Below, one piece after another: positions 1-64,000 of a DNA stretch of 64,000 bases. The stretch comes from Candidatus Margulisiibacteriota bacterium (GTDB taxonomy: Bacteria > Margulisbacteria > Riflemargulisbacteria > GWF2-39-127). The DNA is taken from NCBI GenBank assembly GCA_003242895.1, contig QKMY01000019.1, positions 1-64,000 of the forward strand, read 5' to 3'. Both the position numbers and the translations under genes were made by a program. The notes beneath the pieces are model-generated. The model saw nothing but the letters and a program-made list of their open reading frames with translations. It did not search any database and was not told where the DNA came from. Position 1 is the first letter of the stretch. Each line of letters opens with the position of its first letter.

Positions 1-100
1 ATATTTTCTCACCAATTAGGTGATCCTTGTTTGACTCTATTTTTCAATATCACTACAATGTTTTTTTGAGTTGATATAGTTCTCTGTTTAGGAGTTGGGG

Positions 101-700
101 TTATACTAACGGCAGGAATACAACCGGAATAAGTTTTTCAAATCGAATATCGTTAAGGTTACGATGGATGAGTAATAGTTCCTGATTCCGGCTTCCCACT
201 GGAATAATCATTGATCCGTTTGGCTTCAACTGGTCTACGAGTATCATCGGTAATTGTTCTGCGGCTGCGGATACTATGATCTTGTCATAAAGCTTGTTTT
301 CTTTCCATCCCAGTTCATTTCCGCTTAGCTTGATATGAACGTTTTTATGTTTTTTTAATCGTTCCTGCGCTTGTATAAGGAGCGGTTTGATTGCTTCAAC
401 GGAATATACTTCTTTCGCGATAATAGAGAGTAGCGCTGTTTGGTATCCCGAACCTGTTCCGATCTCAAGGACTTTGTCAGAAGGTTGGATATTAAGTTTT
501 TCCAGCATGTAGGCTACAATGTATGGTTGAGACATAGTTTGCCCATGGCCTATACTCAATGGTGCATCATTATAGGCTTGGTTACGTAATTCGGGATGGA
601 TGAAATATTTTCTTTCGACGGACCTCATCGCATTGAGCACACTCTGGGACGAGATCCCTCGTGCTTCTATTTGTTCTTTTATCATTTTTTCTAAGCTCAT
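101..700 (-). CDS. pcm: protein-L-isoaspartate O-methyltransferase
   Basis: Repairs isoaspartyl residues in aged proteins by SAM-dependent methylation; cytoplasmic. The SAM-binding motif I is clear (VLEIGTGSGYQTALL, about residues 77-91 of the short form), preceded by the family-typical stretch PLSIGHGQTMSQPYIVAYM, which holds the PCMT substrate-site residues. A start at 739 would add 13 residues (MHIDLLFSKKESS) that are not family-like. The internal ATG at 700 gives MSLEKMIKEQIEARGI, which lines up with the usual Pcm N-terminus and has a purine-rich AAGAAAG upstream. It diverges from pth across about 270 bases. The family assignment is firm; the start is a choice. Confidence 0.93.
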   Translation of the reverse strand: MSLEKMIKEQIEARGISSQSVLNAMRSVERKYFIHPELRNQAYNDAPLSIGHGQTMSQPYIVAYMLEKLNIQPSDKVLEIGTGSGYQTALLSIIAKEVYSVEAIKPLLIQAQERLKKHKNVHIKLSGNELGWKENKLYDKIIVSAAAEQLPMILVDQLKPNGSMIIPVGSRNQELLLIHRNLNDIRFEKLIPVVFLPLV

Positions 701-881
701 CGATGATTCTTTCTTTGAAAATAATAGATCTATGTGCAAGGCTAAGCCATGACAAGAGTCTAATGAATTATCCTAGTATACCATAATACAAAGATAATTC
801 TTCGCAAATTTTCACTAATCAGCGGGTGGCTATAATTACTTTTTTTCTTCTTTATTCTTGCAGTTTTTTATAATTTATGCC

Positions 882-909
882 TTTTTGATCAATGCTTTTA
901 TGCTATAAT
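882..909 (+). promoter_or_regulatory. candidate sigma-70-type promoter of pth
   Basis: A TTTTTG hexamer (882-887) lies 16 bases before a perfect TATAAT (904-909). The -10 is preceded by TGC, giving the extended TGnTATAAT form. It sits about 65 bases upstream of pth. The -35 is weak, as expected with an extended -10. Confidence 0.55.
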
Positions 910-972
910 GATGCTGTTAAATAGTTTACGTAAGTAGTTTTGATATTCGTTTATAAAGGTTATTAAATCATT

Positions 973-1533
973 ATGGGGAAAATGAAGATTATTGTTGGGC
1001 TGGGCAACCCAGGTGAGAAATATAGAAAAACCCGGCATAACATCGGTTTTGACATTATCGACTATATTTGCTCGGAAAGAAACATTGTTCCTTTTGCTTC
1101 AAAATACAAATCTCTTATAGCTAAGGGAGCTATTGCAGATAGCCAGGTTGTTCTTGCCAAGCCCCAGCAATACATGAATAATAGCGGAGAAGCTGTTTTG
1201 GCACTCATGGGAACATTAAAGGTAAAACCTGAAGATATCATTGTGGTTTACGATGATTTTGCTTTAAGGTTAGGGCAGGTCCGGATTCGAAAAAATGGCA
1301 GCGCTGGAGGCCATAATGGTATTAAGTCGATAATCGCTAATATCGGAGAGAATTTTGTACGGGTAAGAATTGGTATCGGTTGTCCGGGAAATGAAGCTGT
1401 CGACTTTGTTTTGTCGAGGTTTTCCATAGAAGAGGCTAAGGTAATTTCCGGACTCTATGTTAGTATAAATGAATGTATTGAAGAAATTATCGTTAATGGG
1501 ATAGAATCAGCTATGAACAAGTTTAATCGGTAG
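973..1533 (+). CDS. pth: peptidyl-tRNA hydrolase
   Basis: Hydrolyses the ester bond of peptidyl-tRNAs that drop off ribosomes; essential, cytoplasmic. The N-terminal IIVGLGNPGEKY, the catalytic-histidine motif TRHNIGF, the tRNA-binding PQQYMNNSGEAV and the YDDFALRLGQVRIR / GSAGGHNGIKSI blocks are all present in the usual order, at the usual length of about 186 residues. Family alignment favours initiation at the second ATG (982, MKIIVGLGNPG), giving 183 residues; neither ATG has an ideal Shine-Dalgarno. The next gene starts 12 bases downstream, so the two are probably co-transcribed. Confidence 0.96.
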   Translation: MGKMKIIVGLGNPGEKYRKTRHNIGFDIIDYICSERNIVPFASKYKSLIAKGAIADSQVVLAKPQQYMNNSGEAVLALMGTLKVKPEDIIVVYDDFALRLGQVRIRKNGSAGGHNGIKSIIANIGENFVRVRIGIGCPGNEAVDFVLSRFSIEEAKVISGLYVSINECIEEIIVNGIESAMNKFNR

Positions 1534-1545
1534 ATAGGAGGAACT

Positions 1546-2061
1546 ATGGATTTCGATAAAGTAGTTGAAAAAAGAAGAAGTGTTAGAAAATACAAAAACA
1601 CTGATGTTCCAAAAGAAATCATTGAGAAAATTATTAATCAAACAGTAACGTACTCCCCCTCCGCTAATAATCTGCAACCCTGGAAATTTCTTGTTATCTC
1701 TGATGAAAAAATTAAACAAAAAATTGTTGCCATGTGTAAAAGAAATTCTTATATGATGAATGCTCCATATATTGTCATAGCGCTATCCAATCAGGTTGAA
1801 TGTTATGAAATTATCGGTAATTATATGCGAAGTGATGTTATTGATGTAAGTATCGCTATCACCCATCTCATTCTTGCGGCGACAAATGAGGGCCTTGGTT
1901 CATGCTGGGTTGGCGCTTTTGAAGCTGATAAGATTGAGCACTTCTTAGAGATTGCTTATCCTTGGAGGATCTTAGCCTTGATTCCAATAGGATACCCTGA
2001 CGAAACAGGTACGTATGTGTCTAGAAAACCATCCGGTGAAGTAGTAGAATGGGTAGGGTGA
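1546..2061 (+). CDS. nitroreductase-family flavoprotein
   Basis: FMN-dependent NAD(P)H oxidoreductase fold; the physiological substrate cannot be read from sequence. The N-terminal RRSVRKYKNTDVP and SPSANNLQPWKF are the FMN phosphate and ribityl contacts of this family, and GLGSCWVGAFE and IPIGYPDE match its C-terminal half. At 171 residues it belongs to the short, single-domain class. A strong TAGGAGG lies five bases before the ATG. It sits between pth and a zinc-ribbon membrane protein with very short gaps, consistent with one operon. Confidence 0.9.
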   Translation: MDFDKVVEKRRSVRKYKNTDVPKEIIEKIINQTVTYSPSANNLQPWKFLVISDEKIKQKIVAMCKRNSYMMNAPYIVIALSNQVECYEIIGNYMRSDVIDVSIAITHLILAATNEGLGSCWVGAFEADKIEHFLEIAYPWRILALIPIGYPDETGTYVSRKPSGEVVEWVG

Positions 2062-2068
2062 TTGATCT

Positions 2069-2389
2069 GTGATTAAAATTATTTTACTTATAATATTTGC
2101 ATTGTCGGTAGCCATGATTGCTAAGAGTAAAGGCTATAATATGTTTTTTTGGTTTTTTTTCGGCTTCTTATTTCCGCCAATTCCGATTATCATTATTTTG
2201 CTTTTGCCTAGAAAAGGCAGTACCTATTTTAGTATGAAATATCCTGGCTTTAACAAAGAAACTGAATCAACCTCAGGCGATGATCCTTTAGTCCAGTGCA
2301 TCGCTTGTGGGAAGATGATCCCAATTAATGCCTCTGTTTGTAAGTACTGTGGTAAAAAATATGATATTATAGATACTGATAATAAATAA
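2069..2389 (+). CDS. small membrane protein with C-terminal zinc ribbon
   Basis: Function unknown. The 106-residue product starts at GTG, seven bases after the preceding stop. Two hydrophobic segments (about residues 2-17 and 25-45, the latter very rich in Phe, Pro and Ile) would form a helical hairpin. The C-terminal CIACGKMIPINASVCKYCGK (about 76-96) is a classic CxxC-x11-CxxC zinc ribbon that should lie on the cytoplasmic side. Zinc-ribbon plus membrane-hairpin proteins of this kind are common but uncharacterised. Co-directional with pth and the nitroreductase. Confidence 0.75.
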   Translation: MIKIILLIIFALSVAMIAKSKGYNMFFWFFFGFLFPPIPIIIILLLPRKGSTYFSMKYPGFNKETESTSGDDPLVQCIACGKMIPINASVCKYCGKKYDIIDTDNK

Positions 2390-2390
2390 T

Positions 2391-2561
2391 ATGAAAAAGA
2401 AGTTTCTTGGTGTCAAATTCGAATGTTGTAATACCTATGGCCGGTTGTATTCCAACAAAGAAAATACTGCCTATGTAGGTCGATGTCCCCGGTGTTCAGC
2501 ACCTATTAAAGTGAAAATCGGAGAGGGTGGCACTTCGAGCAGGTTTTTTGTAGCAGGCTAG
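2391..2561 (+). CDS. 56-residue zinc-ribbon-like protein
   Basis: A short ORF starting two bases after the stop of the preceding gene and probably translationally coupled to it, since no separate strong ribosome site is visible. The product has four cysteines in two pairs: FECCNTYGR near residue 12 and GRCPRCSAPIKVKIG near residue 32. It ends with a Gly-rich GEGGTSSRFFVAG. The arrangement resembles a small family of uncharacterised rubredoxin- or ribbon-like proteins seen in deep-branching bacteria, recalled from memory and not searched. The start and stop are clear; the function is unknown. Confidence 0.65.
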   Translation: MKKKFLGVKFECCNTYGRLYSNKENTAYVGRCPRCSAPIKVKIGEGGTSSRFFVAG

Positions 2562-2601
2562 GTTAGTCGAATTGGTAGCGCAGCTATTGTTTCATTGAAA
2601 A

Positions 2602-3405
2602 TTATTTCCCCAAATATATGCCAAGCTGATGTATTGTTTCGCTATCTCTGGCTTTTCCTGTTATAACTGCATATTCGAATTGTACGAATGGTAATACAAA
2701 GGTTCCTCCTAAAGCGTATTTTGTATCTCGATAGCCAGCTCTCAGAATAAGTGTATCAGATAACTCGAACTCAACCCCAGTTTTGTAAACGAGCTTATTG
2801 TATGTCTTAAAATATTCTAATTCTGTTAATATAGCCAGGCCTTCCGTGAATGAAAGTAATGTCAGTCCGGCGCAGAAAGAAGAGGGAACCGGAACGTTAT
2901 TTTTGAACACATCTTTTGCCAAGAAACCAAAAATCATTTTCTGGGAAGGTACCAAAAGCAGCCCGAAATCTATTGAGTAACCTTTACCGGGCTGGTTGTC
3001 GATGCGGTAATCAATATCTTTGTATTTAATGCCCCAGCAGCTGTTTTCCTTTCCATTAATTCCCAGCCCGAAAGATTTAACGTTAAGGTGAACTGTTCCG
3101 CTATTTATTATGTCTTCACTATATCCAAGTTTTCCAATTACGAATGCCTGAGAACTGTTCTGGTCTGATATTTTATTCTTGTAGTCGTGGTTTTCGTTGG
3201 AATATTTGAATTTTTCACTGGAGAGGCCTGCAGGGTTATAATAGATGCCGTCCGTTCCATCGGGGTACGAGCATGTGGCATCACCTAATGAAGATGACCG
3301 GATGCTTTTGTTATATTTGAGAAAATTATCTGATAATTCTGATGCCGAGCAAACTTCTGATAATGAAAGAATCAGCATGATTATTAACAATTGTTTTATT
3401 GCCAC
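2602..3405 (-). CDS. PorV/PorQ-like outer-membrane beta-barrel protein
   Basis: A secreted protein of about 267 residues. A GTG at 3405 has GGAGA ten bases upstream and directly begins a signal peptide (VAIKQLLIIMLILSL...CSA). The upstream ATG at 3471 would put 22 charged residues before the signal sequence, so I reject it. The mature N-terminus carries the family hallmark SSLGDATCSYPDGTDGIYYNPAGLSS, equivalent to the ALGMGGA...DDASAIYYNPAGL motif of PorV/PorQ/UPF0164 barrels; the rest is alternating beta-strand pattern. It converges with the zinc-ribbon genes. Three relatives lie elsewhere in the window (33697, 43501, 60324). Confidence 0.72.
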   Translation of the reverse strand: MAIKQLLIIMLILSLSEVCSASELSDNFLKYNKSIRSSSLGDATCSYPDGTDGIYYNPAGLSSEKFKYSNENHDYKNKISDQNSSQAFVIGKLGYSEDIINSGTVHLNVKSFGLGINGKENSCWGIKYKDIDYRIDNQPGKGYSIDFGLLLVPSQKMIFGFLAKDVFKNNVPVPSSFCAGLTLLSFTEGLAILTELEYFKTYNKLVYKTGVEFELSDTLILRAGYRDTKYALGGTFVLPFVQFEYAVITGKARDSETIHQLGIYLGK

Positions 3406-3566
3406 AGGTTGATCGTCTCCTTTTCGCTGATGGTGGTCGAGCAACTCCTTTAATCTGAAAACTGGTTTCATTCGGGGAATCCTTGGGTAGACACCTCTCC
3501 TTGTTTAATTGTATCAGAGATAAGCTAAAGTGTTGAAGCGTTATTTTTAGAACCAATATTTCAGTG

Positions 3567-3595
3567 TTTACAAAGAATAAATTTTATGTGATAAT
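3567..3595 (+). promoter_or_regulatory. promoter of tRNA-Val
   Basis: TTTACA (3567-3572), a 17-base spacer, then GATAAT (3590-3595) preceded by TGT. This is one mismatch from consensus in each hexamer, with optimal spacing and an extended -10. The predicted transcription start is about 10 bases before the mature tRNA 5' end. Confidence 0.65.
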
Positions 3596-3612
3596 TCAAA
3601 CACCTCAAAAAT

Positions 3613-3688
3613 GGGCGCTTAGCTCAGCTGGGAGAGCAACTGGTTTACACCCAGTAGGTCGGCAGTTCGATCCTGTCAGCGCCCACCA
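3613..3688 (+). tRNA. tRNA-Val (anticodon TAC)
   Basis: A full cloverleaf can be folded by hand. The acceptor GGGCGCT pairs with AGCGCCC, the D stem is GCTC/GAGC, the anticodon stem ACTGG/CCAGT encloses loop TTTACAC (anticodon TAC), and the T arm is GGCAG-TTCGATC-CTGTC. The discriminator A and an encoded CCA (3686-3688) follow. It is 76 nt with a short variable loop. A T-rich stretch after the gene may serve for termination, although no clear hairpin is visible there. Confidence 0.97.
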
Positions 3689-3781
3689 TTTTTTCTTTAT
3701 CTTTTTTCATTAATTCATTATATTTACTTTTGCTTTCAAATACTGCTACAATAAGGAAAATTGATGCAGGAGCGTGAAATT

Positions 3782-3940
3782 ATGAATGCTAAAAAGATTC
3801 TTGGATTATTGCTTTTTTTTCTGGTTTTCCTCGTAATTATAGGATTTATTATTCGTAATCCATATTACTGGACTGTCGTGGACATGCTTGTAATTATTAT
3901 TGGCTTGGTTGGCGGAGTTATCTTGCTACGTGATAAATAG
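3782..3940 (+). CDS. 52-residue two-helix membrane protein
   Basis: A short ORF with AGGAG nine bases before the ATG. The product has two hydrophobic helices, about residues 6-24 (ILGLLLFFLVFLVIIGFII) and 34-49 (DMLVIIIGLVGGVILL), joined by a short RNPYYWTV turn, and a charged RDK tail. No family is recognised. It lies between tRNA-Val and a decayed flavoprotein gene. Coding status rests on the ribosome site and the clean membrane pattern; there is no homology support. Confidence 0.6.
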   Translation: MNAKKILGLLLFFLVFLVIIGFIIRNPYYWTVVDMLVIIIGLVGGVILLRDK

Positions 3941-3984
3941 CAGATATTTGTGTGCCTGTTTAGTGTAAGGAAGGAACTAGGTAA

Positions 3985-4191
3985 ATGATACGGAACGACA
4001 AAGAGATTCAAGATAAAGCTGATATCGAATCTATTCTTGACGAGGTACTCATAATGCGACATTATTCCGATCAAGTGAGTTTTGAATATCCTGATAACGC
4101 GCTTAATTCTATTGCTGTTATTAAGGTCGCCATTTCGAGTATGACCGGAAAGAAAAGTCCTGCCGATCTGCCACTCTCTACAAGTTGTTAA
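3985..4191 (+). pseudogene. internally deleted remnant of a pyridoxamine 5'-phosphate oxidase-like (NimA-type) gene
   Basis: An open frame of 68 residues with a good ribosome site (AGGAAGGAACTAGG upstream). Residues 1-20 (IRNDKEIQDKADIESILDE) match the usual start of NimA-type pyridoxamine-phosphate-oxidase-related proteins (RRKDREI.D..EI..II). Residues about 43-60 (IAVIKVAISSMTGKKSPAD) match their usual C-terminus (..VI.I.I.E.TGKKS). The intervening flavin-binding barrel of about 100 residues is missing, so the product cannot bind FMN as the family does. The reading is by-eye recognition of both ends; an unrelated short protein is the alternative. Confidence 0.5.
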
Positions 4192-4218
4192 TAGAATAAA
4201 CGTGTTAATAGAATAAAC
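4186..4218 (+). repeat. two-copy 16-bp tandem repeat
   Basis: TGTTAATAGAATAAAC occurs at 4186-4201 and again at 4203-4218, separated by one base. It covers the stop codon of the decayed flavoprotein remnant. It looks like a small local duplication. Confidence 0.8.
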
Positions 4219-4286
4219 CTTGAAATTACTAACGATACGATACGACATATTTATTAGAAAAGATTTTATTACAAGGTTAACTGGAA

Positions 4287-4943
4287 ATGAAAATTAAAAT
4301 AATTTCTACCACAGAAAATATCGAAAAAAATATTGATTTAAACGAAGCGTACGTTTCATTTGCAGATGTTATTCATAATTACGAGAAATACTTATCCTCT
4401 TTATCGGAGTTGGCAGAGGCAAAACGTAAAGCCGAAAATAGCGATGTAAACCATGACCTCTACTCGAATTATAAGGATATAAAGAAGGACCTTATTCTTT
4501 CTCTCCAAACATGGCAGGCTGTGATGAATCAGGATTATTTATATTATTCCATTAATAAATGTGAGGGTGGTATTGGCTTTAATGAAGGTATTATTGGTCG
4601 ATTTCCACATTTGGCAGCAGAGGATATTATCAGGTGGAATAGAAGTCATAATGGTATTATTAATAGGCTACTTGATGAAGATAAGCTTAGAGGAAACGAA
4701 CTAGGCCATAAGTTATCTGACGATAGTAATGTTGGCGGGATGCCAGAGTTTATTCGTATAAAAAGAATATTAGAACTTTCGAACTTTTTGGTAGAGGTTT
4801 ATTTACTTGCTGGTCAGAAAACCTATGAACTTAAACCTAAAAATCTTGCTAAATATAATAGTCCGTCTTCCTTCATAATTGACAAACAGGGTGTATTATA
4901 TCAGCCTGGGTTAGAAGCTGAGATTGAACAATTATTGAAATAG
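4287..4943 (+). CDS. hypothetical cytoplasmic protein (218 aa)
   Basis: I do not recognise this family. The product is soluble, mainly alpha-helical and charged, with no signal peptide or membrane segment. Residues 45-80 look coiled-coil-like (SELAEAKRKAENSDVNHDLY). A Gly-rich central stretch EGGIGFNEGIIGRFPHLAAE (about 93-112) could be a conserved core. The C-terminus is Leu/Glu rich. The start is supported by AAGG about ten bases upstream. The following gene begins 44 bases downstream and may be co-transcribed. Confidence 0.7.
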   Translation: MKIKIISTTENIEKNIDLNEAYVSFADVIHNYEKYLSSLSELAEAKRKAENSDVNHDLYSNYKDIKKDLILSLQTWQAVMNQDYLYYSINKCEGGIGFNEGIIGRFPHLAAEDIIRWNRSHNGIINRLLDEDKLRGNELGHKLSDDSNVGGMPEFIRIKRILELSNFLVEVYLLAGQKTYELKPKNLAKYNSPSSFIIDKQGVLYQPGLEAEIEQLLK

Positions 4944-4987
4944 CTGGAAATGTTGAAGTGATGGAATTGGAAAGGAGTATCTAATTC

Positions 4988-5563
4988 ATGAAGGTTGTTG
5001 CTTTTAATGGGAGTCCTCGAAAAGATGGGAATACTTCTATTCTCATTAATTATGCTCTTGGTAAGCTTAGTGAGAACGGGATTGAGTGTGAGCTTGTCCA
5101 GTTGTGCGGAAGTCCGGTACGTGGATGTATGGCATGCATGAAGTGTGGAGAAAATCAGAATAAAAAGTGCGTCATCGAGAATGATGTTATCAATGAATGC
5201 ATCGGAAAGATGATAGAGGCTGATGGAATAATTATTGGATCACCTACCTATTTTGCTAACCTTACAACTGAGACGAAAGCGCTTATTGACAGGTCCGGTT
5301 ATGTTACCAGGTCAAACGGAATGCTTTTGAAACGAAAGGTAGGCGCCGCTGTTGTTGCAGTAAGAAGAGCTGGTGCGATTAATGTGTTCAACTCTATTAA
5401 TGATTTTTTTCTTATTAATGAAATGATCGTTCCGGGTTCTTCATATTGGAACATGGGTATCGGAAGGGCCATCGGGGAGGTCGAAAATGATGCTGAAGGA
5501 ATTAAGACGATGGAGACCTTGGGTGAGAACATGGCATGGCTTCTTAATAAAGTGAACGGATGA
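4988..5563 (+). CDS. NAD(P)H-dependent FMN reductase / iron-sulfur flavoprotein-like
   Basis: Flavodoxin-fold redox protein. The N-terminal [18 protein letters not shown] is the FMN-phosphate loop of this family, and [22 protein letters not shown] is its second flavin-contact region. The segment [16 protein letters not shown] (residues 43-58) is the compact cysteine cluster that binds a [4Fe-4S] centre in iron-sulfur flavoproteins; simple FMN reductases of this family often keep only part of it. AAAGGAG lies about ten bases upstream. The electron partner is unknown. An intrinsic terminator follows directly. Confidence 0.88.
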
Positions 5564-5569
5564 TTTTGT

Positions 5570-5606
5570 AGGCAGACCTCTGAAAATGAGAACTGCCTTT
5601 TTTTTC
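5570..5606 (+). terminator. rho-independent terminator
   Basis: AGGCAG (5570-5575) pairs with CTGCCT (5593-5598), enclosing an inner TCT/AGA pairing, and an eight-T run follows. It lies seven bases after the FMN reductase stop and also between two convergent genes. Confidence 0.75.
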
Positions 5607-5615
5607 TCTTGCATT

Positions 5616-8156
5616 TTAGAATGGTAGCATAAAATTATACCTGCTGTAGAAGTCAAATTTTTTGCCTGAAAATGCTATGCCGACGCGTGGTACGAACAAG
5701 AGCACATCACCCAGTCCGGTTTCTAATGAAAACTCGTATCCATAAGTTGCCCTGTCACTTTTAATTGAAGAGTAATCAACAAAAAAACCTCCATACATAT
5801 CTCCGGCAAATATCCTCGGATTCCATAAGCCGTCGCGTATTTCGCCTATCTTAGTTGTTATGTCGACTTTGGCAACAAGCCCTCTTTGATTTTTAGCGAA
5901 ATGTAGATTGCTGCCTCGAATGTCTTCTACAATGTCAAAGTTCCTGAAAAGGCTGACAGAGGAACGTATGCCGATGTTATTCAAGGTATATTTGAAACTA
6001 GTGTTTGTTAGCGCTCCTTTGTTTTGTATATCTCCCATGATATTGAAATTTATGGAGTAGTTCGGATATCGGAACACCGCTTCCGTTTTCGGTATATAAT
6101 TACTGCTGAAGTTAGTTGTAAATCCAACCTCTAATGAAGAGAGACCTTCTTCCAGGGATTTATAAACCGGATAGGTAACACCTACAAAGTTTCTGTGGCG
6201 ATTAAGAATCGTTTGTGTCCCAAAGCTAAGTGTCAGAGGAGTGAATAATTTGTTTGTTATTGTTATGTCCAGGCCTGCACTTCCCAGCCCTACTTGATAT
6301 ATATTAACTCCCAGAGCATCTTCTCCCGTGAGCAGAGAAGGGAATATTCTCTGGCTAGGTTTTAACAATTCCATTAAGCTGTGGGAAAACCCGTCATATT
6401 CAGTGATGTTGGGTGAAATTTTATCGTAATCAATATTTGTTATAGTTTCTGTTTCCTGTACTTTATATGGTCGAGGTGAGTATTTTTTTACAAACAGATC
6501 TTCTCCTTCATTGTCTATCCCAATAAAGTAGATACGATCGTTAATTGGAGTTGCTTTGCTTTTTGCATAACCTCCGTTGGTAAGTTGTGCAACCGTCCCA
6601 TTTGAGAGGTCATAAGCATAGAGGGCGTATTTGCTGTCATAATCAGCAGTATAATAAATAATTCCTTTATCAACGGAGATATTGAACTCTGCCCAGGAAC
6701 TATTGATGATTGGCAGTAACTGCAGCGAACCGGGTAATAAATAATTGATATTCCAGGCGTTGTTGTTTTTTTTACTTACAACAATGTATTTGTCGTCACA
6801 TAATTCAATTTCAGAAATGAGTTCGGGGATAGTTCCTATTTTTGAGATCTGTCCGTTTTTGTAGCTTACCAGTTCTGAACCGAAGTCACTTGTTTTTTCC
6901 TTGGCGTATATTATTTCTCCATCTGGTTTAACACAGAAAGCACGTATACTTTCTTTTAACAGCGGCTTTGTTTTTCCGGTTGTCAGATTGTATGCATACA
7001 GAGAACTTACTATTCCAAGTTCCTTCTGCGATAAGTTTGCATAATTATTTCCAAACTGAGGAACCGTATAATAGAGAATATTATTCACAATTTGGATCGG
7101 TGAATTAATCTCGTTGACTAGATCTATTTGTTTTGTCTCTTCATTCGTGGCTGGATCGTACTCGGTAATCTGGGTAGAATATTGAGAGGAGTAAGGCGAT
7201 GTTTGTACTATGAAGACCTTCGAATAGTAAAGTTTGTTATTATATGACCGCAAGCCTCCCTTATACCAGCTACTTGATGTGATTTGGACCCCGTCAGTGG
7301 TCCAGTCCTTGTGCCTTGCTACCTCAAATGCTTCCCATTCGCTGAACAGCTCTGGGAAGTCCTTCCCATATACTTCGTGTGCCGCTTTGTCGATTCCGAT
7401 AGCCGGTAGTGTGCCAAGCGTAAGGGGTATCCAATAATATGATCCGAGTGTATTAAAAAAATCGGCAAACCGGTCTTCTCCATATTGTATGGCAAGAAAC
7501 CGGAAGAAAGCTCCGCCATAATTATAGATTTTGTCTATAGGATAGGTTTTGACCGGGAGCGAAGCTATCACCGGGGTAGGGAAGGAGTTTGATTTTACCT
7601 TGCTGGCTATTACTGCATCGTACAATCCATCATTTAGCCGGCCTTCATATTTGTTGAGGTGGGATTCATGGTACACTGTAATCCCTTCAATTATCCAGCC
7701 AGGTGAATAGATATTCGGCATAAAAATATTCCCGAAAATAGTGCAGGATAGTTGGCTCAGTCCTGTTGCATTTGTCAGACTGCCGATATGGGTTTGTTCA
7801 TGAATACTAAGTCCGCCAAGCCAGTTACCGTATAAACTTTCAAATCCTTCATTTCCCGGAGATGATAAGTAATATCCCATTTTATTATTTATTGGATTTG
7901 CGTTTCCATTACTGTTAAGCCCGTTATCCTCAAGTATTACCGTGACTTTTCCATAATTGTTCCCAGTCAGTTTAACGACTTTAGGTTTGTATAGTTCGAG
8001 GTAATAAATGGTTTCTCTGGCACGAGACTCAAACCCTTTGTGAAAATAAACAGCGAAGTTATCTGATTCATAGCATTTCCAGTCGAATACAGATGCTTGG
8101 GCTATTCCAATGGAAATAAACAGAAATAATAATAGAAGACTTGGTTTTTTTATCAC
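5616..8156 (-). CDS. secreted gluzincin-type peptidase with beta-propeller and outer-membrane barrel
   Basis: An 846-residue envelope protein. A signal peptide (residues 1-21, ending IAQA) is followed by a peptidase-MA-like domain with HEQTH at 119-123 and a downstream glutamate in GWIIEGIT (E157); this is the HExxH...E zinc triad of gluzincins. Residues about 290-600 are repeated short beta blades ending in YAYDLTTGK / YAYDLSNGT-type motifs, as in TolB/PD40 propellers. From about 610 to the C-terminal Phe (FDFYSRYNFMLPF) the pattern fits a transmembrane beta-barrel with a terminal aromatic. The substrate is unknown; the catalytic residues look intact. It is monocistronic and convergent with the FMN reductase gene. 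Confidence 0.8.
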   Translation of the reverse strand: MIKKPSLLLLFLFISIGIAQASVFDWKCYESDNFAVYFHKGFESRARETIYYLELYKPKVVKLTGNNYGKVTVILEDNGLNSNGNANPINNKMGYYLSSPGNEGFESLYGNWLGGLSIHEQTHIGSLTNATGLSQLSCTIFGNIFMPNIYSPGWIIEGITVYHESHLNKYEGRLNDGLYDAVIASKVKSNSFPTPVIASLPVKTYPIDKIYNYGGAFFRFLAIQYGEDRFADFFNTLGSYYWIPLTLGTLPAIGIDKAAHEVYGKDFPELFSEWEAFEVARHKDWTTDGVQITSSSWYKGGLRSYNNKLYYSKVFIVQTSPYSSQYSTQITEYDPATNEETKQIDLVNEINSPIQIVNNILYYTVPQFGNNYANLSQKELGIVSSLYAYNLTTGKTKPLLKESIRAFCVKPDGEIIYAKEKTSDFGSELVSYKNGQISKIGTIPELISEIELCDDKYIVVSKKNNNAWNINYLLPGSLQLLPIINSSWAEFNISVDKGIIYYTADYDSKYALYAYDLSNGTVAQLTNGGYAKSKATPINDRIYFIGIDNEGEDLFVKKYSPRPYKVQETETITNIDYDKISPNITEYDGFSHSLMELLKPSQRIFPSLLTGEDALGVNIYQVGLGSAGLDITITNKLFTPLTLSFGTQTILNRHRNFVGVTYPVYKSLEEGLSSLEVGFTTNFSSNYIPKTEAVFRYPNYSINFNIMGDIQNKGALTNTSFKYTLNNIGIRSSVSLFRNFDIVEDIRGSNLHFAKNQRGLVAKVDITTKIGEIRDGLWNPRIFAGDMYGGFFVDYSSIKSDRATYGYEFSLETGLGDVLLFVPRVGIAFSGKKFDFYSRYNFMLPF

Positions 8157-8413
8157 AGATGAAGTCCTTTGCTCGTTAGGTTATATTTAGCAACTATATA
8201 TGTATGGTACTATAATAGTTAAAATTCAACAAATATCTATCAAAGAATGATAATTAATGTTATTCGTACCGTGCCATAGTGTCAATTAACCATAGACTCC
8301 TTTTCCCACGTGCTTTTTTAACAGATAATGTATCAATATTCTTTTGTTTAGTGGTAACAAAATATGGGCATAACTAGTATAGTTGAAAATTCTGATTAAC
8401 CAGGGAGCACTAT

Positions 8414-10279
8414 ATGGAGATTAATAAAGGCGCAAATGATGTCTTTAGCTATTTCAATAAAGGAGTCAATAATCTCGTACAGAAATCAGAAGGGCATTTG
8501 TTTTGGAAGAAGGAATATTACGAACTAAAAAAAGAGGCACTCAAAAGCCTTACAGATTCAGATAAGGTGCCTATTTCACAGTCTTTGACGGACGAACTAT
8601 GGGATGAACTCATCAGCAAAGGCTATATAGATAATGCCGGAAGAATTGCTGATAGCATAAGGAACTCAAATGTTAGTCTTTCTCTCAATTTGTCTGATAA
8701 ATTCGGAAAATACGAAAATCAAATTTTTATTGTTTTGCAGCAAGATAATCATATATCGACGGATGAATTAAAAAAAGCTAAGGATGACAAAAATATCAGT
8801 AAAGAAGGTAAAAGTTATATAGAAGCGCTCCTTTCTAATAACGAAGATCTCTACAAATCGATGATGGATATTAAGAAAGAAAGTTTTTGGGGAAATGATA
8901 AACAGGTGTCTTTTGATGATTTTAGTGAAGTAAAGAAAAGCATAGATATTAAATCCGGTATCGCTGATTTAATCAATTATTTTAGTAAAGGGGAACAAGA
9001 AATTTCTTCAAGCGGAGTTCCTTTTTTTAAGGATTATTTTATTGATAAAAAAGCCTTAAACCGGATAACAGGGGCTGATCATAAGCCCATCGGAGAACAG
9101 AAGTCCTCTGAGATATGGGAAATGCTTGTTGGCAAGGGTTACGTTGATGGAGCCGGCAGGATATCCGGGGATGTTCGAAGTCTGGATACAAAATTTACAC
9201 TAGATATTGATAAGAAATATGATGAATACAAATCCCAGTTGTTAATTATTCTTCAGCAGGATAGTCATATTTCCCAGAAAGAACTCAATAAAGCAAAAAA
9301 CGATCCGTATTTGTCCGAGAACGCAAAGTTATTGATTAATCTCCTGCTCGATAAAAATGCGGCTCTTTATAGTGATATAAAAGCATTTGCCTCAGAAAGC
9401 CTATTGGGAAATTGGAACAATGGTGAGCTTTCTCTCGCCGACCTCTGTCAACAACAAACGGATAACAGTTCAACTACAATTGGCGTTAGTAAACTAGTGA
9501 ATGCTATTGATGCGCTCATGAACGGAGGGAAAGTTGACGTGTCAAATCTTAAGCCCGAAGAAGCTTCGATTACTTCTCAAACGGTAACTTATAGTGGGGA
9601 TGATCCTAAACTTTCTCAGATAGCGAATAAAACTATTGAAGTGACTAAAAATATTAGTAGAGGTGTGTACGGTCAAGATTATATGAATAAAACTATATCA
9701 GGAGTTATCGAGAAATCTATAAAAGAAGTTAATTTTGAGCGGAAGAATCAATCCTTGCCTTTAATTAAATTGTCTGAACAGCAGATAACCCAATATGCAA
9801 GTTGGATAATGAAGTATTCGAAAAAATACGAACTTAATCCGCTGCTGGTTACCATGTTGATCAAGAAAGAAAGTAATTTTGTTCATAAATTCCCGAATGG
9901 TATACTGAATACGTCACGTTCTGGTGCAATAGGGCTAACTCAACTCATGCCAGCAACAGCTTCAACGCTTTATGTGGACAGTAATCCTAAAAATAAAAGA
10001 ATAAACCCAAGAGATCCCGAACAAAGCATTGATGGTGGATGCCAATATTTACGGGACCAGTTGAATACTTTTAACGATCTGAAAAAAGCTCTGGGTGCTT
10101 ATAATTCAGGACCAGGTAACGTTGATAATGGATCTTACTTGAAGATTGGGGAGACCATAGACTATATGGATGTAATCTCCAATAACTATTTAAGCGGACA
10201 ATTGGAAAAAATGAATATAAATTTTGATGAGGTCGTTAATAATTATGACTTCTGGCGACATGGTTTATTGCCCGAATAG
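8414..10279 (+). CDS. lytic transglycosylase (SLT domain) with duplicated N-terminal module
   Basis: Residues about 455-600 form a goose-type lysozyme / SLT domain. The catalytic glutamate is in IKKESNF (E486), followed by GAIGLTQLMPATA and GAYNSGPGNVDNGSY, the standard substrate-cleft motifs, so peptidoglycan cleavage is expected. The N-terminus is two copies of one module, residues about 8-165 and 183-335. Both carry ELWDELISKGYIDNAGRI-like and FIVLQQDNHIS..EL.KAK segments. No signal peptide or membrane helix is visible, so export would need a non-Sec route, or the enzyme acts in the cytoplasm or on lysis. AGGGAG precedes the ATG by eight bases. Confidence 0.88.
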   Translation: MEINKGANDVFSYFNKGVNNLVQKSEGHLFWKKEYYELKKEALKSLTDSDKVPISQSLTDELWDELISKGYIDNAGRIADSIRNSNVSLSLNLSDKFGKYENQIFIVLQQDNHISTDELKKAKDDKNISKEGKSYIEALLSNNEDLYKSMMDIKKESFWGNDKQVSFDDFSEVKKSIDIKSGIADLINYFSKGEQEISSSGVPFFKDYFIDKKALNRITGADHKPIGEQKSSEIWEMLVGKGYVDGAGRISGDVRSLDTKFTLDIDKKYDEYKSQLLIILQQDSHISQKELNKAKNDPYLSENAKLLINLLLDKNAALYSDIKAFASESLLGNWNNGELSLADLCQQQTDNSSTTIGVSKLVNAIDALMNGGKVDVSNLKPEEASITSQTVTYSGDDPKLSQIANKTIEVTKNISRGVYGQDYMNKTISGVIEKSIKEVNFERKNQSLPLIKLSEQQITQYASWIMKYSKKYELNPLLVTMLIKKESNFVHKFPNGILNTSRSGAIGLTQLMPATASTLYVDSNPKNKRINPRDPEQSIDGGCQYLRDQLNTFNDLKKALGAYNSGPGNVDNGSYLKIGETIDYMDVISNNYLSGQLEKMNINFDEVVNNYDFWRHGLLPE

Positions 10280-10504
10280 TATTTGCACTTTGAGGTAGCT
10301 TTAATCTTTTTATCGAGTACTATCTTATTAATCCTATTAGCAAATCCCTCCTTTTCGAAATCTCTGTACATTTGGGGTATATGAAGTCCATAATTATTGT
10401 GTACTTCAGATTTCAACGGTAGTATATTCGCAGCTAACATTAGTTGTTGGAGCTGCTCTTGTAATATTTAATTTCTTTGTGCTGTAGGGAAATAAATTGG
10501 GGGG

Positions 10505-10921
10505 GTGGTTAATTTGAACAAGCATGTATTAACCATTATCTTTTTACTGCTTACCATAAACGTATGCGCGATAGAGCCGTCAGATATTAATATTGAAGGT
10601 AAGGCAGGCTTAGAATTGACAAAAGTTGAAAATGGACCTCTTCTTATCACACCAGCAGTTCGAGGCCTCTGGCATTTTAATGATAATATTGATTTTAAAG
10701 CTGAGATAAACGAAAATTTTTCTAATCCTAGCGGTCAGGTAGCTAGTGTGCCGAATCATCATTCCTGGTGCCTCGATTTTGGCATTTCTTATAGATTGTT
10801 TGAATCGTTTTGGGTTGAATGGCGATGGTCAAATAGAAGTTTGATTAGGGGGCATGACAGTCTCTTTTTAGAGGAATTTTCTAATAATCGCAATGTTTTA
10901 GGTCTCTATACAAAGTTTTAG
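10505..10921 (+). CDS. small outer-membrane beta-barrel-like protein
   Basis: A 138-residue secreted protein. The frame opens with GTG; a TTG nine bases later (10514) is better placed behind the G-rich GGGGGTGG and is a plausible alternative. The signal peptide is HVLTIIFLLLTINVCA. The mature part alternates polar and aromatic residues and ends in GLYTKF, a C-terminal aromatic typical of outer-membrane barrels. At about 115 mature residues it would be an 8-strand barrel or a subunit. Function unknown. It stands alone, with a GC-rich hairpin downstream. Confidence 0.6.
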   Translation: MVNLNKHVLTIIFLLLTINVCAIEPSDINIEGKAGLELTKVENGPLLITPAVRGLWHFNDNIDFKAEINENFSNPSGQVASVPNHHSWCLDFGISYRLFESFWVEWRWSNRSLIRGHDSLFLEEFSNNRNVLGLYTKF

Positions 10922-10961
10922 GAAAATGAGTTTGTTTGCATTTTCATGGTTTGAGTCATAG

Positions 10962-10982
10962 GCCCGCGAGAGGAACGCGGGC
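10962..10982. terminator. GC-rich hairpin between convergent genes
   Basis: GCCCGCG (10962-10968) and CGCGGGC (10976-10982) form a perfect 7-bp stem with a 7-base loop. This is strikingly GC-rich for this genome. No T-run follows on either strand, so it may be a non-canonical terminator or an RNA-stabilising end between the 10505 and 11007 genes. Confidence 0.45.
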
Positions 10983-11006
10983 TAATGTTAATGGACGATC
11001 ATAATC

Positions 11007-11285
11007 CTATTTGTTCAGGTAGATGTTATATTGATGATTGAACTGTCCTATATCTTTGTTTGTGAGTTGATACTTTACTAATAGTATTTCTTGATTGTCC
11101 TGCGATACTGGGGATTCAAATTCCTCTGTATTATTTTCCGAGCTTTTCTCCTCAGGAAGTATTTTTTCATTAATTATTTTGGCTTTCTTTGGCTGGGAAT
11201 GGTTGCTAAAAGGAATGTAAATCCCATATATCAATGTAGTTGCTGTAAGGAATGTTATAAGAGATACTACAATATATTTTTCCAT
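11007..11285 (-). CDS. small single-pass membrane protein
   Basis: The start at 11285 is well supported by AAGGAGG six bases upstream; the longer open frame back to 11339 is not. The 92-residue product has an N-terminal hydrophobic helix (YIVVSLITFLTATTLIYGIY) and an acidic, Glu/Ser-rich region, then a short C-terminal segment. It is probably anchored with the tail outside the cytoplasm. No family is recognised. Confidence 0.6.
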   Translation of the reverse strand: MEKYIVVSLITFLTATTLIYGIYIPFSNHSQPKKAKIINEKILPEEKSSENNTEEFESPVSQDNQEILLVKYQLTNKDIGQFNHQYNIYLNK

Positions 11286-11531
11286 ATATGCCTCCTTTTC
11301 TGTTATTGTTTTTACGCTAGGATACTCTTTCGAAGGCATATGTCAAACGATTTAAATGACTATTCGTCTGCTATAATCGCTCATAAACAGATTTATCCAG
11401 TGCATATCGTGCTTTTTTTTAATAAAATATTTACAAGATAGTTCAATTATCCTTCCGTTTTTTTTGCTCGAAAAAATTTGCACTAATCACCAAAATTAAA
11501 TTTCATTGAAAACTCAAAAGAATTATCCGGG

Positions 11532-11560
11532 TTAAAAAAGAACGGTATGTATGTTAAAAT
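11532..11560 (+). promoter_or_regulatory. candidate promoter of the GyrI-like gene
   Basis: TTAAAA (11532-11537), a 17-base spacer and TAAAAT (11555-11560), preceded by TGT (extended -10). Predicted transcription start is about 15 bases before the ATG at 11582. Confidence 0.4.
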
Positions 11561-11581
11561 TCGATATATGAGGGGCATTAG

Positions 11582-12124
11582 ATGTTAAAGCGTGTAACAT
11601 TAATAATTATGATATTATTCATGGCAGTTATTGTTTACCTGGCTTATCTTGGTTTGTTTTATAAAGTGAAATTTGTAGAGAAGGAAGTTGGTCCATTCGG
11701 GCTGGTCTATGAAAAACATGTTGGTGATTACAATGAAACGTTAAAAATACAAAAAAGGATCTATGATGCCCTTTTTAATGAGGATAAGATAGAGACATAC
11801 AAGGGATACAGAATATATTATGATGATCCTAAGAACATAGAAAGAACAGCACTCAGAAGCGAAGTCGGGTGTATTCTTGAAAATAGAAACTTGAATAACT
11901 TAGAAAACATTCGGGAAAAATACAATGTTCGAGGTTTTCCCCGTACTAAAAGTATTATAGTTGAATTTCCATTTAAGAATAAAATATCTATTTTAATTGC
12001 CGTAATGAAAATATATCCTGCGCTTCAAGGCTACTCGAATGAAAAAGGTTATAATCCGGTTCCGGCACTTGAAGTTTATGATATGACTAACAAAAAAATA
12101 ATCTATATTCAGCCGATAAAGTAA
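11582..12124 (+). CDS. membrane-anchored GyrI-like (effector-binding fold) protein
   Basis: 180 residues. An N-terminal transmembrane helix (VTLIIMILFMAVIVYLAYLGLF, residues 5-26) anchors a domain that resembles the GyrI-like / AraC effector-binding (SHS2-type) fold. Supporting features are GPFGLVYEKHVGDYNET, the pattern of the first strand and helix of that fold, the central GYRIYYDDP with RSEVGCILE, and the end VPALEVYD. The fold binds small molecules or proteins; the ligand here is unknown. A GAGGGG ribosome site lies eight bases before the ATG. Confidence is moderate because similarity is judged by eye. Confidence 0.6.
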   Translation: MLKRVTLIIMILFMAVIVYLAYLGLFYKVKFVEKEVGPFGLVYEKHVGDYNETLKIQKRIYDALFNEDKIETYKGYRIYYDDPKNIERTALRSEVGCILENRNLNNLENIREKYNVRGFPRTKSIIVEFPFKNKISILIAVMKIYPALQGYSNEKGYNPVPALEVYDMTNKKIIYIQPIK

Positions 12125-12251
12125 TTTCTTTGTTTTTCCTATAATGGCCGTTAATATTACTTCTTGCAAATAAAGGCTTGTTTATATTAATCTCCACTGC
12201 ATGAATGTCAGCATAAGATCCTGCCTGCGCAGCAATTGAAAGGAGTTTTAT

Positions 12252-12575
12252 ATGATGGCGAGCTCTCGGATTAAGAGAGAAAAAATAGTTGTTGAGAAAA
12301 CTGTTAAACTTTATTGTAAGGGGAGGCATGCTTCTCGCATTTGTTTATGTAATGAGTGCAAAGATCTGTTGTCATATGTAAAAGAGAGGATTGATAAATG
12401 CATCTATAATGAGAACAAGACTGTGTGCTCCAAGTGTAAGTTGTATTGTTACAAGCGATCGGTAAAAGAAATGATGAAGAGAATAACGAAGTATTCATCT
12501 CCCCGTATGGTTTTGTGGCATCCGATAATAACATTACGGTATATTATCGATAGCTATAAAAGCACAAATAATTAG
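12252..12575 (+). CDS. YgbA-family (nitrous oxide-stimulated promoter) protein
   Basis: 107 residues matching the YgbA_NO family. The N-terminal basic helix RIKREKIVVEKTVKLYCKG is followed by three cysteine groups (CLCNEC near 32-37, CIYNENKTVCSKC near 50-62, CYKRSVKEMM) and then the family signature YSSPRMVLWHPIITLRYIID. The cysteines probably bind metal. In E. coli ygbA belongs to the NsrR nitric-oxide regulon; whether that applies here is unknown. AAAGGAG lies six bases before the first of two consecutive ATGs. Confidence 0.88.
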   Translation: MMASSRIKREKIVVEKTVKLYCKGRHASRICLCNECKDLLSYVKERIDKCIYNENKTVCSKCKLYCYKRSVKEMMKRITKYSSPRMVLWHPIITLRYIIDSYKSTNN

Positions 12576-12822
12576 CTGGTATTATTCAACCCAGATAATC
12601 CGTTTAAAATTTCCATTAAGCACATTTTTAACAGAATAATTACTGCAATTATTTTGTCGGCTATTAATTCATCAGGATGAACCCATCGGACAGTATGACA
12701 TGAAACTCGACGAGAACCCCGATTAATTATTTGAGATTATTATGAAAACATATCGAAATACTTATAGGTAGGATAATCTTTTTTTAACCAATTAAGGTAT
12801 AAAAAATACACTGAAAGCCGTA

Positions 12823-14076
12823 ATGACGATGATAGTTACTAAAGTTATAGCAGTAAAAGATCCTGTTAAATCAACTCGGGACCCGCGAAATGGACCTAAT
12901 ATTGCCTTTTTTGGTGGAGGTACAGGGAATGGCGATCTTTTACGTACGTGTTTAGCTCAGTTGTCTTGGAACCTGAATGTTATTATTCCTACTTCTGATA
13001 ATGGCGGCAGTAGCTTGGGGATCAGAACTGTGTTGGAATCTTTTGAGCGAGGAGGCGGCCCGGCTATTGGGGACTTTCGCGCTATATTGGTTAGAATAGC
13101 CAGTTTTAATCTGGCAGGAAATCTAAATAAGGAAGTTAAGCCTATTCTTGATTTGCTTTCTTTTAGATTGGATAAAGCCGATAATGAACTGGCAAAAAAG
13201 CAATGGCTCGAAATAACCCAGGCAGCCCATCCTCTTTGGAAGCATATACCGGATGATCTGCAGCCTATTATCCATAGCGATCTTATCGAGTTTTCAAGTG
13301 TCGTTGCCAGATCAAAAAAGGAATTTAATTACCAGGGTGCATGCATCGGGAATATGTTTCTGACTGGTGCCAGACTACGAATGAACAGCTTAACCGCGGC
13401 AATATGCTTGTTCAAAAGGGTTGTTAATATTCCTTACGAGACCAAAATTATTCCAGCCATTGATTCGAATGAACCACATAATATTGCCTGTGAGTTATCG
13501 GACAAATCGATTGTTTATGGACAAAATGAGATATCGCACCCCGGGGATTTTGTGGATAAAGAATGTACTGAAATGTTACCATCGAAGATAAAACGGCTAT
13601 TTTATTATGACGAATTGAATCGGCTAATTTCACCGCCGGCTAATCCTGCTGCAATAAATGCTATCGAGAATTCTAAGCTTATCTGTTATTCGATGGGTTC
13701 TTTCTGGACGAGTATCATGCCTTCGGTAATTCTTAATGGCGTTGGGCAGCAGATTGTTCAGAATAATTGTCCTAAATTGTTAATGCTGGGAGGATGGAGT
13801 GACAGGGAAACTAACAATATGACTGCTATAGACCATATTGATGCTTTTACCAGAACTATCAGCAAAAACAATGGGATATCGTTTGATCCTAAGGATTTGG
13901 TTACTCATCTCTTATATGTTGAAGGAACAACTATTCCTGTTGATAGATGTAAAATTGAAAAAAAATATGGCATATCGGTAATTCCAGTTGAGCGGGATAT
14001 AATTAAAAGCACTCTGCGTGAACCTCGATATAGTACCGAGGAAATAATAGCGGAACTAGATAAGTTAATCGATTAA
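12823..14076 (+). CDS. CofD/YvcK-like protein
   Basis: 417 residues of the 2-phospho-L-lactate transferase (CofD) / gluconeogenesis-factor YvcK superfamily. The nucleotide loop is IAFFGGGTGNGDLL and the second motif is IPTSDNGGSSLGIR, then GPAIGDFRAIL; the C-terminal core is YSMGSFWTSIMPSVIL. It is about 100 residues longer than typical YvcK, with extra helical insertions around residues 105-165, so it belongs to a longer subgroup whose role is unclear. YvcK proteins link UDP-GlcNAc sensing to cell-wall synthesis; CofD acts in F420 synthesis, and no F420 gene is nearby. Weak ribosome site; the start could be the third codon (12829). Confidence 0.82.
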   Translation: MTMIVTKVIAVKDPVKSTRDPRNGPNIAFFGGGTGNGDLLRTCLAQLSWNLNVIIPTSDNGGSSLGIRTVLESFERGGGPAIGDFRAILVRIASFNLAGNLNKEVKPILDLLSFRLDKADNELAKKQWLEITQAAHPLWKHIPDDLQPIIHSDLIEFSSVVARSKKEFNYQGACIGNMFLTGARLRMNSLTAAICLFKRVVNIPYETKIIPAIDSNEPHNIACELSDKSIVYGQNEISHPGDFVDKECTEMLPSKIKRLFYYDELNRLISPPANPAAINAIENSKLICYSMGSFWTSIMPSVILNGVGQQIVQNNCPKLLMLGGWSDRETNNMTAIDHIDAFTRTISKNNGISFDPKDLVTHLLYVEGTTIPVDRCKIEKKYGISVIPVERDIIKSTLREPRYSTEEIIAELDKLID

Positions 14077-14090
14077 TACGATTTTTTTTG

Positions 14091-14119
14091 TTTACAAATA
14101 AATGTTCTGATGTTAAAGT
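14091..14119 (+). promoter_or_regulatory. candidate promoter of the B12 operon
   Basis: TTTACA (14091-14096), 17-base spacer, TAAAGT (14114-14119) with a TGT extension. The predicted start near 14126 lies at the left edge of the cobalamin riboswitch. Confidence 0.5.
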
Positions 14120-14125
14120 TTTTCT

Positions 14126-14260
14126 TATTAAGAAAAGGGAAATCTGGGTGTGAATCCCAAGCTGTCCCGCAACCGTTAAAGCCGGAATGCCTTCTCTTGA
14201 TGAATTTAGGGTCTTTTTGTGGGCCCATCTTAAAACTACCTTCGAGGCAAAGGGAGCTAA
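14126..14260 (+). promoter_or_regulatory. cobalamin riboswitch aptamer
   Basis: The conserved core is visible at 14137-14192: GGGAA, then GGTGTGAATCCCA, GCTGTCCCGCAACCGT and AGCCGGAATGCC, in the order and spacing of the B12-binding aptamer. It sits in the leader of a btuB-type receptor, as in many bacteria. The core is certain; the outer boundaries, especially the right one, are estimated. Confidence 0.9.
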
Positions 14261-14266
14261 ATGTGT

Positions 14267-14318
14267 TTCTCATTTTACTCTTAATTTTCAGAAGGAAAAT
14301 AAGGAGAAAAAATGAGAA
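14267..14318 (+). promoter_or_regulatory. riboswitch expression platform: hairpin burying the btuB start
   Basis: The arm 14267-14289 pairs almost perfectly with 14295-14318 around a five-base AGAAG loop: about 20 pairs, two A-A mismatches and one bulged A. The 3' arm contains the AAGGAG ribosome site (14301-14306) and the ATG (14312-14314) of btuB. This fits translational repression when cobalamin is bound. There is no T-run, so transcription termination is not indicated. Confidence 0.75.
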
Positions 14319-16252
14319 AGAATTACCTGACATTATTTTGTTTGTTTATCCTGATTATTTTTCCAGTCACGATTTTTGCCGATCAAATTCCTACTGCTAA
14401 CCGGAGTCTGGTTTTTACTTCCGAACCAATGCTTGTCGTTGCCAGACGATTGCCTGAGCATGAGTTCAACAAAAAGCATCCTGCCTCAGAAATTACTGTC
14501 ATTACAAAAAAAGAATTGAAAACCAACATTAAAAAAGTGCTTTCCAATACTCTGGATTGTTCTATTCAAAGCCAGGGTATCGGACTTAATCAGAATGTCT
14601 GTTTTCGCGGATTTTCCGATAAGGAAAATGTACTTGTTTTGCTCGATGGCGTAAAGCTCAACGATGCCCAAAATGCAACGGTGCTATGGGAAGCGATCCC
14701 CTTTGACAGTATCGAACATATTGAGATCGTCAAAGGTGCGAATGCGTTTATTTACGGCGAAGGTGCTTTGGCTGGCGCTATCAATATCGTGACAGGTAAA
14801 GCACCTAAGAGTTCCCTGCCATTTAATCTTCAAACTAATGTAACAGCCGGCAGGTATGGCTTGTCAAAGCAATACTATAATGTTGGACAACAGTTGGATA
14901 TGCTAAATTGGCATATAGCTAAGTCTCTGGTTACAGGACGTAGTGCACGAAATAACTCCGATTATAACGATGATAGCTTAAATGCAGGGATAGAGGCCAA
15001 GATTAATCCATTTACTATGACAATATCACGCTATTATACTGGCGCAAACAGTGATTTGCCAGGGGCTCTTAATTTTCAGAAATATATTTCTGATCCAGAA
15101 TTTTCTTCGTATGGAAGTACTAATAATTATCGTGAAAAACTATGGAAAACAGTTGTCAGCGGCAGGTTCGACATTGATCGAGGTCAAAATTTGAAAGTTC
15201 AATATGTTGCAAAACAGCGTTACCAGTCCAGTGATATCGGCTATGGTGCATATACCTATGACATTGGTTCTCAAGGGGTTGTTGCCGAGTATGCCGCTCC
15301 TATCGGGTTTGGTAAACTGCTTATCGGCGGGGAGTGTAATAATGACGATGTAAGCGTGAGAACATCTACCACAGCAACTAAGCGATCGATTTCTGCTTTG
15401 TATTTGAATGCTTCTATGCCGTTGAATGCCTCGCTTACTCTTAGCCTTGCAGGAAGATATGATTCGGCAGCCGTAAAATATACTAATCTCTGGGGCGGAA
15501 ATGGTCTTGAGTCCGGGAAACGTGTCATGAACGGTCTTTCTCCATATTTTGGACTTAGTTACGTTCCTGAGATGAACCACCGATTCTATGCGAATTATTC
15601 CCGAAGCTTTAAAGTCCCGCCGCTTGAGGATTTTGGAGCCGTGCTTCCTCCGTACAAATCGAATTCCAGTATTGAACCGCAGCTTTCGCATAATAATGAG
15701 ATTGGCTATCGCTATGCAGTCGAAGGGTTCAGTTCTGGGATTTCCTACTATTATATGTATTTGCCAAACGAGATCATATATAATCCTAGTTCCTGGTCTA
15801 ATGAAAATTTTGAAACCGGCCACGCCGGAGAAATAGTTGATATTGAATTGAATGTATTGTCTCATTTAACAATGAAGCTGGGATATACCAGGGATCATGG
15901 ATTAATACTTTCGGGAATGCAAAAAAATCATCATTTAGCTTATAATTATGAAAGTAAAATGCTGGCTTCCTTATCATACGAAATCGTCCCGCAATGGGTT
16001 TCAGTGTTTGAATATCATGCCTTTGGTCCCTATTATCCTATAAATGATCTGGATAATAAATATGAGCAGGGTGGCTATTCGTACTATAATTGCTCAACCT
16101 CCTATGATCTTGGATTGACTGAAATTTACGGTGGAATTGATAACATATTCAATACGAAGTACCCTGAATATATCTCGGTTAATGGTGTAAAACTTGATTA
16201 CTATCCGGCGCCAGGGCGTGAGATCTACGCCGGGGTAAGGTTCAAGCTTTAG
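14312..16252 (+). CDS. btuB: TonB-dependent vitamin B12 receptor
   Basis: 646 residues; outer-membrane transporter for cobalamin or a related corrinoid. A signal peptide (MRKNYLTLFC...IFADQ) precedes a TonB-box-like MLVVARR. The plug domain (about 55-165) contains CFRGFSDKENVLVLLDGVKL, IEHIEIVKGANAFIYGEGAL and GAINIVTGK, followed by a 22-strand-type barrel ending GVRFKL. The B12 assignment rests on the cobalamin riboswitch upstream and btuF-btuC-btuD directly downstream, not on ligand-contact residues. TonB/ExbB/ExbD are not in the window. Two cysteines in the plug (C46-type CSIQ and VCFRG) could form a disulfide. Confidence 0.92.
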   Translation: MRKNYLTLFCLFILIIFPVTIFADQIPTANRSLVFTSEPMLVVARRLPEHEFNKKHPASEITVITKKELKTNIKKVLSNTLDCSIQSQGIGLNQNVCFRGFSDKENVLVLLDGVKLNDAQNATVLWEAIPFDSIEHIEIVKGANAFIYGEGALAGAINIVTGKAPKSSLPFNLQTNVTAGRYGLSKQYYNVGQQLDMLNWHIAKSLVTGRSARNNSDYNDDSLNAGIEAKINPFTMTISRYYTGANSDLPGALNFQKYISDPEFSSYGSTNNYREKLWKTVVSGRFDIDRGQNLKVQYVAKQRYQSSDIGYGAYTYDIGSQGVVAEYAAPIGFGKLLIGGECNNDDVSVRTSTTATKRSISALYLNASMPLNASLTLSLAGRYDSAAVKYTNLWGGNGLESGKRVMNGLSPYFGLSYVPEMNHRFYANYSRSFKVPPLEDFGAVLPPYKSNSSIEPQLSHNNEIGYRYAVEGFSSGISYYYMYLPNEIIYNPSSWSNENFETGHAGEIVDIELNVLSHLTMKLGYTRDHGLILSGMQKNHHLAYNYESKMLASLSYEIVPQWVSVFEYHAFGPYYPINDLDNKYEQGGYSYYNCSTSYDLGLTEIYGGIDNIFNTKYPEYISVNGVKLDYYPAPGREIYAGVRFKL

Positions 16253-16261
16253 TTGATAAAC

Positions 16262-17089
16262 ATGAAAAACAATAGAGTCATTAAAATTTTATTCATAGTT
16301 TTTTTTCTTTTAATATCAGTTTCTTTTGCCGAGGCGAAAAACAGCCGTATTGTTTCTATGTCGCCGAATATTACTGAGATTATGTTTTTTCTGGGACAAC
16401 AGAACCACCTTGTTGGGGTAACAGCTTCGGATGATTATCCCTGTGCAGCTAAGAATATCGATAAGATCGGAGATTTCTTTAATCCTTCGTTAGAAAAGAT
16501 TATTGCTATGCAGCCGACTTATATTTTTTCGTGCAGTTCCAGCCGTCATCCGGTCTCCCTTCAGTTAGAGAAAATGGGTTATCCTATTACGGATTTTCGT
16601 GTTGATACTTTGGATGACATTTTTTCTATGATAAAAGATATTTCTCAACGGCTTGGAATTTCCTCTAACAACAAAATTGCGGTCTTGAAAGATAGAGTTA
16701 ATAACGTGAAAAAGTTGCCTCATACTAAGACAAGGAAAGTTCTGATCCTTTTCTGGGATGATCCCCTGCAAACTGTTGGAAAACGATCTTTTATAAACGA
16801 TATCGTTAAGGCTGCCGGAGGAAAGAATGTATTTGAGAATGTTGATAAAGATTATTTCCAGGTAAATGCGGAAGAAATATTCTCCAGAAAACCGGATACA
16901 GTCCTTATTGTTATGATGGATGGCAAGAGAAAAAAAATAGTTAATAATCAGGCATTACAGTCATACATAACGAAGAACCACGTGGTAGTTATTAATTCAT
17001 TAAGCACGGACCTGTTTTTGAGAGCTGGTCCACGGGTTGTTGATGCTGTTGAACAACTATCCAGAAGATTTGAGACTAATGGAAAATAG
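16262..17089 (+). CDS. btuF: cobalamin ABC transporter substrate-binding protein
   Basis: Periplasmic binding protein of the BtuF/FhuD class III type. A signal peptide (VIKILFIVFFLLISVSFAEA) is followed by SRIVSMSPNITEIMFFLGQ, the family start. GVTASDDYPCAAKNIDKIG and SLEKIIAMQPTYIF follow, and the second lobe contains DIVKAAGGKNVFENV. No lipobox is present, so it is periplasmic and soluble or anchored by an uncleaved signal. The frame is also open from a TTG at 16253, immediately after the btuB stop; the ATG at 16262 begins the signal peptide neatly. Its end overlaps btuC by 11 bases. Confidence 0.9.
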   Translation: MKNNRVIKILFIVFFLLISVSFAEAKNSRIVSMSPNITEIMFFLGQQNHLVGVTASDDYPCAAKNIDKIGDFFNPSLEKIIAMQPTYIFSCSSSRHPVSLQLEKMGYPITDFRVDTLDDIFSMIKDISQRLGISSNNKIAVLKDRVNNVKKLPHTKTRKVLILFWDDPLQTVGKRSFINDIVKAAGGKNVFENVDKDYFQVNAEEIFSRKPDTVLIVMMDGKRKKIVNNQALQSYITKNHVVVINSLSTDLFLRAGPRVVDAVEQLSRRFETNGK

Positions 17090-18047
17090 CAAAAGATTTG
17101 TTCATTACATCATACTGCTTTGCTTGCTGTTACTGGTGATCGTAACTGTCGCGATGATTTCCGGTCCTGCCGGGATGGTCTTTTGTATTGATGACATTAC
17201 CCAGAATATTATATTGTTCCAGGTGAGAATGCCAAGAATATTTTTGAGTATTATTGTTGGGTTTGCCCTCGGGTGCGGAGGGGTAGTATTCCAGTCTTTA
17301 CTTCAGAATCCACTGGCTGAACCTTATGTTTTAGGGACTTCTGCGGGTGCAGCGGCAATGGCTGCACTGGGGATGGTGCTTGGTGTTTCTGCCGGGTTTT
17401 TTATTCTGTGGTTCGGGTTTGCGGGCGCACTGATCAGTATCTTGTTTGTGCTGGGTGTAGCCAGGATCGGAGGACGTTATCCTCTCTATCGTTTGATAGT
17501 ATCGGGAATTATTGTTCATAGCTTTTTTTCGGCTATTCTTATGCTCCTGATTACCGGTTTTTCTTCTAAGACTTCGGGTGTTATGCTATGGCTTATGGGG
17601 AATCTGGCAAATAAACCGCTATCACTTGTTCTCGTTCTCGGAGCTATTGTTCTGATTTGTTTTGTAATAATTCAAGTAAAGTGGAAAGAGCTTAACCTCC
17701 TTGCGCTGGGAGATGATCATGCTCTTGCCAGTGGTGTGAATGTTGTCGGAAACAAAATTGTTTTCCTCACGCTGACTACGATAATGACGGGTGGCGTTGT
17801 TGCTGTTTCCGGCGTTATTGGTTTCGTGGGAATCATAGTTCCCCATATCATTCGGTTGCTGGTTGGGGCAAATCATAAATATTTATTACTGAGCGCTTCC
17901 CTTGGGGGGGCTTTGTTTTTACTTGTGGCCGATACTATTATCCGGTTATTTTTTGATGGGATTGATTTGCCGGTAGGTGTGATTACAGCGCTTGCCGGAG
18001 CTCCTTTTTTTATCTATCTGCTTTTCAGGCAGGGTAAGAAATTGTAA
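17079..18047 (+). CDS. btuC: cobalamin ABC transporter permease (FecCD family)
   Basis: Inner-membrane permease of about 322 residues with 9-10 hydrophobic helices. The FecCD hallmarks are present: RMPRIFLSIIVGFALGCGGV, FQSLLQNPLAEPYVLGTSAGAA, LLALGDDHALASGVNV, the BtuD-docking region, and GVIGFVGIIVPHIIRLLVG. The ATG at 17079 overlaps the end of btuF (ATGGAAAATAG), implying translational coupling. An open frame extends upstream to 17037 but only inside btuF. Confidence 0.93.
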   Translation: MENSKRFVHYIILLCLLLLVIVTVAMISGPAGMVFCIDDITQNIILFQVRMPRIFLSIIVGFALGCGGVVFQSLLQNPLAEPYVLGTSAGAAAMAALGMVLGVSAGFFILWFGFAGALISILFVLGVARIGGRYPLYRLIVSGIIVHSFFSAILMLLITGFSSKTSGVMLWLMGNLANKPLSLVLVLGAIVLICFVIIQVKWKELNLLALGDDHALASGVNVVGNKIVFLTLTTIMTGGVVAVSGVIGFVGIIVPHIIRLLVGANHKYLLLSASLGGALFLLVADTIIRLFFDGIDLPVGVITALAGAPFFIYLLFRQGKKL

Positions 18048-18105
18048 TATCCAGTTTCTGGACAATGAAAAGTAATTTTATTAATAAGCGAAACAGGGAT
18101 AGAGA

Positions 18106-18873
18106 ATGACGGATTTATTGCTTCGGAATATAGAATGTCAATATGGCAGTAAGCGTGTGATCGAAAACTTTTCTTTCGAATTTAAGTCTGGCAAAATTAC
18201 CTCGATACTAGGACCTAACGGGTCGGGTAAATCTACGCTGTTGAAGTCAATTCTTCGAATGATGCCTTTGTCGAAGGGCAGCATCTCATTGTTCGACAAA
18301 GACATCCGGTCATATACCCATCAAGAATTTGCACGAAATCTGGCGTATGTTCCACAGGCAGTTGGTGAAATGCCGGATTTTTCTGTAACTGATGTGGTTA
18401 TGATGGGACGATACCCGTATAGTACTTTTTTTCGGTCAGATGTTAATCCCGTATTGCTTGATCAAGTAATGCAGCAAACCGGATGTAACCATCTCAGAGA
18501 CAAGAAATGCAATGAGTTGTCCGGCGGAGAGCTACAGAAAGTTATTATTGCCAAAGCTTTGATGCAGCAACCAAAATTCTTGCTTCTTGATGAGCCAACA
18601 TCTAACCTTGATATAACAAGTATTATCGCTGTTGGTAATATTATTAAGTCTATATCTGAAGGAATGGGGGTAGGAGTTGTCCTGGTCTCTCATGATATCA
18701 ATTTTCTAGCTGCACTTTCTGATGAAATACTGTTGCTTGCCGGAGGAATTATCCAGGGATATGGGGCACCGGATATAGTTCTGAACGACGATAATTTAAT
18801 GAGACTGTTTCGTGCGGATATTGAAGAATTAAGAGCATACACTTCTTTTGGTAAATATAAACTTTATTCTTAG
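18106..18873 (+). CDS. btuD: cobalamin ABC transporter ATPase
   Basis: 255-residue ATP-binding subunit powering BtuC. Walker A is GPNGSGKST (36-44), the ABC signature is LSGGELQKV (138-146), Walker B is FLLLDEP (158-164) and the switch histidine is in LVSHDINF (H196). All are intact. It lies 58 bases after btuC, is preceded by AGGGA, and completes the btuBFCD set. A weak AACC/GGTT hairpin with a short T-run follows at 18879-18900 and may end the operon. Confidence 0.93.
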   Translation: MTDLLLRNIECQYGSKRVIENFSFEFKSGKITSILGPNGSGKSTLLKSILRMMPLSKGSISLFDKDIRSYTHQEFARNLAYVPQAVGEMPDFSVTDVVMMGRYPYSTFFRSDVNPVLLDQVMQQTGCNHLRDKKCNELSGGELQKVIIAKALMQQPKFLLLDEPTSNLDITSIIAVGNIIKSISEGMGVGVVLVSHDINFLAALSDEILLLAGGIIQGYGAPDIVLNDDNLMRLFRADIEELRAYTSFGKYKLYS

Positions 18874-18905
18874 CGTGCAACCCTGATTAAGGTTTTGGTT
18901 TTTAC

Positions 18906-20750
18906 TCAAAGGTAATGCGACATCTGGTTTTCGAGTAATCGGGCAACTTCAGGAATAACCGGATTATTTGTTACGAATATATCAACAGCTTCTTGATGGA
19001 TATTGTATGTAATGCCATTCTTTGGGGCTAAAATGTCATTCATTTCCGGTTGGCCAAGAATAGAGGACCGGATTCCTAGTACGGCCCCGAAAGGATTGTA
19101 GTCATCCAGGTTTTTGCCGGTAGAGACTTGTGTTTCCGCTCTATCTTTCCCCGGGATGATTATCCTGAGACCGTTTCGTAAATCACCTTTTCTGATTAGC
19201 TTTTCACCTTTTGAGACTTGAGTCGGAGTGGACTGAGTGGCAACCCAGGAATTCGCCGTAAAAGAATTAATCCCTTTAAAAAGATTCAGGTTAATCAACA
19301 GATTGTCTTTTCGCTGCCATTTCCAATCCAGAAGTTTTTTTGCGAGCCCTGTAATTGAGGAACCTTTTCCCAACAAATTAATGGACCGGTCAAGGTCAAC
19401 TCGGATATAGGAGGACCTTCCTTTGGAGACAACGCTTGCCGTGCGTTTTCTATCACTAGTGTTTTCATATAAGGTTGCTTCTCCGAGGATAGTGCCGGGA
19501 CAGAAACGCAGGCGTCTGAAATGGCCATTTTCCCGGGCAAGGCTGAGTTGGTCCATATTTCCATTTTCGATCCTTATATCATAAATCTCGGCGGTGCCGT
19601 TAATCAGGAAAAAGATATCTTGCGCTTCGTCACCTTTGCTCATGATAACTTCCTGGTCTTCATAGGTAACATAAGAGACTGATGATTCCCAGAGACTAAT
19701 ATCTCGATAGTCGAGAGATATACTTTTTAATACAGGAATAACATAGAGATTAAGTAAATCTTTAATCGCTATGCGAGCTTTCTGGTTTTCTTGCTTTTTA
19801 ATTACCGAGTCAATTATTTCCCGGGAATGAGTGAGAGATTCGATAAAGCAATGCACAGAGCTAAATATTTCGCTTAAACCTTTTTCCAGAAGTAAAGCAT
19901 CAGGGGTTCTGCTACTCTTGTCAGGGATGGCAGCCTGACTGGCCAGCATATAAATTGCCTTCAGTCCGGTGGTTATCACTTCAGGTATTGTTTTCCCGCT
20001 GCTTTCACAGAGATCAATGAGATAAAGGGAGAGATGGAAGAGTTTATGAGTAAGCTTTCTCGCGAAATGATATCTTGCCCAGTCCTCATTGTGGCTATCG
20101 CGGGGAGTTATGGAAAATCGGAGGTTTCTTTCCAGATCGCTCTGAATGTCCTGGGCCATCCAGTTAACGCATTGGAGTAAATACTCAGGGTTATGTATAA
20201 CTGGTAACTCTCCAAAAAGTATTGGATGTTTATATATGTATTTATAGAAAATATTGAATATGGAGAAACCTTTTGTCTGGTTCATCCAGAACAAGTCGTA
20301 GCCATAAAGATTGTTGAGTCTGATTTCGAGTTCTTTCTCTGTGCCATCCCAGAGAATTTTTTTAGTAAATTTCTCATTGGGCGTAATTTTATGGTAGTCG
20401 ATATCACCCTGAAAAACTACCGTTAGATCGATATCATCGTAATCCTTGAGCCATCCGGCACTACCAGTAAGGATGATGCTGTTTATCACAATATTATTAT
20501 TGTAGCGCTCCATCATATCTCTTATAATCTGCGGGATTAATTCGTCTCTCAGCATTCTATACCGGGGTAGCAATGTATTCTGAGTGAAGTAAGGGTCGAG
20601 CTGTTCCAGCGCCCTGAAGTAAATATTGTTTGTTAGGTCATCATAAGGATTGAGGGTTATTTTTTCGGGATGGATGACCTGGCTAACCGTTAAGTCATTT
20701 TTTGCCAACCGATTGCTTTTTTCTTTAAACGCTATTAATTTGTTTATCAT
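18906..20750 (-). CDS. nucleotidyltransferase fused to two cyclic-nucleotide-binding-like domains
   Basis: 614 residues, cytoplasmic. Residues about 90-145 carry a polymerase-beta-type nucleotidyltransferase core: TGSAGWLKDYDDIDLTVVF (G96-S97, D106 and D108) and a candidate third carboxylate in ELEIRL (E142). Residues about 150-345 are helical. Residues 350-465 form a cNMP-binding domain with FFLINGTAEI, GEATLYENTSDRKRTASVV and a phosphate-binding-cassette R-T-A-S core. A second domain (about 480-610) keeps the beta-roll pattern (VSKGEKLIRKGD) but lacks the G-E...R cassette. DUF294-type proteins have cNMP and CBS domains before the transferase; here the order is reversed and CBS is absent. 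Substrate unknown. Convergent with btuD. Confidence 0.8.
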   Translation of the reverse strand: MINKLIAFKEKSNRLAKNDLTVSQVIHPEKITLNPYDDLTNNIYFRALEQLDPYFTQNTLLPRYRMLRDELIPQIIRDMMERYNNNIVINSIILTGSAGWLKDYDDIDLTVVFQGDIDYHKITPNEKFTKKILWDGTEKELEIRLNNLYGYDLFWMNQTKGFSIFNIFYKYIYKHPILFGELPVIHNPEYLLQCVNWMAQDIQSDLERNLRFSITPRDSHNEDWARYHFARKLTHKLFHLSLYLIDLCESSGKTIPEVITTGLKAIYMLASQAAIPDKSSRTPDALLLEKGLSEIFSSVHCFIESLTHSREIIDSVIKKQENQKARIAIKDLLNLYVIPVLKSISLDYRDISLWESSVSYVTYEDQEVIMSKGDEAQDIFFLINGTAEIYDIRIENGNMDQLSLARENGHFRRLRFCPGTILGEATLYENTSDRKRTASVVSKGRSSYIRVDLDRSINLLGKGSSITGLAKKLLDWKWQRKDNLLINLNLFKGINSFTANSWVATQSTPTQVSKGEKLIRKGDLRNGLRIIIPGKDRAETQVSTGKNLDDYNPFGAVLGIRSSILGQPEMNDILAPKNGITYNIHQEAVDIFVTNNPVIPEVARLLENQMSHYL

Positions 20751-20890
20751 TTGCCTATACCTAATAGCAGTTTTTCTTCATATATTTATCGTAATAAAAT
20801 GGCTAAGGTTTCAGAAAAATGGTAGATTATTTAGTCGATTGAGGCGTATAATGTGCTCAAGTCAGTTATTGATCCGGGTTAAATTATCTT

Positions 20891-20918
20891 TTGGTAGATG
20901 CGTTTTTTTTGATATACT
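20891..20918 (+). promoter_or_regulatory. candidate promoter of the MORN-repeat gene
   Basis: TTGGTA (20891-20896), 16-base spacer, TATACT (20913-20918). Predicted start about 35 bases before the ATG at 20959. Confidence 0.45.
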
Positions 20919-20958
20919 AAAGGTAGATAACATAAAAAATTTATAAGGGAGTTTTTTA

Positions 20959-21651
20959 ATGCGTAACATATTTTTAAAAATACTAGCGGCGGCCATAGCA
21001 TTGTCCATTATGGGAATTTGCTTTGCTGATGAAGTAGTTATGAAGACAAGGCAGGATAAATACGGGAATATTGAGCAGTCATTTTATGAAAACGGGAAAT
21101 GGTTAGCAACACAAATAACTGACGGTATCTCGGAGATTAATAGTACTGGCAAAATTCCTGATGGATTAGTGAGAGAATATTATCTCAATGGTAATTTAAA
21201 AATTCAAAAATACTATAAAAATGGTATCGAAGATGGTGAGTATATAGGATTCTATGAAAATGGCAAAGTTGAGTTCAAGGGACGCTTTAAACAGGGAACC
21301 AATGATGGTGTCTGTCTGGAGTATTATGAAAACGGAGTAGTCGCTGCCGAGATGAATTATAATAATGGCAATCTTAATGGTGATTGGAACGAATACTACG
21401 GAGATGGTTCAATAAAAACTAAAAAGACTTTTAAGGATGGGAAACAACATGGTATCTTCACTACTCACGATAAATCTGGCAGACTGGTAGATCATATGAG
21501 TTACGCCGATGGAAAGGTTCTTTTTGGAACTAGAAAAGAATACTATGAAAATGGATTAACTAAATACATGGATTCATACCGTAACGGGGTTAAGATAAGT
21601 CGTAGGGCATATGAAGAAAATGGCAATTTGAAATTTACTAAGAATTATTAG
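20959..21651 (+). CDS. secreted MORN-variant (MORN_2/YwqK-type) repeat protein
   Basis: 230 residues with a signal peptide (ILAAAIALSIMGICFA). From about residue 60 to the end it consists of seven or so 22-24-residue repeats of the form ..G...YYENG.......Y.NG. Examples are EYYLNGNLKIQKYYKNGIED, EYIGFYENGKVEFKGRFKQG and EYYENGVVAAEMNYNNGNLN. These form a beta-hairpin solenoid found in many bacterial surface and toxin/antitoxin-related proteins. The role is unknown; export is likely. GGGAG precedes the ATG by eight bases. Immediately upstream of the giant C25 protein but separated by about 350 bases. Confidence 0.82.
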   Translation: MRNIFLKILAAAIALSIMGICFADEVVMKTRQDKYGNIEQSFYENGKWLATQITDGISEINSTGKIPDGLVREYYLNGNLKIQKYYKNGIEDGEYIGFYENGKVEFKGRFKQGTNDGVCLEYYENGVVAAEMNYNNGNLNGDWNEYYGDGSIKTKKTFKDGKQHGIFTTHDKSGRLVDHMSYADGKVLFGTRKEYYENGLTKYMDSYRNGVKISRRAYEENGNLKFTKNY

Positions 21652-21998
21652 GTTTATTCTGTAATAATTTTTTTCTTTCTTTATATTTATATATCCAAAT
21701 AACATCAAAAAATTGGTTTCGAATAGCTTTAGTATAAATTCGCATAATAATATGTGGTATTTAGCTGCATATTTCAATTTCCTATACTCTTCTATCGACG
21801 GCAAGTTGGTATTTTGCAACAGTACCAGGTAAAACAGAGTAGAAGTATGTGGCGTTTTGCAACCACAAAAGTCAGCCTCTTTTCTAATCCTCATTATTCC
21901 TGCATTTAAGCAATTGGCATAAAAATTGATAATCATCAGGCGGTGTTTATTTGGCAGCAATAATATTCGAATATGACTTGTACAGAAAAGAGGGCACA
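21652..21998. other. 347-base intergenic region before the giant C25 gene
   Basis: AT-rich. I see no convincing coding frame, tRNA or terminator hairpin. A GAGGG ribosome site lies just before the ATG at 21999. The frame of the giant gene is open upstream to a TTG at 21951, but the extra 16 residues precede a clean signal peptide and are unlikely to be translated. Confidence 0.5.
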
Positions 21999-24900
21999 AT
22001 GAAGCATAATAAACTATTGGTTATTCTTATCTTTCTTTTCTTTTTCTCTCCGCAGACTGGTTATTCGGCAGATATTTTCACTCCTTTAGTTAATGTTTTT
22101 AACGGTGTTTTAGAAGCTTTTGCGCGTACGAGCACGAGCAATCTTTCTCTTTTTTCGAAGGATATTTTAGAACAGGGGGTTTCTACCGATATTAAACTTG
22201 TAATTGGTAATTCGGCAGGCAGACCCATGCTAGATTGGTCGGGGTACTGGGAGGAATCCGGTTCAACATTAAACGAATATAGCATTTACCGGAGCACTAA
22301 TCAGAAAGATTGGGAACTCGTAGGGAAAACAAAGTTACCTACTTATATTGATACGGCTATTTCTTTCTACACTAATTATTATAAAGTTATCGCTAATTAT
22401 TCTGATCATAAGGTAGCTTCTAATGTTGCTCCTTTCAACCCAATGCAATCTATTTCCTTCAATTCGGTTCCTGCTGCAAAACAGCAGAGCTATGATAAAA
22501 TGATCGAGGTGACCTATACCTTTGCTGATCCTACGTTTGAAATTACTAGTGATGGTTTTCAGGTTATGTCAGTTAATGGCTTGTATAATGAAGGCACAGT
22601 CGGCACTCCGATGCTTCCTTATCGAGCTGGCCATTTATTAATACCTGATGGGTATAAAGTAGCATCTATAGAATATGATAACCTTGATACTATTATCTAC
22701 AAAGATAAGGTGTTAGCACCCCAGCAGCCGGCGATACCGATAAGCAGTACTGAGGACCAAAAGACCATTACTGTTAATGAATCGGTTTACAAAAGCAATA
22801 CTCCAAATGTGAGTCTGAGCAGTCAGTCACCCCAACTTCTTTCCGGGTATGAAATACTACCGTTGCTTATTACTCCTGTTACTTATTATGCTAAGGATAA
22901 AAAGGTAATTTTTTCAAGAAAACTTAAGGTGACGGTAAACCTGGTTGCTGACCGATCGATTGGAATGAAAAATGTGTTACGCCCGTCATCAATAAAGCAG
23001 ATCAATAATGCAAAAAAGATTGTTCAGGCGCTGATTGATAACAGGGATGCTCTGGAGAATGATACTCAATTAAAGATAAATTCCGTTCAAAAAAGGGCGG
23101 TTAGCAATACGTACGATCTTATTATTATTGCACCTCAAGGTTTTTCATCCGCTTACGCTCCGTTAATTACTTATAAACAGTCACTCGGAATGAAAGTTCT
23201 TTTCGTCTCGACAGAACAGATTTTTAGCAATCAAGCTGGAGTCGATAATGCCCAAAAAATAAAGAACTATATTAAATATGCGTACACTTCTTATGGTATT
23301 CAGTACGTTGTTTTAGGTGCGGATTCTGAATATGTACCAACCAGGAAGGTCCCTTCATATATTGGGGACTATGGCGGGCCTGATGATCAGAATATCAATA
23401 CCGATATCTATTATGCATGTCTCGATGATGGGTGGGACCCGAATGGAAATAGAATATATGCAGAAAGAGGCGAGAACTATGACCGCTATTCTGAAGTATA
23501 TGTTGGACGATTTCCCGCATCGAGCGCTACAGAAGTGACGAACATGGTAAACAAGACCATTCAGCTTTCATCGATGGACCCTCAAACCCCTTATATGAAA
23601 AAAACAGTTGTATTAGGTGAAAATCTAGATTCATATACATCCGGCAGTTCTTTTACAACTTATCTGTCCACAGCACTGGCAGCTAAGTTCAGCGTTACCA
23701 AATATGCCGATGATGTTAAATACTGGGGCGGATCTGATTTGGTATCATTGATAAACAGCAATAGTGCGCAATTCTATTCCCATATGGGGCATTCGAATCA
23801 TGTTTATAATGCAAAACTGAACAATTCTAGTGTACAAAGTCTAAATAATAGCTTGCCTTTTATTTATTATACTGATGGGTGTTTTCCCAATTATTTTGTC
23901 TATAGTGATTCAATTAGTGAGGCATATCTGACCGGAGCGAAAGGTGCCGCTGCTTTTATCGGTAATACTCATTATGGTTGGTATTACCGGGGAGCAGGCG
24001 ATGGGCCATCAGCCAGGTATCACAATGAATTCAATAAGGCGGTTGTTCAGAAGGATATCAAACAAATAAGCCGAGCAGCTGTAGCTTCACGCGAAGTAAT
24101 GTTTCCATACTGGTCCGTAAACGATGGAAGTAACTGTTACCGGTTACTCTATTTTGCTATTAACGTGCTGGGCGATCCCTCACTAGAAATAGTTACGGAT
24201 TTTACTGCCCGAAAAGGTGTTTCCATTGTCAGCGGTTTCGATCAATGGGAGAGGGGAACAATTTCGGTTCAGACGAGTGCTATTGGTGACAAACTAATCT
24301 CTCAATCACTTTATTACCGTATTGGCGATAACGATAGTTGGAAACAGCTTACAACTGTTAGCTCTTTGACCTTAGCCTATGAATTAGATACGACGGCTTA
24401 TGGAGATATACAAAGCTTTCAATTAAAAGCCGTAGCTCAGTATCCTGATGGTAATTCTGATTCTCAAATAGCTTCCTTCGGCATCGATAATACGCCGCCG
24501 GTAACGTCAACTACAGTTCAAAACAAAACTTATAATACCGAGGTTTCCATAAATATTGTTTCTTTTGATGCCATGTCCGGCGTAGACAAGATATTTTTCA
24601 GTATCGGAGATATTGCCCAGCAAGAATATACAGATTCTCTGATCATTAGCCAGGGGGGGAATTACAATCTCTCTTTTTATTCTCTTGATAAAGCAGGAAA
24701 TAAACAGAATACCGTAACCGTTAGTTTTACAATTGACAAGGAAGCCCGTCAGGGGTTTCCAATCCAGTTAACAGGCGCAATTTACGGAGTGCCGACCTAC
24801 AAAGATATTGATGAAGACGGGAATGTTGAAATTGTTGTTCAGTCTAATGATGGAAAAGTATATATTTTCAATCACGATGGAACACCTTTTACCGGCTGGG

Positions 24901-27900
24901 AAAATGGAAAAGAGATAGGAGTTAAAGGTGCAGGGTCACCGGCAATTGCCGATGTCGATAATGACGGCAGGGATGAGATTATTGTTTTCGGGTCATTCGT
25001 AGGGATCAGCGTATATGAAATTGATGTGAGCCTTAAATGGAAGAATCTTGTTTCCGGGCTTTCTAACAATTCCAGTCCGGTAATCGCTGATATTAATAAC
25101 GATGGCATTAAAGATATTCTTATTGCAACTGATGGCAAACTCTATGCGCTTGAGGGTATGAACGGTACTGTTATGGCCGGGTTCCCTGTGAATCTGTCTG
25201 GCGGTGCGAGCTTTGATATCTTCGGGACTCCCGCTGTTGGCGATATTGATGGTGACGGCGATCTGGAAATTGCTTTAGCATTTAGTACCGCTGATGTTAA
25301 TCCGGTAACACATTTCCAGCTTTACCATCATAATGGAGTATTAATCTGGGATAAGACCACGCCTTCAGTCTGGATGACAGCATCTCCTGTAATGGGTGAT
25401 ATCAATAATGACGGCAAAGTCGAGATAATATTTGCCGGCGGACAAGAGCCTGCAATCTATGTATTCAATTCCCTAGGAAATCCTATTTCAGGATATCCTT
25501 TTAGGCTTGCTAGCGGACATTTCGCGTTAAGTCCGGTGCTCTCAGATATCGACAGCGATGGATATCTCGATATTATTATCCCTCATCTGGACCCGTCCGA
25601 CAATAAATTATTTGCGGTTAACTATCGAGGACAAATCGTTCCTAACTTCCCGGTCCAAGTGAAAGCCGAATTAAGTTCGAGTGCTGTTATCGGCGATCTC
25701 GATGGGGATGGCAAACCTGATATCCTTGTTGGTGGGAACAGGAACCAACTTTATGCTTATACGCAGCAAGGAGCATTAGTCTCCGGGTTTCCCAAACAGT
25801 TGGGCAGTACTATGGGACTCAGTCCGGTCCTGGTTGATCTTGAGAATGACGGAAAAACAGATATCCTGTCCGGCGACTGGTCAGGAAAGATAAGTGCCTG
25901 GAGCACTAATGGCGTCTATGACAGTGATAACACCCAATGGTCGACTTTCCAGCATGATCCCTACCACACGGGGTTTTATCCGACGGTTTTTCTTGAGTCA
26001 CCGGCAACGTATTATAGAACGAACGGGCAAGTATTGCTTAAAGTCAAAACCTTCAGTAATTACTCCTGGGTAAAGAAAATTGATTTTGAGTATAGCTTTA
26101 ATTCTACCAACGGAATCAATGGAACGTGGCAACAGGCGGATGGTATTTATAATAGTCCGGTTGAGATGCTGTGGGATAGCCAACCAAAAGGAAATGAATC
26201 CGATGTATATGTCAGAGCACGTTCGATGACGATGGACAATGCTTATAGCAGCTATGTCTTTCGAAAGATATATATCGATAATAAGCCTGCTGCAAATGTC
26301 ACAAACCTCAAGGTTACTGATCCCAGTGATAACGGAGAAAAGCTGCTCCTTAGCTGGACGAAATCTGCCGATGACGGGGCCGGTCGTAATGATCTGGTGA
26401 ACTATTACCTGGTTGTTAATGACGGTGAGCAATCCGTTACTTTAGGGCGAGGGGTGACTTCGTATACGCTAGCCACTGACAAAATGCGAACTTATACCTT
26501 TTTTGTTAAGACTTTTGACGGCTTAAACTATAATCAATGTGAGAAAACAGGCCCGGTTACGCCTAAGGATGAGAACCCTCCCTATAAAGTTGGAAATGTT
26601 GTAGTGACCGATAATATAAAAGATAACGGCGGGGTTTTGGGGATTAGCTGGAACCATAGTCTTAGTTTCAATTGGACTGATCTGACAATCTCATACAAAT
26701 TGTATCGATCTGAGCATGGCTTAGAGAATTGGTCGATGATAAGTAGTTGGCTGCGAGATAATAAATATACTGATTATTCGGCAACGGTTAATCAAGTATT
26801 TGACTACAAAGTAATTGTGACCGATAAAACTTATGATATCGCCTCCGATGTAGCAACCGGAAGTAGTAAGGATGACCTGGCCCCTGCGCTTCCTGTTAAC
26901 TTCGGAGTTTATGATGTAGCTAAAGATAATGGTGAAGCTGTTATTGCTGCCTGGACTAAGTCTGCTGATGATGGTGCAGGTAGTAACGACTTGTCAAAGT
27001 ATATTGTGTACATCGGGTCTACTGTCGTTGAACTTCCTCCGGGATCTACAACTTACACTTTAACAGGGACACAAAAAAATAAACCTTATACCTTTAGTCT
27101 GAAAACGGTAGATTATAACGGGAATCAAGCACAAACAATTCAGACTTCCTGTTATGCCAGGGATAATCGCCCACCTCAAGTTCCGACAATTACGGTTGCT
27201 GATGTTCTGAACGATGCCGGGGGGCAGGTGCAGATTAGTTATCCTCGATCTGCTGATGACGGCGGTGGCTCGAATGACCTTGTGAAATATGTCCTCTACC
27301 GAAAATTTTTGAATGATCTCGATGGGGTTTCGGTTTCGGAACAGGTAGCTGATGGTCATGAAAGCTATGCTGTTAAAGTGAACACTGTCGATACTGTAGT
27401 ATATCAATTCCGGCTAGCTGTTACTGATGGCGAAAACTGGAGTTATGGTTCCTGGGTGGATGGGAGTTCAATTGATAATATTCCGCCAAAAGGCATTTCC
27501 AATTTTAAAGGAGAAGACAATCCCAGTGACAATGGTTATCAGATTAAGCTGACCTGGACGAAATCAGAAGATGATGGTGCCGGGGCCAAGGATGTTACCG
27601 GATATACTGTTTACAGGAAAGATGCCGGAGAGTGGATTGTGGTTGCAACCCTTTTGAAGGGAGTGACATCTTACATTGACTCTGGAGTGTCAAATAATGC
27701 TGTTTACCGATATAAAATAGAAACACGCGATAAATCATGTGTGACCACGACGGAATTGCCTTACGGTGTAATTCCTATCGATAATCTCCCTCCGGACGAG
27801 GTTAAAGATTTAACTGTTCAGGATAACCCGAATGACAATGGTGGGAAGACCGCTGTCACGTGGACAAAGAATACTGATGATACTATTAGTTATGTTATTT

Positions 27901-30900
27901 ATAGAAATGATGAAATAATCGGCACTTTAAATGCTGTTAGCATTAATTATTTTGATAATGTTCCATTTGATAATGTCAGTTATTCTTATTATATTCTTGC
28001 ATATGACGGAGTTAACTATTCCAAAGGTAAGCCCGTAATCGGATTTGCGAAAGACAACCTGGTTGTCCCTCCTACCTTACTTAAAGCCGAGGATGTTGCA
28101 CAAGACAATGGTGGAATGCTCAAAGTTACCTGGATAGCGCCTGTTTCCGAACCTAATTTATCGAAATATTTTTTATACCGTAATAATCTGAAACTAACTA
28201 TTTTAGATGCCGATGTGACGAGCTATATAGATACGGCAGCAACAAAGAATATTATTTTTTCATATTGTTTGAAATCGGTTGATAGGTTTGGAAATGAGGC
28301 ATCGAGTAATGTGCTCCCTGGGCTGTCGCTTGATAATATTAATCCATATCCTATTGAGCTTTATGCGCAGGATAGGGCGGATGATAATGGCGAAAATATA
28401 GAGCTTAGTTGGAAGTTCGATAACTTTGAATCAGACGTAGTTTATACAATATTAAGAAACGGTGCTGTAATTTCTTCGTTTAACACTTATATGACGACAT
28501 ATACAGATAACTCTGTCGCTCCTAATATACTTAATTCTTATCTAATCAAAGCTGATGATGGGAAAAATGTGATTACCAGTAATGTTGTTCATATAAGTAG
28601 CATAGATAATATCGTACCTGATTTCAATAAACTTATTAAAGTTGAAGATAATTTTGGAGATAATGGGAAAATGCTTGTAATAAGCTGGGACCGTTCTAAA
28701 GCTTTGGACGTGAAGGGATATAAACTTTATAGAAGTCTGGATGGAAGTACCTTTGATATTCGTGTAACTTTAAACGGTGCTACTGCAAATACGGTAACGT
28801 ATACCGATAACGTAGAGAACAATCATCTTTATTATTATAAGGTAGTCGTTTCCGATGGAACAAACGAGGTAGCCTCAAATATTGCTTCCGGTAAAGCAAT
28901 CGATAATATCGCACCGGAAAAGGTTAAGAACCTTACAATTATCAATATCCAAGAGGAAAGTCAGGTAAGGAAGTTATTTCTTGCCTGGCAGGGCCCGGCA
29001 GAGGCTGGATTGAGCTATAGCCTGTATAAGAATGGACAGCTGTTGGCGGACAATCTGCTTGGTACTACTTATACAGATATGAATATTACTAAAGGAATTG
29101 TTTGCAATTATTACATCCTTAGTGATGATGGTACCTACAGAACGAAGTCCGATACCGTATCGGGAGTGTTGGTTGATCTGACAGGAAAAGACAAAGAAAA
29201 CGATAACGGTAATTCTATTCAGCTAAGCTGGTCTTGTGAAAAAAGTGCAGAATATTCCACATACAACGTACGCCGAGAAGGTGCTCTGATTAAGACTTAC
29301 AGGAGCAATTCAATGAGCTATATTGATGATACGGTAGATCCGAATAATGAGTATGTGTATGAGATAACCGCCGATGATGGAATATTGAAAATATTTAGTA
29401 CAGCTGTCAAGGTAAAAGCTATTGATAATCTACCGCCGGATGTAAAGCCGTTGGCGGTAGCAGACAATCTCAACGACAACGGCGGAGTGCTCAATGTCAC
29501 CTGGTCGAAATCTTCTGCTCCTGATATTAAAGGGTACAAAGTTTATGGTAGTTCGGATGGTATCAGCTTCGCTATGGTTGCGTCCTTTAATGCCGTTACG
29601 TTTAACCTTATATCCTATACTGATAACGTAACAAATAACAAGAAATATTACTACAAAATCCTTGTTTTTGATGGAACATATGATGTGGAGTCGAATGTTG
29701 CTTATGCGATGGCAGTTGATAATGTGGCACCTGAGACAGTAAAGGATTTTGTCGTTATTGATACGAGGAATGATAACGGCACTAGTCTGTCATTGTCATG
29801 GGAGAATCCTCCCGAAACAGGACTTAAGTATCAGCTATACCGTAACGGACAACTTCTGAAGGATGACCTCCGTGATACCGTCTATATCGATAACGGCCTC
29901 GTTAAAGGCAAGAGCTACAGTTATTGTATTGTCGCTGATGACTGTACATATAGAACAACGTCAAATACTATTACGGCGACTCCTCTCGATGATTATATTA
30001 ATCCTGTTAAAGATGTCTCTGTATCGGATGTTCCGGACGATGAGGGATATGCGCTAAGACTGTCTTGGACTAATCCCGCAGATACTGATCTGAAGTCTAT
30101 TGTTATCTGTCGAAATGGACAGATTATAACGCAACTGGAAAAAACTGCTATTAGTTATATTGATGCCGGGGTTCTTCCTTCGGTTAATTATCTCTATACC
30201 ATAGAAGTGTCGGATATGGATAATAATCGTTCGCTCGTTTCTGTGAACGGGATCGCTATAGATAATACGGGACCTGAACCGGTAACAAAAATAGACGTAA
30301 CAGATCCATATGATAACGGCGGAATACTTCAGATGTCTTGGATTAAGTCCGATAGCAAAGATGTTATCGGCTATGAGATATATAGAATGGAAAAAAATCC
30401 GGAGGATAAATATGGGCCCTGGAAAAAGATATCGACAATCATGGACAGAAATATCGAATGTTTCGAAGATAAAGGGCTTGATCTGCTTACGATTTATATA
30501 TACAAGGTAAGGGTCTTTGATAGCCGTAATCAAGCTGATAGTAAACAAAGCGAACCTACCTTGCCAAAAGATGAGATTGTTCCTCAGCAAGTGGTCCTGA
30601 ATGCAGTCGACAATCCGAATGATGAAGGTGGGGTCATCTATTTATACTGGACTGCCAGTGATCCTGATGTCGTAATATACCGTGTTATCAGGAATGGGCA
30701 TGAAATCGGAAGTACTACTAATTTGAAGTATTATGATCTGGCCGTAGAAGGCAAGTATGAAGTTATTGCTGAAGACAGGGCAGGTAACCAATCGAAATCT
30801 AATCCGACAAATCGGGTTTGTGCATATCGTAATATTCCAGTGGTTACGGTTGAAGATGTCGCTCCTGACAATGGTTCTCAGCTCAAGTTATTCTGGGCAT

Positions 30901-33503
30901 GCGAAGATCCTGCATTTTCTGCTGTAACTATTATGAGGAAGACATCGTACGATGATAGTAGTAAGATTATTAAATATCTTTCTAATACTGATCACCAATA
31001 TATTGATAATAAGGTGAATAGAGATACAACGTATATTTATGAATTAACTTATACTAATAGTTCAGGACCGCATACTATTCAGTTACCTCCGGTGACACCT
31101 AAAGACGAAATTACTCCTGATCAAATAAACGATCTTCGTGCCGAGTATGTTTTAGGTACCGGAGGTAAGACTATAAAATTGACCTGGTCAAAAGTAGTTG
31201 ATACAAAAATAAGCTCACTTGGGGTTTATAGAAGTTCAGGTTCAATAAATCAGTGGCAAAGAATCGCAGTCTGTAGTTCAGCACTTGTCGAGTATCTGGA
31301 TGCAGCTTCACAGCCATCCGTAACTTATAACTATAAAATCGAGAGCTTTTCGAACCTCGCATCAACTGCAAGTAATATTGTAAGTGTTAAATCGTATGAT
31401 GATACGCCCCCGCCAGCTCCTGAAGTTATCGATGTTCCAAATGATCGAGGTACCCAACTGAAAGTAATCTGGCCTGTTTTAGGTGTCGATAAGATTAACA
31501 AAACATCTGGTTTGATGAATGAGTGGATTAAAGTTTCTTCAGTGAGTACTGCTGCGATCGTTTCAAATCTCAATTCAGATACCGATTACAGATTCAGTTA
31601 TACTGTTAATCGAGATGGACACGAAATCGAAAGTGTATTTTCGGGAGTGGTAAGACCAAAAATTGATATCTATATTTCTGCGCCTGTCACGAACTTTTTA
31701 GTAACCGACGTTTCTCCTGATAATGGTGATAATGCAATCCTGACCTGGGTAAAATCTGCTGATGACGGTAATGGGTTTAACGATATTTCTTTTTATATCG
31801 TTTACCGGAATAATGAGCGAATTGCTACCCTTAATAAGGGAGACACAACGTACATTGCCAACAAATTAACCCCGGGATGGGTTAATACGGCAGGTTATCG
31901 ATTCAAGGTCGCAGCATTAAATTCTTCTGGCAGGGAAGCTTTTTCTCCTGAGCGTTCCATTATTCCTCAGGATGAAAAGCCACCCAAAACACCTGTTAAT
32001 TTCCATTTTGCTACTACTACCGTGAAGAACGAACTTTGGTTGCAATGGGATAAAAACTCGGATGATACCAAAGGCTATTATGTTTATAAAAATGGAGAAA
32101 AATACAGGGTGCTTACTAGCGGTGATTCTTTATCGATAGATACGGGTTTAAGCTATAACGTTACTTATTCATATCAAGTTAGTGCCTTTGACAACGCAGG
32201 AAATGAATCTTTTAAAACTAATGTTATTTCAAAGATGTTTTTCCATACTGCTATGCTCAGTCCAGGGATTAACCTGATTTCAGTTCCTTATATCGTAACA
32301 GAGCTGTCAATGAGTGATTGCATTCGAGACCCTCAACTCATTGTATATAACTGGAACGGCAAAAAATATTCTATAGGAAATGAGCCTTTCACTCCTGCGA
32401 ATTCATGTTTTGTCAAAGTACAGAATGCGGTTGAAGTGAAGCTTAATAATCCGAAAAAGCTAACTCAAGATTATACCTTGAAAATCGCTAAGGGTTGGAA
32501 TCTTATTTCAGATCCATTCTTCATTGCACTTCCCTGTTCAGCAATAAAAATAAAAGATAGCACAGTAGTATATAGCTGGGCGGATGCGGTTAAAGCTCGC
32601 ATTATTGCTTCAAAACTCTTTGGCCTTAATGAGGCTCATGACGATTACAAAGAGATAACTGTGCTCAATCCATTTGAAGGTGCATGGATTAAGGCCTTTA
32701 AAGATATCGAACTGATTTTTCCCTATTCTACAGAATGGACTTCACTTAGCACGTTAGCTAATCAGGGTTATTCGACGAGTAAGACTAATGGCTGGGTGGT
32801 AACTATTAAAGTGCAAGGGAAGAGTTTTGAGTTGGGTCAGAGCGATGATGCGGTGGATGGCTATGATTATCATGATAGTTTGATACCGCCTCAGATTGCT
32901 GGATTTAACAAAGAAGCTCTCTCTTTTTATGAAGAACAAAGTAGTTGGGGAGAATATTCAGGATACTATAAAGCAGATATAAAAAAGAAAGACAGCACCT
33001 GGAAGATGATCGTTGAGAATGCAGGTGTTCCAGTTATTCCTGTTATGATTGAAGGATTGAATTCTCTTCCTAAGTCCAAGACACTAATCGTTACTGACAG
33101 AAACGGAAATATAGTACCTTTGAATGGCAACTCTTTTAGTTTAGCCGGTGAGGGGGGCTTTACGGTGTTCACTATTCAGGTATTAGATTCCAGCGATTTC
33201 TTCGAAATAAGCGGACTTGTCAATTATCCGAATCCCTGTAATATCAATAAAACCGATGTTAAGGTCAAGTTTAACTCAAACAAGACGGGTGCCGGTGATA
33301 TTAAGATTTACAGTGTGACTGGAAAAGAGATATATAAAAATGATTTCAACTTTGTCGTGGGGGACAACATAATTAGATGGGATGGAAGTACTCATAGCAG
33401 GGAACGAGTTGCTTCAGGCGTGTATTTCTATCTCATTGATGCTAGAAGTGTTGATGGAAGTTCCTTTAAGAAGAAAGAAAAGATAGCAATCTGGAATAAC
33501 TAA
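21999..33503 (+). CDS. giant secreted C25 (gingipain-type) peptidase with FG-GAP propeller, ~21 FN3 domains and sorting-like C-terminus
   Basis: 3834 residues. The domains in order (approximate residues) are: signal peptide 1-24; one FN3-like domain 55-130; a propeptide-like region; a peptidase C25 domain 360-720 with catalytic His in HMGHSNH (H598) and Cys in YTDGCFPNYF (C628); an Ig-like domain; a seven-to-eight-bladed FG-GAP propeller 924-1320; about 21 FN3 domains 1428-3411; a beta-rich region 3412-3730; and a FlgD-Ig/type-A-sorting-like domain 3738-3834 (NYPNPCN...GVYFYLI). Gingipain-like caspase-fold cysteine protease activity at the surface is predicted. Export probably depends on the C-terminal domain, by analogy with type IX substrates. 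A PorV-like gene follows. Confidence 0.88.
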   Translation: MKHNKLLVILIFLFFFSPQTGYSADIFTPLVNVFNGVLEAFARTSTSNLSLFSKDILEQGVSTDIKLVIGNSAGRPMLDWSGYWEESGSTLNEYSIYRSTNQKDWELVGKTKLPTYIDTAISFYTNYYKVIANYSDHKVASNVAPFNPMQSISFNSVPAAKQQSYDKMIEVTYTFADPTFEITSDGFQVMSVNGLYNEGTVGTPMLPYRAGHLLIPDGYKVASIEYDNLDTIIYKDKVLAPQQPAIPISSTEDQKTITVNESVYKSNTPNVSLSSQSPQLLSGYEILPLLITPVTYYAKDKKVIFSRKLKVTVNLVADRSIGMKNVLRPSSIKQINNAKKIVQALIDNRDALENDTQLKINSVQKRAVSNTYDLIIIAPQGFSSAYAPLITYKQSLGMKVLFVSTEQIFSNQAGVDNAQKIKNYIKYAYTSYGIQYVVLGADSEYVPTRKVPSYIGDYGGPDDQNINTDIYYACLDDGWDPNGNRIYAERGENYDRYSEVYVGRFPASSATEVTNMVNKTIQLSSMDPQTPYMKKTVVLGENLDSYTSGSSFTTYLSTALAAKFSVTKYADDVKYWGGSDLVSLINSNSAQFYSHMGHSNHVYNAKLNNSSVQSLNNSLPFIYYTDGCFPNYFVYSDSISEAYLTGAKGAAAFIGNTHYGWYYRGAGDGPSARYHNEFNKAVVQKDIKQISRAAVASREVMFPYWSVNDGSNCYRLLYFAINVLGDPSLEIVTDFTARKGVSIVSGFDQWERGTISVQTSAIGDKLISQSLYYRIGDNDSWKQLTTVSSLTLAYELDTTAYGDIQSFQLKAVAQYPDGNSDSQIASFGIDNTPPVTSTTVQNKTYNTEVSINIVSFDAMSGVDKIFFSIGDIAQQEYTDSLIISQGGNYNLSFYSLDKAGNKQNTVTVSFTIDKEARQGFPIQLTGAIYGVPTYKDIDEDGNVEIVVQSNDGKVYIFNHDGTPFTGWENGKEIGVKGAGSPAIADVDNDGRDEIIVFGSFVGISVYEIDVSLKWKNLVSGLSNNSSPVIADINNDGIKDILIATDGKLYALEGMNGTVMAGFPVNLSGGASFDIFGTPAVGDIDGDGDLEIALAFSTADVNPVTHFQLYHHNGVLIWDKTTPSVWMTASPVMGDINNDGKVEIIFAGGQEPAIYVFNSLGNPISGYPFRLASGHFALSPVLSDIDSDGYLDIIIPHLDPSDNKLFAVNYRGQIVPNFPVQVKAELSSSAVIGDLDGDGKPDILVGGNRNQLYAYTQQGALVSGFPKQLGSTMGLSPVLVDLENDGKTDILSGDWSGKISAWSTNGVYDSDNTQWSTFQHDPYHTGFYPTVFLESPATYYRTNGQVLLKVKTFSNYSWVKKIDFEYSFNSTNGINGTWQQADGIYNSPVEMLWDSQPKGNESDVYVRARSMTMDNAYSSYVFRKIYIDNKPAANVTNLKVTDPSDNGEKLLLSWTKSADDGAGRNDLVNYYLVVNDGEQSVTLGRGVTSYTLATDKMRTYTFFVKTFDGLNYNQCEKTGPVTPKDENPPYKVGNVVVTDNIKDNGGVLGISWNHSLSFNWTDLTISYKLYRSEHGLENWSMISSWLRDNKYTDYSATVNQVFDYKVIVTDKTYDIASDVATGSSKDDLAPALPVNFGVYDVAKDNGEAVIAAWTKSADDGAGSNDLSKYIVYIGSTVVELPPGSTTYTLTGTQKNKPYTFSLKTVDYNGNQAQTIQTSCYARDNRPPQVPTITVADVLNDAGGQVQISYPRSADDGGGSNDLVKYVLYRKFLNDLDGVSVSEQVADGHESYAVKVNTVDTVVYQFRLAVTDGENWSYGSWVDGSSIDNIPPKGISNFKGEDNPSDNGYQIKLTWTKSEDDGAGAKDVTGYTVYRKDAGEWIVVATLLKGVTSYIDSGVSNNAVYRYKIETRDKSCVTTTELPYGVIPIDNLPPDEVKDLTVQDNPNDNGGKTAVTWTKNTDDTISYVIYRNDEIIGTLNAVSINYFDNVPFDNVSYSYYILAYDGVNYSKGKPVIGFAKDNLVVPPTLLKAEDVAQDNGGMLKVTWIAPVSEPNLSKYFLYRNNLKLTILDADVTSYIDTAATKNIIFSYCLKSVDRFGNEASSNVLPGLSLDNINPYPIELYAQDRADDNGENIELSWKFDNFESDVVYTILRNGAVISSFNTYMTTYTDNSVAPNILNSYLIKADDGKNVITSNVVHISSIDNIVPDFNKLIKVEDNFGDNGKMLVISWDRSKALDVKGYKLYRSLDGSTFDIRVTLNGATANTVTYTDNVENNHLYYYKVVVSDGTNEVASNIASGKAIDNIAPEKVKNLTIINIQEESQVRKLFLAWQGPAEAGLSYSLYKNGQLLADNLLGTTYTDMNITKGIVCNYYILSDDGTYRTKSDTVSGVLVDLTGKDKENDNGNSIQLSWSCEKSAEYSTYNVRREGALIKTYRSNSMSYIDDTVDPNNEYVYEITADDGILKIFSTAVKVKAIDNLPPDVKPLAVADNLNDNGGVLNVTWSKSSAPDIKGYKVYGSSDGISFAMVASFNAVTFNLISYTDNVTNNKKYYYKILVFDGTYDVESNVAYAMAVDNVAPETVKDFVVIDTRNDNGTSLSLSWENPPETGLKYQLYRNGQLLKDDLRDTVYIDNGLVKGKSYSYCIVADDCTYRTTSNTITATPLDDYINPVKDVSVSDVPDDEGYALRLSWTNPADTDLKSIVICRNGQIITQLEKTAISYIDAGVLPSVNYLYTIEVSDMDNNRSLVSVNGIAIDNTGPEPVTKIDVTDPYDNGGILQMSWIKSDSKDVIGYEIYRMEKNPEDKYGPWKKISTIMDRNIECFEDKGLDLLTIYIYKVRVFDSRNQADSKQSEPTLPKDEIVPQQVVLNAVDNPNDEGGVIYLYWTASDPDVVIYRVIRNGHEIGSTTNLKYYDLAVEGKYEVIAEDRAGNQSKSNPTNRVCAYRNIPVVTVEDVAPDNGSQLKLFWACEDPAFSAVTIMRKTSYDDSSKIIKYLSNTDHQYIDNKVNRDTTYIYELTYTNSSGPHTIQLPPVTPKDEITPDQINDLRAEYVLGTGGKTIKLTWSKVVDTKISSLGVYRSSGSINQWQRIAVCSSALVEYLDAASQPSVTYNYKIESFSNLASTASNIVSVKSYDDTPPPAPEVIDVPNDRGTQLKVIWPVLGVDKINKTSGLMNEWIKVSSVSTAAIVSNLNSDTDYRFSYTVNRDGHEIESVFSGVVRPKIDIYISAPVTNFLVTDVSPDNGDNAILTWVKSADDGNGFNDISFYIVYRNNERIATLNKGDTTYIANKLTPGWVNTAGYRFKVAALNSSGREAFSPERSIIPQDEKPPKTPVNFHFATTTVKNELWLQWDKNSDDTKGYYVYKNGEKYRVLTSGDSLSIDTGLSYNVTYSYQVSAFDNAGNESFKTNVISKMFFHTAMLSPGINLISVPYIVTELSMSDCIRDPQLIVYNWNGKKYSIGNEPFTPANSCFVKVQNAVEVKLNNPKKLTQDYTLKIAKGWNLISDPFFIALPCSAIKIKDSTVVYSWADAVKARIIASKLFGLNEAHDDYKEITVLNPFEGAWIKAFKDIELIFPYSTEWTSLSTLANQGYSTSKTNGWVVTIKVQGKSFELGQSDDAVDGYDYHDSLIPPQIAGFNKEALSFYEEQSSWGEYSGYYKADIKKKDSTWKMIVENAGVPVIPVMIEGLNSLPKSKTLIVTDRNGNIVPLNGNSFSLAGEGGFTVFTIQVLDSSDFFEISGLVNYPNPCNINKTDVKVKFNSNKTGAGDIKIYSVTGKEIYKNDFNFVVGDNIIRWDGSTHSRERVASGVYFYLIDARSVDGSSFKKKEKIAIWNN
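24770..25960 (+). repeat. FG-GAP/VCBS propeller blades inside the giant C25 protein
   Basis: Eight repeats of about 50 residues, each with an Asp-rich calcium-loop core: DIDEDGNVEIVV, DVDNDGRDEIIV, DINNDGIKDILI, DIDGDGDLEIAL, DINNDGKVEIIF, DIDSDGYLDIII, DLDGDGKPDILV and DLENDGKTDILS. They form an integrin-alpha-like propeller that binds calcium. Confidence 0.85.
26280..32240 (+). repeat. array of about 21 fibronectin type III domains
   Basis: Tandem domains of about 90-100 residues. Each opens with a PP linker, then a D-x3-DNGG element, then LxLSWTKS. Several copies carry an acidic insertion (SADDGAGRND, SADDGAGSND, SADDGGGSND, SEDDGAGAKD, SADDGNGFND) after the W strand. Copies are diverged at DNA level, so the array is old rather than a recent amplification. 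Confidence 0.8.
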
Positions 33504-33537
33504 ACCCGAAAATACGATGTCTTTTTCTGTGCCGTAA

Positions 33538-33555
33538 ATTGCTACATGTAGCAAT
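33538..33555. repeat. perfect 18-bp palindrome
   Basis: ATTGCTACATGTAGCAAT is fully self-complementary. It lies 34 bases after the giant gene's stop and 30 bases before the terminator. It could be an operator or part of the RNA end structure. Confidence 0.7.
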
Positions 33556-33585
33556 AAAAATCTCAATATTCACGTTAAAATAGAT

Positions 33586-33621
33586 CAGAGGTGTTGCATG
33601 TTGCAACACCTCTGTTTTTTT
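33586..33621 (+). terminator. strong rho-independent terminator
   Basis: A perfect 13-bp stem (33586-33598 with 33602-33614), a three-base TGT loop and a seven-T run (33615-33621). It ends the giant gene's transcript. The ATG at 33598 lies inside this stem and is not a start codon. Confidence 0.92.
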
Positions 33622-33696
33622 GTCTCAGACCTTTACAGAATAAAGGATTCATTAGTTGGTATGAAAATTGGTATATGTACTGCGGGGAGTGCAAAT

Positions 33697-34524
33697 ATGA
33701 AAATATATCTATTATTCATTTTCATTATTTCCTTTTTAGCAACTAATGCAAATGCTAATGTTATCGGCAATGATTTCCTTTCTGCAGATACTGGGGTCAG
33801 GGCATTGGCGATGGGGTCTGCATACACTGCGGTAGCCAATGATTCCAACTCGATATTTTATAATGCAGCCGGATTAGGAGAGATAAAGAGTGCAGCACTT
33901 TTGACTTCTTATGGTAACGTGTTTGGCATGGCAAGTAAGACGCATGCTTCCCTCGTAGTTCCAGTAGGAGGAGGGGCAATAGGCATCGGTTACATAGGGT
34001 TAAAGGTAAGGGACATTGTTCGGACTGACGATGCCGGAACAGTTCAGGGTAGTTTCAGTTATGGAGATACTGCTTATCTCTTAGGTTATGGATTGAACAC
34101 TGGGGTCGATTGGTTATCCCTTGGAATCGTTGGGAAGTACCTTGTAAAAGAGTGTAATGGAAACGTGAAAAGAGGACTTGGTATTGATATTTCATCATTA
34201 ATAATTACAGATATAATGAATATAGGCATATCGATCCACGACATCAATAAAACAGCGATAGGAAATGATGTTTATTCAAGTAGGATCAGAGCTGGCATGG
34301 CTATCAAGCCTATGAAGAATGTTATTGTCAGTACGGATTACTATGAGGGATCAATGTCCTATGGAGCAGAGGTTTCGGTAATTCAAGAAGTGAGCTTTCA
34401 GGTTGGTTATGTGAATGATATGGTTACTATGGGCTGCGGCTTATCCGTCGATAGTATAAAGATAAATGTAGCCTATAGCAAACATGACCTGGGGGACAGC
34501 TTGAAAGCTGAGATTGGATTTTAG
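33697..34524 (+). CDS. PorV-like outer-membrane protein
   Basis: 275 residues. The start at 33697 has GGGGAG seven bases upstream and begins a signal peptide (IYLLFIFIISFLATNANA). The mature N-terminus has the family motif GVRALAMGSAYTAVANDSNS followed by IFYNAAGLGEI. The remainder is a repeated beta-strand pattern of a barrel of roughly 14 strands ending IGF. PorV relatives shuttle or receive type IX cargo at the outer membrane; location directly after a giant CTD protein suggests a comparable role, which is inference. The longer frame back to 33598 runs into the terminator and is rejected. A lipoprotein gene follows by 17 bases. Confidence 0.8.
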   Translation: MKIYLLFIFIISFLATNANANVIGNDFLSADTGVRALAMGSAYTAVANDSNSIFYNAAGLGEIKSAALLTSYGNVFGMASKTHASLVVPVGGGAIGIGYIGLKVRDIVRTDDAGTVQGSFSYGDTAYLLGYGLNTGVDWLSLGIVGKYLVKECNGNVKRGLGIDISSLIITDIMNIGISIHDINKTAIGNDVYSSRIRAGMAIKPMKNVIVSTDYYEGSMSYGAEVSVIQEVSFQVGYVNDMVTMGCGLSVDSIKINVAYSKHDLGDSLKAEIGF

Positions 34525-34541
34525 CTAAAGGAGATTTTTCC

Positions 34542-34934
34542 GTGAATCTAATATATAAGAAGAAAATGTCGATAATTATTTTTTTTATTTTTCTTGCGGC
34601 AGTGTTTCTGCTGGGTGGCTGCAAACAAGTTACCACTGACACGAATGGGGCAATTTATGGTTCTGTGCTATTGAAGGATCAAGTAGATCATAGTGGTGTT
34701 GTGGTGACTGCCAGGAGTGGAAATGCTATAAAACAGGGCTTAACGGAAACCTCCGGTATGTATGTTATCAGTGGCTTAACCGTTGGAACTTATGAAGTGA
34801 GTGTTTCTAAAAACGCCTGGTATATTGCGGAAAATGATCAAGCAACGAAATCTGTTGTTATTACCGAGGGAGAAAGTGTCATGAATGTTACTTTTAATCT
34901 TGAGAGTGATTTAGTGCCACCGGCAATTCCTTAG
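34542..34934 (+). CDS. lipoprotein with carboxypeptidase-regulatory-like beta-sandwich
   Basis: 130 residues from a GTG start with AAAGGAG eight bases upstream. A lipoprotein signal ends in the lipobox LLGGCKQ (Cys27). The mature part, GAIYGSVLLKDQVDHSGVVV...TSGMYVISGLTVGTYEVSVS, is the pattern of a CarboxypepD_reg / SpaA-type prealbumin-like sandwich. It stops after VPPAIP, where an FN3 domain would normally begin, so it could be a truncated version of a longer surface protein. It is in the same operon as the PorV-like gene. Convergent with the 34954 gene, only 19 bases apart. Confidence 0.78.
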   Translation: MNLIYKKKMSIIIFFIFLAAVFLLGGCKQVTTDTNGAIYGSVLLKDQVDHSGVVVTARSGNAIKQGLTETSGMYVISGLTVGTYEVSVSKNAWYIAENDQATKSVVITEGESVMNVTFNLESDLVPPAIP

Positions 34935-34953
34935 TGACGCTGAGACAATACTA

Positions 34954-35607
34954 TTATTTGATGTATAGGCCTTCGCTTCGCAACACACTGTCCGTTTGGT
35001 CGATAGCTATAGCATAAGAAAGCTTGAGATCGGTACCCGAGGTGTCGATTAGTGGGTTTGTCATTACTCCTGCAATCAGGCCGGAATGAATGTTGATAGC
35101 CGGTGACCCAACTAAGCCTAAAGAATAAGGAGTATCTAACTGAAGGATTTTTTTAGCATTCTTGAGAAGGTATTTCGCGCTGATAATTGTTTTGATAATT
35201 GATGGTACATAGATACTTTCACGTCCAAAAGGAAATCCGATGCATGAGATACTGGAACCACATTGCAGGTCTTCAGTGGAATCAAATAATTTAAGAGGGA
35301 CTGACAGGTCGGTTGGCTCCGCTGTCTTTAATAAGGCTAAACCGTTTTCTTCGTCGTATTGCTGAAGTGACACGGGGATTGTTGTTATGTTTTCGTCAAT
35401 GATGTTTGAGAAGCTTTTGTTGCTGTGCGGGATATTAATATACAATTCGTCAGAAGGGGCAACAATGTTTGACGAAGTAATAATGTATCCGCGTGCCGTG
35501 ATAAAAAAGCCTGAACCCAGAAAATCATAGCTGTTCCCGCTGGTTTTTTTCATTATTACTGCGCATATTCCTGCATATCTTGAATAAATATCTTTTAACA
35601 TTTTCAA
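34954..35607 (-). CDS. trypsin-fold (S1C/DegP-like) protein lacking the catalytic triad
   Basis: 217 residues with the S1C protease pattern: GSGFFITARGYIITSSNIV, ENGLALLKT, GSSISCIGFPFG, then GLVGSPAINIHSGLIAG. At the three catalytic places His is replaced by N47, Asp by G89 and the nucleophile Ser by V166, judged by alignment to TNAHVV, DLALLKV and GNSGGP. It is therefore a pseudoprotease. No signal peptide is obvious, so it may be cytoplasmic. It starts 20 bases after the malQ stop and is probably co-transcribed. Role unknown; a binding or scaffolding role is a guess. Confidence 0.72.
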   Translation of the reverse strand: MKMLKDIYSRYAGICAVIMKKTSGNSYDFLGSGFFITARGYIITSSNIVAPSDELYINIPHSNKSFSNIIDENITTIPVSLQQYDEENGLALLKTAEPTDLSVPLKLFDSTEDLQCGSSISCIGFPFGRESIYVPSIIKTIISAKYLLKNAKKILQLDTPYSLGLVGSPAINIHSGLIAGVMTNPLIDTSGTDLKLSYAIAIDQTDSVLRSEGLYIK

Positions 35608-35627
35608 ATCTCCAAAAAACTCGAAAA

Positions 35628-37601
35628 CTATTTTTCTTTATAGGTGATTATATAGTCTTCACCTTCCCATTCGTAATTATCAGAATCAATCCGCCACAAA
35701 AAAGTGATTTTTATTTCCTTTGATTTATCAGGTCCGGATAGCAAGACCCCAGATTCTTCGTGATCTTTTTTTGTAAGTGGTACATCTTTGATTGTTAGAT
35801 CAAACGTGTTGTCAGGGTGTATCTCGATAATTCTTGTCATTCCGCCCAGTTTAGTTTGGATCCATATATCCTGATCCGGAGCGACTGTTAAATGCTTTTT
35901 TTGTCTTAGCGTGTCTATGTTAATGTTCTTGATCAGCGGGTGAGTCGATATTGTTTTCCAGCGTGCGAAACTTTTTTTGGTTTCTTTGCATATTGACGAA
36001 ATAATGCTAAGTTTTTGATGAATTTCTGGGAGAGCTATGCTGGGAAATCTGTACGACCAGTTATGGTCACCGACAGTCCCTGGCGTGTTGATCCTTGCCT
36101 CTTCAATATTTTCACCGATAATACCCGGAATAGTTCCGAGAATATCCTGAAGCGGGAGTATGATGAAAAGGGCTGGTGTCCCAATAATAAATTTATTGAG
36201 TAATTTCTTATGGAGGGAATTGTTAAAATGAAGGTTTTCTTCGGGGTTTATTCCCAGTAAACAACAAAACTCTATTTTTTCATGTGAAGGAAGTTTTTCC
36301 CAGAGACCCTGTAATGTGTAGGAATCGTGAGTGCTTGTGCTGACGAGCGATATCGGTTCAAAAACCTCGGTAGGTTTTTTGTGTTCCATTATCATTACCT
36401 TGTAGCCTGGTATACCCAATTCGGAGAGTACTTTTCGGACTATTGGCGGGACTGTGCCGAGATCCTCGGCAATAGGAAGCATGGTAGAGCTGTGAAGCAG
36501 CATCTGGAGCATTTTTTTTCCATGCTGCTCCCAGGTTGTCTTGTCTCTTGGTAAGTAGTAGCCATCTTTAGCCAGGGTTTCTTCAGGAATTACCCATATA
36601 CGAAACAGACCTAGTACGTGATCGATTCTATAGATATCAAAGAAGTTTTCGGCGTAGTGCAGACGCTCTTCCCACCATATGAATTTATCTGATTCGATAT
36701 TTTTCCATTTATATACGGGCAATCCCCAATCTTGCCCCTCTTCAGCATAAAAATCAGGAGGAGCACCGGCTTTGAGTTTGGTATCGAAATATTCGGGATG
36801 TTGCCAGACATCGGCGCTTTCTTTGCCTACAAGGAGAGGTATATCTCCTTTAATAAGAATTTTGTTTTCTTGTGCGTAGTTATGGATGTCGCTGCATTGT
36901 TGAAATAATATCCATTGGATATATGCATAGAAATCCATTTCATATCCATCGCTAACTTGGAACTGGTTATAGAGATTTTCGCTATAGATTTGGATTTCCT
37001 GAGGCCAGTCTATTATTGCAATCCAATTATATTTTTCTTTTAATAGCTTGAATAAGGTATAAGATTTTAGCCAGAATAAGTTATTCTGATAAAATGCAAT
37101 AAAAGAATCCTTTTTGGGACTATTTGTATCTAACAGAAAATGGTCATATGCCCACTGTAGTAAAAATGTTTTCAGTGTTCGGCTTTCATTGTAATTAACT
37201 CTTTTGTTCTGGCTTATTTTTTTGTATAATCCGGATATTTCAATGTCGGAGTTAATAGCTTCCTCTATATTTGTAATGTTTTGGGCAGCAAAAGCTTTTT
37301 CGATATCAGCATAAAGAGGATTCAAGGCAAAGGCGCTTATTGCGCCGAACGGGCTGTTATCATGGGGCGACGTTTCGTTTATCGGCAGAAGCTGTATAAC
37401 TTCCAGTGAGTATGCTTTGCATAAATCAATGAATTCTTTCAGACTGGCAAAATCGCCAATACCGAAATCCATGGTTTTTTCGCTTTTTAACGAGAAAAGG
37501 GGGATTGCGGTACCTATTCTTTTCTGGAAACTTATCTTGTCCCAGTGTGTTTTTGTATGATGCGGGACATGCAGTTGTAAAAGATGTTCTTCGGTTCTCA
37601 T
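35628..37601 (-). CDS. malQ: 4-alpha-glucanotransferase (GH77)
   Basis: Disproportionates maltodextrins in glycogen/starch metabolism; cytoplasmic. GH77 motifs are present: PINETSPHDNSPFGAISAFA, GAPPDFYAEEGQDWGLPVYK, FDIYRIDHVLGLFR (nucleophile Asp327), PIAEDLG (acid/base Glu379) and VSTSTHDSYTLQG (Asp426). At about 657 residues it is longer than the usual 500. The extra C-terminal region, about 555-657, is beta-rich (TFLWRIDSDNYEWEGEDY) and could be an accessory domain. The ATG at 37601 has GAGG five bases upstream and is preferred over the ATG at 37616. Upstream partner of the pseudoprotease gene. Confidence 0.92.
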   Translation of the reverse strand: MRTEEHLLQLHVPHHTKTHWDKISFQKRIGTAIPLFSLKSEKTMDFGIGDFASLKEFIDLCKAYSLEVIQLLPINETSPHDNSPFGAISAFALNPLYADIEKAFAAQNITNIEEAINSDIEISGLYKKISQNKRVNYNESRTLKTFLLQWAYDHFLLDTNSPKKDSFIAFYQNNLFWLKSYTLFKLLKEKYNWIAIIDWPQEIQIYSENLYNQFQVSDGYEMDFYAYIQWILFQQCSDIHNYAQENKILIKGDIPLLVGKESADVWQHPEYFDTKLKAGAPPDFYAEEGQDWGLPVYKWKNIESDKFIWWEERLHYAENFFDIYRIDHVLGLFRIWVIPEETLAKDGYYLPRDKTTWEQHGKKMLQMLLHSSTMLPIAEDLGTVPPIVRKVLSELGIPGYKVMIMEHKKPTEVFEPISLVSTSTHDSYTLQGLWEKLPSHEKIEFCCLLGINPEENLHFNNSLHKKLLNKFIIGTPALFIILPLQDILGTIPGIIGENIEEARINTPGTVGDHNWSYRFPSIALPEIHQKLSIISSICKETKKSFARWKTISTHPLIKNINIDTLRQKKHLTVAPDQDIWIQTKLGGMTRIIEIHPDNTFDLTIKDVPLTKKDHEESGVLLSGPDKSKEIKITFLWRIDSDNYEWEGEDYIITYKEK

Positions 37602-37931
37602 AATGACCTCATTCAAAGATTTTTGAATCTTATTTGTTTTTAGAATATTAAATATTTTTTGACATTCTTATTATAACAATTTTAGAGCTAATAATAAATA
37701 TAACAGAATAACCGTAGGAATCGGAGTGCGGGTATCACAAAAGATTTCTAATACAGAGTTCTTATATGAGGTGATTTCGATATGACGATATTTTTATTTT
37801 TGTTTAAAAATTAAATGAGAGAAATTAATAAAAAAAACATATAATTAACTATGTCTGGAATATGATATCTTGTGTTAATAACCTCTTGTATTCCTGGGAA
37901 TTAGAGAGTTGAGGCTATAAAGGAGCGTCAG
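37602..37931. other. 330-base divergent promoter region
   Basis: AT-rich spacer between divergently transcribed malQ and the DUF362 gene. It holds a candidate malQ promoter (37670-37697, minus) and, next to 37932, an AAAGGAG ribosome site. I see no RNA gene, repeat or coding frame. Confidence 0.5.
37670..37697 (-). promoter_or_regulatory. candidate malQ promoter
   Basis: On the minus strand, TTATTA (37697-37692), a 16-base spacer and TATAAT (37675-37670). The predicted start would give a leader of about 60 bases. The -10 is perfect; the -35 is weak. Confidence 0.4.
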
Positions 37932-39053
37932 ATGGCGGCAGTTTCTATTGTTAAATGCGATGATTATATGGATGAAGATTTGGTGCGTAAAGTTGAAGAG
38001 GCTTTATCCCTGGTGGTTGATTTGAAGTCTTTGATAAGAAAAGGAAGTAAGGTGTTGTTAAAACCCAATATCCTAATGGGACTATCTCCGGATAGAGCTG
38101 TGACGACTCATCCGAGAATTCTTTGGGCTGTTGGAGTAATCGTAAAAAAGTATGGCGGGGAATTATGGATCGGTGACAGTTCAGGGTTCGGTTCGACGCA
38201 GAGAAACGCGCAGAAAACAGGAATGTACGAGGTTATAGAACAGCTTGGGGCCAAGCTTATTCCTTTTAATGAGCCTGTTGAGATTGCAGTTGAAAATGGT
38301 CGGCTTGTCAGGCACTTCAAGATAGAAAAAGCGGTTACTATCGCAGATGTTATTATCAATATTCCTAAACTTAAAACGCATGGGTTAACCTATTTTACCG
38401 GAGCTGCTAAAAATCTGTATGGCTGCTTGCCTGGACTTGAAAAGGGGAAGGGGCATGTGAAAATGCCGAGCAGAGAGCTGTTCTCTCACATGATCGTTGA
38501 CCTCAATACTGCTGTCATTCCTCACATTAATATTATGGATGCGGTTATCGGGATGGAAGGGAATGGCCCCAGCAATGGAACGCCTCGAAAGGTCGGACTC
38601 ATTATGGCGAGCACCAATACTTTTGCCCTTGATGCTGTAGCCTGTGAAATTATCGGATTGCCTCCTCAAGAGGTTCCCTTTCTTACCTATGCTTCTGACC
38701 GGGACCTTGTTGCTCTGGATGATATTGAAACCAGAGGCGAGAATATCCAGGATGTTAAGATCGAGGGGTTCCAACTTATCAAACAAACTACACGCAAAAA
38801 AGAGCTGAGAAACAAAATCTTGATGCTCGTGAAGACGTTATTGAAAGGGTTTCTTATCGAGAAGCCTGTACTTATTGTAAGTAAATGTGCCCGGTGCAGT
38901 ATCTGTGGAGAAGTATGTCCGGTAAAGGTCATTCAAAATACAGACAATGGGCCTGTTTTTAATTATGATAAATGTATTCACTGCTACTGTTGCCAAGAGC
39001 TTTGTCCTCACGGGGCTATTGAGTTAAAAAAGATAATTCTCCCCTGGATTTAG
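37932..39053 (+). CDS. DUF362 protein with two C-terminal [4Fe-4S] clusters
   Basis: 373 residues. Residues 1-290 are a DUF362 domain: VLLKPNILMGLSPDRAVTTHP, GELWIGDSSGFGSTQ, IINIPKLKTHGLTYFTGAAKN and DAVIGMEGNGPSNGTPR. The C-terminus has a bacterial ferredoxin module with CARCSICGEVCP and CIHCYCCQELCP, enough cysteines for two [4Fe-4S] clusters. Such proteins are common in anaerobes; the reaction is unknown. A good AAGGAG lies seven bases before the ATG. Monocistronic. Confidence 0.9.
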   Translation: MAAVSIVKCDDYMDEDLVRKVEEALSLVVDLKSLIRKGSKVLLKPNILMGLSPDRAVTTHPRILWAVGVIVKKYGGELWIGDSSGFGSTQRNAQKTGMYEVIEQLGAKLIPFNEPVEIAVENGRLVRHFKIEKAVTIADVIINIPKLKTHGLTYFTGAAKNLYGCLPGLEKGKGHVKMPSRELFSHMIVDLNTAVIPHINIMDAVIGMEGNGPSNGTPRKVGLIMASTNTFALDAVACEIIGLPPQEVPFLTYASDRDLVALDDIETRGENIQDVKIEGFQLIKQTTRKKELRNKILMLVKTLLKGFLIEKPVLIVSKCARCSICGEVCPVKVIQNTDNGPVFNYDKCIHCYCCQELCPHGAIELKKIILPWI

Positions 39054-39098
39054 TTCGCACCAGTGTTTTGGGCCCGGGGAAAAAGAATAAGGAAAAAA

Positions 39099-40703
39099 CT
39101 AATTTACAGGGCGCAGTTTTTCTTTAATTATGTTTTTTGCTGCATCTTTTTCGACTAACTTATTAGGGTTATAATTATAGATATCTTCCGGAAATAAATG
39201 ATAGTTATAGCCTACACGTATCACATCGATCATCCAATTTTCTTCCACTGGGTATCTCGAAATAAATTTGATCGGCGCTGGGTTGTTGGGTATATCAAGG
39301 ATCAAGATGATCATTGCCAGCATTTGAACGTTTGTCAAATATTCTTCAGGACGGAAGGTATCATCCTCAAATCCGCTCGTGATTTTTGCGGCAGCTATTT
39401 TTTCAATGTATTGCTTTGCCCAGTAAGTATCGGGAATGTCTCTGAACTTTATTATATTTGGAGTTGTAATGAGCGATATTTTTTCATTGCATTCTTTCGT
39501 AAAAGCCAGTAATTGCGCAAATTCTGCTCTGGTTATCGGGGTCGATGAAAAATTAGAGGTGCCTGGTTTTCCCTCAATTGATTGTGCTTGTATCGTAGCT
39601 ACGATTGCTGATAACCCCGTTAGGACAACCGGAGTGATATTTGTAGTTACTGTATTAATGATGACAGATGGTAAGGTTAGTTCTTTTCTAGCAGTAATAT
39701 CAGGAATGGGTTGCTTTTGAATAATAGAAATCTCTGGTTCTGGTTTTATATTAACTGAGGGTTTGTTGGGTTCCTGTGGTTTTTTTTTGATTTGATTTTC
39801 CGGTAGTTCATTTGGTGTTGAATCGGTGATAGCATTCATATTTCTGATGCATTTGGCAAGAATGTCATCGAACGAAATGCTTACTTCCAAAAGGCTCATG
39901 TCGTTCCTGGAATTTACGGCATCCTTTTTTATAGAATAATGAAAATCCGCAAATCCACTATTGTAAGTGAATCCGGCATTATATTTAAGTGATTCGGAGC
40001 TGCCAAGTCGAATTATGAGTTCGCTGTTCGGCCTGAAATCTATCCCGAATCCAGTTTGTATGGATTTTTTTACGGTCAGTGCTTCTATATATAATGTTGC
40101 TGCCTCAGATAATTGCATGCTTAGTCCAGTACCAATCTGGGCTAGTAATATGTCGTTCACTCCTCTATTCCAGAATACAACTCCTGCCAGGTTGCGTACT
40201 TGAGTTCCAATTTTGATTCCATTTGACAGGTCGTAGATAACTCCAAGATCCATGCTGAAGCCTTTGCCTGAACCAAAGCCGATGTCAGATATTGATTCTA
40301 ATGTAGTGTTAACATTTAAATTTGCTTGTTTGCTGATTGCTTTTATCGTAGATAAGGTTGTTTTGTGCTGTTTTGCATAGACGTTCGTATTGATTTTTTC
40401 TATTCCAAAATAATGCCATCGTTCCGGCTTGAGTTCCTGTTTTTGGATGGTTAGCGTAATGTCCATGCCATATATGTTTTTTAAAAGAAAGTACGAGGAG
40501 GTATTCTGAAGTTTTTGAAGAGAGATATATCCTAAGGTATAGCTTTTATGGTGTCCATAAGTTTGCGGAACTATAATTCCTTTACTTCCAATCCCTGTGA
40601 GCCTTGCGTTAATTTCGCTCTGTGACGAATCAATAATAGAGGCGGATACCGGAAGTGCCGCCGATAGCAGTAAACATAATATAAATACTATTCTTATGTT
40701 CAT
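39099..40703 (-). CDS. outer-membrane barrel protein with C-terminal S-layer-homology domain
   Basis: 534 residues. The signal peptide is IVFILCLLLSAALPVSA. Residues about 25-285 are beta-strand rich (GKGFSMDLGVIYDLSNGIKIG, LIIRLGSSESLKYNAGFTYN), as in a barrel related to the PorV group. A Pro/Lys/Glu linker (about 300-350) follows. Residues about 390-530 hold SLH repeats: TPITRAEFAQLLA, FRDIPDTYWAKQYIEKIAAA and TSGFEDDTFRPEEYLTNVQM. SLH domains bind secondary wall polymers, so this could tether the outer membrane to the wall. In OmpM-type tethers SLH is N-terminal; here it is C-terminal. AAAGGA supports the start. Last gene of the minus-strand envelope operon. Confidence 0.78.
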   Translation of the reverse strand: MNIRIVFILCLLLSAALPVSASIIDSSQSEINARLTGIGSKGIIVPQTYGHHKSYTLGYISLQKLQNTSSYFLLKNIYGMDITLTIQKQELKPERWHYFGIEKINTNVYAKQHKTTLSTIKAISKQANLNVNTTLESISDIGFGSGKGFSMDLGVIYDLSNGIKIGTQVRNLAGVVFWNRGVNDILLAQIGTGLSMQLSEAATLYIEALTVKKSIQTGFGIDFRPNSELIIRLGSSESLKYNAGFTYNSGFADFHYSIKKDAVNSRNDMSLLEVSISFDDILAKCIRNMNAITDSTPNELPENQIKKKPQEPNKPSVNIKPEPEISIIQKQPIPDITARKELTLPSVIINTVTTNITPVVLTGLSAIVATIQAQSIEGKPGTSNFSSTPITRAEFAQLLAFTKECNEKISLITTPNIIKFRDIPDTYWAKQYIEKIAAAKITSGFEDDTFRPEEYLTNVQMLAMIILILDIPNNPAPIKFISRYPVEENWMIDVIRVGYNYHLFPEDIYNYNPNKLVEKDAAKNIIKEKLRPVN

Positions 40704-40729
40704 CGGTAAGTCCTTTTATTGATCAATCA

Positions 40730-43483
40730 TTACTCCGCATTCTGGGCATACATGAGTTCAACCCAGGCAGTTCCATTCCAAATTAATGTTAGCGTGTCGT
40801 GCTCGTCAAGAGTTCTGGTTGCATTAGCAATGCATAACGTTACACCTTTAGAGAAGATAATGCTATTTGCGGCAGCAGTATATTCAATTATTAATATTTG
40901 CCCGATATGGAAACCCGCAGTAATTGTTGTTGCCACAGCTGGTCCGCCAGCATTTCCTACCTGAATGTAAGTGTTGGTTGTCGTGCCATCTATGACGCCT
41001 ACCGATCCATCGTAAGGAGTTGGAGCCGGAGCAAGAATTCCTCTAACCGTGTTTGCCGTTGCTGCAAAGTTGGCAGTAGCGACTGCATTAATTATCTTAG
41101 CACCGTCAATTCCGGTTGCAATCTTAGCATCAGTGACTGCGTTGTTGAGTATTTTGATAGTAGTGACTGCATCGGATGCCAGGGCTGTGGAGTCTATATT
41201 TCCGGCAGCAACGGCATTTGCTGTAACAGCAATGTTAGCGGTGTTAGTTGTTTCGCTGTAATTCGCTGTTGTTGCATAGTTAGCAGTGCTCACAGCATTG
41301 ACGATCTTGGTCCCATCAATTCCTGTGGCTATTTTTGCATCGGTAACTGCGTCGTTAATTATTTTTGCAGTTGTAATTGCATCATCGGCGAGTGCTACGG
41401 CATCGATACTTCCGGCTGTGACAGCATTTGCAGTAAGGGCTATGCTAGCTGTGCTTACTGTATTTAGTACGGTTGTTGCCGTATCAGCCGAGGTCGCATA
41501 ATTTGCTGTTGCTGCATAGTTAGCAGTTGAAACAGCATTGATAATTTTTGCTCCATCGATACCGGAGGCTATCTTAGCATCGGTTACTGCGTTGTTGAGT
41601 ATTTTTATCGTGGTAACAGCATTGGGCGCGAGGGCTGTTGCATCGATGTTTCCAGCGGTGACGGCATTTGCTGTAATCGCAATGTTTGCGGTGTTAGCTG
41701 TTATGCTGTAACTAGCGGTTGCTGCATAGTTAGCTGTAGAAACCGCGTTAATGATTTTTGCGCCGTCTAGGCCGGCAGCAATCTTCGCGTTTGTTACGGA
41801 TACATTAACTAATTGGGTCGTGTCAACGCTATCAGCGGCTAATTTAGTATTTGTAACAGCGCCGTTTAATATCTTAGCTGTTATAACGGCATCAGATGCA
41901 AGTGCTGGTGCGTTAATACTCCCGGCAGCTACGGCATTTGCGATGATAGCAATATTGGCTGTGCTTACTGTATTAAGTACGGTTGTTGCCGTATCAGCCA
42001 AGGTGGCATAATTTGCTGTTGACGCATAGTTAGCAGTTGAAACGGCATTGACGATCTTGGCTCCGTCCAGGCCTGTGGCTATCTTAGCATCAGTTACTGA
42101 GATATTAACTAATTGAGCAGTATCGACACTATTAGCTGCTAATTTTGTATTGGTAATGGCTGCGTTTGCTATTTTTATTGTCGTTACTGCGTTGGAGGCA
42201 AGAGACGTTGCGTCTATACTCCCGGCAGCAACTGCATTTGCAGTGATCGCTATGCTCGCGGTCGCCGCATAGTTAGCAGTTGAAACAGCATTAATAATCT
42301 TGGTTCCATCGATACCAGCTGCGATTTTGGCATCTGTTATTGAACTGTTTTCTATTTTTGTTGTAGTAACTGCATTAATTGCCAGAGCGGTTGTATCAAT
42401 ACTCCCGGCAGCTACGGCATTTGCGGTGATGGCAACATTGGCTGTGCTTACTGTATTAATTACGGTTGTCGCGATTCCCGCCATAACTGCATAGTTTGCG
42501 GTTGCGACAGCTAAAGTTGATTCGGTTTTTCCTCCAAGTAATTGAGAATTTGAGGAAATATTTGCGGTATTTGCTCCATGTGCATAATTGGCAGTTGCTG
42601 CATAGTATGCTGTCGAGACTGCGTTGACGATTTTTGCGCCGTCAATACCCGAAGCAATCTTAGCATCAGTTACGGCACTGTTCAGTATCTTTGTCGTTGT
42701 GACTGCATTGCTTGCTAGTGCCGTTGCATCGATACTCCCCGGAACAACTGTGTTTGCAATGAGTGCAATGCTTGCGGTCGAAACGGTGTTAAGGACTGTG
42801 TCAGCATAAGTGGCACGATTAACGATCCCGGTAATTTTTTGTCCGCTAAGCGATGTGATTTTTACATCGGTGACTGCTCCGTCAGCTAGTTTAGCTGTCG
42901 TGATAACTCCATTTATAATGCTTAATGCGATATTTGCTGTGCCAGAATCCACCGCATAGTTAGCTGTTGTAGCTGTGGCAACGCTACCGGCTGATAATCC
43001 GATAACCTGACCCGCATTGATCGTTGCAATTTTGGAACCGGGGATTGAACCGTTCACTATATTATTCCAGCTGACATCATCAGCAAGCTCTGTGTATTTT
43101 GATTTGAGTGCGAATGACTGTGCGGCAAGCGGTACTTTTACTTCGTCAGCATTGTCATCGATAGACATTCCAATATAAAGTTGATCGTTTGAAAGGACGG
43201 AGTTGGAGAAGGGGGCGACTGATCCTATCGAAATCGTGAATTTTCCGGCTTCAAAATTGATATTGTTATGGACTTCTTGCCAGATCGGAGCATCATTTGC
43301 GTTAATTATCCCGCCGTATAGCCTTACGATGACTTTGTGCCGGCCATTGAGCACATTGCCGTTTGCATCTTTCATTCGTGCGGTGAAATTAAGTGCTGAA
43401 GGTATTGCATCGGCACTCATATTTATAAAGAATAGCAGACAGACCAATGTACACATAAGTGCTAACATATTTTTATATTTCAT
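40730..43483 (-). CDS. secreted tail-fibre-like repeat protein
   Basis: About 917 residues; GAGGGG lies nine bases before the ATG at 43483, which is preferred over the one at 43489. A signal peptide (MLALMCTLVCLLFFINMSADA) is followed by a domain (about 25-140) seen at the head of many secreted fibre-like proteins: NFTARMKDANGNVLNG, VIVRLYGG, APIWQEVHNN, FTISIGS, LYIGMSID and VPLAAQSFALKS. Then come Ala/Thr/Asn-rich repeats of 61-100 residues (about 250-810). The C-terminal 100 residues (GSVGVIDGTTTNTYIQVGNA, LTLIWNGTAWVELMYAQNAE) resemble a phage tail-fibre tip. A trimeric surface fibre is likely by pattern; no phage genes are nearby. Confidence 0.75.
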   Translation of the reverse strand: MKYKNMLALMCTLVCLLFFINMSADAIPSALNFTARMKDANGNVLNGRHKVIVRLYGGIINANDAPIWQEVHNNINFEAGKFTISIGSVAPFSNSVLSNDQLYIGMSIDDNADEVKVPLAAQSFALKSKYTELADDVSWNNIVNGSIPGSKIATINAGQVIGLSAGSVATATTANYAVDSGTANIALSIINGVITTAKLADGAVTDVKITSLSGQKITGIVNRATYADTVLNTVSTASIALIANTVVPGSIDATALASNAVTTTKILNSAVTDAKIASGIDGAKIVNAVSTAYYAATANYAHGANTANISSNSQLLGGKTESTLAVATANYAVMAGIATTVINTVSTANVAITANAVAAGSIDTTALAINAVTTTKIENSSITDAKIAAGIDGTKIINAVSTANYAATASIAITANAVAAGSIDATSLASNAVTTIKIANAAITNTKLAANSVDTAQLVNISVTDAKIATGLDGAKIVNAVSTANYASTANYATLADTATTVLNTVSTANIAIIANAVAAGSINAPALASDAVITAKILNGAVTNTKLAADSVDTTQLVNVSVTNAKIAAGLDGAKIINAVSTANYAATASYSITANTANIAITANAVTAGNIDATALAPNAVTTIKILNNAVTDAKIASGIDGAKIINAVSTANYAATANYATSADTATTVLNTVSTASIALTANAVTAGSIDAVALADDAITTAKIINDAVTDAKIATGIDGTKIVNAVSTANYATTANYSETTNTANIAVTANAVAAGNIDSTALASDAVTTIKILNNAVTDAKIATGIDGAKIINAVATANFAATANTVRGILAPAPTPYDGSVGVIDGTTTNTYIQVGNAGGPAVATTITAGFHIGQILIIEYTAAANSIIFSKGVTLCIANATRTLDEHDTLTLIWNGTAWVELMYAQNAE
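41050..42745 (-). repeat. coding repeat array of the tail-fibre-like protein
   Basis: Seven or eight imperfect repeats of about 180-300 bases encoding AGSIDATALASNAVTTTKI, then NAVTDAKIASGIDGAKI and NAVSTANYAATANYA. Some units carry an extra TNTKLAANSVDTAQLVNISV insert. The similarity also creates long open frames on the opposite strand. Confidence 0.88.
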
Positions 43484-43500
43484 AACCATTCACCCCTCTT

Positions 43501-44406
43501 TTAAAAGTTTATTGCCAAAGAAAAATAATTATTGTTTTTTTCTTCATAATATTCTGTCGCTTCCGAAGCATAACTTAATTCGAGTGCCGATATGTTGAGC
43601 TTAACTCCCCAGGTTATTCCTGTGTGCTTATTGCTCAGAATAAAGTATTCTTTCCAGCCTCCGAAAATAGAGAAAAAGGGCATGATGCCCGGTGTATAAT
43701 TAAGGGCGAAGTGTTTCGTCAGATTGGCGTTACTGGTATTCTTTGCCTGTACTTGTGATAAAATATCAATATCAAAAATATGCTTTTTGATGCCCGCTAT
43801 CAGTTGCATCGGAATGACCTCGTAATCATCGGAAGAGTATCTATAAGGTGAGCCCGGGAGCACGTTTTTTGCGCATAATGATATTTCCATATCCCGGAAG
43901 CTATTAAATAAAATACCAAAATCGGCGTTTAACGCGTGTCCCGAATAACTACCCATGTTCATCATGTAATATTTAAGGGAGTATCCATAGACGAATCCTT
44001 TTTGTTCTACTTCGTGAGAGAAATAGAGTATCGAGCTGTTATAGCCGAATGTGCTTTTTGTGTATATTTCGTCGAAGACATCTAGGTCGGTATTGAAAAT
44101 ATTAGATATCCGGCTGTCTATATATCCCAATCCGACGTTTCCAATGATTGAGTTGAACGCTATTGCTATATTAGTGTGCGTGACTTCTTTCATGAGTTTT
44201 GTGTTAAAAGCTTCGATTGAAAAACTCTTAATGCGATAGAGTCCGGCGGGATTTTCAAAGATAGTAGTTGCAGTTTTTGCGAAACCTTGAATGTTTGCAT
44301 TTCCTATTGTGGACGCGCTTGTGCCAAGTGCTCCGGGATCAAGATACTCAGCATTAAGTGTTGCCTGTGCAAATGTAATAAGTATGATAATTAAATATTT
44401 AATCAT
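43501..44406 (-). CDS. PorV/PorQ-like outer-membrane protein
   Basis: 301 residues. A signal peptide (YLIIILITFAQATLNA) is followed by LDPGALGTSASTIGNANI and ATTIFENPAGLYRI, the family's N-terminal N-P-A-G-L pattern, then about 14 predicted strands ending YFSLAINF with a C-terminal Phe. Its ATG overlaps the stop of the preceding sorting-domain gene (ATGA), so the two are translationally coupled; the tail-fibre-like gene starts about 17 bases downstream. The coupling suggests the barrel and the small CTD protein work together. Confidence 0.78.
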   Translation of the reverse strand: MIKYLIIILITFAQATLNAEYLDPGALGTSASTIGNANIQGFAKTATTIFENPAGLYRIKSFSIEAFNTKLMKEVTHTNIAIAFNSIIGNVGLGYIDSRISNIFNTDLDVFDEIYTKSTFGYNSSILYFSHEVEQKGFVYGYSLKYYMMNMGSYSGHALNADFGILFNSFRDMEISLCAKNVLPGSPYRYSSDDYEVIPMQLIAGIKKHIFDIDILSQVQAKNTSNANLTKHFALNYTPGIMPFFSIFGGWKEYFILSNKHTGITWGVKLNISALELSYASEATEYYEEKNNNYFSLAINF

Positions 44407-44942
44407 TTGATTATTGCCATTTTTGATTTTCCTAATACTCGATTGTCATAAATTAGTATGTAGATATAGACGCCCACCGGAAGTTGATCAGCACGGAAAA
44501 GAACTTTATTGTAACCTCCGTTACCGCCAAGGTTGCCTGCTTGATAATTGTTCCGTGCAACTTCATATCCGTACATGTTATATACTCTGATCTGGATATC
44601 CATATCTTTTGAGAGTCTATAGCCAATGGTTGTCCCTTTGCCTGCGATGAAGGGGTTCGGATAATTAAGCAGCGCACCAAGCAATGCCGGTATTATAATA
44701 GCGTCTGTCATTAGAGTTGTATTATCGAGGACTAAGTTGTTGAATGTTGTTGCGTTCAAGGTGCCGGATGCGAGAATATCGAGCACATTAAACTTGAATT
44801 CGCTAAGAGATATTCCCACTGTTACCGCAGAGTTAACATCGAGTCCTTCCATCGTTATATCTTCAAGCTCGATTCCCATTGCCGGAACGAGAAAGATTCC
44901 TGAAAAAGCCATTAATAATATAAGCATTTTTATGTAATTCAT
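44403..44942 (-). CDS. small secreted protein ending in a FlgD-Ig / type-A-sorting-like domain
   Basis: 179 residues, first gene of the minus-strand operon. A signal peptide (MLILLMAFSGIFLVPAMG) is followed by about 70 residues with no recognised domain. The C-terminal module is LNYPNPFIAGKGTTIGYRLS, IQIRVYNMYGYEVA, then VLFRADQLPVGVYIYILIYD. This is the NYPNPF...Y...G.EV....G...VG.Y.Y pattern of FlgD-Ig-like domains used as secretion or sorting tags. It is essentially just a tag with a short head. Weak ribosome site. Confidence 0.75.
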   Translation of the reverse strand: MNYIKMLILLMAFSGIFLVPAMGIELEDITMEGLDVNSAVTVGISLSEFKFNVLDILASGTLNATTFNNLVLDNTTLMTDAIIIPALLGALLNYPNPFIAGKGTTIGYRLSKDMDIQIRVYNMYGYEVARNNYQAGNLGGNGGYNKVLFRADQLPVGVYIYILIYDNRVLGKSKMAIIK

Positions 44943-45306
44943 TTTTCGCTAAGCCTAGTGTGTTTATATATATATTAATAGATATTTTATTATGATAACA
45001 ACAAAAAAATACAAAGTAAAATAGTTTGTTGGTTTTTGTTTTAGGTAACAAGAAATATAGAATATGCTTTTTTGCTGTGCCACAAAAAAGTACCAAAAAG
45101 GTGCTTAGGAGGTTCCCTAAGGACTCCGGTGAGAGGAACTCGCTCACGAACCTGGGTATGTATACCTTGAACCGTTGTTTAGTGGCTTGGTTTGGTATAT
45201 GTTGCATCGAACATATGGGAGAATTTAACAAAAAATTTCTTTAAAATGAATAATGTATGTATAATTAAAGTATACAATATTACATTTGACGTGGGGAATT
45301 TTGATA
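44943..45306. other. 364-base divergent intergenic region with strong secondary structure
   Basis: It separates the envelope operon (minus) from the CheY-like gene (plus). Between 45080 and 45220 several hairpins can be drawn: AGGTTC (45110-45115) with GAACCT (45148-45153), enclosing GTGAG/CTCAC (45129-45133 / 45143-45147); GGTAT/ATACC (45155-45166); and ATATGTT/AACATAT (45197-45203 / 45210-45216). A second GAACC at 45169-45173 could compete for the same GGTTC. It could be a structured leader or small RNA on either strand. No known RNA family is recognised. Confidence 0.4.
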
Positions 45307-45690
45307 ATGGACCATAAATTTAAAATACTTATAATTGATGATATGGCAGTTATTAGAACAATATTGAGAGTCGCGCTATACAATACGGCTGATATGGTTC
45401 CTGAACAAATTTATGAAGCTGGAAACGGAAAAGAAGCTTTGGAACTATTGAGTAAACAAAAAGTGGATCTAATTTTTTCGGATATCAATATGCCGCAAAT
45501 GGATGGGATAGCGTTTTTGAAAGAACTTAATGCCCGAGGTATAAAAATACCTGTTGTTGTGCTTAGTACCGTGGAGTCGAAGGATAAGATTATAGAAGCT
45601 ATAAAGCTCGGCGCTATTAAATTTATCCACAAACCATTTCATTCGGAGGACTTAAAAGAGGTAATTGATAAAGTAATTCTAGATAAATAG
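45307..45690 (+). CDS. CheY-like single-domain response regulator
   Basis: 127 residues, a stand-alone receiver. The acidic pocket is intact: D11-D12 in ILIIDDMAVIRT, the phospho-acceptor D59 in FSDINMPQMDG, Thr/Ser in VVLSTVE (88) and Lys in IHKPF (109). No output domain is present, so it should act by binding a partner, as CheY does on a motor switch. The ATG at 45307 has GGGGA nine bases upstream; the frame is open from a TTG at 45286. It directly precedes the FliF-FliG-like genes by 400 bases. No histidine kinase is in the window. Confidence 0.9.
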   Translation: MDHKFKILIIDDMAVIRTILRVALYNTADMVPEQIYEAGNGKEALELLSKQKVDLIFSDINMPQMDGIAFLKELNARGIKIPVVVLSTVESKDKIIEAIKLGAIKFIHKPFHSEDLKEVIDKVILDK

Positions 45691-46091
45691 AGCTTATTCT
45701 TAAGTAGTATAACTAGTTTTTTGTAAATACCATATGTGTGTCCAGTAGTTTTTTCATTGTAATCAAAAAAAATATTTTGGACAAATTTTAGACAAACCTA
45801 GCTTACCCAATTTTTTTTATTGAAAATATCCCAGTAATTATCACCAAAAATGTAATCAGGAAATTCTTTTTATTATCGGTAAGTCCTTGTTTGTTTCCCT
45901 GCAATTACAACTATATTTGTTATTTGGAAAATAAAAGGTATAATTAAATATAACGTTATGATTAGTTCGAAGGGTTAATTGTTAAACAGTGGCATGACTA
46001 TTTCAAAAAATAGTAGTCGTGGTTTGGTTTGGATGTTTTGAGTTTTTTTGCTAAGGTAAAACACTATTTATAAAGGATATATAGAATAAAT
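45691..46091. other. 401-base intergenic region upstream of the FliF-FliG fusion gene
   Basis: AT-rich, with no coding frame or RNA gene seen. A good promoter candidate lies at 45917-45944. The resulting leader would be about 140 bases, long enough for regulation. There is no clear terminator after the CheY-like gene. Confidence 0.5.
45917..45944 (+). promoter_or_regulatory. candidate promoter of the FliF-FliG fusion gene
   Basis: TTGTTA (45917-45922), 16-base spacer, perfect TATAAT (45939-45944). Confidence 0.5.
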
Positions 46092-47741
46092 ATGAATAAT
46101 ATAAAAATAATTTTGATAATGATAGGTTTATTTATAATTCCGATTCAGAGTTATGCTCTTGATAGTTCCTCAATTGCAGGGAAGGGCGAGTACGAAAATA
46201 ATCTTGAAGTAACATTACAGAAAATGGTAGATGCTATTGCCGGTAACGGGCAAGCGGTCATCGCCGTAAATGTGGACCTGGCACCCAGTCTTAAAAAAAT
46301 AAGTTATACGAATCAATCCGATGTAGAAGTGAAAAAAAACGAAGCAAAAGTAAAAGGACAATATTTAATGCCGGGAGTTCCTGCTCTGAAAAACATCAAT
46401 GAAGCAGCTTCTTCTTCGCTCCCGTTTGACTATCAGGAAGAATCAACAATTTCTGAAATAAAGAAGATAAATGTGAACATTCTGTTTAACTCAGAAATTT
46501 CCGGAAGTCAGATGGGCAACGTTAGAAAATTTGTAGAGAATTATCTGCGGACAAAATCTAGAAGCCGCTCCATATTAATATATAAAGAGAAATTTAATGA
46601 AAAATCGGGAATTGATACTGCATTTGGTAAGTTTAAGGATAGTAATGAGGCTAAATCTTTTTTAATAGATGTAGCCAGGGAAGTAGCTAGAGACATTTCG
46701 AATAAGTCTCCGGATTCAAAAGAAACATCTCCGATTGTTAGTGAAGTAAATTCTCAGGTTAATAGTAATTCAGGGCTGCCTGGAAAAAACAATTTAGTTA
46801 TTATTGGCGCAATCTCAGTTGGAGTTTTGTTGCTCTTTATCGGTCTTTTTGTAATACTCATTATGGCTGTGTTAAAAAATGGAAAGCATGGATCCGAAAC
46901 TTCGTCTATGACGGCTGGAAGCTTTAGCAACTCAGCAGTGGGATCTGGATTTGGTTCGACAACATCTGGAGAAACATATGCTCCTGCTCATTCTGTTGAG
47001 GCTTCCGTTCAAGATGAGAGCGAAGAGAATCATATGAAAGAAAAGAAGTTTTTTGCGTTTATTAATAAAAACAATGTTCATAAGCTTAAACATCTTTTGC
47101 AAATAAAAATTGCTTTAAACGAAGCAACTCCACAAACGATTGCTATGACACTTGCCTGTTTGTCCCCGGATATATCAGCAAAGATTCTAGTTGAATATCC
47201 ACCTAAGATACAGGCAGAAATCGTATCAATACTGGTTAGTCTTGAACAATATGATGAAGAAGCAATCACCAATCTGGAAAAGGAAATCGCAAGCAAGATC
47301 AGTACTCTGCTTGGAGGAAAATATACTATTAGAAGCCTTATTGATAGCTTGTCTACAGAGAATAAGAAGATTATTACGAAGACAATCGCCCAGAAATACC
47401 CGTCAGTTCTTGATGATATCCGTGATTATATTGTACTGTTTGAAGACATAATTGCACTTGATGAAATGTCTATAAAGAAAATATTCAGTGAACTTGATTC
47501 CAACACTATTGCAACTGCTATTTGCCGGTTACCTAAAGCACAGCAAGACGGTATTATCAGGAATACCGCAAAGAGTACGGCAGCAATGATTGAGCAATGG
47601 GTTGAACTCAAAGGGAATAATATTTCTTATATGGAGATTGAAGAAGCCCAGAATAAAGTTATTAATTTTTCTAAGAAACTTGAAAGTGAAGGTTTAATTA
47701 AGATAGAAAAGATTGATTTTTTAAAAGCTGACGTAACCTGA
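46092..47741 (+). CDS. FliF (C-terminal part)-FliG fusion: minimal MS-ring/switch protein
   Basis: 549 residues. A signal/TM1 (residues 4-22) leads to a periplasmic region resembling FliF_C: YENNLEVTLQKMVDAIAGNG and QAVIAVNVDL, then LMPGVPALKN, INVNILFNSEISGSQM and ILIYKEKF. TM2 is 234-261. After a Ser/Gly linker, 319-405 match FliG middle domain (FFAFINKNNVHKLKHLL, ATPQTIAMTLACLSPD) and 408-540 match FliG C-terminal domain (IRDYIVLFEDIIALDEMSIK, EIEEAQNKVINFSKKL). Missing are FliF RBM1/RBM2 and the FliG N-terminal domain, which normally binds FliF; the covalent fusion makes that unnecessary. A ring in the inner membrane with a cytoplasmic switch face is predicted. The next FliG-like gene starts two bases later. 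Confidence 0.78.
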   Translation: MNNIKIILIMIGLFIIPIQSYALDSSSIAGKGEYENNLEVTLQKMVDAIAGNGQAVIAVNVDLAPSLKKISYTNQSDVEVKKNEAKVKGQYLMPGVPALKNINEAASSSLPFDYQEESTISEIKKINVNILFNSEISGSQMGNVRKFVENYLRTKSRSRSILIYKEKFNEKSGIDTAFGKFKDSNEAKSFLIDVAREVARDISNKSPDSKETSPIVSEVNSQVNSNSGLPGKNNLVIIGAISVGVLLLFIGLFVILIMAVLKNGKHGSETSSMTAGSFSNSAVGSGFGSTTSGETYAPAHSVEASVQDESEENHMKEKKFFAFINKNNVHKLKHLLQIKIALNEATPQTIAMTLACLSPDISAKILVEYPPKIQAEIVSILVSLEQYDEEAITNLEKEIASKISTLLGGKYTIRSLIDSLSTENKKIITKTIAQKYPSVLDDIRDYIVLFEDIIALDEMSIKKIFSELDSNTIATAICRLPKAQQDGIIRNTAKSTAAMIEQWVELKGNNISYMEIEEAQNKVINFSKKLESEGLIKIEKIDFLKADVT

Positions 47742-47743
47742 TT

Positions 47744-48421
47744 ATGAATGAAAATTATTTTTATTTTATTACAAAAAAAAATATTCAAAAGTTTGTTTTT
47801 TTACTTGATAAAGAACTTGCAAAAAATCCGGGAAGAGATCTTGAGTTATTGACAATTGTTATAGGCTGTTTGCCTGGAGAGCTTGCTGTGGATGTTCTTG
47901 AACATTATCCAATGGAAATGCAGGCCGAGATTATGGTTGGACTGGTAAATTACCAGCAGTTTGAAGCGGAAGAAGTGAAACGTGTCGTCGAATTATTTTC
48001 CGAAAATATTAAATGTGTGTTGGGTGGAGAGGAATTTACAAAAAAAGTATTTGAGAGACTAGATAACGATGAAAAAATAGCTATTACAAGCTCGATTAGT
48101 AAGAGTTATTCTGAGTGTTCTCAAAAGATTTCTCATTTGGTTATTCTATTCGATGATCTGTTTGATATGGAAGCTAAAGATTTTAATATGGTTTTTTCAG
48201 GTATAGACGCTAATATTTTAGCCCCGGCAATGGTGAATATGCCGGATGATAAAAAGAAAAAGGTTCTTGCTTCCGTATCTGAAGGTATGGGAATGATGAT
48301 CAATGAATTTATCGAGTTGCGGGGAGATTCCATAGGCAAGCACGAAATTGAGCAAGCTCAAAAATATATAATCGATTATTCTGCTACCTTTGAGGCAAAA
48401 GGGCTGATCAGAATTAAGTGA
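47744..48421 (+). CDS. second FliG-like protein
   Basis: 225 residues, cytoplasmic, starting two bases after the fusion gene's stop. It parallels the fusion's cytoplasmic half: FYFITKKNIQKFVFLLDKEL (start of FliG-M), ELLTIVIGCLPGELAVDVLE and MEMQAEIMVGL, then VILFDDLFDMEAKDFNMVFS (FliG-C) and HEIEQAQKYIIDYSATFEAK. It lacks a membrane segment and the FliG N-terminal domain. The torque-helix charges of canonical FliG are not conserved. It may form a second or mixed layer on the ring. Confidence 0.75.
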   Translation: MNENYFYFITKKNIQKFVFLLDKELAKNPGRDLELLTIVIGCLPGELAVDVLEHYPMEMQAEIMVGLVNYQQFEAEEVKRVVELFSENIKCVLGGEEFTKKVFERLDNDEKIAITSSISKSYSECSQKISHLVILFDDLFDMEAKDFNMVFSGIDANILAPAMVNMPDDKKKKVLASVSEGMGMMINEFIELRGDSIGKHEIEQAQKYIIDYSATFEAKGLIRIK

Positions 48422-48527
48422 GCGAAAGTACTGAATAATTCGGCACAAGAAATATCTTATATTTTACGATAGATTAAATTGCAGATAATAATTTAATTTG
48501 AATTATTCTAAAAATAGAGTGGGGAAA

Positions 48528-49121
48528 ATGCAGAAATTATTGTTTCTTCTCGTCATAATTACTGTTTTCATGGCAAGAAACACCTGTGCTTATGCTCAGG
48601 ATGTTGTATATCCTGTGGCGGGTGATCAAGGAACCACCGAATTGAATTACGGAGGGGAATATAGCGGTCTTAATTATACGCTTAAAGAGTTGCCAGCTTC
48701 TTGCATCCTGGTTTCGAACCCTGAAGGAGACTATTTCTATAGTACTGCTGTTCAGGGATTTGTTATGGTAATGAACAGGAATTCTAAATGGCTCTGGGCA
48801 GTCCATCATCTCAAGATCCCTGATGGTATAAGGAATTATAAAGTTCTTCAACATGATAATTTTCTTTTTGTGATTGGCGGGACCATTGCAAATAACTTCA
48901 TTAATAAGACTATTTGGAGTGTTTATGTCAAGGACGGACTTGACACGTTGGAGTGGCGGAGGGCAGGGCTTCTCCCCGAAGAGGTTAACACTATTAATGA
49001 TATATCCAACTTTTATGCTGATGGCGATGATACAGGGATTACCATGAAATTTATCTCTGGTACTGCTGCTACTGTATTCTATGGGAAATTTTCCGGTAAT
49101 AATATTGTATTTAATAAATAG
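48528..49121 (+). CDS. small secreted protein with a kelch-like segment
   Basis: 197 residues from the ATG at 48528 (GGGGAAA just upstream), which begins the signal peptide MQKLLFLLVIITVFMARNTCAYAQ; the frame is open from a TTG at 48498. The central part, YKVLQHDNFLFVIGGTIANN plus TIWSVYVKDGLDTLEWRRAG, resembles one kelch blade like those of the giant protein immediately downstream (29-base gap). It has too few blades for a closed propeller. Possibly a partner or a partial duplicate of the giant protein's N-terminus. Confidence 0.6.
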   Translation: MQKLLFLLVIITVFMARNTCAYAQDVVYPVAGDQGTTELNYGGEYSGLNYTLKELPASCILVSNPEGDYFYSTAVQGFVMVMNRNSKWLWAVHHLKIPDGIRNYKVLQHDNFLFVIGGTIANNFINKTIWSVYVKDGLDTLEWRRAGLLPEEVNTINDISNFYADGDDTGITMKFISGTAATVFYGKFSGNNIVFNK

Positions 49122-49150
49122 CTTGTATTTAGAGGTGTATTTAAATAACT

Positions 49151-52100
49151 ATGAAAATGAACTTAACTCGATATAAAAAAACGCTATTCCAGGTATTCTT
49201 CTTGCTATTACTGGTAAGTTCGTCACTCTGTGCGCTAGAACGAAATATTGGTGATAATAAGCAGAATGAGTTTGAACAAGGTATTTTTTACAATACCCGC
49301 CCATACAATACTGTTGACGGCGAGATAGGTTTGTTCGCACGAGGAAATATTGATCCGTCATGGGTACAGGAATCATCGGATATTATTAAGATACCCCAGC
49401 CTTTAACTGGGCATAGAGCTTTTTTTCATAATAAAAGGATGTATGTGGCAGGCGGCAATAATGGAACCGTAACGAATAAAATCTATTTTTGGGGAATAGA
49501 CACTGATGGTACCCTTACCGGATATCAAGAAACTCAGCAGCTAAATGAACCCTTAGAAAATTTTGCGGTGGTTAATTACAATAGCTATGTTTACACTATT
49601 GGCGGTTACAACGGCAGTGCAATAAGCGATATAGTGAATTATGCTAAAATTGACGCAAATGGTGATATAAATTCCTTTCAATCATCTACAAATAAACTTC
49701 CTGTTGCATTGCAGGACCATGGAGCAGTTTTTTATAAAGGAAAGATATTTGTTGTAGGTGGATCAACTAATAGTGGGTTTAATTCAAATATTTATGCAAC
49801 TACAGTAAATGTTACCGGTTCGATACAAAGCTGGCAAACGGTAAAGACTGACAATCGCCTCGGTAATGCATCTATAGGTATTGGTGTGAGTGGTCGCTAT
49901 ATGTACATAGTTGGTGGAATTGACGGTGGTGGTGTGAGCAATCAAGTTCTCAAGTACAATATGGAGACAAATGTTCTTACCGCTATGGCGACTTTACCTC
50001 TGGCCCGTGAGAAAGCTTCTTTAGTGATAAATAAAGGTAATATCTATGTTGTTTGTGGAAAAAATAGCACAGATAAGAATTCTGTGTATGTGGCATCCAT
50101 CGATTCAAATGGAGATATAAATGCCTGGACTACAGCGTCTAATTTTCCTTTAAGCGGAAGTAATTTCGCGTCCATACCTTATGAGAGCGATAATTCTTCA
50201 TTTATTTATAGTTTCATCTCTAATAATGGGAAACTGGATATATATTATGGAAACATAGAAGGAAATTATATTCTAGATACCTTTACTTCAAATGGTCTTT
50301 ATAATATGCCGGACCCTTTACGTGACCAATCCGTTGTTTCAACCGGGAACTATCTCTATACGCTTGGCGGATATGGTGATACATACAAGAACAAGATATT
50401 GATGACTACAAAGAATATTTCCGATGGGTCTATTATGCCCTGGAAGGAAATTGGAACACTCCCAATACCTATGGATAGTTTTTCTGCAACTATTATTGGG
50501 AGCCGAATGTATGTTCTAGGTGGAATCAATGACGCGGGACGTACTTCAAGAAATTACGTCATTACTATAAATGCTTCGACCGGAGAACTAGTTAATACCT
50601 GGAATGAAATGGCTCAATTCCCTAATCCATTAGCGAATCATTCTGCGGTCTGTATCAAAGATACATTGTATGTGATTGGTGGAAGTACCAGTACTCAGTC
50701 ATGTATTTCTCAGGTGTTGGTGGGTACAATAACTTCGACCGGATCTATAAATAGCTGGACTGTTACCAAGAGTCTCGATGCAGTTTCTCGTCATTCTACC
50801 GCGGTTCTTGGAGATTATATACTTGTTCTCGGCGGACAAACCGGAGATGGAATTTCAAATAAAGTTCGTTATATTCAATTCGATGCACAGGGTAAATTAA
50901 GCGGGGAATGGCAAGTCGATAATACAAGTAAATATCTGCCATATCCTGTGAAGGATTTTTCGTGCGAGGTATATAATAATACCTTATATGTTTTTGGTGG
51001 TAATGATGGTGGTGCCGGGCGGGATGGTATTGTATATTTATCGCTTGATGGGGCAGTTCTTGGATCGTGGAAGACCGCCTCAAATAAAATGCCGGGAAGA
51101 ATATTTGAATATGATACTGCTGTGCTTGGCAGTTATTTGTATGTTATCGGTGGAATGCTGAATTCAACTGTGGTCTCAAGTGTTTATAGAGCTAAATTTG
51201 ATAGCTCTATTGTCTATAATTCTGAAGGATCGTTTGTTTCACGCGTTATCGATATTGGTTCTGTCGTCTCTGTGAATGCGCTAAACTGGGCTTCACAAGG
51301 AAATAATCTCTCGCTATCTTATGATATCGCAGGAGATGATGGATTGTGGGCAGGGTTTTCTCCTTTTATATCCGGTACCCAAATAGCTGGTATTAGTAAG
51401 CTGGGGAGGTATTTGCGATATATGGCTGTTGTTACAGCTAATCAAGTAACTGTTAATAGTTTGTTGACAAGCGCACTGTTTAATTATCAAGCTCCATTGG
51501 TATCAATTCAGGTTGTCGACACTACTCCTGCTTTGGTTACTCAGAATACCAAATCGGTTGTTGCTTCGTTCAATATTCGTACCGATGCTTCTGATGGTTA
51601 CTGGACAAAATTAAATTTATGGATATTATCAGGTTATGATCATATTGGCACAATAAATGTGCTAGACAAAGACATGAATGTTCTTGCTACGAAGACAAAT
51701 GTTGGTCCATATAACGAAATAGTTATTCCAACAATTAATATCAATTCTACTGCAACCAGAAATTATCTTCTTGCCTTCGATATCAAGCCCAGAGCTACAG
51801 TCAGCGAGAGTATTCAATACAAAATAGAACCAACGGGTTTTTATTTTAAAGCTCCGGCAATAACAAGCTTTCTGGAATTTACCAGTAGAGCAGATTCTCA
51901 GATATCCAGGTATATCCCTGTTTTGCAGGTCCAGTTGCTGTCTCCTGACAGTAAACCAGGCTATGTTGGATTTCCTGGTCCCGCTGGCTGGTTGAACCAT
52001 ATTCATGAGGGAGAATCATTCAGCAATGTTGGAAAAATACTTTTGAGTAATGATTTGAATACTTCTAATATGTCAACCTTGAAGCTGGAATTTAGCGGTA

Positions 52101-55100
52101 CCTCGATTAATCGGGATGTTGATAAAGTGTATCTATATAAAGATAAAGGTAACGGAGTGTATGATTATAACTATGTTATCAACCCGGAGGCAGGAGTCTC
52201 ACCGGATGAGACGTTAATTGCATCTGCGGATGTTTCCGAAGGCGTGGTGATTCTTGATCTTACGTCCTGTATAGTAACTGTTGATGAACAGATTGCAACA
52301 TATTTTATAGTTATTGACTGTCCGGATTCTAAAAGAAATTCTACTATTAACATCTCCTGTAATGATTCCAGTTATTTTACTGTCGTCGCTACACCTTCCG
52401 GATTAGCTGCTTCGGTTAATGTATCGAATATGCCTTTAAATTCCAGGACCTTTGCGATTACAGCTGTTCTCTCAAAGGTTCAACTAGTTTTTACCGACAC
52501 TCTCCAAAGCGCGGCTACTCAAGATGCTGAAATTCCGGTTATGAAATTAGAAATGAACGCTTTGCCAAGCTACGCAAAGGTGGCAACAATCTCTATAGAT
52601 ATTCCTTCCGATATCGGATATGTGACCTCGAAGGATATTGAAGAGATATCGATCTGGAAAGAGATAAATACTCTTGATTGGAATAAAGACAAAGATTTAA
52701 AGGTCGGAGCTGCTACATTTCCTTTTCCGGCAAATGATAAACGGTATTCTATTTCAGTTCCGGACATGATAGTTGAGAGTGCAACTAATACTTGGTATGT
52801 TGTCGTAAAGTTGTCTCCAGCCGCATACCCGGGAAGACTGCTAAAATTTAGTATTCCTGATGACGGGTGGTCATGGGTGCAGGGAGAAGGAGCTTGGGAT
52901 CAGGTATCTCCATTACCATTAGGAAATATTACAGCACAGAATCTTGTAACTCCTAATCCTACAGATGAGTGTTTTATGCCTGCCAACACGGCGATTCAGT
53001 TAATAGCGCCTATCAATGTTACTCAGGACAGAGAGCTTGATCTGTTTAATTTTACTCTTAACACCGGCTCAGGAGCTTTTGTTGTTAATACAATGAACTT
53101 TGAAGTTTTTGGTACTCATCCTACCAGTGATATTGATTATTTAACATTAAGTTATGTGAAAAGTAATGGTGTGACAGAAAATATTGCCATCGCAAGTGTT
53201 CTCGATAACCAGTACATGAATAACTCAGGGCTTTGTACTATTTCGTTGAGTGAGTTTATGGTAATTAAAGATTCTTTGGTTACGTTTAATGTCAAAGCGA
53301 AAATCAATCCCAATGCGAGTGTAAATTCGACATTTAATGTGTCACTCGATACAGAAAGTATTCCCGGCGGTATTATGCTGCGTCCGGCAGATGAGGACAA
53401 ATTTGACGGGAGAATAAGAGTAACCTCAAATATTTTAACTATTGTAAAACATGATTCAATAGTTTCTGTAGCTCCTATTATTTATCCGTATGCTGTGCCA
53501 TCTACGAATATTGAAAAAAATAATGAATACCTGTTTCAGTCTTTTAAAATAAAAAACACATCGATTTACAACTCATTCTTTTATGGCCTTCGTATAAGTA
53601 TTACAGGCAATGAGTCAGAGATTAATGTAGCGACGGCTAATGTTTATAAAAACAATCAATTGATAGGCTCAGCTCCATGTCCTGTTAATAGCTCTGTAAC
53701 TGTGAATTTTAATTCGGTTCAAGTGCTCGATGAAACCTGGACTAATTATTCTATAAAGTTTGTTATCGATGATAACTCCCGAGATTATACTAATATTGGC
53801 AGTAGTATTTCTCAGAATAGTTTCATTCTTGATCCTCAGGCATATTTCAGTGGTAATTTTGGTCTTCTAGGGTCACAAGTCGCTACGATTGACCCTAAAC
53901 CATCAACATTAAATATTATTGCCTCCAGCATTAACTCCAGATCTCCTCAAGGTTCTAATAATGTTGCAGTCATGCGATTAATTATGGCAATGGATACAGG
54001 GGAATCGCACTGGACTACACTAAATATCCATAGTACAGGGGATGCATTTCCAACAAGGAATATTAGCTCAGCTAAAATCTTCAGAGATAGCAATGATGAC
54101 AATATCTGTTCTCCTGATATAGATGTGTTGCTGTCAAATTCTTATGCATTTGATAATAATGGCATGGTTACCGTAAGTCTTAATGTCCCTGAGCATATTA
54201 CAACTACCAATAATGGTTATTTTATTCTTTTTGATATCAAAGGTGATGCAACTCCAGGAGTTACGCAAGGAGTAGAGGTAGTCGGGGTTGGGTTACGTGA
54301 TATTCGGGACAAAGTTTCTGCCAATTATCCGGTAGTTAATCCTTTAAGCGGAGTAGGTATAGATGTAGCAGAAATAATTGTTTCGGTTAAGACAACAGAT
54401 TTCCTCTCTTTGAATTACCCTTCAGTGTTTTCTCTCAATTCTTCAAATAATGTAATGCTTCGAATAGAAATGGGAGCAAAGCCAAAAGCGTTTGCCTGGG
54501 AAAGTTTTCGGGTGAACATAAAAGGGACAGCAACTGGTGATGATATTAAATCAATTAAAATATATAAAGATGAAAAGAACCAGAATAATTTATTCGGTTT
54601 TTTTGAGACGGCAAGTGATACCTTAATATCCGAAAAAAATGTGTTAGCTGGTGTGCCGTATGTAGATATAATCAATGTTGATTCTGTATATAGGCAAATT
54701 CCTTATGGCTCAACAGTAAACTATTTTGCGGTAATTTCATTCGAAGAAAATGCAACGCCGAATAATACTGTCAGCATTAATATTTCGGGTGTCGAGGTTC
54801 TTGCTCCCGGTGCAGTGGTACAGGTTAATGAATGGCAGTCAACGCTGGCGATTATAGATTCTTCGACGGTAAGCATCAAAGTAAATCAATATGAGTCAGG
54901 TTCAAACCTTGTATTGCCGAATGAACGTGATGTCGCGCAAGGAGCACATTCCGAATTTTTTAAATTGAAATTAAAGACGGACGTAAGTTACTGTAATTTG
55001 CACTCTGTTACAATAAGTATGCAAACTGATGGCGCTGAATATGCTAATTCCGAATATACAAATGTTAATGATATTTTTGCCATCAAAATTGTTAAAGATG

Positions 55101-58100
55101 GGAATAACCCAGATAATTATTCGGAACTTGAGGATACACAGATAATTGCTACATTTAACCCAACCAGCGGATTAGAGTGGAATATTCCTTTATCTGTACC
55201 AGTAATGATTTCGAAAACAGACAGCATCTACTGGATTGTTGCAGCAGTATCTTCGAATGCTACTCCAAGAAGGTACCTGAGCCTAAAAATAACAAGTGCT
55301 AACTTTGAACTGGACCGAGCTGCAAAAACGTCTATGCTCCCTTCTACTGTAATAACTCCGACAATGAATGGTAAAATAATAGATCCACCAAGTATCCTTG
55401 AGGTTTTTGAATCAGGCAACAAGATTACCGGAACGGTGAAACAGGGAGAAAAAGTTCATGTGCTCTATGCAGGGGTCAGAGTCAACAACCAGTATGAAAC
55501 TAGTTTAGCTTCGTTGTTAATTAAACTTGACGGAACTATCTTTCCGTCAGATATAAAAGCTATAGAAGTTTATAAGGATGTGATCGGTGACTCGAAAATT
55601 TTAGCAAAGACCCCGACTGGAGGAATTGCTGAGCAGTTGCTTGGTATCGCAAGTATTACAGATATTGCTGCTCCAGTTCAAGTAGATTTCACTAATGTCG
55701 AGAATGGGCTGATAACAATCACTTCTAATCCAACCTATATACATGTAGTTGCGGTTATCGATAATATCGCGGAGATTAATCATCAATCAATTTTTACGAT
55801 TACCAATAATTCGTTTATACTGGCTAACGATTCTCTTTTCTCTGATCAGGTTACAAGCAATGCTATCTTAATTCAATCAGATAATTTAGCTATCGAAGCT
55901 TCATCGGATACTTTGAACGTTATCTTCAATAATTATCTTACTCAGGAATATATTGTAACGAGTGACTCAAAGCTTAACAAATTAACTGCAATTTCCTTAA
56001 GGGCATCATCCAACTCAGTTGTTCTTGAAAAACTGGAGTTGGAAGTTACCGGTAATTATAATTCTAATGATTTTTCTGCCTTTTATCTTTATGAAGATAC
56101 GAATTTGAATAGCACCTACGATGTTCAGGATGAGCGCATAGCTACCTCAACTATAAATGATAATTCGGTAGAATTTGTATTCCCCGATGAAATGATTCAG
56201 GGAACAGAACATGGAATGATTGTGACTGATGTCTTGACCAGGAATTATTTTGTTCTGTTCGATGTTGCTAGACATGCGAGTGCTAATCACTACGTTAAAA
56301 TCATTAGTTCAAAAGATAATCTGTATCTTTCTCGGACGGATGATCAGGATAAAATTGAAATGGGAAATTTTTCAGCAGCAACGATAAATATTATAGAAGC
56401 TACTGATATGTTGACTGTAAGCATAAATGATTATACCTTAAACGAGGATTATGTATTTTATCGTGGAGATCGTTTTGTTCCTATTTCTAAATTAACGCTA
56501 TCTGCGAATCAGCATGAAACGTATTTTCAAGCTATTCACTTTCAGCTAAATGCCGGTAACGATGTCCCAGGCGAATTTCTTGACCTGAAGCGTTTTGCTG
56601 TATATAAAGAGAATTCTGGCAACAACGCTTTTGATTCAGGGAAAGATTATTTTGTTGGAGAGGTCCGGTTTCAAGTAAGCTCTATTGAGAAACAGGAAGC
56701 TACGATTACCTTTTCTGCTGCAGAAGTTATTGGTACTCAGCCTGTAGTTTACTATTTTGTAGTTGACCTTGAGAAAGATCTTGCCCCAATTGGAATAACA
56801 GGTAATCTAGGGTTTACTATAAGCACAAGCGATTTTAAGGTTTCTTCACCTGATATTGTCAGTTTTTCCGGTGCTTTTTACAATGGGTTTCATTCAATTA
56901 ATGAGCTTCCAAAGCAATTATACGTGAACGATGTAGGTAGTTTAGCTCCTCATGAGGCAGGGACAGGGACAACCTTTAATATTATGGAGAAGCTTTTGTT
57001 AAGCTCTAATCATGAATCCATTACCTTAAACTGGAATTCGCTTATTGTTAGAGTTAACGGAACATTGAAAGATAGCGAAATAACTTCAATTCATATTATT
57101 CGTGATAATCCTAATACTGGTAGTATTGGTGTATGCGACCTGGGGGATAGCGAAGTTACTGTAAATACCTATAAAAATGGAAAAATATTTGAGCTTACTT
57201 TTGATAATGCAGAAGTAATGACCGGTACCTCCAACTGGTATTTCTTGGCTGTAGATGTACATCCTTCAGCTAATATTGGGAATAAATTTCAATTAAGAGT
57301 TGAATCAGCTGATTCCTATGGAGTAGACAATGGCACTATAGTGCGTGTTGATAACGCAGTATTCGAGACGGACTATTCTACAATAAGTATTCCAAGGAAT
57401 TATGTAACAGTATTTTTCAGTGATGTTGTGAGCAAAAATTTATATCAGGCTGAGGAAAAAGCAATAGGTGCAGTCCTCTCGTTGTCGACTAATGGAAAAC
57501 AGATAAATTGGGAGTCGATCAAATTAGACAAACTAGGAACACTTGATGAAAGAAAAATTAAACAGATCAATGTTTATAAGGATATAAATAATAATAAACG
57601 ACTGGATCTGACCGGAGATGTTGTCGATATGAAGATTACGGTTGGTCAGATATATACAATTAATGAAGGATCTGTTCTGATGAATTTTGGTGCCTATAAA
57701 CAAATTCTAAACAGTACGACCCAAAATTATCTGGTTATCTGCGATTTAGCAGACGACCTAATCCCCGGATCTTCATTAGGATTTTCGATTGCCGGTCCTG
57801 ACAGCCTGTCTGGAATGTCCGCAGATGAGGAGGTTGTGAATATTAGCGGTAATATTATACAAGCGCCTATACTATCTAAGATACTGACTGTAGAGGCTTC
57901 CATGGATACGTTGCTTGTAGTAATGCACGGACTTCAAAACGCTGAGTTTATTCCTGGAAGCAGGAATGTAACCTTGGCGTCGGTGGAAATGGCGACGGAC
58001 CGTAATTTTGTCGATATCAGCACAATACAGTTTTCTAAGGGCGGAAGTTTGGATTTGAGTAATATCGAATGCATTAAGCTTTATCGGGATGATGGTTCAG

Positions 58101-60319
58101 GTAATAGCGGACAATTGGTTATTTCATCAAATTCTATCATTTCTGATAAACTAATAGCATCCGTTAATACATCGGTCCAGGGTAGCAGCACTATTATCAA
58201 TTTGCCATTTGCAGTTAAGGAGCGTATCAGGACGACATCAATTAACTATTTGATTGTTGTTGATATTGCTGAAGTTGACAGATCAAATGAGACTTTTTCT
58301 TTATCATTGTCCGCTCCTTCAAGTATTACTCCTGATGAGCCTTCGGATAATGTTACCGGTGAATTCCCATCTGCTTGCGGACCATATTCCCTTGTAAATA
58401 CGAATGATAAGCTGTATATGTTCCAATATCCTGTTGCGGTAACCCGGAATGTTGCGCAAGAGGCTTCAAATTACGTAATAGAGACCTTTGGGCTAAAAAC
58501 ATCTATTAGGTACGCTTCTATTGCGCAGGAAATAGTATTCAAGAAAACCGGCACTTTAGATAGCCAATATATTAAGAACGTTCAGATATATCGTGATGAT
58601 AATAGTGATTGCATTTTTAACCCGTCAACAAATACAAAAGTATCAACACAATTGATCAATACCTTTAACGGTAGCGGATGGGCTGTTATACCGATTGAAT
58701 TGCAATTGCTCCATTCTAGTACTGTTAATTACTTTGTTGTGGTTGATATTGATCCAAACGCGCCTAAGGGACAGACTTTGGGTATTGAAGTACAGAACTC
58801 AGACCTCTTTAAGACATTTAATGTTCTTCCTCCGGATACTATTGCTAATGAGACTTTTAATTGGGAGCCTCATCTTATCAACATTGTCCGTTACCAGACG
58901 ACAACTCAGTTCAGTTTTGCAACTTCAGTAAATCAGAGTATCAGTGTTATTAACGAATTTGAATTGTGTCGTTTATATTTACAAACATTTCATAATACGT
59001 CTTCTCTGAAAGGACTTATTTTAAATCTAAATGGTGAAATTAATCCGATCAGTATTTCTAAATTGAACATCTATAAAGAAACTGGCATTGTTGATGGTTT
59101 CGATGATACTGATGAACTCTACAATAGTTCCTTTGCTTCCTATGAGAACTATTTGGTTGCTACCGGAAATACTGAAATAACGAGTGATAAAGAATCACTA
59201 TACTATGTTTTAATTAAGCTCGATGAAAACAATACAACGACTAATACCCTTTTTTCTGTTCAGTTGAGCCCGACTCTCGATGTAATGCTTAATGAAGAAG
59301 CAATGATATTTACTACTGCAAATTGTATACTTATTACAGCAAATACATTAGATGAAAGACAGCCTAAACGACCTACAATTAATTTTTCCCCGTTTATCAA
59401 CAAAACAAACCAATTAAGTTTTTCATTTGAAAGCTTTGCTCTTAATGGAGTAAAAAATGTTAAGTATGCTATCGGAACGATGCCAGGAATAGCAGATATT
59501 GTCGACTGGAAAATAATAGATCTTTCGACTCTACATTCTGTTCATGCGAATACCGTTACCGATAATGCGGTTACTTCAAATATTGTAGTTGATAATATAA
59601 CGTTAATCCCCGGACAAGGATATTATATTGCATTTCAGGTGATGAGCTCGGAAGGATTATGGAGTGAGCTCAGTATCTCTGATAAGATACTGGTCGATCT
59701 CTCTCCTCCATCGATACCGGGAAGGCCATTTGCACAGCTTAGTTCTTCTACTGCTAACATAATTATTAGCTGGGGTAGTTCAAATGATTCTGAATCAGGG
59801 ATTGCGAAATATTATCTGCAGATGAAAAAAGGATCTGCATCGGAATGGCAGCTTATTAATGTCAGCAATCAGACCAGTTATATAGTTGTCCCATCATATA
59901 ATTTTGACACTTACTATTTTCGAGTGAAAGTAGAGAATAATGCCGGTGATATGAGTGGGTACTCAGAAGAATCCGCAGGTATTACTTATGGGCCTGACAA
60001 GCCTTCAGCCCTATTATCTGATGTGATTAATTATCCGAATCCATTTTATCCTGACAAAGAAAAGACTTTTATATCGTATGTCCTGAATGCCCCTGCTGAG
60101 GTTGTGATTAAAATATATGATCTGTTTGGAAACCTGGTGAAAGATCTCAGTTTCTCTCCCGGAGGACCTGGAGGGACGGAAGGCTATAATATTATTGAAT
60201 GGTCAGGAAAAAATATATTTGAGAATGTCGTTGCTAAAGGCGGTTATATTGCAATAATCAGAGCAAAAGCTGATTCAAAAGAAATACAAATAATCAGAAA
60301 GATTGGGGTTATTCGCTGA
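49151..60319 (+). CDS. giant surface protein: kelch propeller, ~17 repeated modules, sorting-like C-terminus
   Basis: 3722 residues. Signal peptide 1-30 (LFQVFFLLLLVSSSLCA). Residues about 77-690 are a dozen kelch-type blades (MYVAGGNNG, YVYTIGGYNG, KIFVVGGSTN, YMYIVGGIDG, TLYVFGGNDG). Residues about 775-3395 are some 17 copies of an unrecognised module of about 150 residues. Two Ig/FN3-like domains (about 3415-3600) follow. The end is a FlgD-Ig/type-A-sorting-like domain (INYPNPFYPDKEKTFISYVL, VVIKIYDLFGNLVKDL, GGYIAIIRAK). No catalytic site is visible; an adhesin or filament role is likely. Overlaps closely with the next gene (four-base gap). Start could be the third codon (49157). Confidence 0.85.
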   Translation: MKMNLTRYKKTLFQVFFLLLLVSSSLCALERNIGDNKQNEFEQGIFYNTRPYNTVDGEIGLFARGNIDPSWVQESSDIIKIPQPLTGHRAFFHNKRMYVAGGNNGTVTNKIYFWGIDTDGTLTGYQETQQLNEPLENFAVVNYNSYVYTIGGYNGSAISDIVNYAKIDANGDINSFQSSTNKLPVALQDHGAVFYKGKIFVVGGSTNSGFNSNIYATTVNVTGSIQSWQTVKTDNRLGNASIGIGVSGRYMYIVGGIDGGGVSNQVLKYNMETNVLTAMATLPLAREKASLVINKGNIYVVCGKNSTDKNSVYVASIDSNGDINAWTTASNFPLSGSNFASIPYESDNSSFIYSFISNNGKLDIYYGNIEGNYILDTFTSNGLYNMPDPLRDQSVVSTGNYLYTLGGYGDTYKNKILMTTKNISDGSIMPWKEIGTLPIPMDSFSATIIGSRMYVLGGINDAGRTSRNYVITINASTGELVNTWNEMAQFPNPLANHSAVCIKDTLYVIGGSTSTQSCISQVLVGTITSTGSINSWTVTKSLDAVSRHSTAVLGDYILVLGGQTGDGISNKVRYIQFDAQGKLSGEWQVDNTSKYLPYPVKDFSCEVYNNTLYVFGGNDGGAGRDGIVYLSLDGAVLGSWKTASNKMPGRIFEYDTAVLGSYLYVIGGMLNSTVVSSVYRAKFDSSIVYNSEGSFVSRVIDIGSVVSVNALNWASQGNNLSLSYDIAGDDGLWAGFSPFISGTQIAGISKLGRYLRYMAVVTANQVTVNSLLTSALFNYQAPLVSIQVVDTTPALVTQNTKSVVASFNIRTDASDGYWTKLNLWILSGYDHIGTINVLDKDMNVLATKTNVGPYNEIVIPTININSTATRNYLLAFDIKPRATVSESIQYKIEPTGFYFKAPAITSFLEFTSRADSQISRYIPVLQVQLLSPDSKPGYVGFPGPAGWLNHIHEGESFSNVGKILLSNDLNTSNMSTLKLEFSGTSINRDVDKVYLYKDKGNGVYDYNYVINPEAGVSPDETLIASADVSEGVVILDLTSCIVTVDEQIATYFIVIDCPDSKRNSTINISCNDSSYFTVVATPSGLAASVNVSNMPLNSRTFAITAVLSKVQLVFTDTLQSAATQDAEIPVMKLEMNALPSYAKVATISIDIPSDIGYVTSKDIEEISIWKEINTLDWNKDKDLKVGAATFPFPANDKRYSISVPDMIVESATNTWYVVVKLSPAAYPGRLLKFSIPDDGWSWVQGEGAWDQVSPLPLGNITAQNLVTPNPTDECFMPANTAIQLIAPINVTQDRELDLFNFTLNTGSGAFVVNTMNFEVFGTHPTSDIDYLTLSYVKSNGVTENIAIASVLDNQYMNNSGLCTISLSEFMVIKDSLVTFNVKAKINPNASVNSTFNVSLDTESIPGGIMLRPADEDKFDGRIRVTSNILTIVKHDSIVSVAPIIYPYAVPSTNIEKNNEYLFQSFKIKNTSIYNSFFYGLRISITGNESEINVATANVYKNNQLIGSAPCPVNSSVTVNFNSVQVLDETWTNYSIKFVIDDNSRDYTNIGSSISQNSFILDPQAYFSGNFGLLGSQVATIDPKPSTLNIIASSINSRSPQGSNNVAVMRLIMAMDTGESHWTTLNIHSTGDAFPTRNISSAKIFRDSNDDNICSPDIDVLLSNSYAFDNNGMVTVSLNVPEHITTTNNGYFILFDIKGDATPGVTQGVEVVGVGLRDIRDKVSANYPVVNPLSGVGIDVAEIIVSVKTTDFLSLNYPSVFSLNSSNNVMLRIEMGAKPKAFAWESFRVNIKGTATGDDIKSIKIYKDEKNQNNLFGFFETASDTLISEKNVLAGVPYVDIINVDSVYRQIPYGSTVNYFAVISFEENATPNNTVSINISGVEVLAPGAVVQVNEWQSTLAIIDSSTVSIKVNQYESGSNLVLPNERDVAQGAHSEFFKLKLKTDVSYCNLHSVTISMQTDGAEYANSEYTNVNDIFAIKIVKDGNNPDNYSELEDTQIIATFNPTSGLEWNIPLSVPVMISKTDSIYWIVAAVSSNATPRRYLSLKITSANFELDRAAKTSMLPSTVITPTMNGKIIDPPSILEVFESGNKITGTVKQGEKVHVLYAGVRVNNQYETSLASLLIKLDGTIFPSDIKAIEVYKDVIGDSKILAKTPTGGIAEQLLGIASITDIAAPVQVDFTNVENGLITITSNPTYIHVVAVIDNIAEINHQSIFTITNNSFILANDSLFSDQVTSNAILIQSDNLAIEASSDTLNVIFNNYLTQEYIVTSDSKLNKLTAISLRASSNSVVLEKLELEVTGNYNSNDFSAFYLYEDTNLNSTYDVQDERIATSTINDNSVEFVFPDEMIQGTEHGMIVTDVLTRNYFVLFDVARHASANHYVKIISSKDNLYLSRTDDQDKIEMGNFSAATINIIEATDMLTVSINDYTLNEDYVFYRGDRFVPISKLTLSANQHETYFQAIHFQLNAGNDVPGEFLDLKRFAVYKENSGNNAFDSGKDYFVGEVRFQVSSIEKQEATITFSAAEVIGTQPVVYYFVVDLEKDLAPIGITGNLGFTISTSDFKVSSPDIVSFSGAFYNGFHSINELPKQLYVNDVGSLAPHEAGTGTTFNIMEKLLLSSNHESITLNWNSLIVRVNGTLKDSEITSIHIIRDNPNTGSIGVCDLGDSEVTVNTYKNGKIFELTFDNAEVMTGTSNWYFLAVDVHPSANIGNKFQLRVESADSYGVDNGTIVRVDNAVFETDYSTISIPRNYVTVFFSDVVSKNLYQAEEKAIGAVLSLSTNGKQINWESIKLDKLGTLDERKIKQINVYKDINNNKRLDLTGDVVDMKITVGQIYTINEGSVLMNFGAYKQILNSTTQNYLVICDLADDLIPGSSLGFSIAGPDSLSGMSADEEVVNISGNIIQAPILSKILTVEASMDTLLVVMHGLQNAEFIPGSRNVTLASVEMATDRNFVDISTIQFSKGGSLDLSNIECIKLYRDDGSGNSGQLVISSNSIISDKLIASVNTSVQGSSTIINLPFAVKERIRTTSINYLIVVDIAEVDRSNETFSLSLSAPSSITPDEPSDNVTGEFPSACGPYSLVNTNDKLYMFQYPVAVTRNVAQEASNYVIETFGLKTSIRYASIAQEIVFKKTGTLDSQYIKNVQIYRDDNSDCIFNPSTNTKVSTQLINTFNGSGWAVIPIELQLLHSSTVNYFVVVDIDPNAPKGQTLGIEVQNSDLFKTFNVLPPDTIANETFNWEPHLINIVRYQTTTQFSFATSVNQSISVINEFELCRLYLQTFHNTSSLKGLILNLNGEINPISISKLNIYKETGIVDGFDDTDELYNSSFASYENYLVATGNTEITSDKESLYYVLIKLDENNTTTNTLFSVQLSPTLDVMLNEEAMIFTTANCILITANTLDERQPKRPTINFSPFINKTNQLSFSFESFALNGVKNVKYAIGTMPGIADIVDWKIIDLSTLHSVHANTVTDNAVTSNIVVDNITLIPGQGYYIAFQVMSSEGLWSELSISDKILVDLSPPSIPGRPFAQLSSSTANIIISWGSSNDSESGIAKYYLQMKKGSASEWQLINVSNQTSYIVVPSYNFDTYYFRVKVENNAGDMSGYSEESAGITYGPDKPSALLSDVINYPNPFYPDKEKTFISYVLNAPAEVVIKIYDLFGNLVKDLSFSPGGPGGTEGYNIIEWSGKNIFENVVAKGGYIAIIRAKADSKEIQIIRKIGVIR
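49380..51220 (+). repeat. kelch-type beta-propeller blades
   Basis: About twelve repeats of 45-55 residues with the kelch double-glycine (VGGxxxxG) and the spaced aromatic motif SWQTV / AWTTA / PWKEI. Twelve would exceed a single six- or seven-bladed propeller, so two propellers in tandem are likely. Confidence 0.75.
51480..59340 (+). repeat. about 17 copies of an unrecognised ~150-residue module
   Basis: Each copy has a VMRLxMxxDTGExHWTTLNI-like start, then a strand ending in an acidic loop such as IFRDSNDDNICSPDIDVLL, VYKDINNNKRLDLTGD, LYEDTNLNSTYDVQDERI or IYRDDNSDCIFNPSTNT. It closes with NYFILFDI-type strands (NYLLAFDI, TYFIVIDC, NYFAVISF, VYYFVVDL, NWYFLAVDV, NYLVICDL, NYFVVVDI) and an NATP/SATP turn. 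The acidic D-x-N-x-N-x-x-x-D loop resembles calcium-binding loops. Confidence 0.75.
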
Positions 60320-60323
60320 TATT

Positions 60324-62147
60324 ATGAACAAAAAAATAATAAGAAACGTATTGATCTATCTAATATTAATAGTTACGGTAACTGTTCAACAGGTTTGTGC
60401 TGTCTCGCAAAGTGGCGGGATAGCCGGTCAGATGATGCTGTGGGGAGTCAATGCCCGGGCTATTGGAATGGGAAGGATGTATCTCTCAATAGCTGATGAT
60501 GCTAGTACTTGTTACTGGAACCCTGCTAACATGAACCTTGTTGATAGGAAATCTATTAGTTCTATGTATTCTTCTCTTCTCGGGTTATCTCAGTATACTT
60601 ATTTCGGGTTTGTTTATCCAACGATTGGGACCGAGAGCTGGGGAGGCGCATTTATACAATTATCTTCCGGAGAATTCGATAAAAGAGACTCCAATGGCAG
60701 TCCTCTGGGTTCGTTTGAAGTTGCACATCGTGCTTTGCTTCTAGCTTATTCACGCCAATTAACTGATTCGCTTTCTTTTGGAACTTCTTTTACTTCGTTA
60801 TCGAATACCGTAGACAGTATTGGAGATTCAGCAATATTGTGTGACATTGCTACATATTATAGGCTGCAAAATATTAGGATGTCCGGCGCAGTTAAAAATA
60901 TTATTTCATATTCTTTAGGTTCTCTTAGTAAAGATAACTATCCTTTAATTATTAAATTGGGAATGTCTGCTTATACACTTGATGATTCATTACTTATTGG
61001 GATTGATATGAACAGGATAGAGAATAGTTCGGCGATTGAATGGGCTATTGGTGGTGAGTACAAGTTATTGGAAAGATTTTTTTTAAGAGCTGGATTTAAT
61101 AGCGGCGATCTTTATGGCGGAATCGGGGTTGGGTATAGCGATGTTAAAGTCGATCTTGCTCTGCACATGAGCGAAGTTGCCAATTCGTATTTTTTCTCGA
61201 TTAATTATGCTTTTGGCGATTCGCGAATTGTAGAGAGAGAGAATGTGATCAGTGCAAATATTTCTAAAATGGAATCGAAAATTGCTGATGCAAAGTATCA
61301 CGAAGCAGGTGTAGCAGGAGATTATATACTATCCCTTGATGCAGGTAATAATGCAGTTCGCAATAAGGTCAGACGACTTAAGAAAGTAACCGATATTGTA
61401 GATATAAACGCGAAGTCTCAAGAATATTCATCTGATAAAGTTCGCGAACTAATTACTTATGCAGTAAAAGAGTATTTGGTAGAAGATGAAACTAAAGCTG
61501 TTAATAAACTTCAATACGTTTTGTTCCTGCAACCGGAGCATAATTCGATTGCAAAAGACCTGCTTGCTTATCTATTGAATACGACGGATGAAAATAAACT
61601 AGCCGGGTCAGATATTGTTGGCGAAAAAATGAAGGAATCTTTAGTTAACTTCTATGGCAGTAAATATGATGAAGTTATTAAAAACTGTGACGAAGTTATT
61701 CAGTTAGACCAGAATAACATTGATGCTTATTTACGAAAGGGTTCAGCTTATTTCATGATTCTGCAAGAAGAGAAAGCTATTGAATCCTGGCAAAAGGTAT
61801 TAGAGATCAACCCTAACATGAAAGAAGAAATTGAGAAAATTATACAAAATCTCAAGAAAACTCGGGCTACTCTTAGCTCTGATGATGATAGCGGTAACGA
61901 TAATAATCAAGAAACTGATAATTCCGAGACAACGATAAAGGGAATATCTATCGGAACGTTTAAGGATGAGCGAAGTGCTGCAAAAAGAGTTAGAGAATTA
62001 GAAAAAAATAATATCCCGGTGGAAATTAGCAAGAACAATGGGATGTATAGAGTATATGTTAATGGTAAAGGGAAAACGTTCGAAGAACTTAAAAGTATTT
62101 TTGAAGAACTGGTTAATCGGAATTATAAGGCATATTGGATGAAATGA
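60324..62147 (+). CDS. PorV-like barrel fused to TPR and SPOR domains
   Basis: 607 residues from the ATG at 60324; the frame opens at a TTG (60303) inside the giant gene's end. Signal peptide (NVLIYLILIVTVTVQQVCA), then the PorV-type start VNARAIGMGRMYLSIADDAS and CYWNPANMNLV, and a barrel to about residue 295. A helical region follows with TPR units (about 425-515: YDEVIKNCDEVIQLDQNN, IDAYLRKGSAYFMILQEEKA), then an acidic Asn/Asp linker. A C-terminal SPOR domain ends the protein (GISIGTFKDERSAAKRVREL...YRVYVNGKGKTFEELKSIF). SPOR binds denuded peptidoglycan, so this would span outer membrane to wall. Downstream partner of the giant kelch protein. Confidence 0.8.
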   Translation: MNKKIIRNVLIYLILIVTVTVQQVCAVSQSGGIAGQMMLWGVNARAIGMGRMYLSIADDASTCYWNPANMNLVDRKSISSMYSSLLGLSQYTYFGFVYPTIGTESWGGAFIQLSSGEFDKRDSNGSPLGSFEVAHRALLLAYSRQLTDSLSFGTSFTSLSNTVDSIGDSAILCDIATYYRLQNIRMSGAVKNIISYSLGSLSKDNYPLIIKLGMSAYTLDDSLLIGIDMNRIENSSAIEWAIGGEYKLLERFFLRAGFNSGDLYGGIGVGYSDVKVDLALHMSEVANSYFFSINYAFGDSRIVERENVISANISKMESKIADAKYHEAGVAGDYILSLDAGNNAVRNKVRRLKKVTDIVDINAKSQEYSSDKVRELITYAVKEYLVEDETKAVNKLQYVLFLQPEHNSIAKDLLAYLLNTTDENKLAGSDIVGEKMKESLVNFYGSKYDEVIKNCDEVIQLDQNNIDAYLRKGSAYFMILQEEKAIESWQKVLEINPNMKEEIEKIIQNLKKTRATLSSDDDSGNDNNQETDNSETTIKGISIGTFKDERSAAKRVRELEKNNIPVEISKNNGMYRVYVNGKGKTFEELKSIFEELVNRNYKAYWMK

Positions 62148-62225
62148 TATATTAGCAATTATTCAAATAAGTTGAGCTCATAAAAATAAACTTATTAAAT
62201 ATGATAACAATAAGATTAGGCAATA

Positions 62226-64000
62226 ATGACCAAAATAAAACCGATACTATTATTTCTGATACTGCTTCTTATCCAAGGGATTGCATATTCGATGCCACCC
62301 CAATCCCCCAATATTGAGTTCATTAATGGTTCTTCTCAGCTCAGCGAGATCTATACGACAGAGACTCAATTAACTATAACCGGCAGTACGCAGATCAATA
62401 CCTTGGTGCAATTGTGGAATGTCAATGAAGCCGGAACGCTGGTAAAGCTATCCGATGTGGATATTCAGCCGAACGCTGATAACAAATATGTATTTACAAA
62501 GACGTTTAATGAAGGTCATTATCGATTCAAGTCCCGTGCCTGGACTACATCAGATGCACCAACTCCGCAATATTCTGCATTTGGTTCTGAGCGACCAATT
62601 TGTGTTGATCGAACACCGCCGGTATTGTCCCCAATGGTACTTACCAGGTGGATAGGAAACGCATACTGGGTTGCTTCGTCGCAGTTGCTTAATATCGTTG
62701 CTTTGGCAAAAGATGATAACGGTGATAGAGATACTGATTATTATGATGGCAGTGCCTTTGGATCCAGTCCTACTGTTACCGTGTATGAACTCTATGACTA
62801 TGGGAGCGGGATTGCCGCTGATAGTACTGCTCCTGCAAATGGATGGGGAGATGCAGCCGGTCCAATTAAAATGAACAATATCACTTATACATTTAATGGG
62901 ACTACCTCATATATTTATTTGCAAGGATGGCAGGGAAAATTGTCCCCTGGTCATTTTTACGAGGCAAGGTTCCAGATCATGGACCGAAGCGGGAACCTTA
63001 GTCGGCTTGATCCCAATTCGTCAAATGCAGTGGGTGTAAAAAGGTTTAAGTATGATGGTGTTGAACCACCTCTGATCAATCGAGCGCATATTTATATTTA
63101 TGACCCGAAACATCTCTCTCCAACAACTAATCCTGGCGCATACGGATGTACAGAGCCTACAAATAATAAGATTGTTGATTCAGCCAAGAGTATGGAGATA
63201 ACCGGTGAGTTCGGGACGCCGTCAGACATACTTGTGGGATATGTTAAGTATTACCGGGATATGATAATCCAGACGAATCCGACGCGATTGGTACTGAAAT
63301 TCAACCCGGAACTAGTTCAGAGCGACCAGGACCTGGAACTCATTACTGAGTATCTCAATTCGTGGAGCTACGTAATCCCCTCTAGGGCAGGCGGCGGGTA
63401 CTGGCGATATTTTCAGCAGTATAATGATTCGAAGGTTTTTCCTGTAGGAACGGGAAATGCTACTAATTTAGATAACTGGTTAAAAAAAGGACCGGATGGA
63501 TGGATGGCCGGTACAGTTTGGCTGAGGCCCCAGGGATATCGATGCAATCAGTGGTTTTATACTTATGATAAGTCACGGAATGGAAGGGGGATCTACGATA
63601 TCTCTTATATCTGCACTTCCGGTCCCCCTCAAACTCCGTATATTAATAATAGCGGTCAGCAGCTGCCTGGAGACGTAAGCTGGACCTATAAGGCAGATCC
63701 GGTTATATCGCAGAGTAAGTTCGACAGCATGTTTGACAAAGTGAATAATCCGTTGAAAATCCCGCCTGATTGGCTAGTGAATGAAGGTGAGGATGTCCGC
63801 AAGCCCACAAAGTACACAGGCGTAGAAGAAAAGTCCGGTGATCCTCAGACTATTAAGCTATGGTTCGAAGACCAGATTGATAGGAATGCAAGTCCACACC
63901 CTTTTCCATACTATACCATACCATCGAGCAATCAATTTGAGCAGAAGCCTACATGGACAGTCTCTAACACTAACCTGCCCCCAGTTCGATATAACCAAAA
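62226..64000 (+). CDS. large secreted protein, 3' end beyond window
   Basis: An open frame from ATG 62226 to the window edge (at least 591 residues) without a stop. The signal peptide is PILLFLILLLIQGIAYS. An Ig-like domain follows (PNIEFINGSSQLSEIYTTET, QLTITGSTQINTLVQLWNVN, then VDRTPPVLS), as in Big/FN3-type surface proteins. The rest is rich in Trp, Tyr, Pro and Asn (WMAGTVWLRPQGYRCNQWF) with no family I recognise. It is the next co-directional gene after the PorV-TPR-SPOR gene, 78 bases away, with a weak TTAGG ribosome site. The product is probably another surface protein of the same set. Confidence 0.75.
   Translation, partial: MTKIKPILLFLILLLIQGIAYSMPPQSPNIEFINGSSQLSEIYTTETQLTITGSTQINTLVQLWNVNEAGTLVKLSDVDIQPNADNKYVFTKTFNEGHYRFKSRAWTTSDAPTPQYSAFGSERPICVDRTPPVLSPMVLTRWIGNAYWVASSQLLNIVALAKDDNGDRDTDYYDGSAFGSSPTVTVYELYDYGSGIAADSTAPANGWGDAAGPIKMNNITYTFNGTTSYIYLQGWQGKLSPGHFYEARFQIMDRSGNLSRLDPNSSNAVGVKRFKYDGVEPPLINRAHIYIYDPKHLSPTTNPGAYGCTEPTNNKIVDSAKSMEITGEFGTPSDILVGYVKYYRDMIIQTNPTRLVLKFNPELVQSDQDLELITEYLNSWSYVIPSRAGGGYWRYFQQYNDSKVFPVGTGNATNLDNWLKKGPDGWMAGTVWLRPQGYRCNQWFYTYDKSRNGRGIYDISYICTSGPPQTPYINNSGQQLPGDVSWTYKADPVISQSKFDSMFDKVNNPLKIPPDWLVNEGEDVRKPTKYTGVEEKSGDPQTIKLWFEDQIDRNASPHPFPYYTIPSSNQFEQKPTWTVSNTNLPPVRYNQ

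Follow-up and report, generated by a model that had tools for sequence, protein, structure and literature searches.

Gene organization of the locus

The window, a 64,000-nucleotide stretch of DNA corresponding to contig C19 of a Candidatus Margulisiibacteriota genome (3.35 Mb, 100% complete), contains a gene in which parts of FliF and FliG are joined in one chain (referred to as the fusion); after a gap of two bases, the open reading frame of a soluble FliG paralogue (FliG2) follows (Table 1). An earlier note on this DNA, made from the letters alone, had described the second FliG-like protein two bases on, together with a giant kelch protein, a PorV-like barrel, and sorting-domain proteins as neighbours, and all of these were borne out, including the barrel (PorV_fam; 4.3e-32). 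The window also encodes a secreted 3850-aa protein (positions 21951-33503) with a gingipain-like Peptidase_C25 domain (2.1e-49), FG-GAP repeats, fn3, and a sorting-like tail; type IX systems are the usual secretion route of C25 peptidases with such a tail. Next to the motor locus, positions 39099-40703 encode a predicted outer-membrane protein that has an SLH domain (3e-10) at its C terminus. CheY-like single-domain regulators, without a FliM to bind, were found beside several fusion loci (L039:12083-12810 and L064:8530-8901, in addition to that of the window at 45286-45690).

Table 1. Coordinates of the features in the window and of the S2 clusters described in the text.
Feature	Position	Strand	Basis and remarks
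CheY-like response regulator	45286..45690	+	Upstream of the fusion; Response_reg 9.7e-29; may provide input, without evidence that it belongs to the system
Putative signal peptide, aa 1-22	46092..46157	+	Read from the translation (..PIQSYA before, LDSS after the cleavage site); AxA-like sites in relatives too
Rotor protein, FliF RBM3 - TM - FliG_M - FliG_C fusion, 549 aa	46092..47741	+	Pfam; PDB sequence and fold matches; hhalign with FliF
Periplasmic RBM3-like domain, aa ~33-168, with shortened beta-collar insert	46188..46595	+	Family HMM against FliF; model
Transmembrane helix, aa ~234-262	46791..46877	+	Sequence; model helix H234-262; aligns to FliF TM2
FliG middle domain, aa 342-406	47115..47309	+	FliG_M 5.3e-13; TPQ in place of the EHPQ FliM-docking motif
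FliG C-terminal (torque) domain, aa 431-538	47382..47705	+	FliG_C 4.1e-18; C/S/Q/W/S in place of K264/R281/D288/D289/R297
FliG2, soluble FliG_M+C paralogue, 225 aa	47744..48421	+	FliG_C 1.2e-12; groups with class fusions (95%)
Small secreted protein between FliG2 and the giant gene	48498..49121	+	No Pfam match
Giant kelch surface protein, 3722 aa	49151..60319	+	Kelch 9.4e-44
PorV-family outer-membrane barrel with TPR and SPOR domains	60303..62147	+	PorV_fam 4.3e-32, over the cut-off (NCBIfam)
S2 clusters	L047:8131-15021, L048:660-7564, L051:4445-10632, L056:3372-10356		
S2 clusters, further	L083:114-5034, L084:3691-10234, L085:5627-10482		

Domain architecture of the fusion protein

Membership of the fusion in the FliG_M and FliG_C families was established by scores above both curated Pfam cut-offs (FliG_C, 66.1 bits against 23.3; FliG_M, 49.4 against 25), and the closest solved structures in a PDB sequence search were those of T. 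maritima FliG M+C (1.5e-26). In FliG2, the FliG_C domain was matched (1.2e-12), and the score of the M domain was under the cut-off. On the other hand, the FliF_C part of the window protein gave no Pfam match on its own, and YscJ_FliF_C was found in 4 of 18 members of the fusion family (best 3.3e-5). When a profile of 29 family N-termini was aligned by hhalign with canonical FliF of the same phylum, a match of 98.3% probability (E 1.7e-13) was obtained, compared with 0.2 and 5% for the controls MotA and MotB, respectively; this match was limited to residues 206-478 of the 528 residues of FliF. The family HMM matched the canonical FliF of one genome (G000) in two blocks, 235-300 and 353-502, corresponding to a split RBM3 and TM2, and the collar insert between the two RBM3 halves is mostly absent in the fusion. 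An AlphaFold model, of which only fold-level matches were used (mean pLDDT of 51, built from 5 sequences), gave RBM3 the order alpha-beta-beta..beta-beta-alpha-beta; Foldseek searches with this low-confidence model matched FliF RBM3 rings (3e-5 to 1e-4), among them the RBM3/collar structures 6scn, 6sd1, and 7cg7 (3e-5 to 7e-5), and FliG_MC 1lkv (2.5e-9).

RBM1 and RBM2 (no YscJ_FliF match) and FliG_N were not found in the fusion. The protein does not meet the description of a canonical FliF (RBM1, RBM2, and RBM3 with two transmembrane helices), and of a canonical FliG it has the M and C domains without the N domain, the EHPQ motif, and the torque charges. These results agreed with the earlier note, in which the periplasmic part had been likened to only the RBM3 side of FliF and the cytoplasmic part to the middle and C-terminal domains of FliG (FliG_M, 5.3e-13; FliG_C, 4.1e-18), and the lack of RBM1/2 and FliG_N had been recognized; the profile searches that it had proposed matched FliG_M and FliG_C, whereas FliF_C was reached only via family members and profile-profile alignment. 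Its description of a two-TM protein was not supported. Since the hydrophobic segment at the N terminus resembles a signal peptide that would be cleaved (..IQSYA before, LDSS after the predicted site), one membrane span is likelier than two, and the fusion probably spans the membrane once.

Distribution, phylogeny, and selection

The fusion was found in 29 of 74 Margulisbacteria genomes, and flagellin was not detected by a Flagellin_N search in 21 of these 29; among the 74, flagellin was found in only eight genomes, all of the class to which the window belongs. These data consist of sequences only, mostly from metagenome-assembled genomes, and the counts are not phylogenetically independent. 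Named relatives identified by sequence (narrow alignment search) were Candidatus Margulisbacteria GWF2_35_9, two Marinamargulisbacteria, and a Termititenax. The cleanest case is G017, which has a single FliG_C gene (the fusion), a single MotB, and no flagellin. In trees of the FliG M and C domains, the fusions and FliG2 formed one clade (96%) separate from canonical FliG, with the origin of FliG2 inside the class of the window (95%), suggesting that FliG2 is a duplicate of the FliG part of the fusion; it lies directly after the fusion in relatives of the same class. The dN/dS values of the fusion, FliG2, MotA, and MotB were 0.03-0.06, and the fusion family is under strong purifying selection.

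The genome of the window itself has a normal flagellum: a canonical operon (flgB, flgC, fliF, fliG, fliH, fliI, and more) together with a flagellar MotAB pair on contig C57, FliM on contig C45, and flagellin on contig C24. The absence of other flagellar genes, claimed in the earlier note, consequently holds at the locus, but not genome-wide. According to the same note, its proposal would have been refuted by a normal flagellar set elsewhere combined with no conservation of the locus; the set is present, but the locus recurs in 29/74 genomes. Two longer fusions in this genome, on C14 (911 aa) and C58 (886 aa), carry SLH and TPR domains before RBM3. The occurrence of SLH, a wall-binding domain, in the periplasmic part of these two rotor paralogues (L022:7250-9985 and L023:9639-12299) is unexplained.

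Several related arrangements were observed in the phylum. Most Margulisbacteria have a filament-less basal body with rod proteins, FlgA/H/I, FliE, a full FliF, a FliG_N-only protein, FlhA/B, and FliP/Q/R but without flagellin (L106-L114; e.g. L107:914-12384), and FliG_C and MotB are also absent from the families without the fusion. A second, independent kind of fusion is represented by 825-aa FliF-like plus FliG proteins followed by a FliM-like gene (G012 and G055; L055:4794-7271 and L057:51-2528). Furthermore, several Margulisbacteria without flagellin have a cluster (referred to as S2) of a short FliF-like protein, FliG (N+M+C), MotA, MotB, and a short FliM-like protein (~170-200 aa; Pfam FliM, 8.6e-5), followed by outer-membrane/TPR proteins. 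The FliG of S2 retains R281 and mostly E288/E289.

Association with MotA and MotB

The usual order of the operon is TPR protein, fusion, (second FliG), MotA, and MotB. In 16 of the 21 loci outside the class, MotA follows the fusion on the same strand at a distance of 0-35 bp, and three genomes of the class have a contiguous fusion-FliG2-MotA-MotB; the comparison of gene order among relatives that the earlier note had proposed thus yielded fusion-(FliG2)-MotA-MotB in most loci. The downstream proteins satisfied the sequence criteria of a MotAB-type stator: MotA_ExbB (1e-21 to 1e-26) with P173/P222 for MotA, and the TM aspartate, MotB_plug, and an OmpA domain for MotB. MotB was present in 28/29 genomes with the fusion, compared with 1/45 of the others (Fisher, 4e-18), and at the family level the association was 12/0/1/14 (p = 7e-7); owing to the relatedness of the genomes, both p values make the association look stronger than it is. 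The sole genome with MotB and without the fusion (G054) has an S2 cluster, and no MotB match was found in G051 (55% complete).

Fusion-associated MotAB formed a clade with 100% support. No MotAB is linked to a fusion in the genome of the window, in which an unlinked pair on C23 (L046) belongs to this clade, apart from the flagellar pair on C57; the rotor loci on C19, C14, and C58 probably share this one pair. The stator was also unlinked in 5/21 loci outside the class, and in the f9 genomes and G047 the sole stator came from another MotAB clade. The earlier note had inferred a reduced rotary or switch ring. By gene content, namely a dedicated MotA/MotB, "rotary" is well supported; "switch" is not specifically supported, as there is no FliM, even though CheY-like genes are found nearby.

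Residues of the rotor-stator interface

At the positions of the torque residues K264, R281, D288, D289, and R297 (E. coli numbering), canonical FliG from the same genomes had K, R, E, E, and R in 6/6 cases, whereas the fusions had mostly hydrophobic, G/S, Q/E, aromatic/V, and S/T residues, respectively, with charges partly retained only in G032. In MotA, R90 was conserved in 1/29 fusion-associated copies versus 5/5 flagellar copies, and the single exception was again G032, whose MotA retains R90/E98. Since this genome keeps charges on both sides, the correlated loss elsewhere looks like a redesign of the interface. The FliG_C of the family has a conserved patch of M285, Q288, an aromatic residue at 289, and K293 (E. 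coli numbering). The channel prolines 173/222 were found in 29/29 fusion-associated MotA proteins, and the channel aspartate in every readable copy of the associated MotB. The FliM-docking EHPQ motif was eroded in the fusions, in agreement with the absence of a FliM gene at the fusion loci. From these residues, we infer one motor in which the rotor-stator contact has been redesigned on both sides with retention of the ion-driven core, although torque might also no longer be passed in this manner.

Possible load of the motor

Outside the class, TPR matches were found in 9 of 10 scanned proteins encoded upstream of the fusion, which are secreted. In C14, C58, and G005b, TPR occurs inside the rotor protein itself, an arrangement that points to a position of the TPR protein on the rotor. 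Within the class, the genomes share an orthologous giant protein encoded after the motor, and in the kelch giant of the window the C-terminal ~590 aa are homologous to it (BLASTP; 5e-37 for G002 and 2e-34 for G005a). PorV-family barrels adjoin five fusion loci (window, C14, C58, G005b, and G005c), while the neighbours of the fusion outside the class (hemL and TPR) include no giant or PorV genes. These secreted neighbours point to an outer-membrane or surface load, which remains an inference. The "non-flagellar surface machine" of the earlier note stands in its first part (21/29 fusion genomes without flagellin, and an own MotAB); "surface" is inferred from the neighbours only.

Interpretation and alternative explanations

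We consider it likely that the window contains the genes for the rotor of a MotAB motor, driven by ions and separate from the flagellum, the load of which is probably the adjacent surface proteins, with rotation and load both being inferred. An energizer of type IX-like secretion or gliding, in which FliF-FliG and MotAB replace PorKN and PorLM, is a narrower version of this explanation and not fully exclusive of it. Its hallmark of a PorV-family barrel with C-terminal sorting domains is met (PorV_fam, 4.3e-32; sorting-tail matches), since such barrels and sorting-like domains adjoin five fusion loci and the window also encodes a C25 peptidase bearing a sorting tail, but the evidence for the rest is weak enough to make this version unlikely, though worth keeping: the SprA/Sov translocon was matched in 0/74 genomes (a search without a positive control), PorU was above the cut-off in no genome, most of its matches covering just the tail region, sorting-like tails are also present where the fusion is absent, and the fusion loci outside the class have no PorV neighbours. 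Because SprA and PorU were not found, the locus was not assigned to type IX secretion, and a bona fide type IX system was rejected on the same searches, including the uncontrolled one.

The fusion might also be an alternative rotor of a flagellum-type basal body, as a variant C ring in flagellated members of the class and elsewhere as the motor of a filament-less rod/export apparatus, and a turnable basal body does exist in fusion genomes because rod proteins and FlhA are present in nearly all of the 74. We regard this as improbable: the rod operons encode a FliF of their own (505-576 aa; YscJ_FliF, 8.5e-48) together with a protein limited to FliG_N, most genomes with a rod/export set have neither the fusion nor MotB, and the fusion, which has no RBM1/2, FliG_N, or FliM motif, is not encoded beside rod or export genes (no exporter, rod, or hook genes were found at the fusion loci). 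RBM1/2 of FliF hold the export gate. The fusion as the MS ring of the rod/export apparatus was rejected, since that operon had its own FliF in 4/4 fusion genomes examined (G012, G017, G020, and G049; Pfam-confirmed in G012).

The loss of torque charges on FliG and MotA alike counts against the motor, as torque itself could have been lost, and SLH domains, should they bind the wall, would be strange on a rotating part. Both fit a static scaffold or linear-travel track, with the SLH domains of the C14 and C58 proteins suggesting wall anchoring and MotAB either pulling TPR/outer-membrane partners (as in ExbBD/TolQR/AglRQS) or only guarding the ion pore; many MotAB relatives function without a FliG ring (PMC9389320). 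Such a scaffold seems quite improbable to us, since FliG_C, needless for it, has been kept under strong selection (dN/dS of 0.03-0.06) with a co-inherited MotA, and since the charges were lost from both sides in a correlated manner and retained on both in G032. The known job of FliG_C is to take torque from MotA. Decay of flagellar genes after the loss of the flagellum, to which the lack of flagellin in most fusion genomes might point, can hardly be maintained against intact frames over many genera, a conserved operon, and several paralogues retained beside a complete flagellum in the genome of the window; the pseudogene reading is contradicted by the same dN/dS values.

Comparison with known systems

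The unit shares with the flagellar rotor and stator FliF RBM3 and TM2, FliG M and C, MotA_ExbB, and the MotB plug, channel aspartate, and OmpA peptidoglycan-binding domain. It differs in that FliF and FliG form one chain, MotAB forms its own clade, and genomes without flagellin also have it; RBM1/2, FliG_N, rod, hook, filament, exporter, and a FliM at the locus are absent, and the torque charges and FliM-docking motif are lost. In Chlamydiaceae, which are bacteria without a flagellum, a naturally occurring protein with a shortened FliF joined to FliG was described (PeerJ 2016, PMC4768692). However, the Chlamydia protein retains a portion of the SctJ-like domain, has FliG_M only, and is without the RBM3/SpoIIIAG-like domain (PMC4768692), whereas the Margulisbacteria protein keeps RBM3, has lost the SctJ part, and is distinguished by FliG_C and an accompanying MotAB. 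GldLM/PorLM with PorKN is similar as a 5:2-type motor that is driven by ions and for which movement of outer-membrane proteins has been proposed, and in the PorV-family barrels and sorting-tail proteins that also occur near several fusion loci; on the other hand, GldL/M are not MotA/B by sequence family, the ring here is FliF-FliG instead of PorKN, and neither SprA (uncontrolled search) nor PorU was found. AglRQS, ExbBD, TolQR, and ZorAB are likewise MotAB relatives serving outside flagella, none of which is known to partner a FliG ring, and in a review of 5:2 motors FliG is covered solely as a part of the flagellar motor (PMC9389320). In a 2025 survey, rotor proteins without filaments were raised as an open question (PMC12199754). 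We found no description, in the open-access literature only, of a FliF-FliG plus MotAB unit apart from the flagellum or of a FliF-FliG motor in Margulisbacteria.

Proposed mechanism and implications

The more specific form of the separate-motor reading, toward which we lean with reservation, is a flagellum-independent gear-ring motor in which FliF-RBM3/FliG rings and a dedicated MotAB, meeting at a redesigned contact, move surface proteins. Some tens of fusion subunits would form a ring via RBM3-RBM3 contacts and FliG M-C stacking, which FliG2 may supplement with another FliG layer or additional teeth. MotA5B2 units, anchored to peptidoglycan by the OmpA domain of MotB, would turn the ring by ion flow through a redesigned, non-charged MotA-FliG contact, without FliM, an export gate, rod, or hook in the machine. 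The periplasmic face of the ring and the TPR partner would transmit torque to an outer-membrane load, for which the PorV-family barrel and the giant surface protein encoded next to the fusion are the best candidates in the lineage of the window. The motor may move adhesins or drive their export, as GldLM/PorLM do in Bacteroidota. Rotation, ring assembly and size, MotA contact, 5:2 stoichiometry, ion flow, and load are all inferred from genes and residues, with no direct evidence.

A bare rotor and stator of this kind probably serves the cells to turn or pull a structure that is not a flagellum, and the loci provide a repeated, concrete case of a rotor-stator unit without the rest of the flagellum. 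If true, the uses of 5:2 motors would be extended by one in which, for the first time, a FliG rotor works outside the flagellum, and the same phylum would hold a second, FliM-containing relative in the S2 clusters. RBM3, a transmembrane helix, and FliG_MC may be the parts that suffice for a rotor. The family also offers a natural experiment on the MotA-FliG interface, with charges gone from both sides and the ion channel kept, and bears on the ways in which flagella might have been assembled from, or broken into, separate modules.
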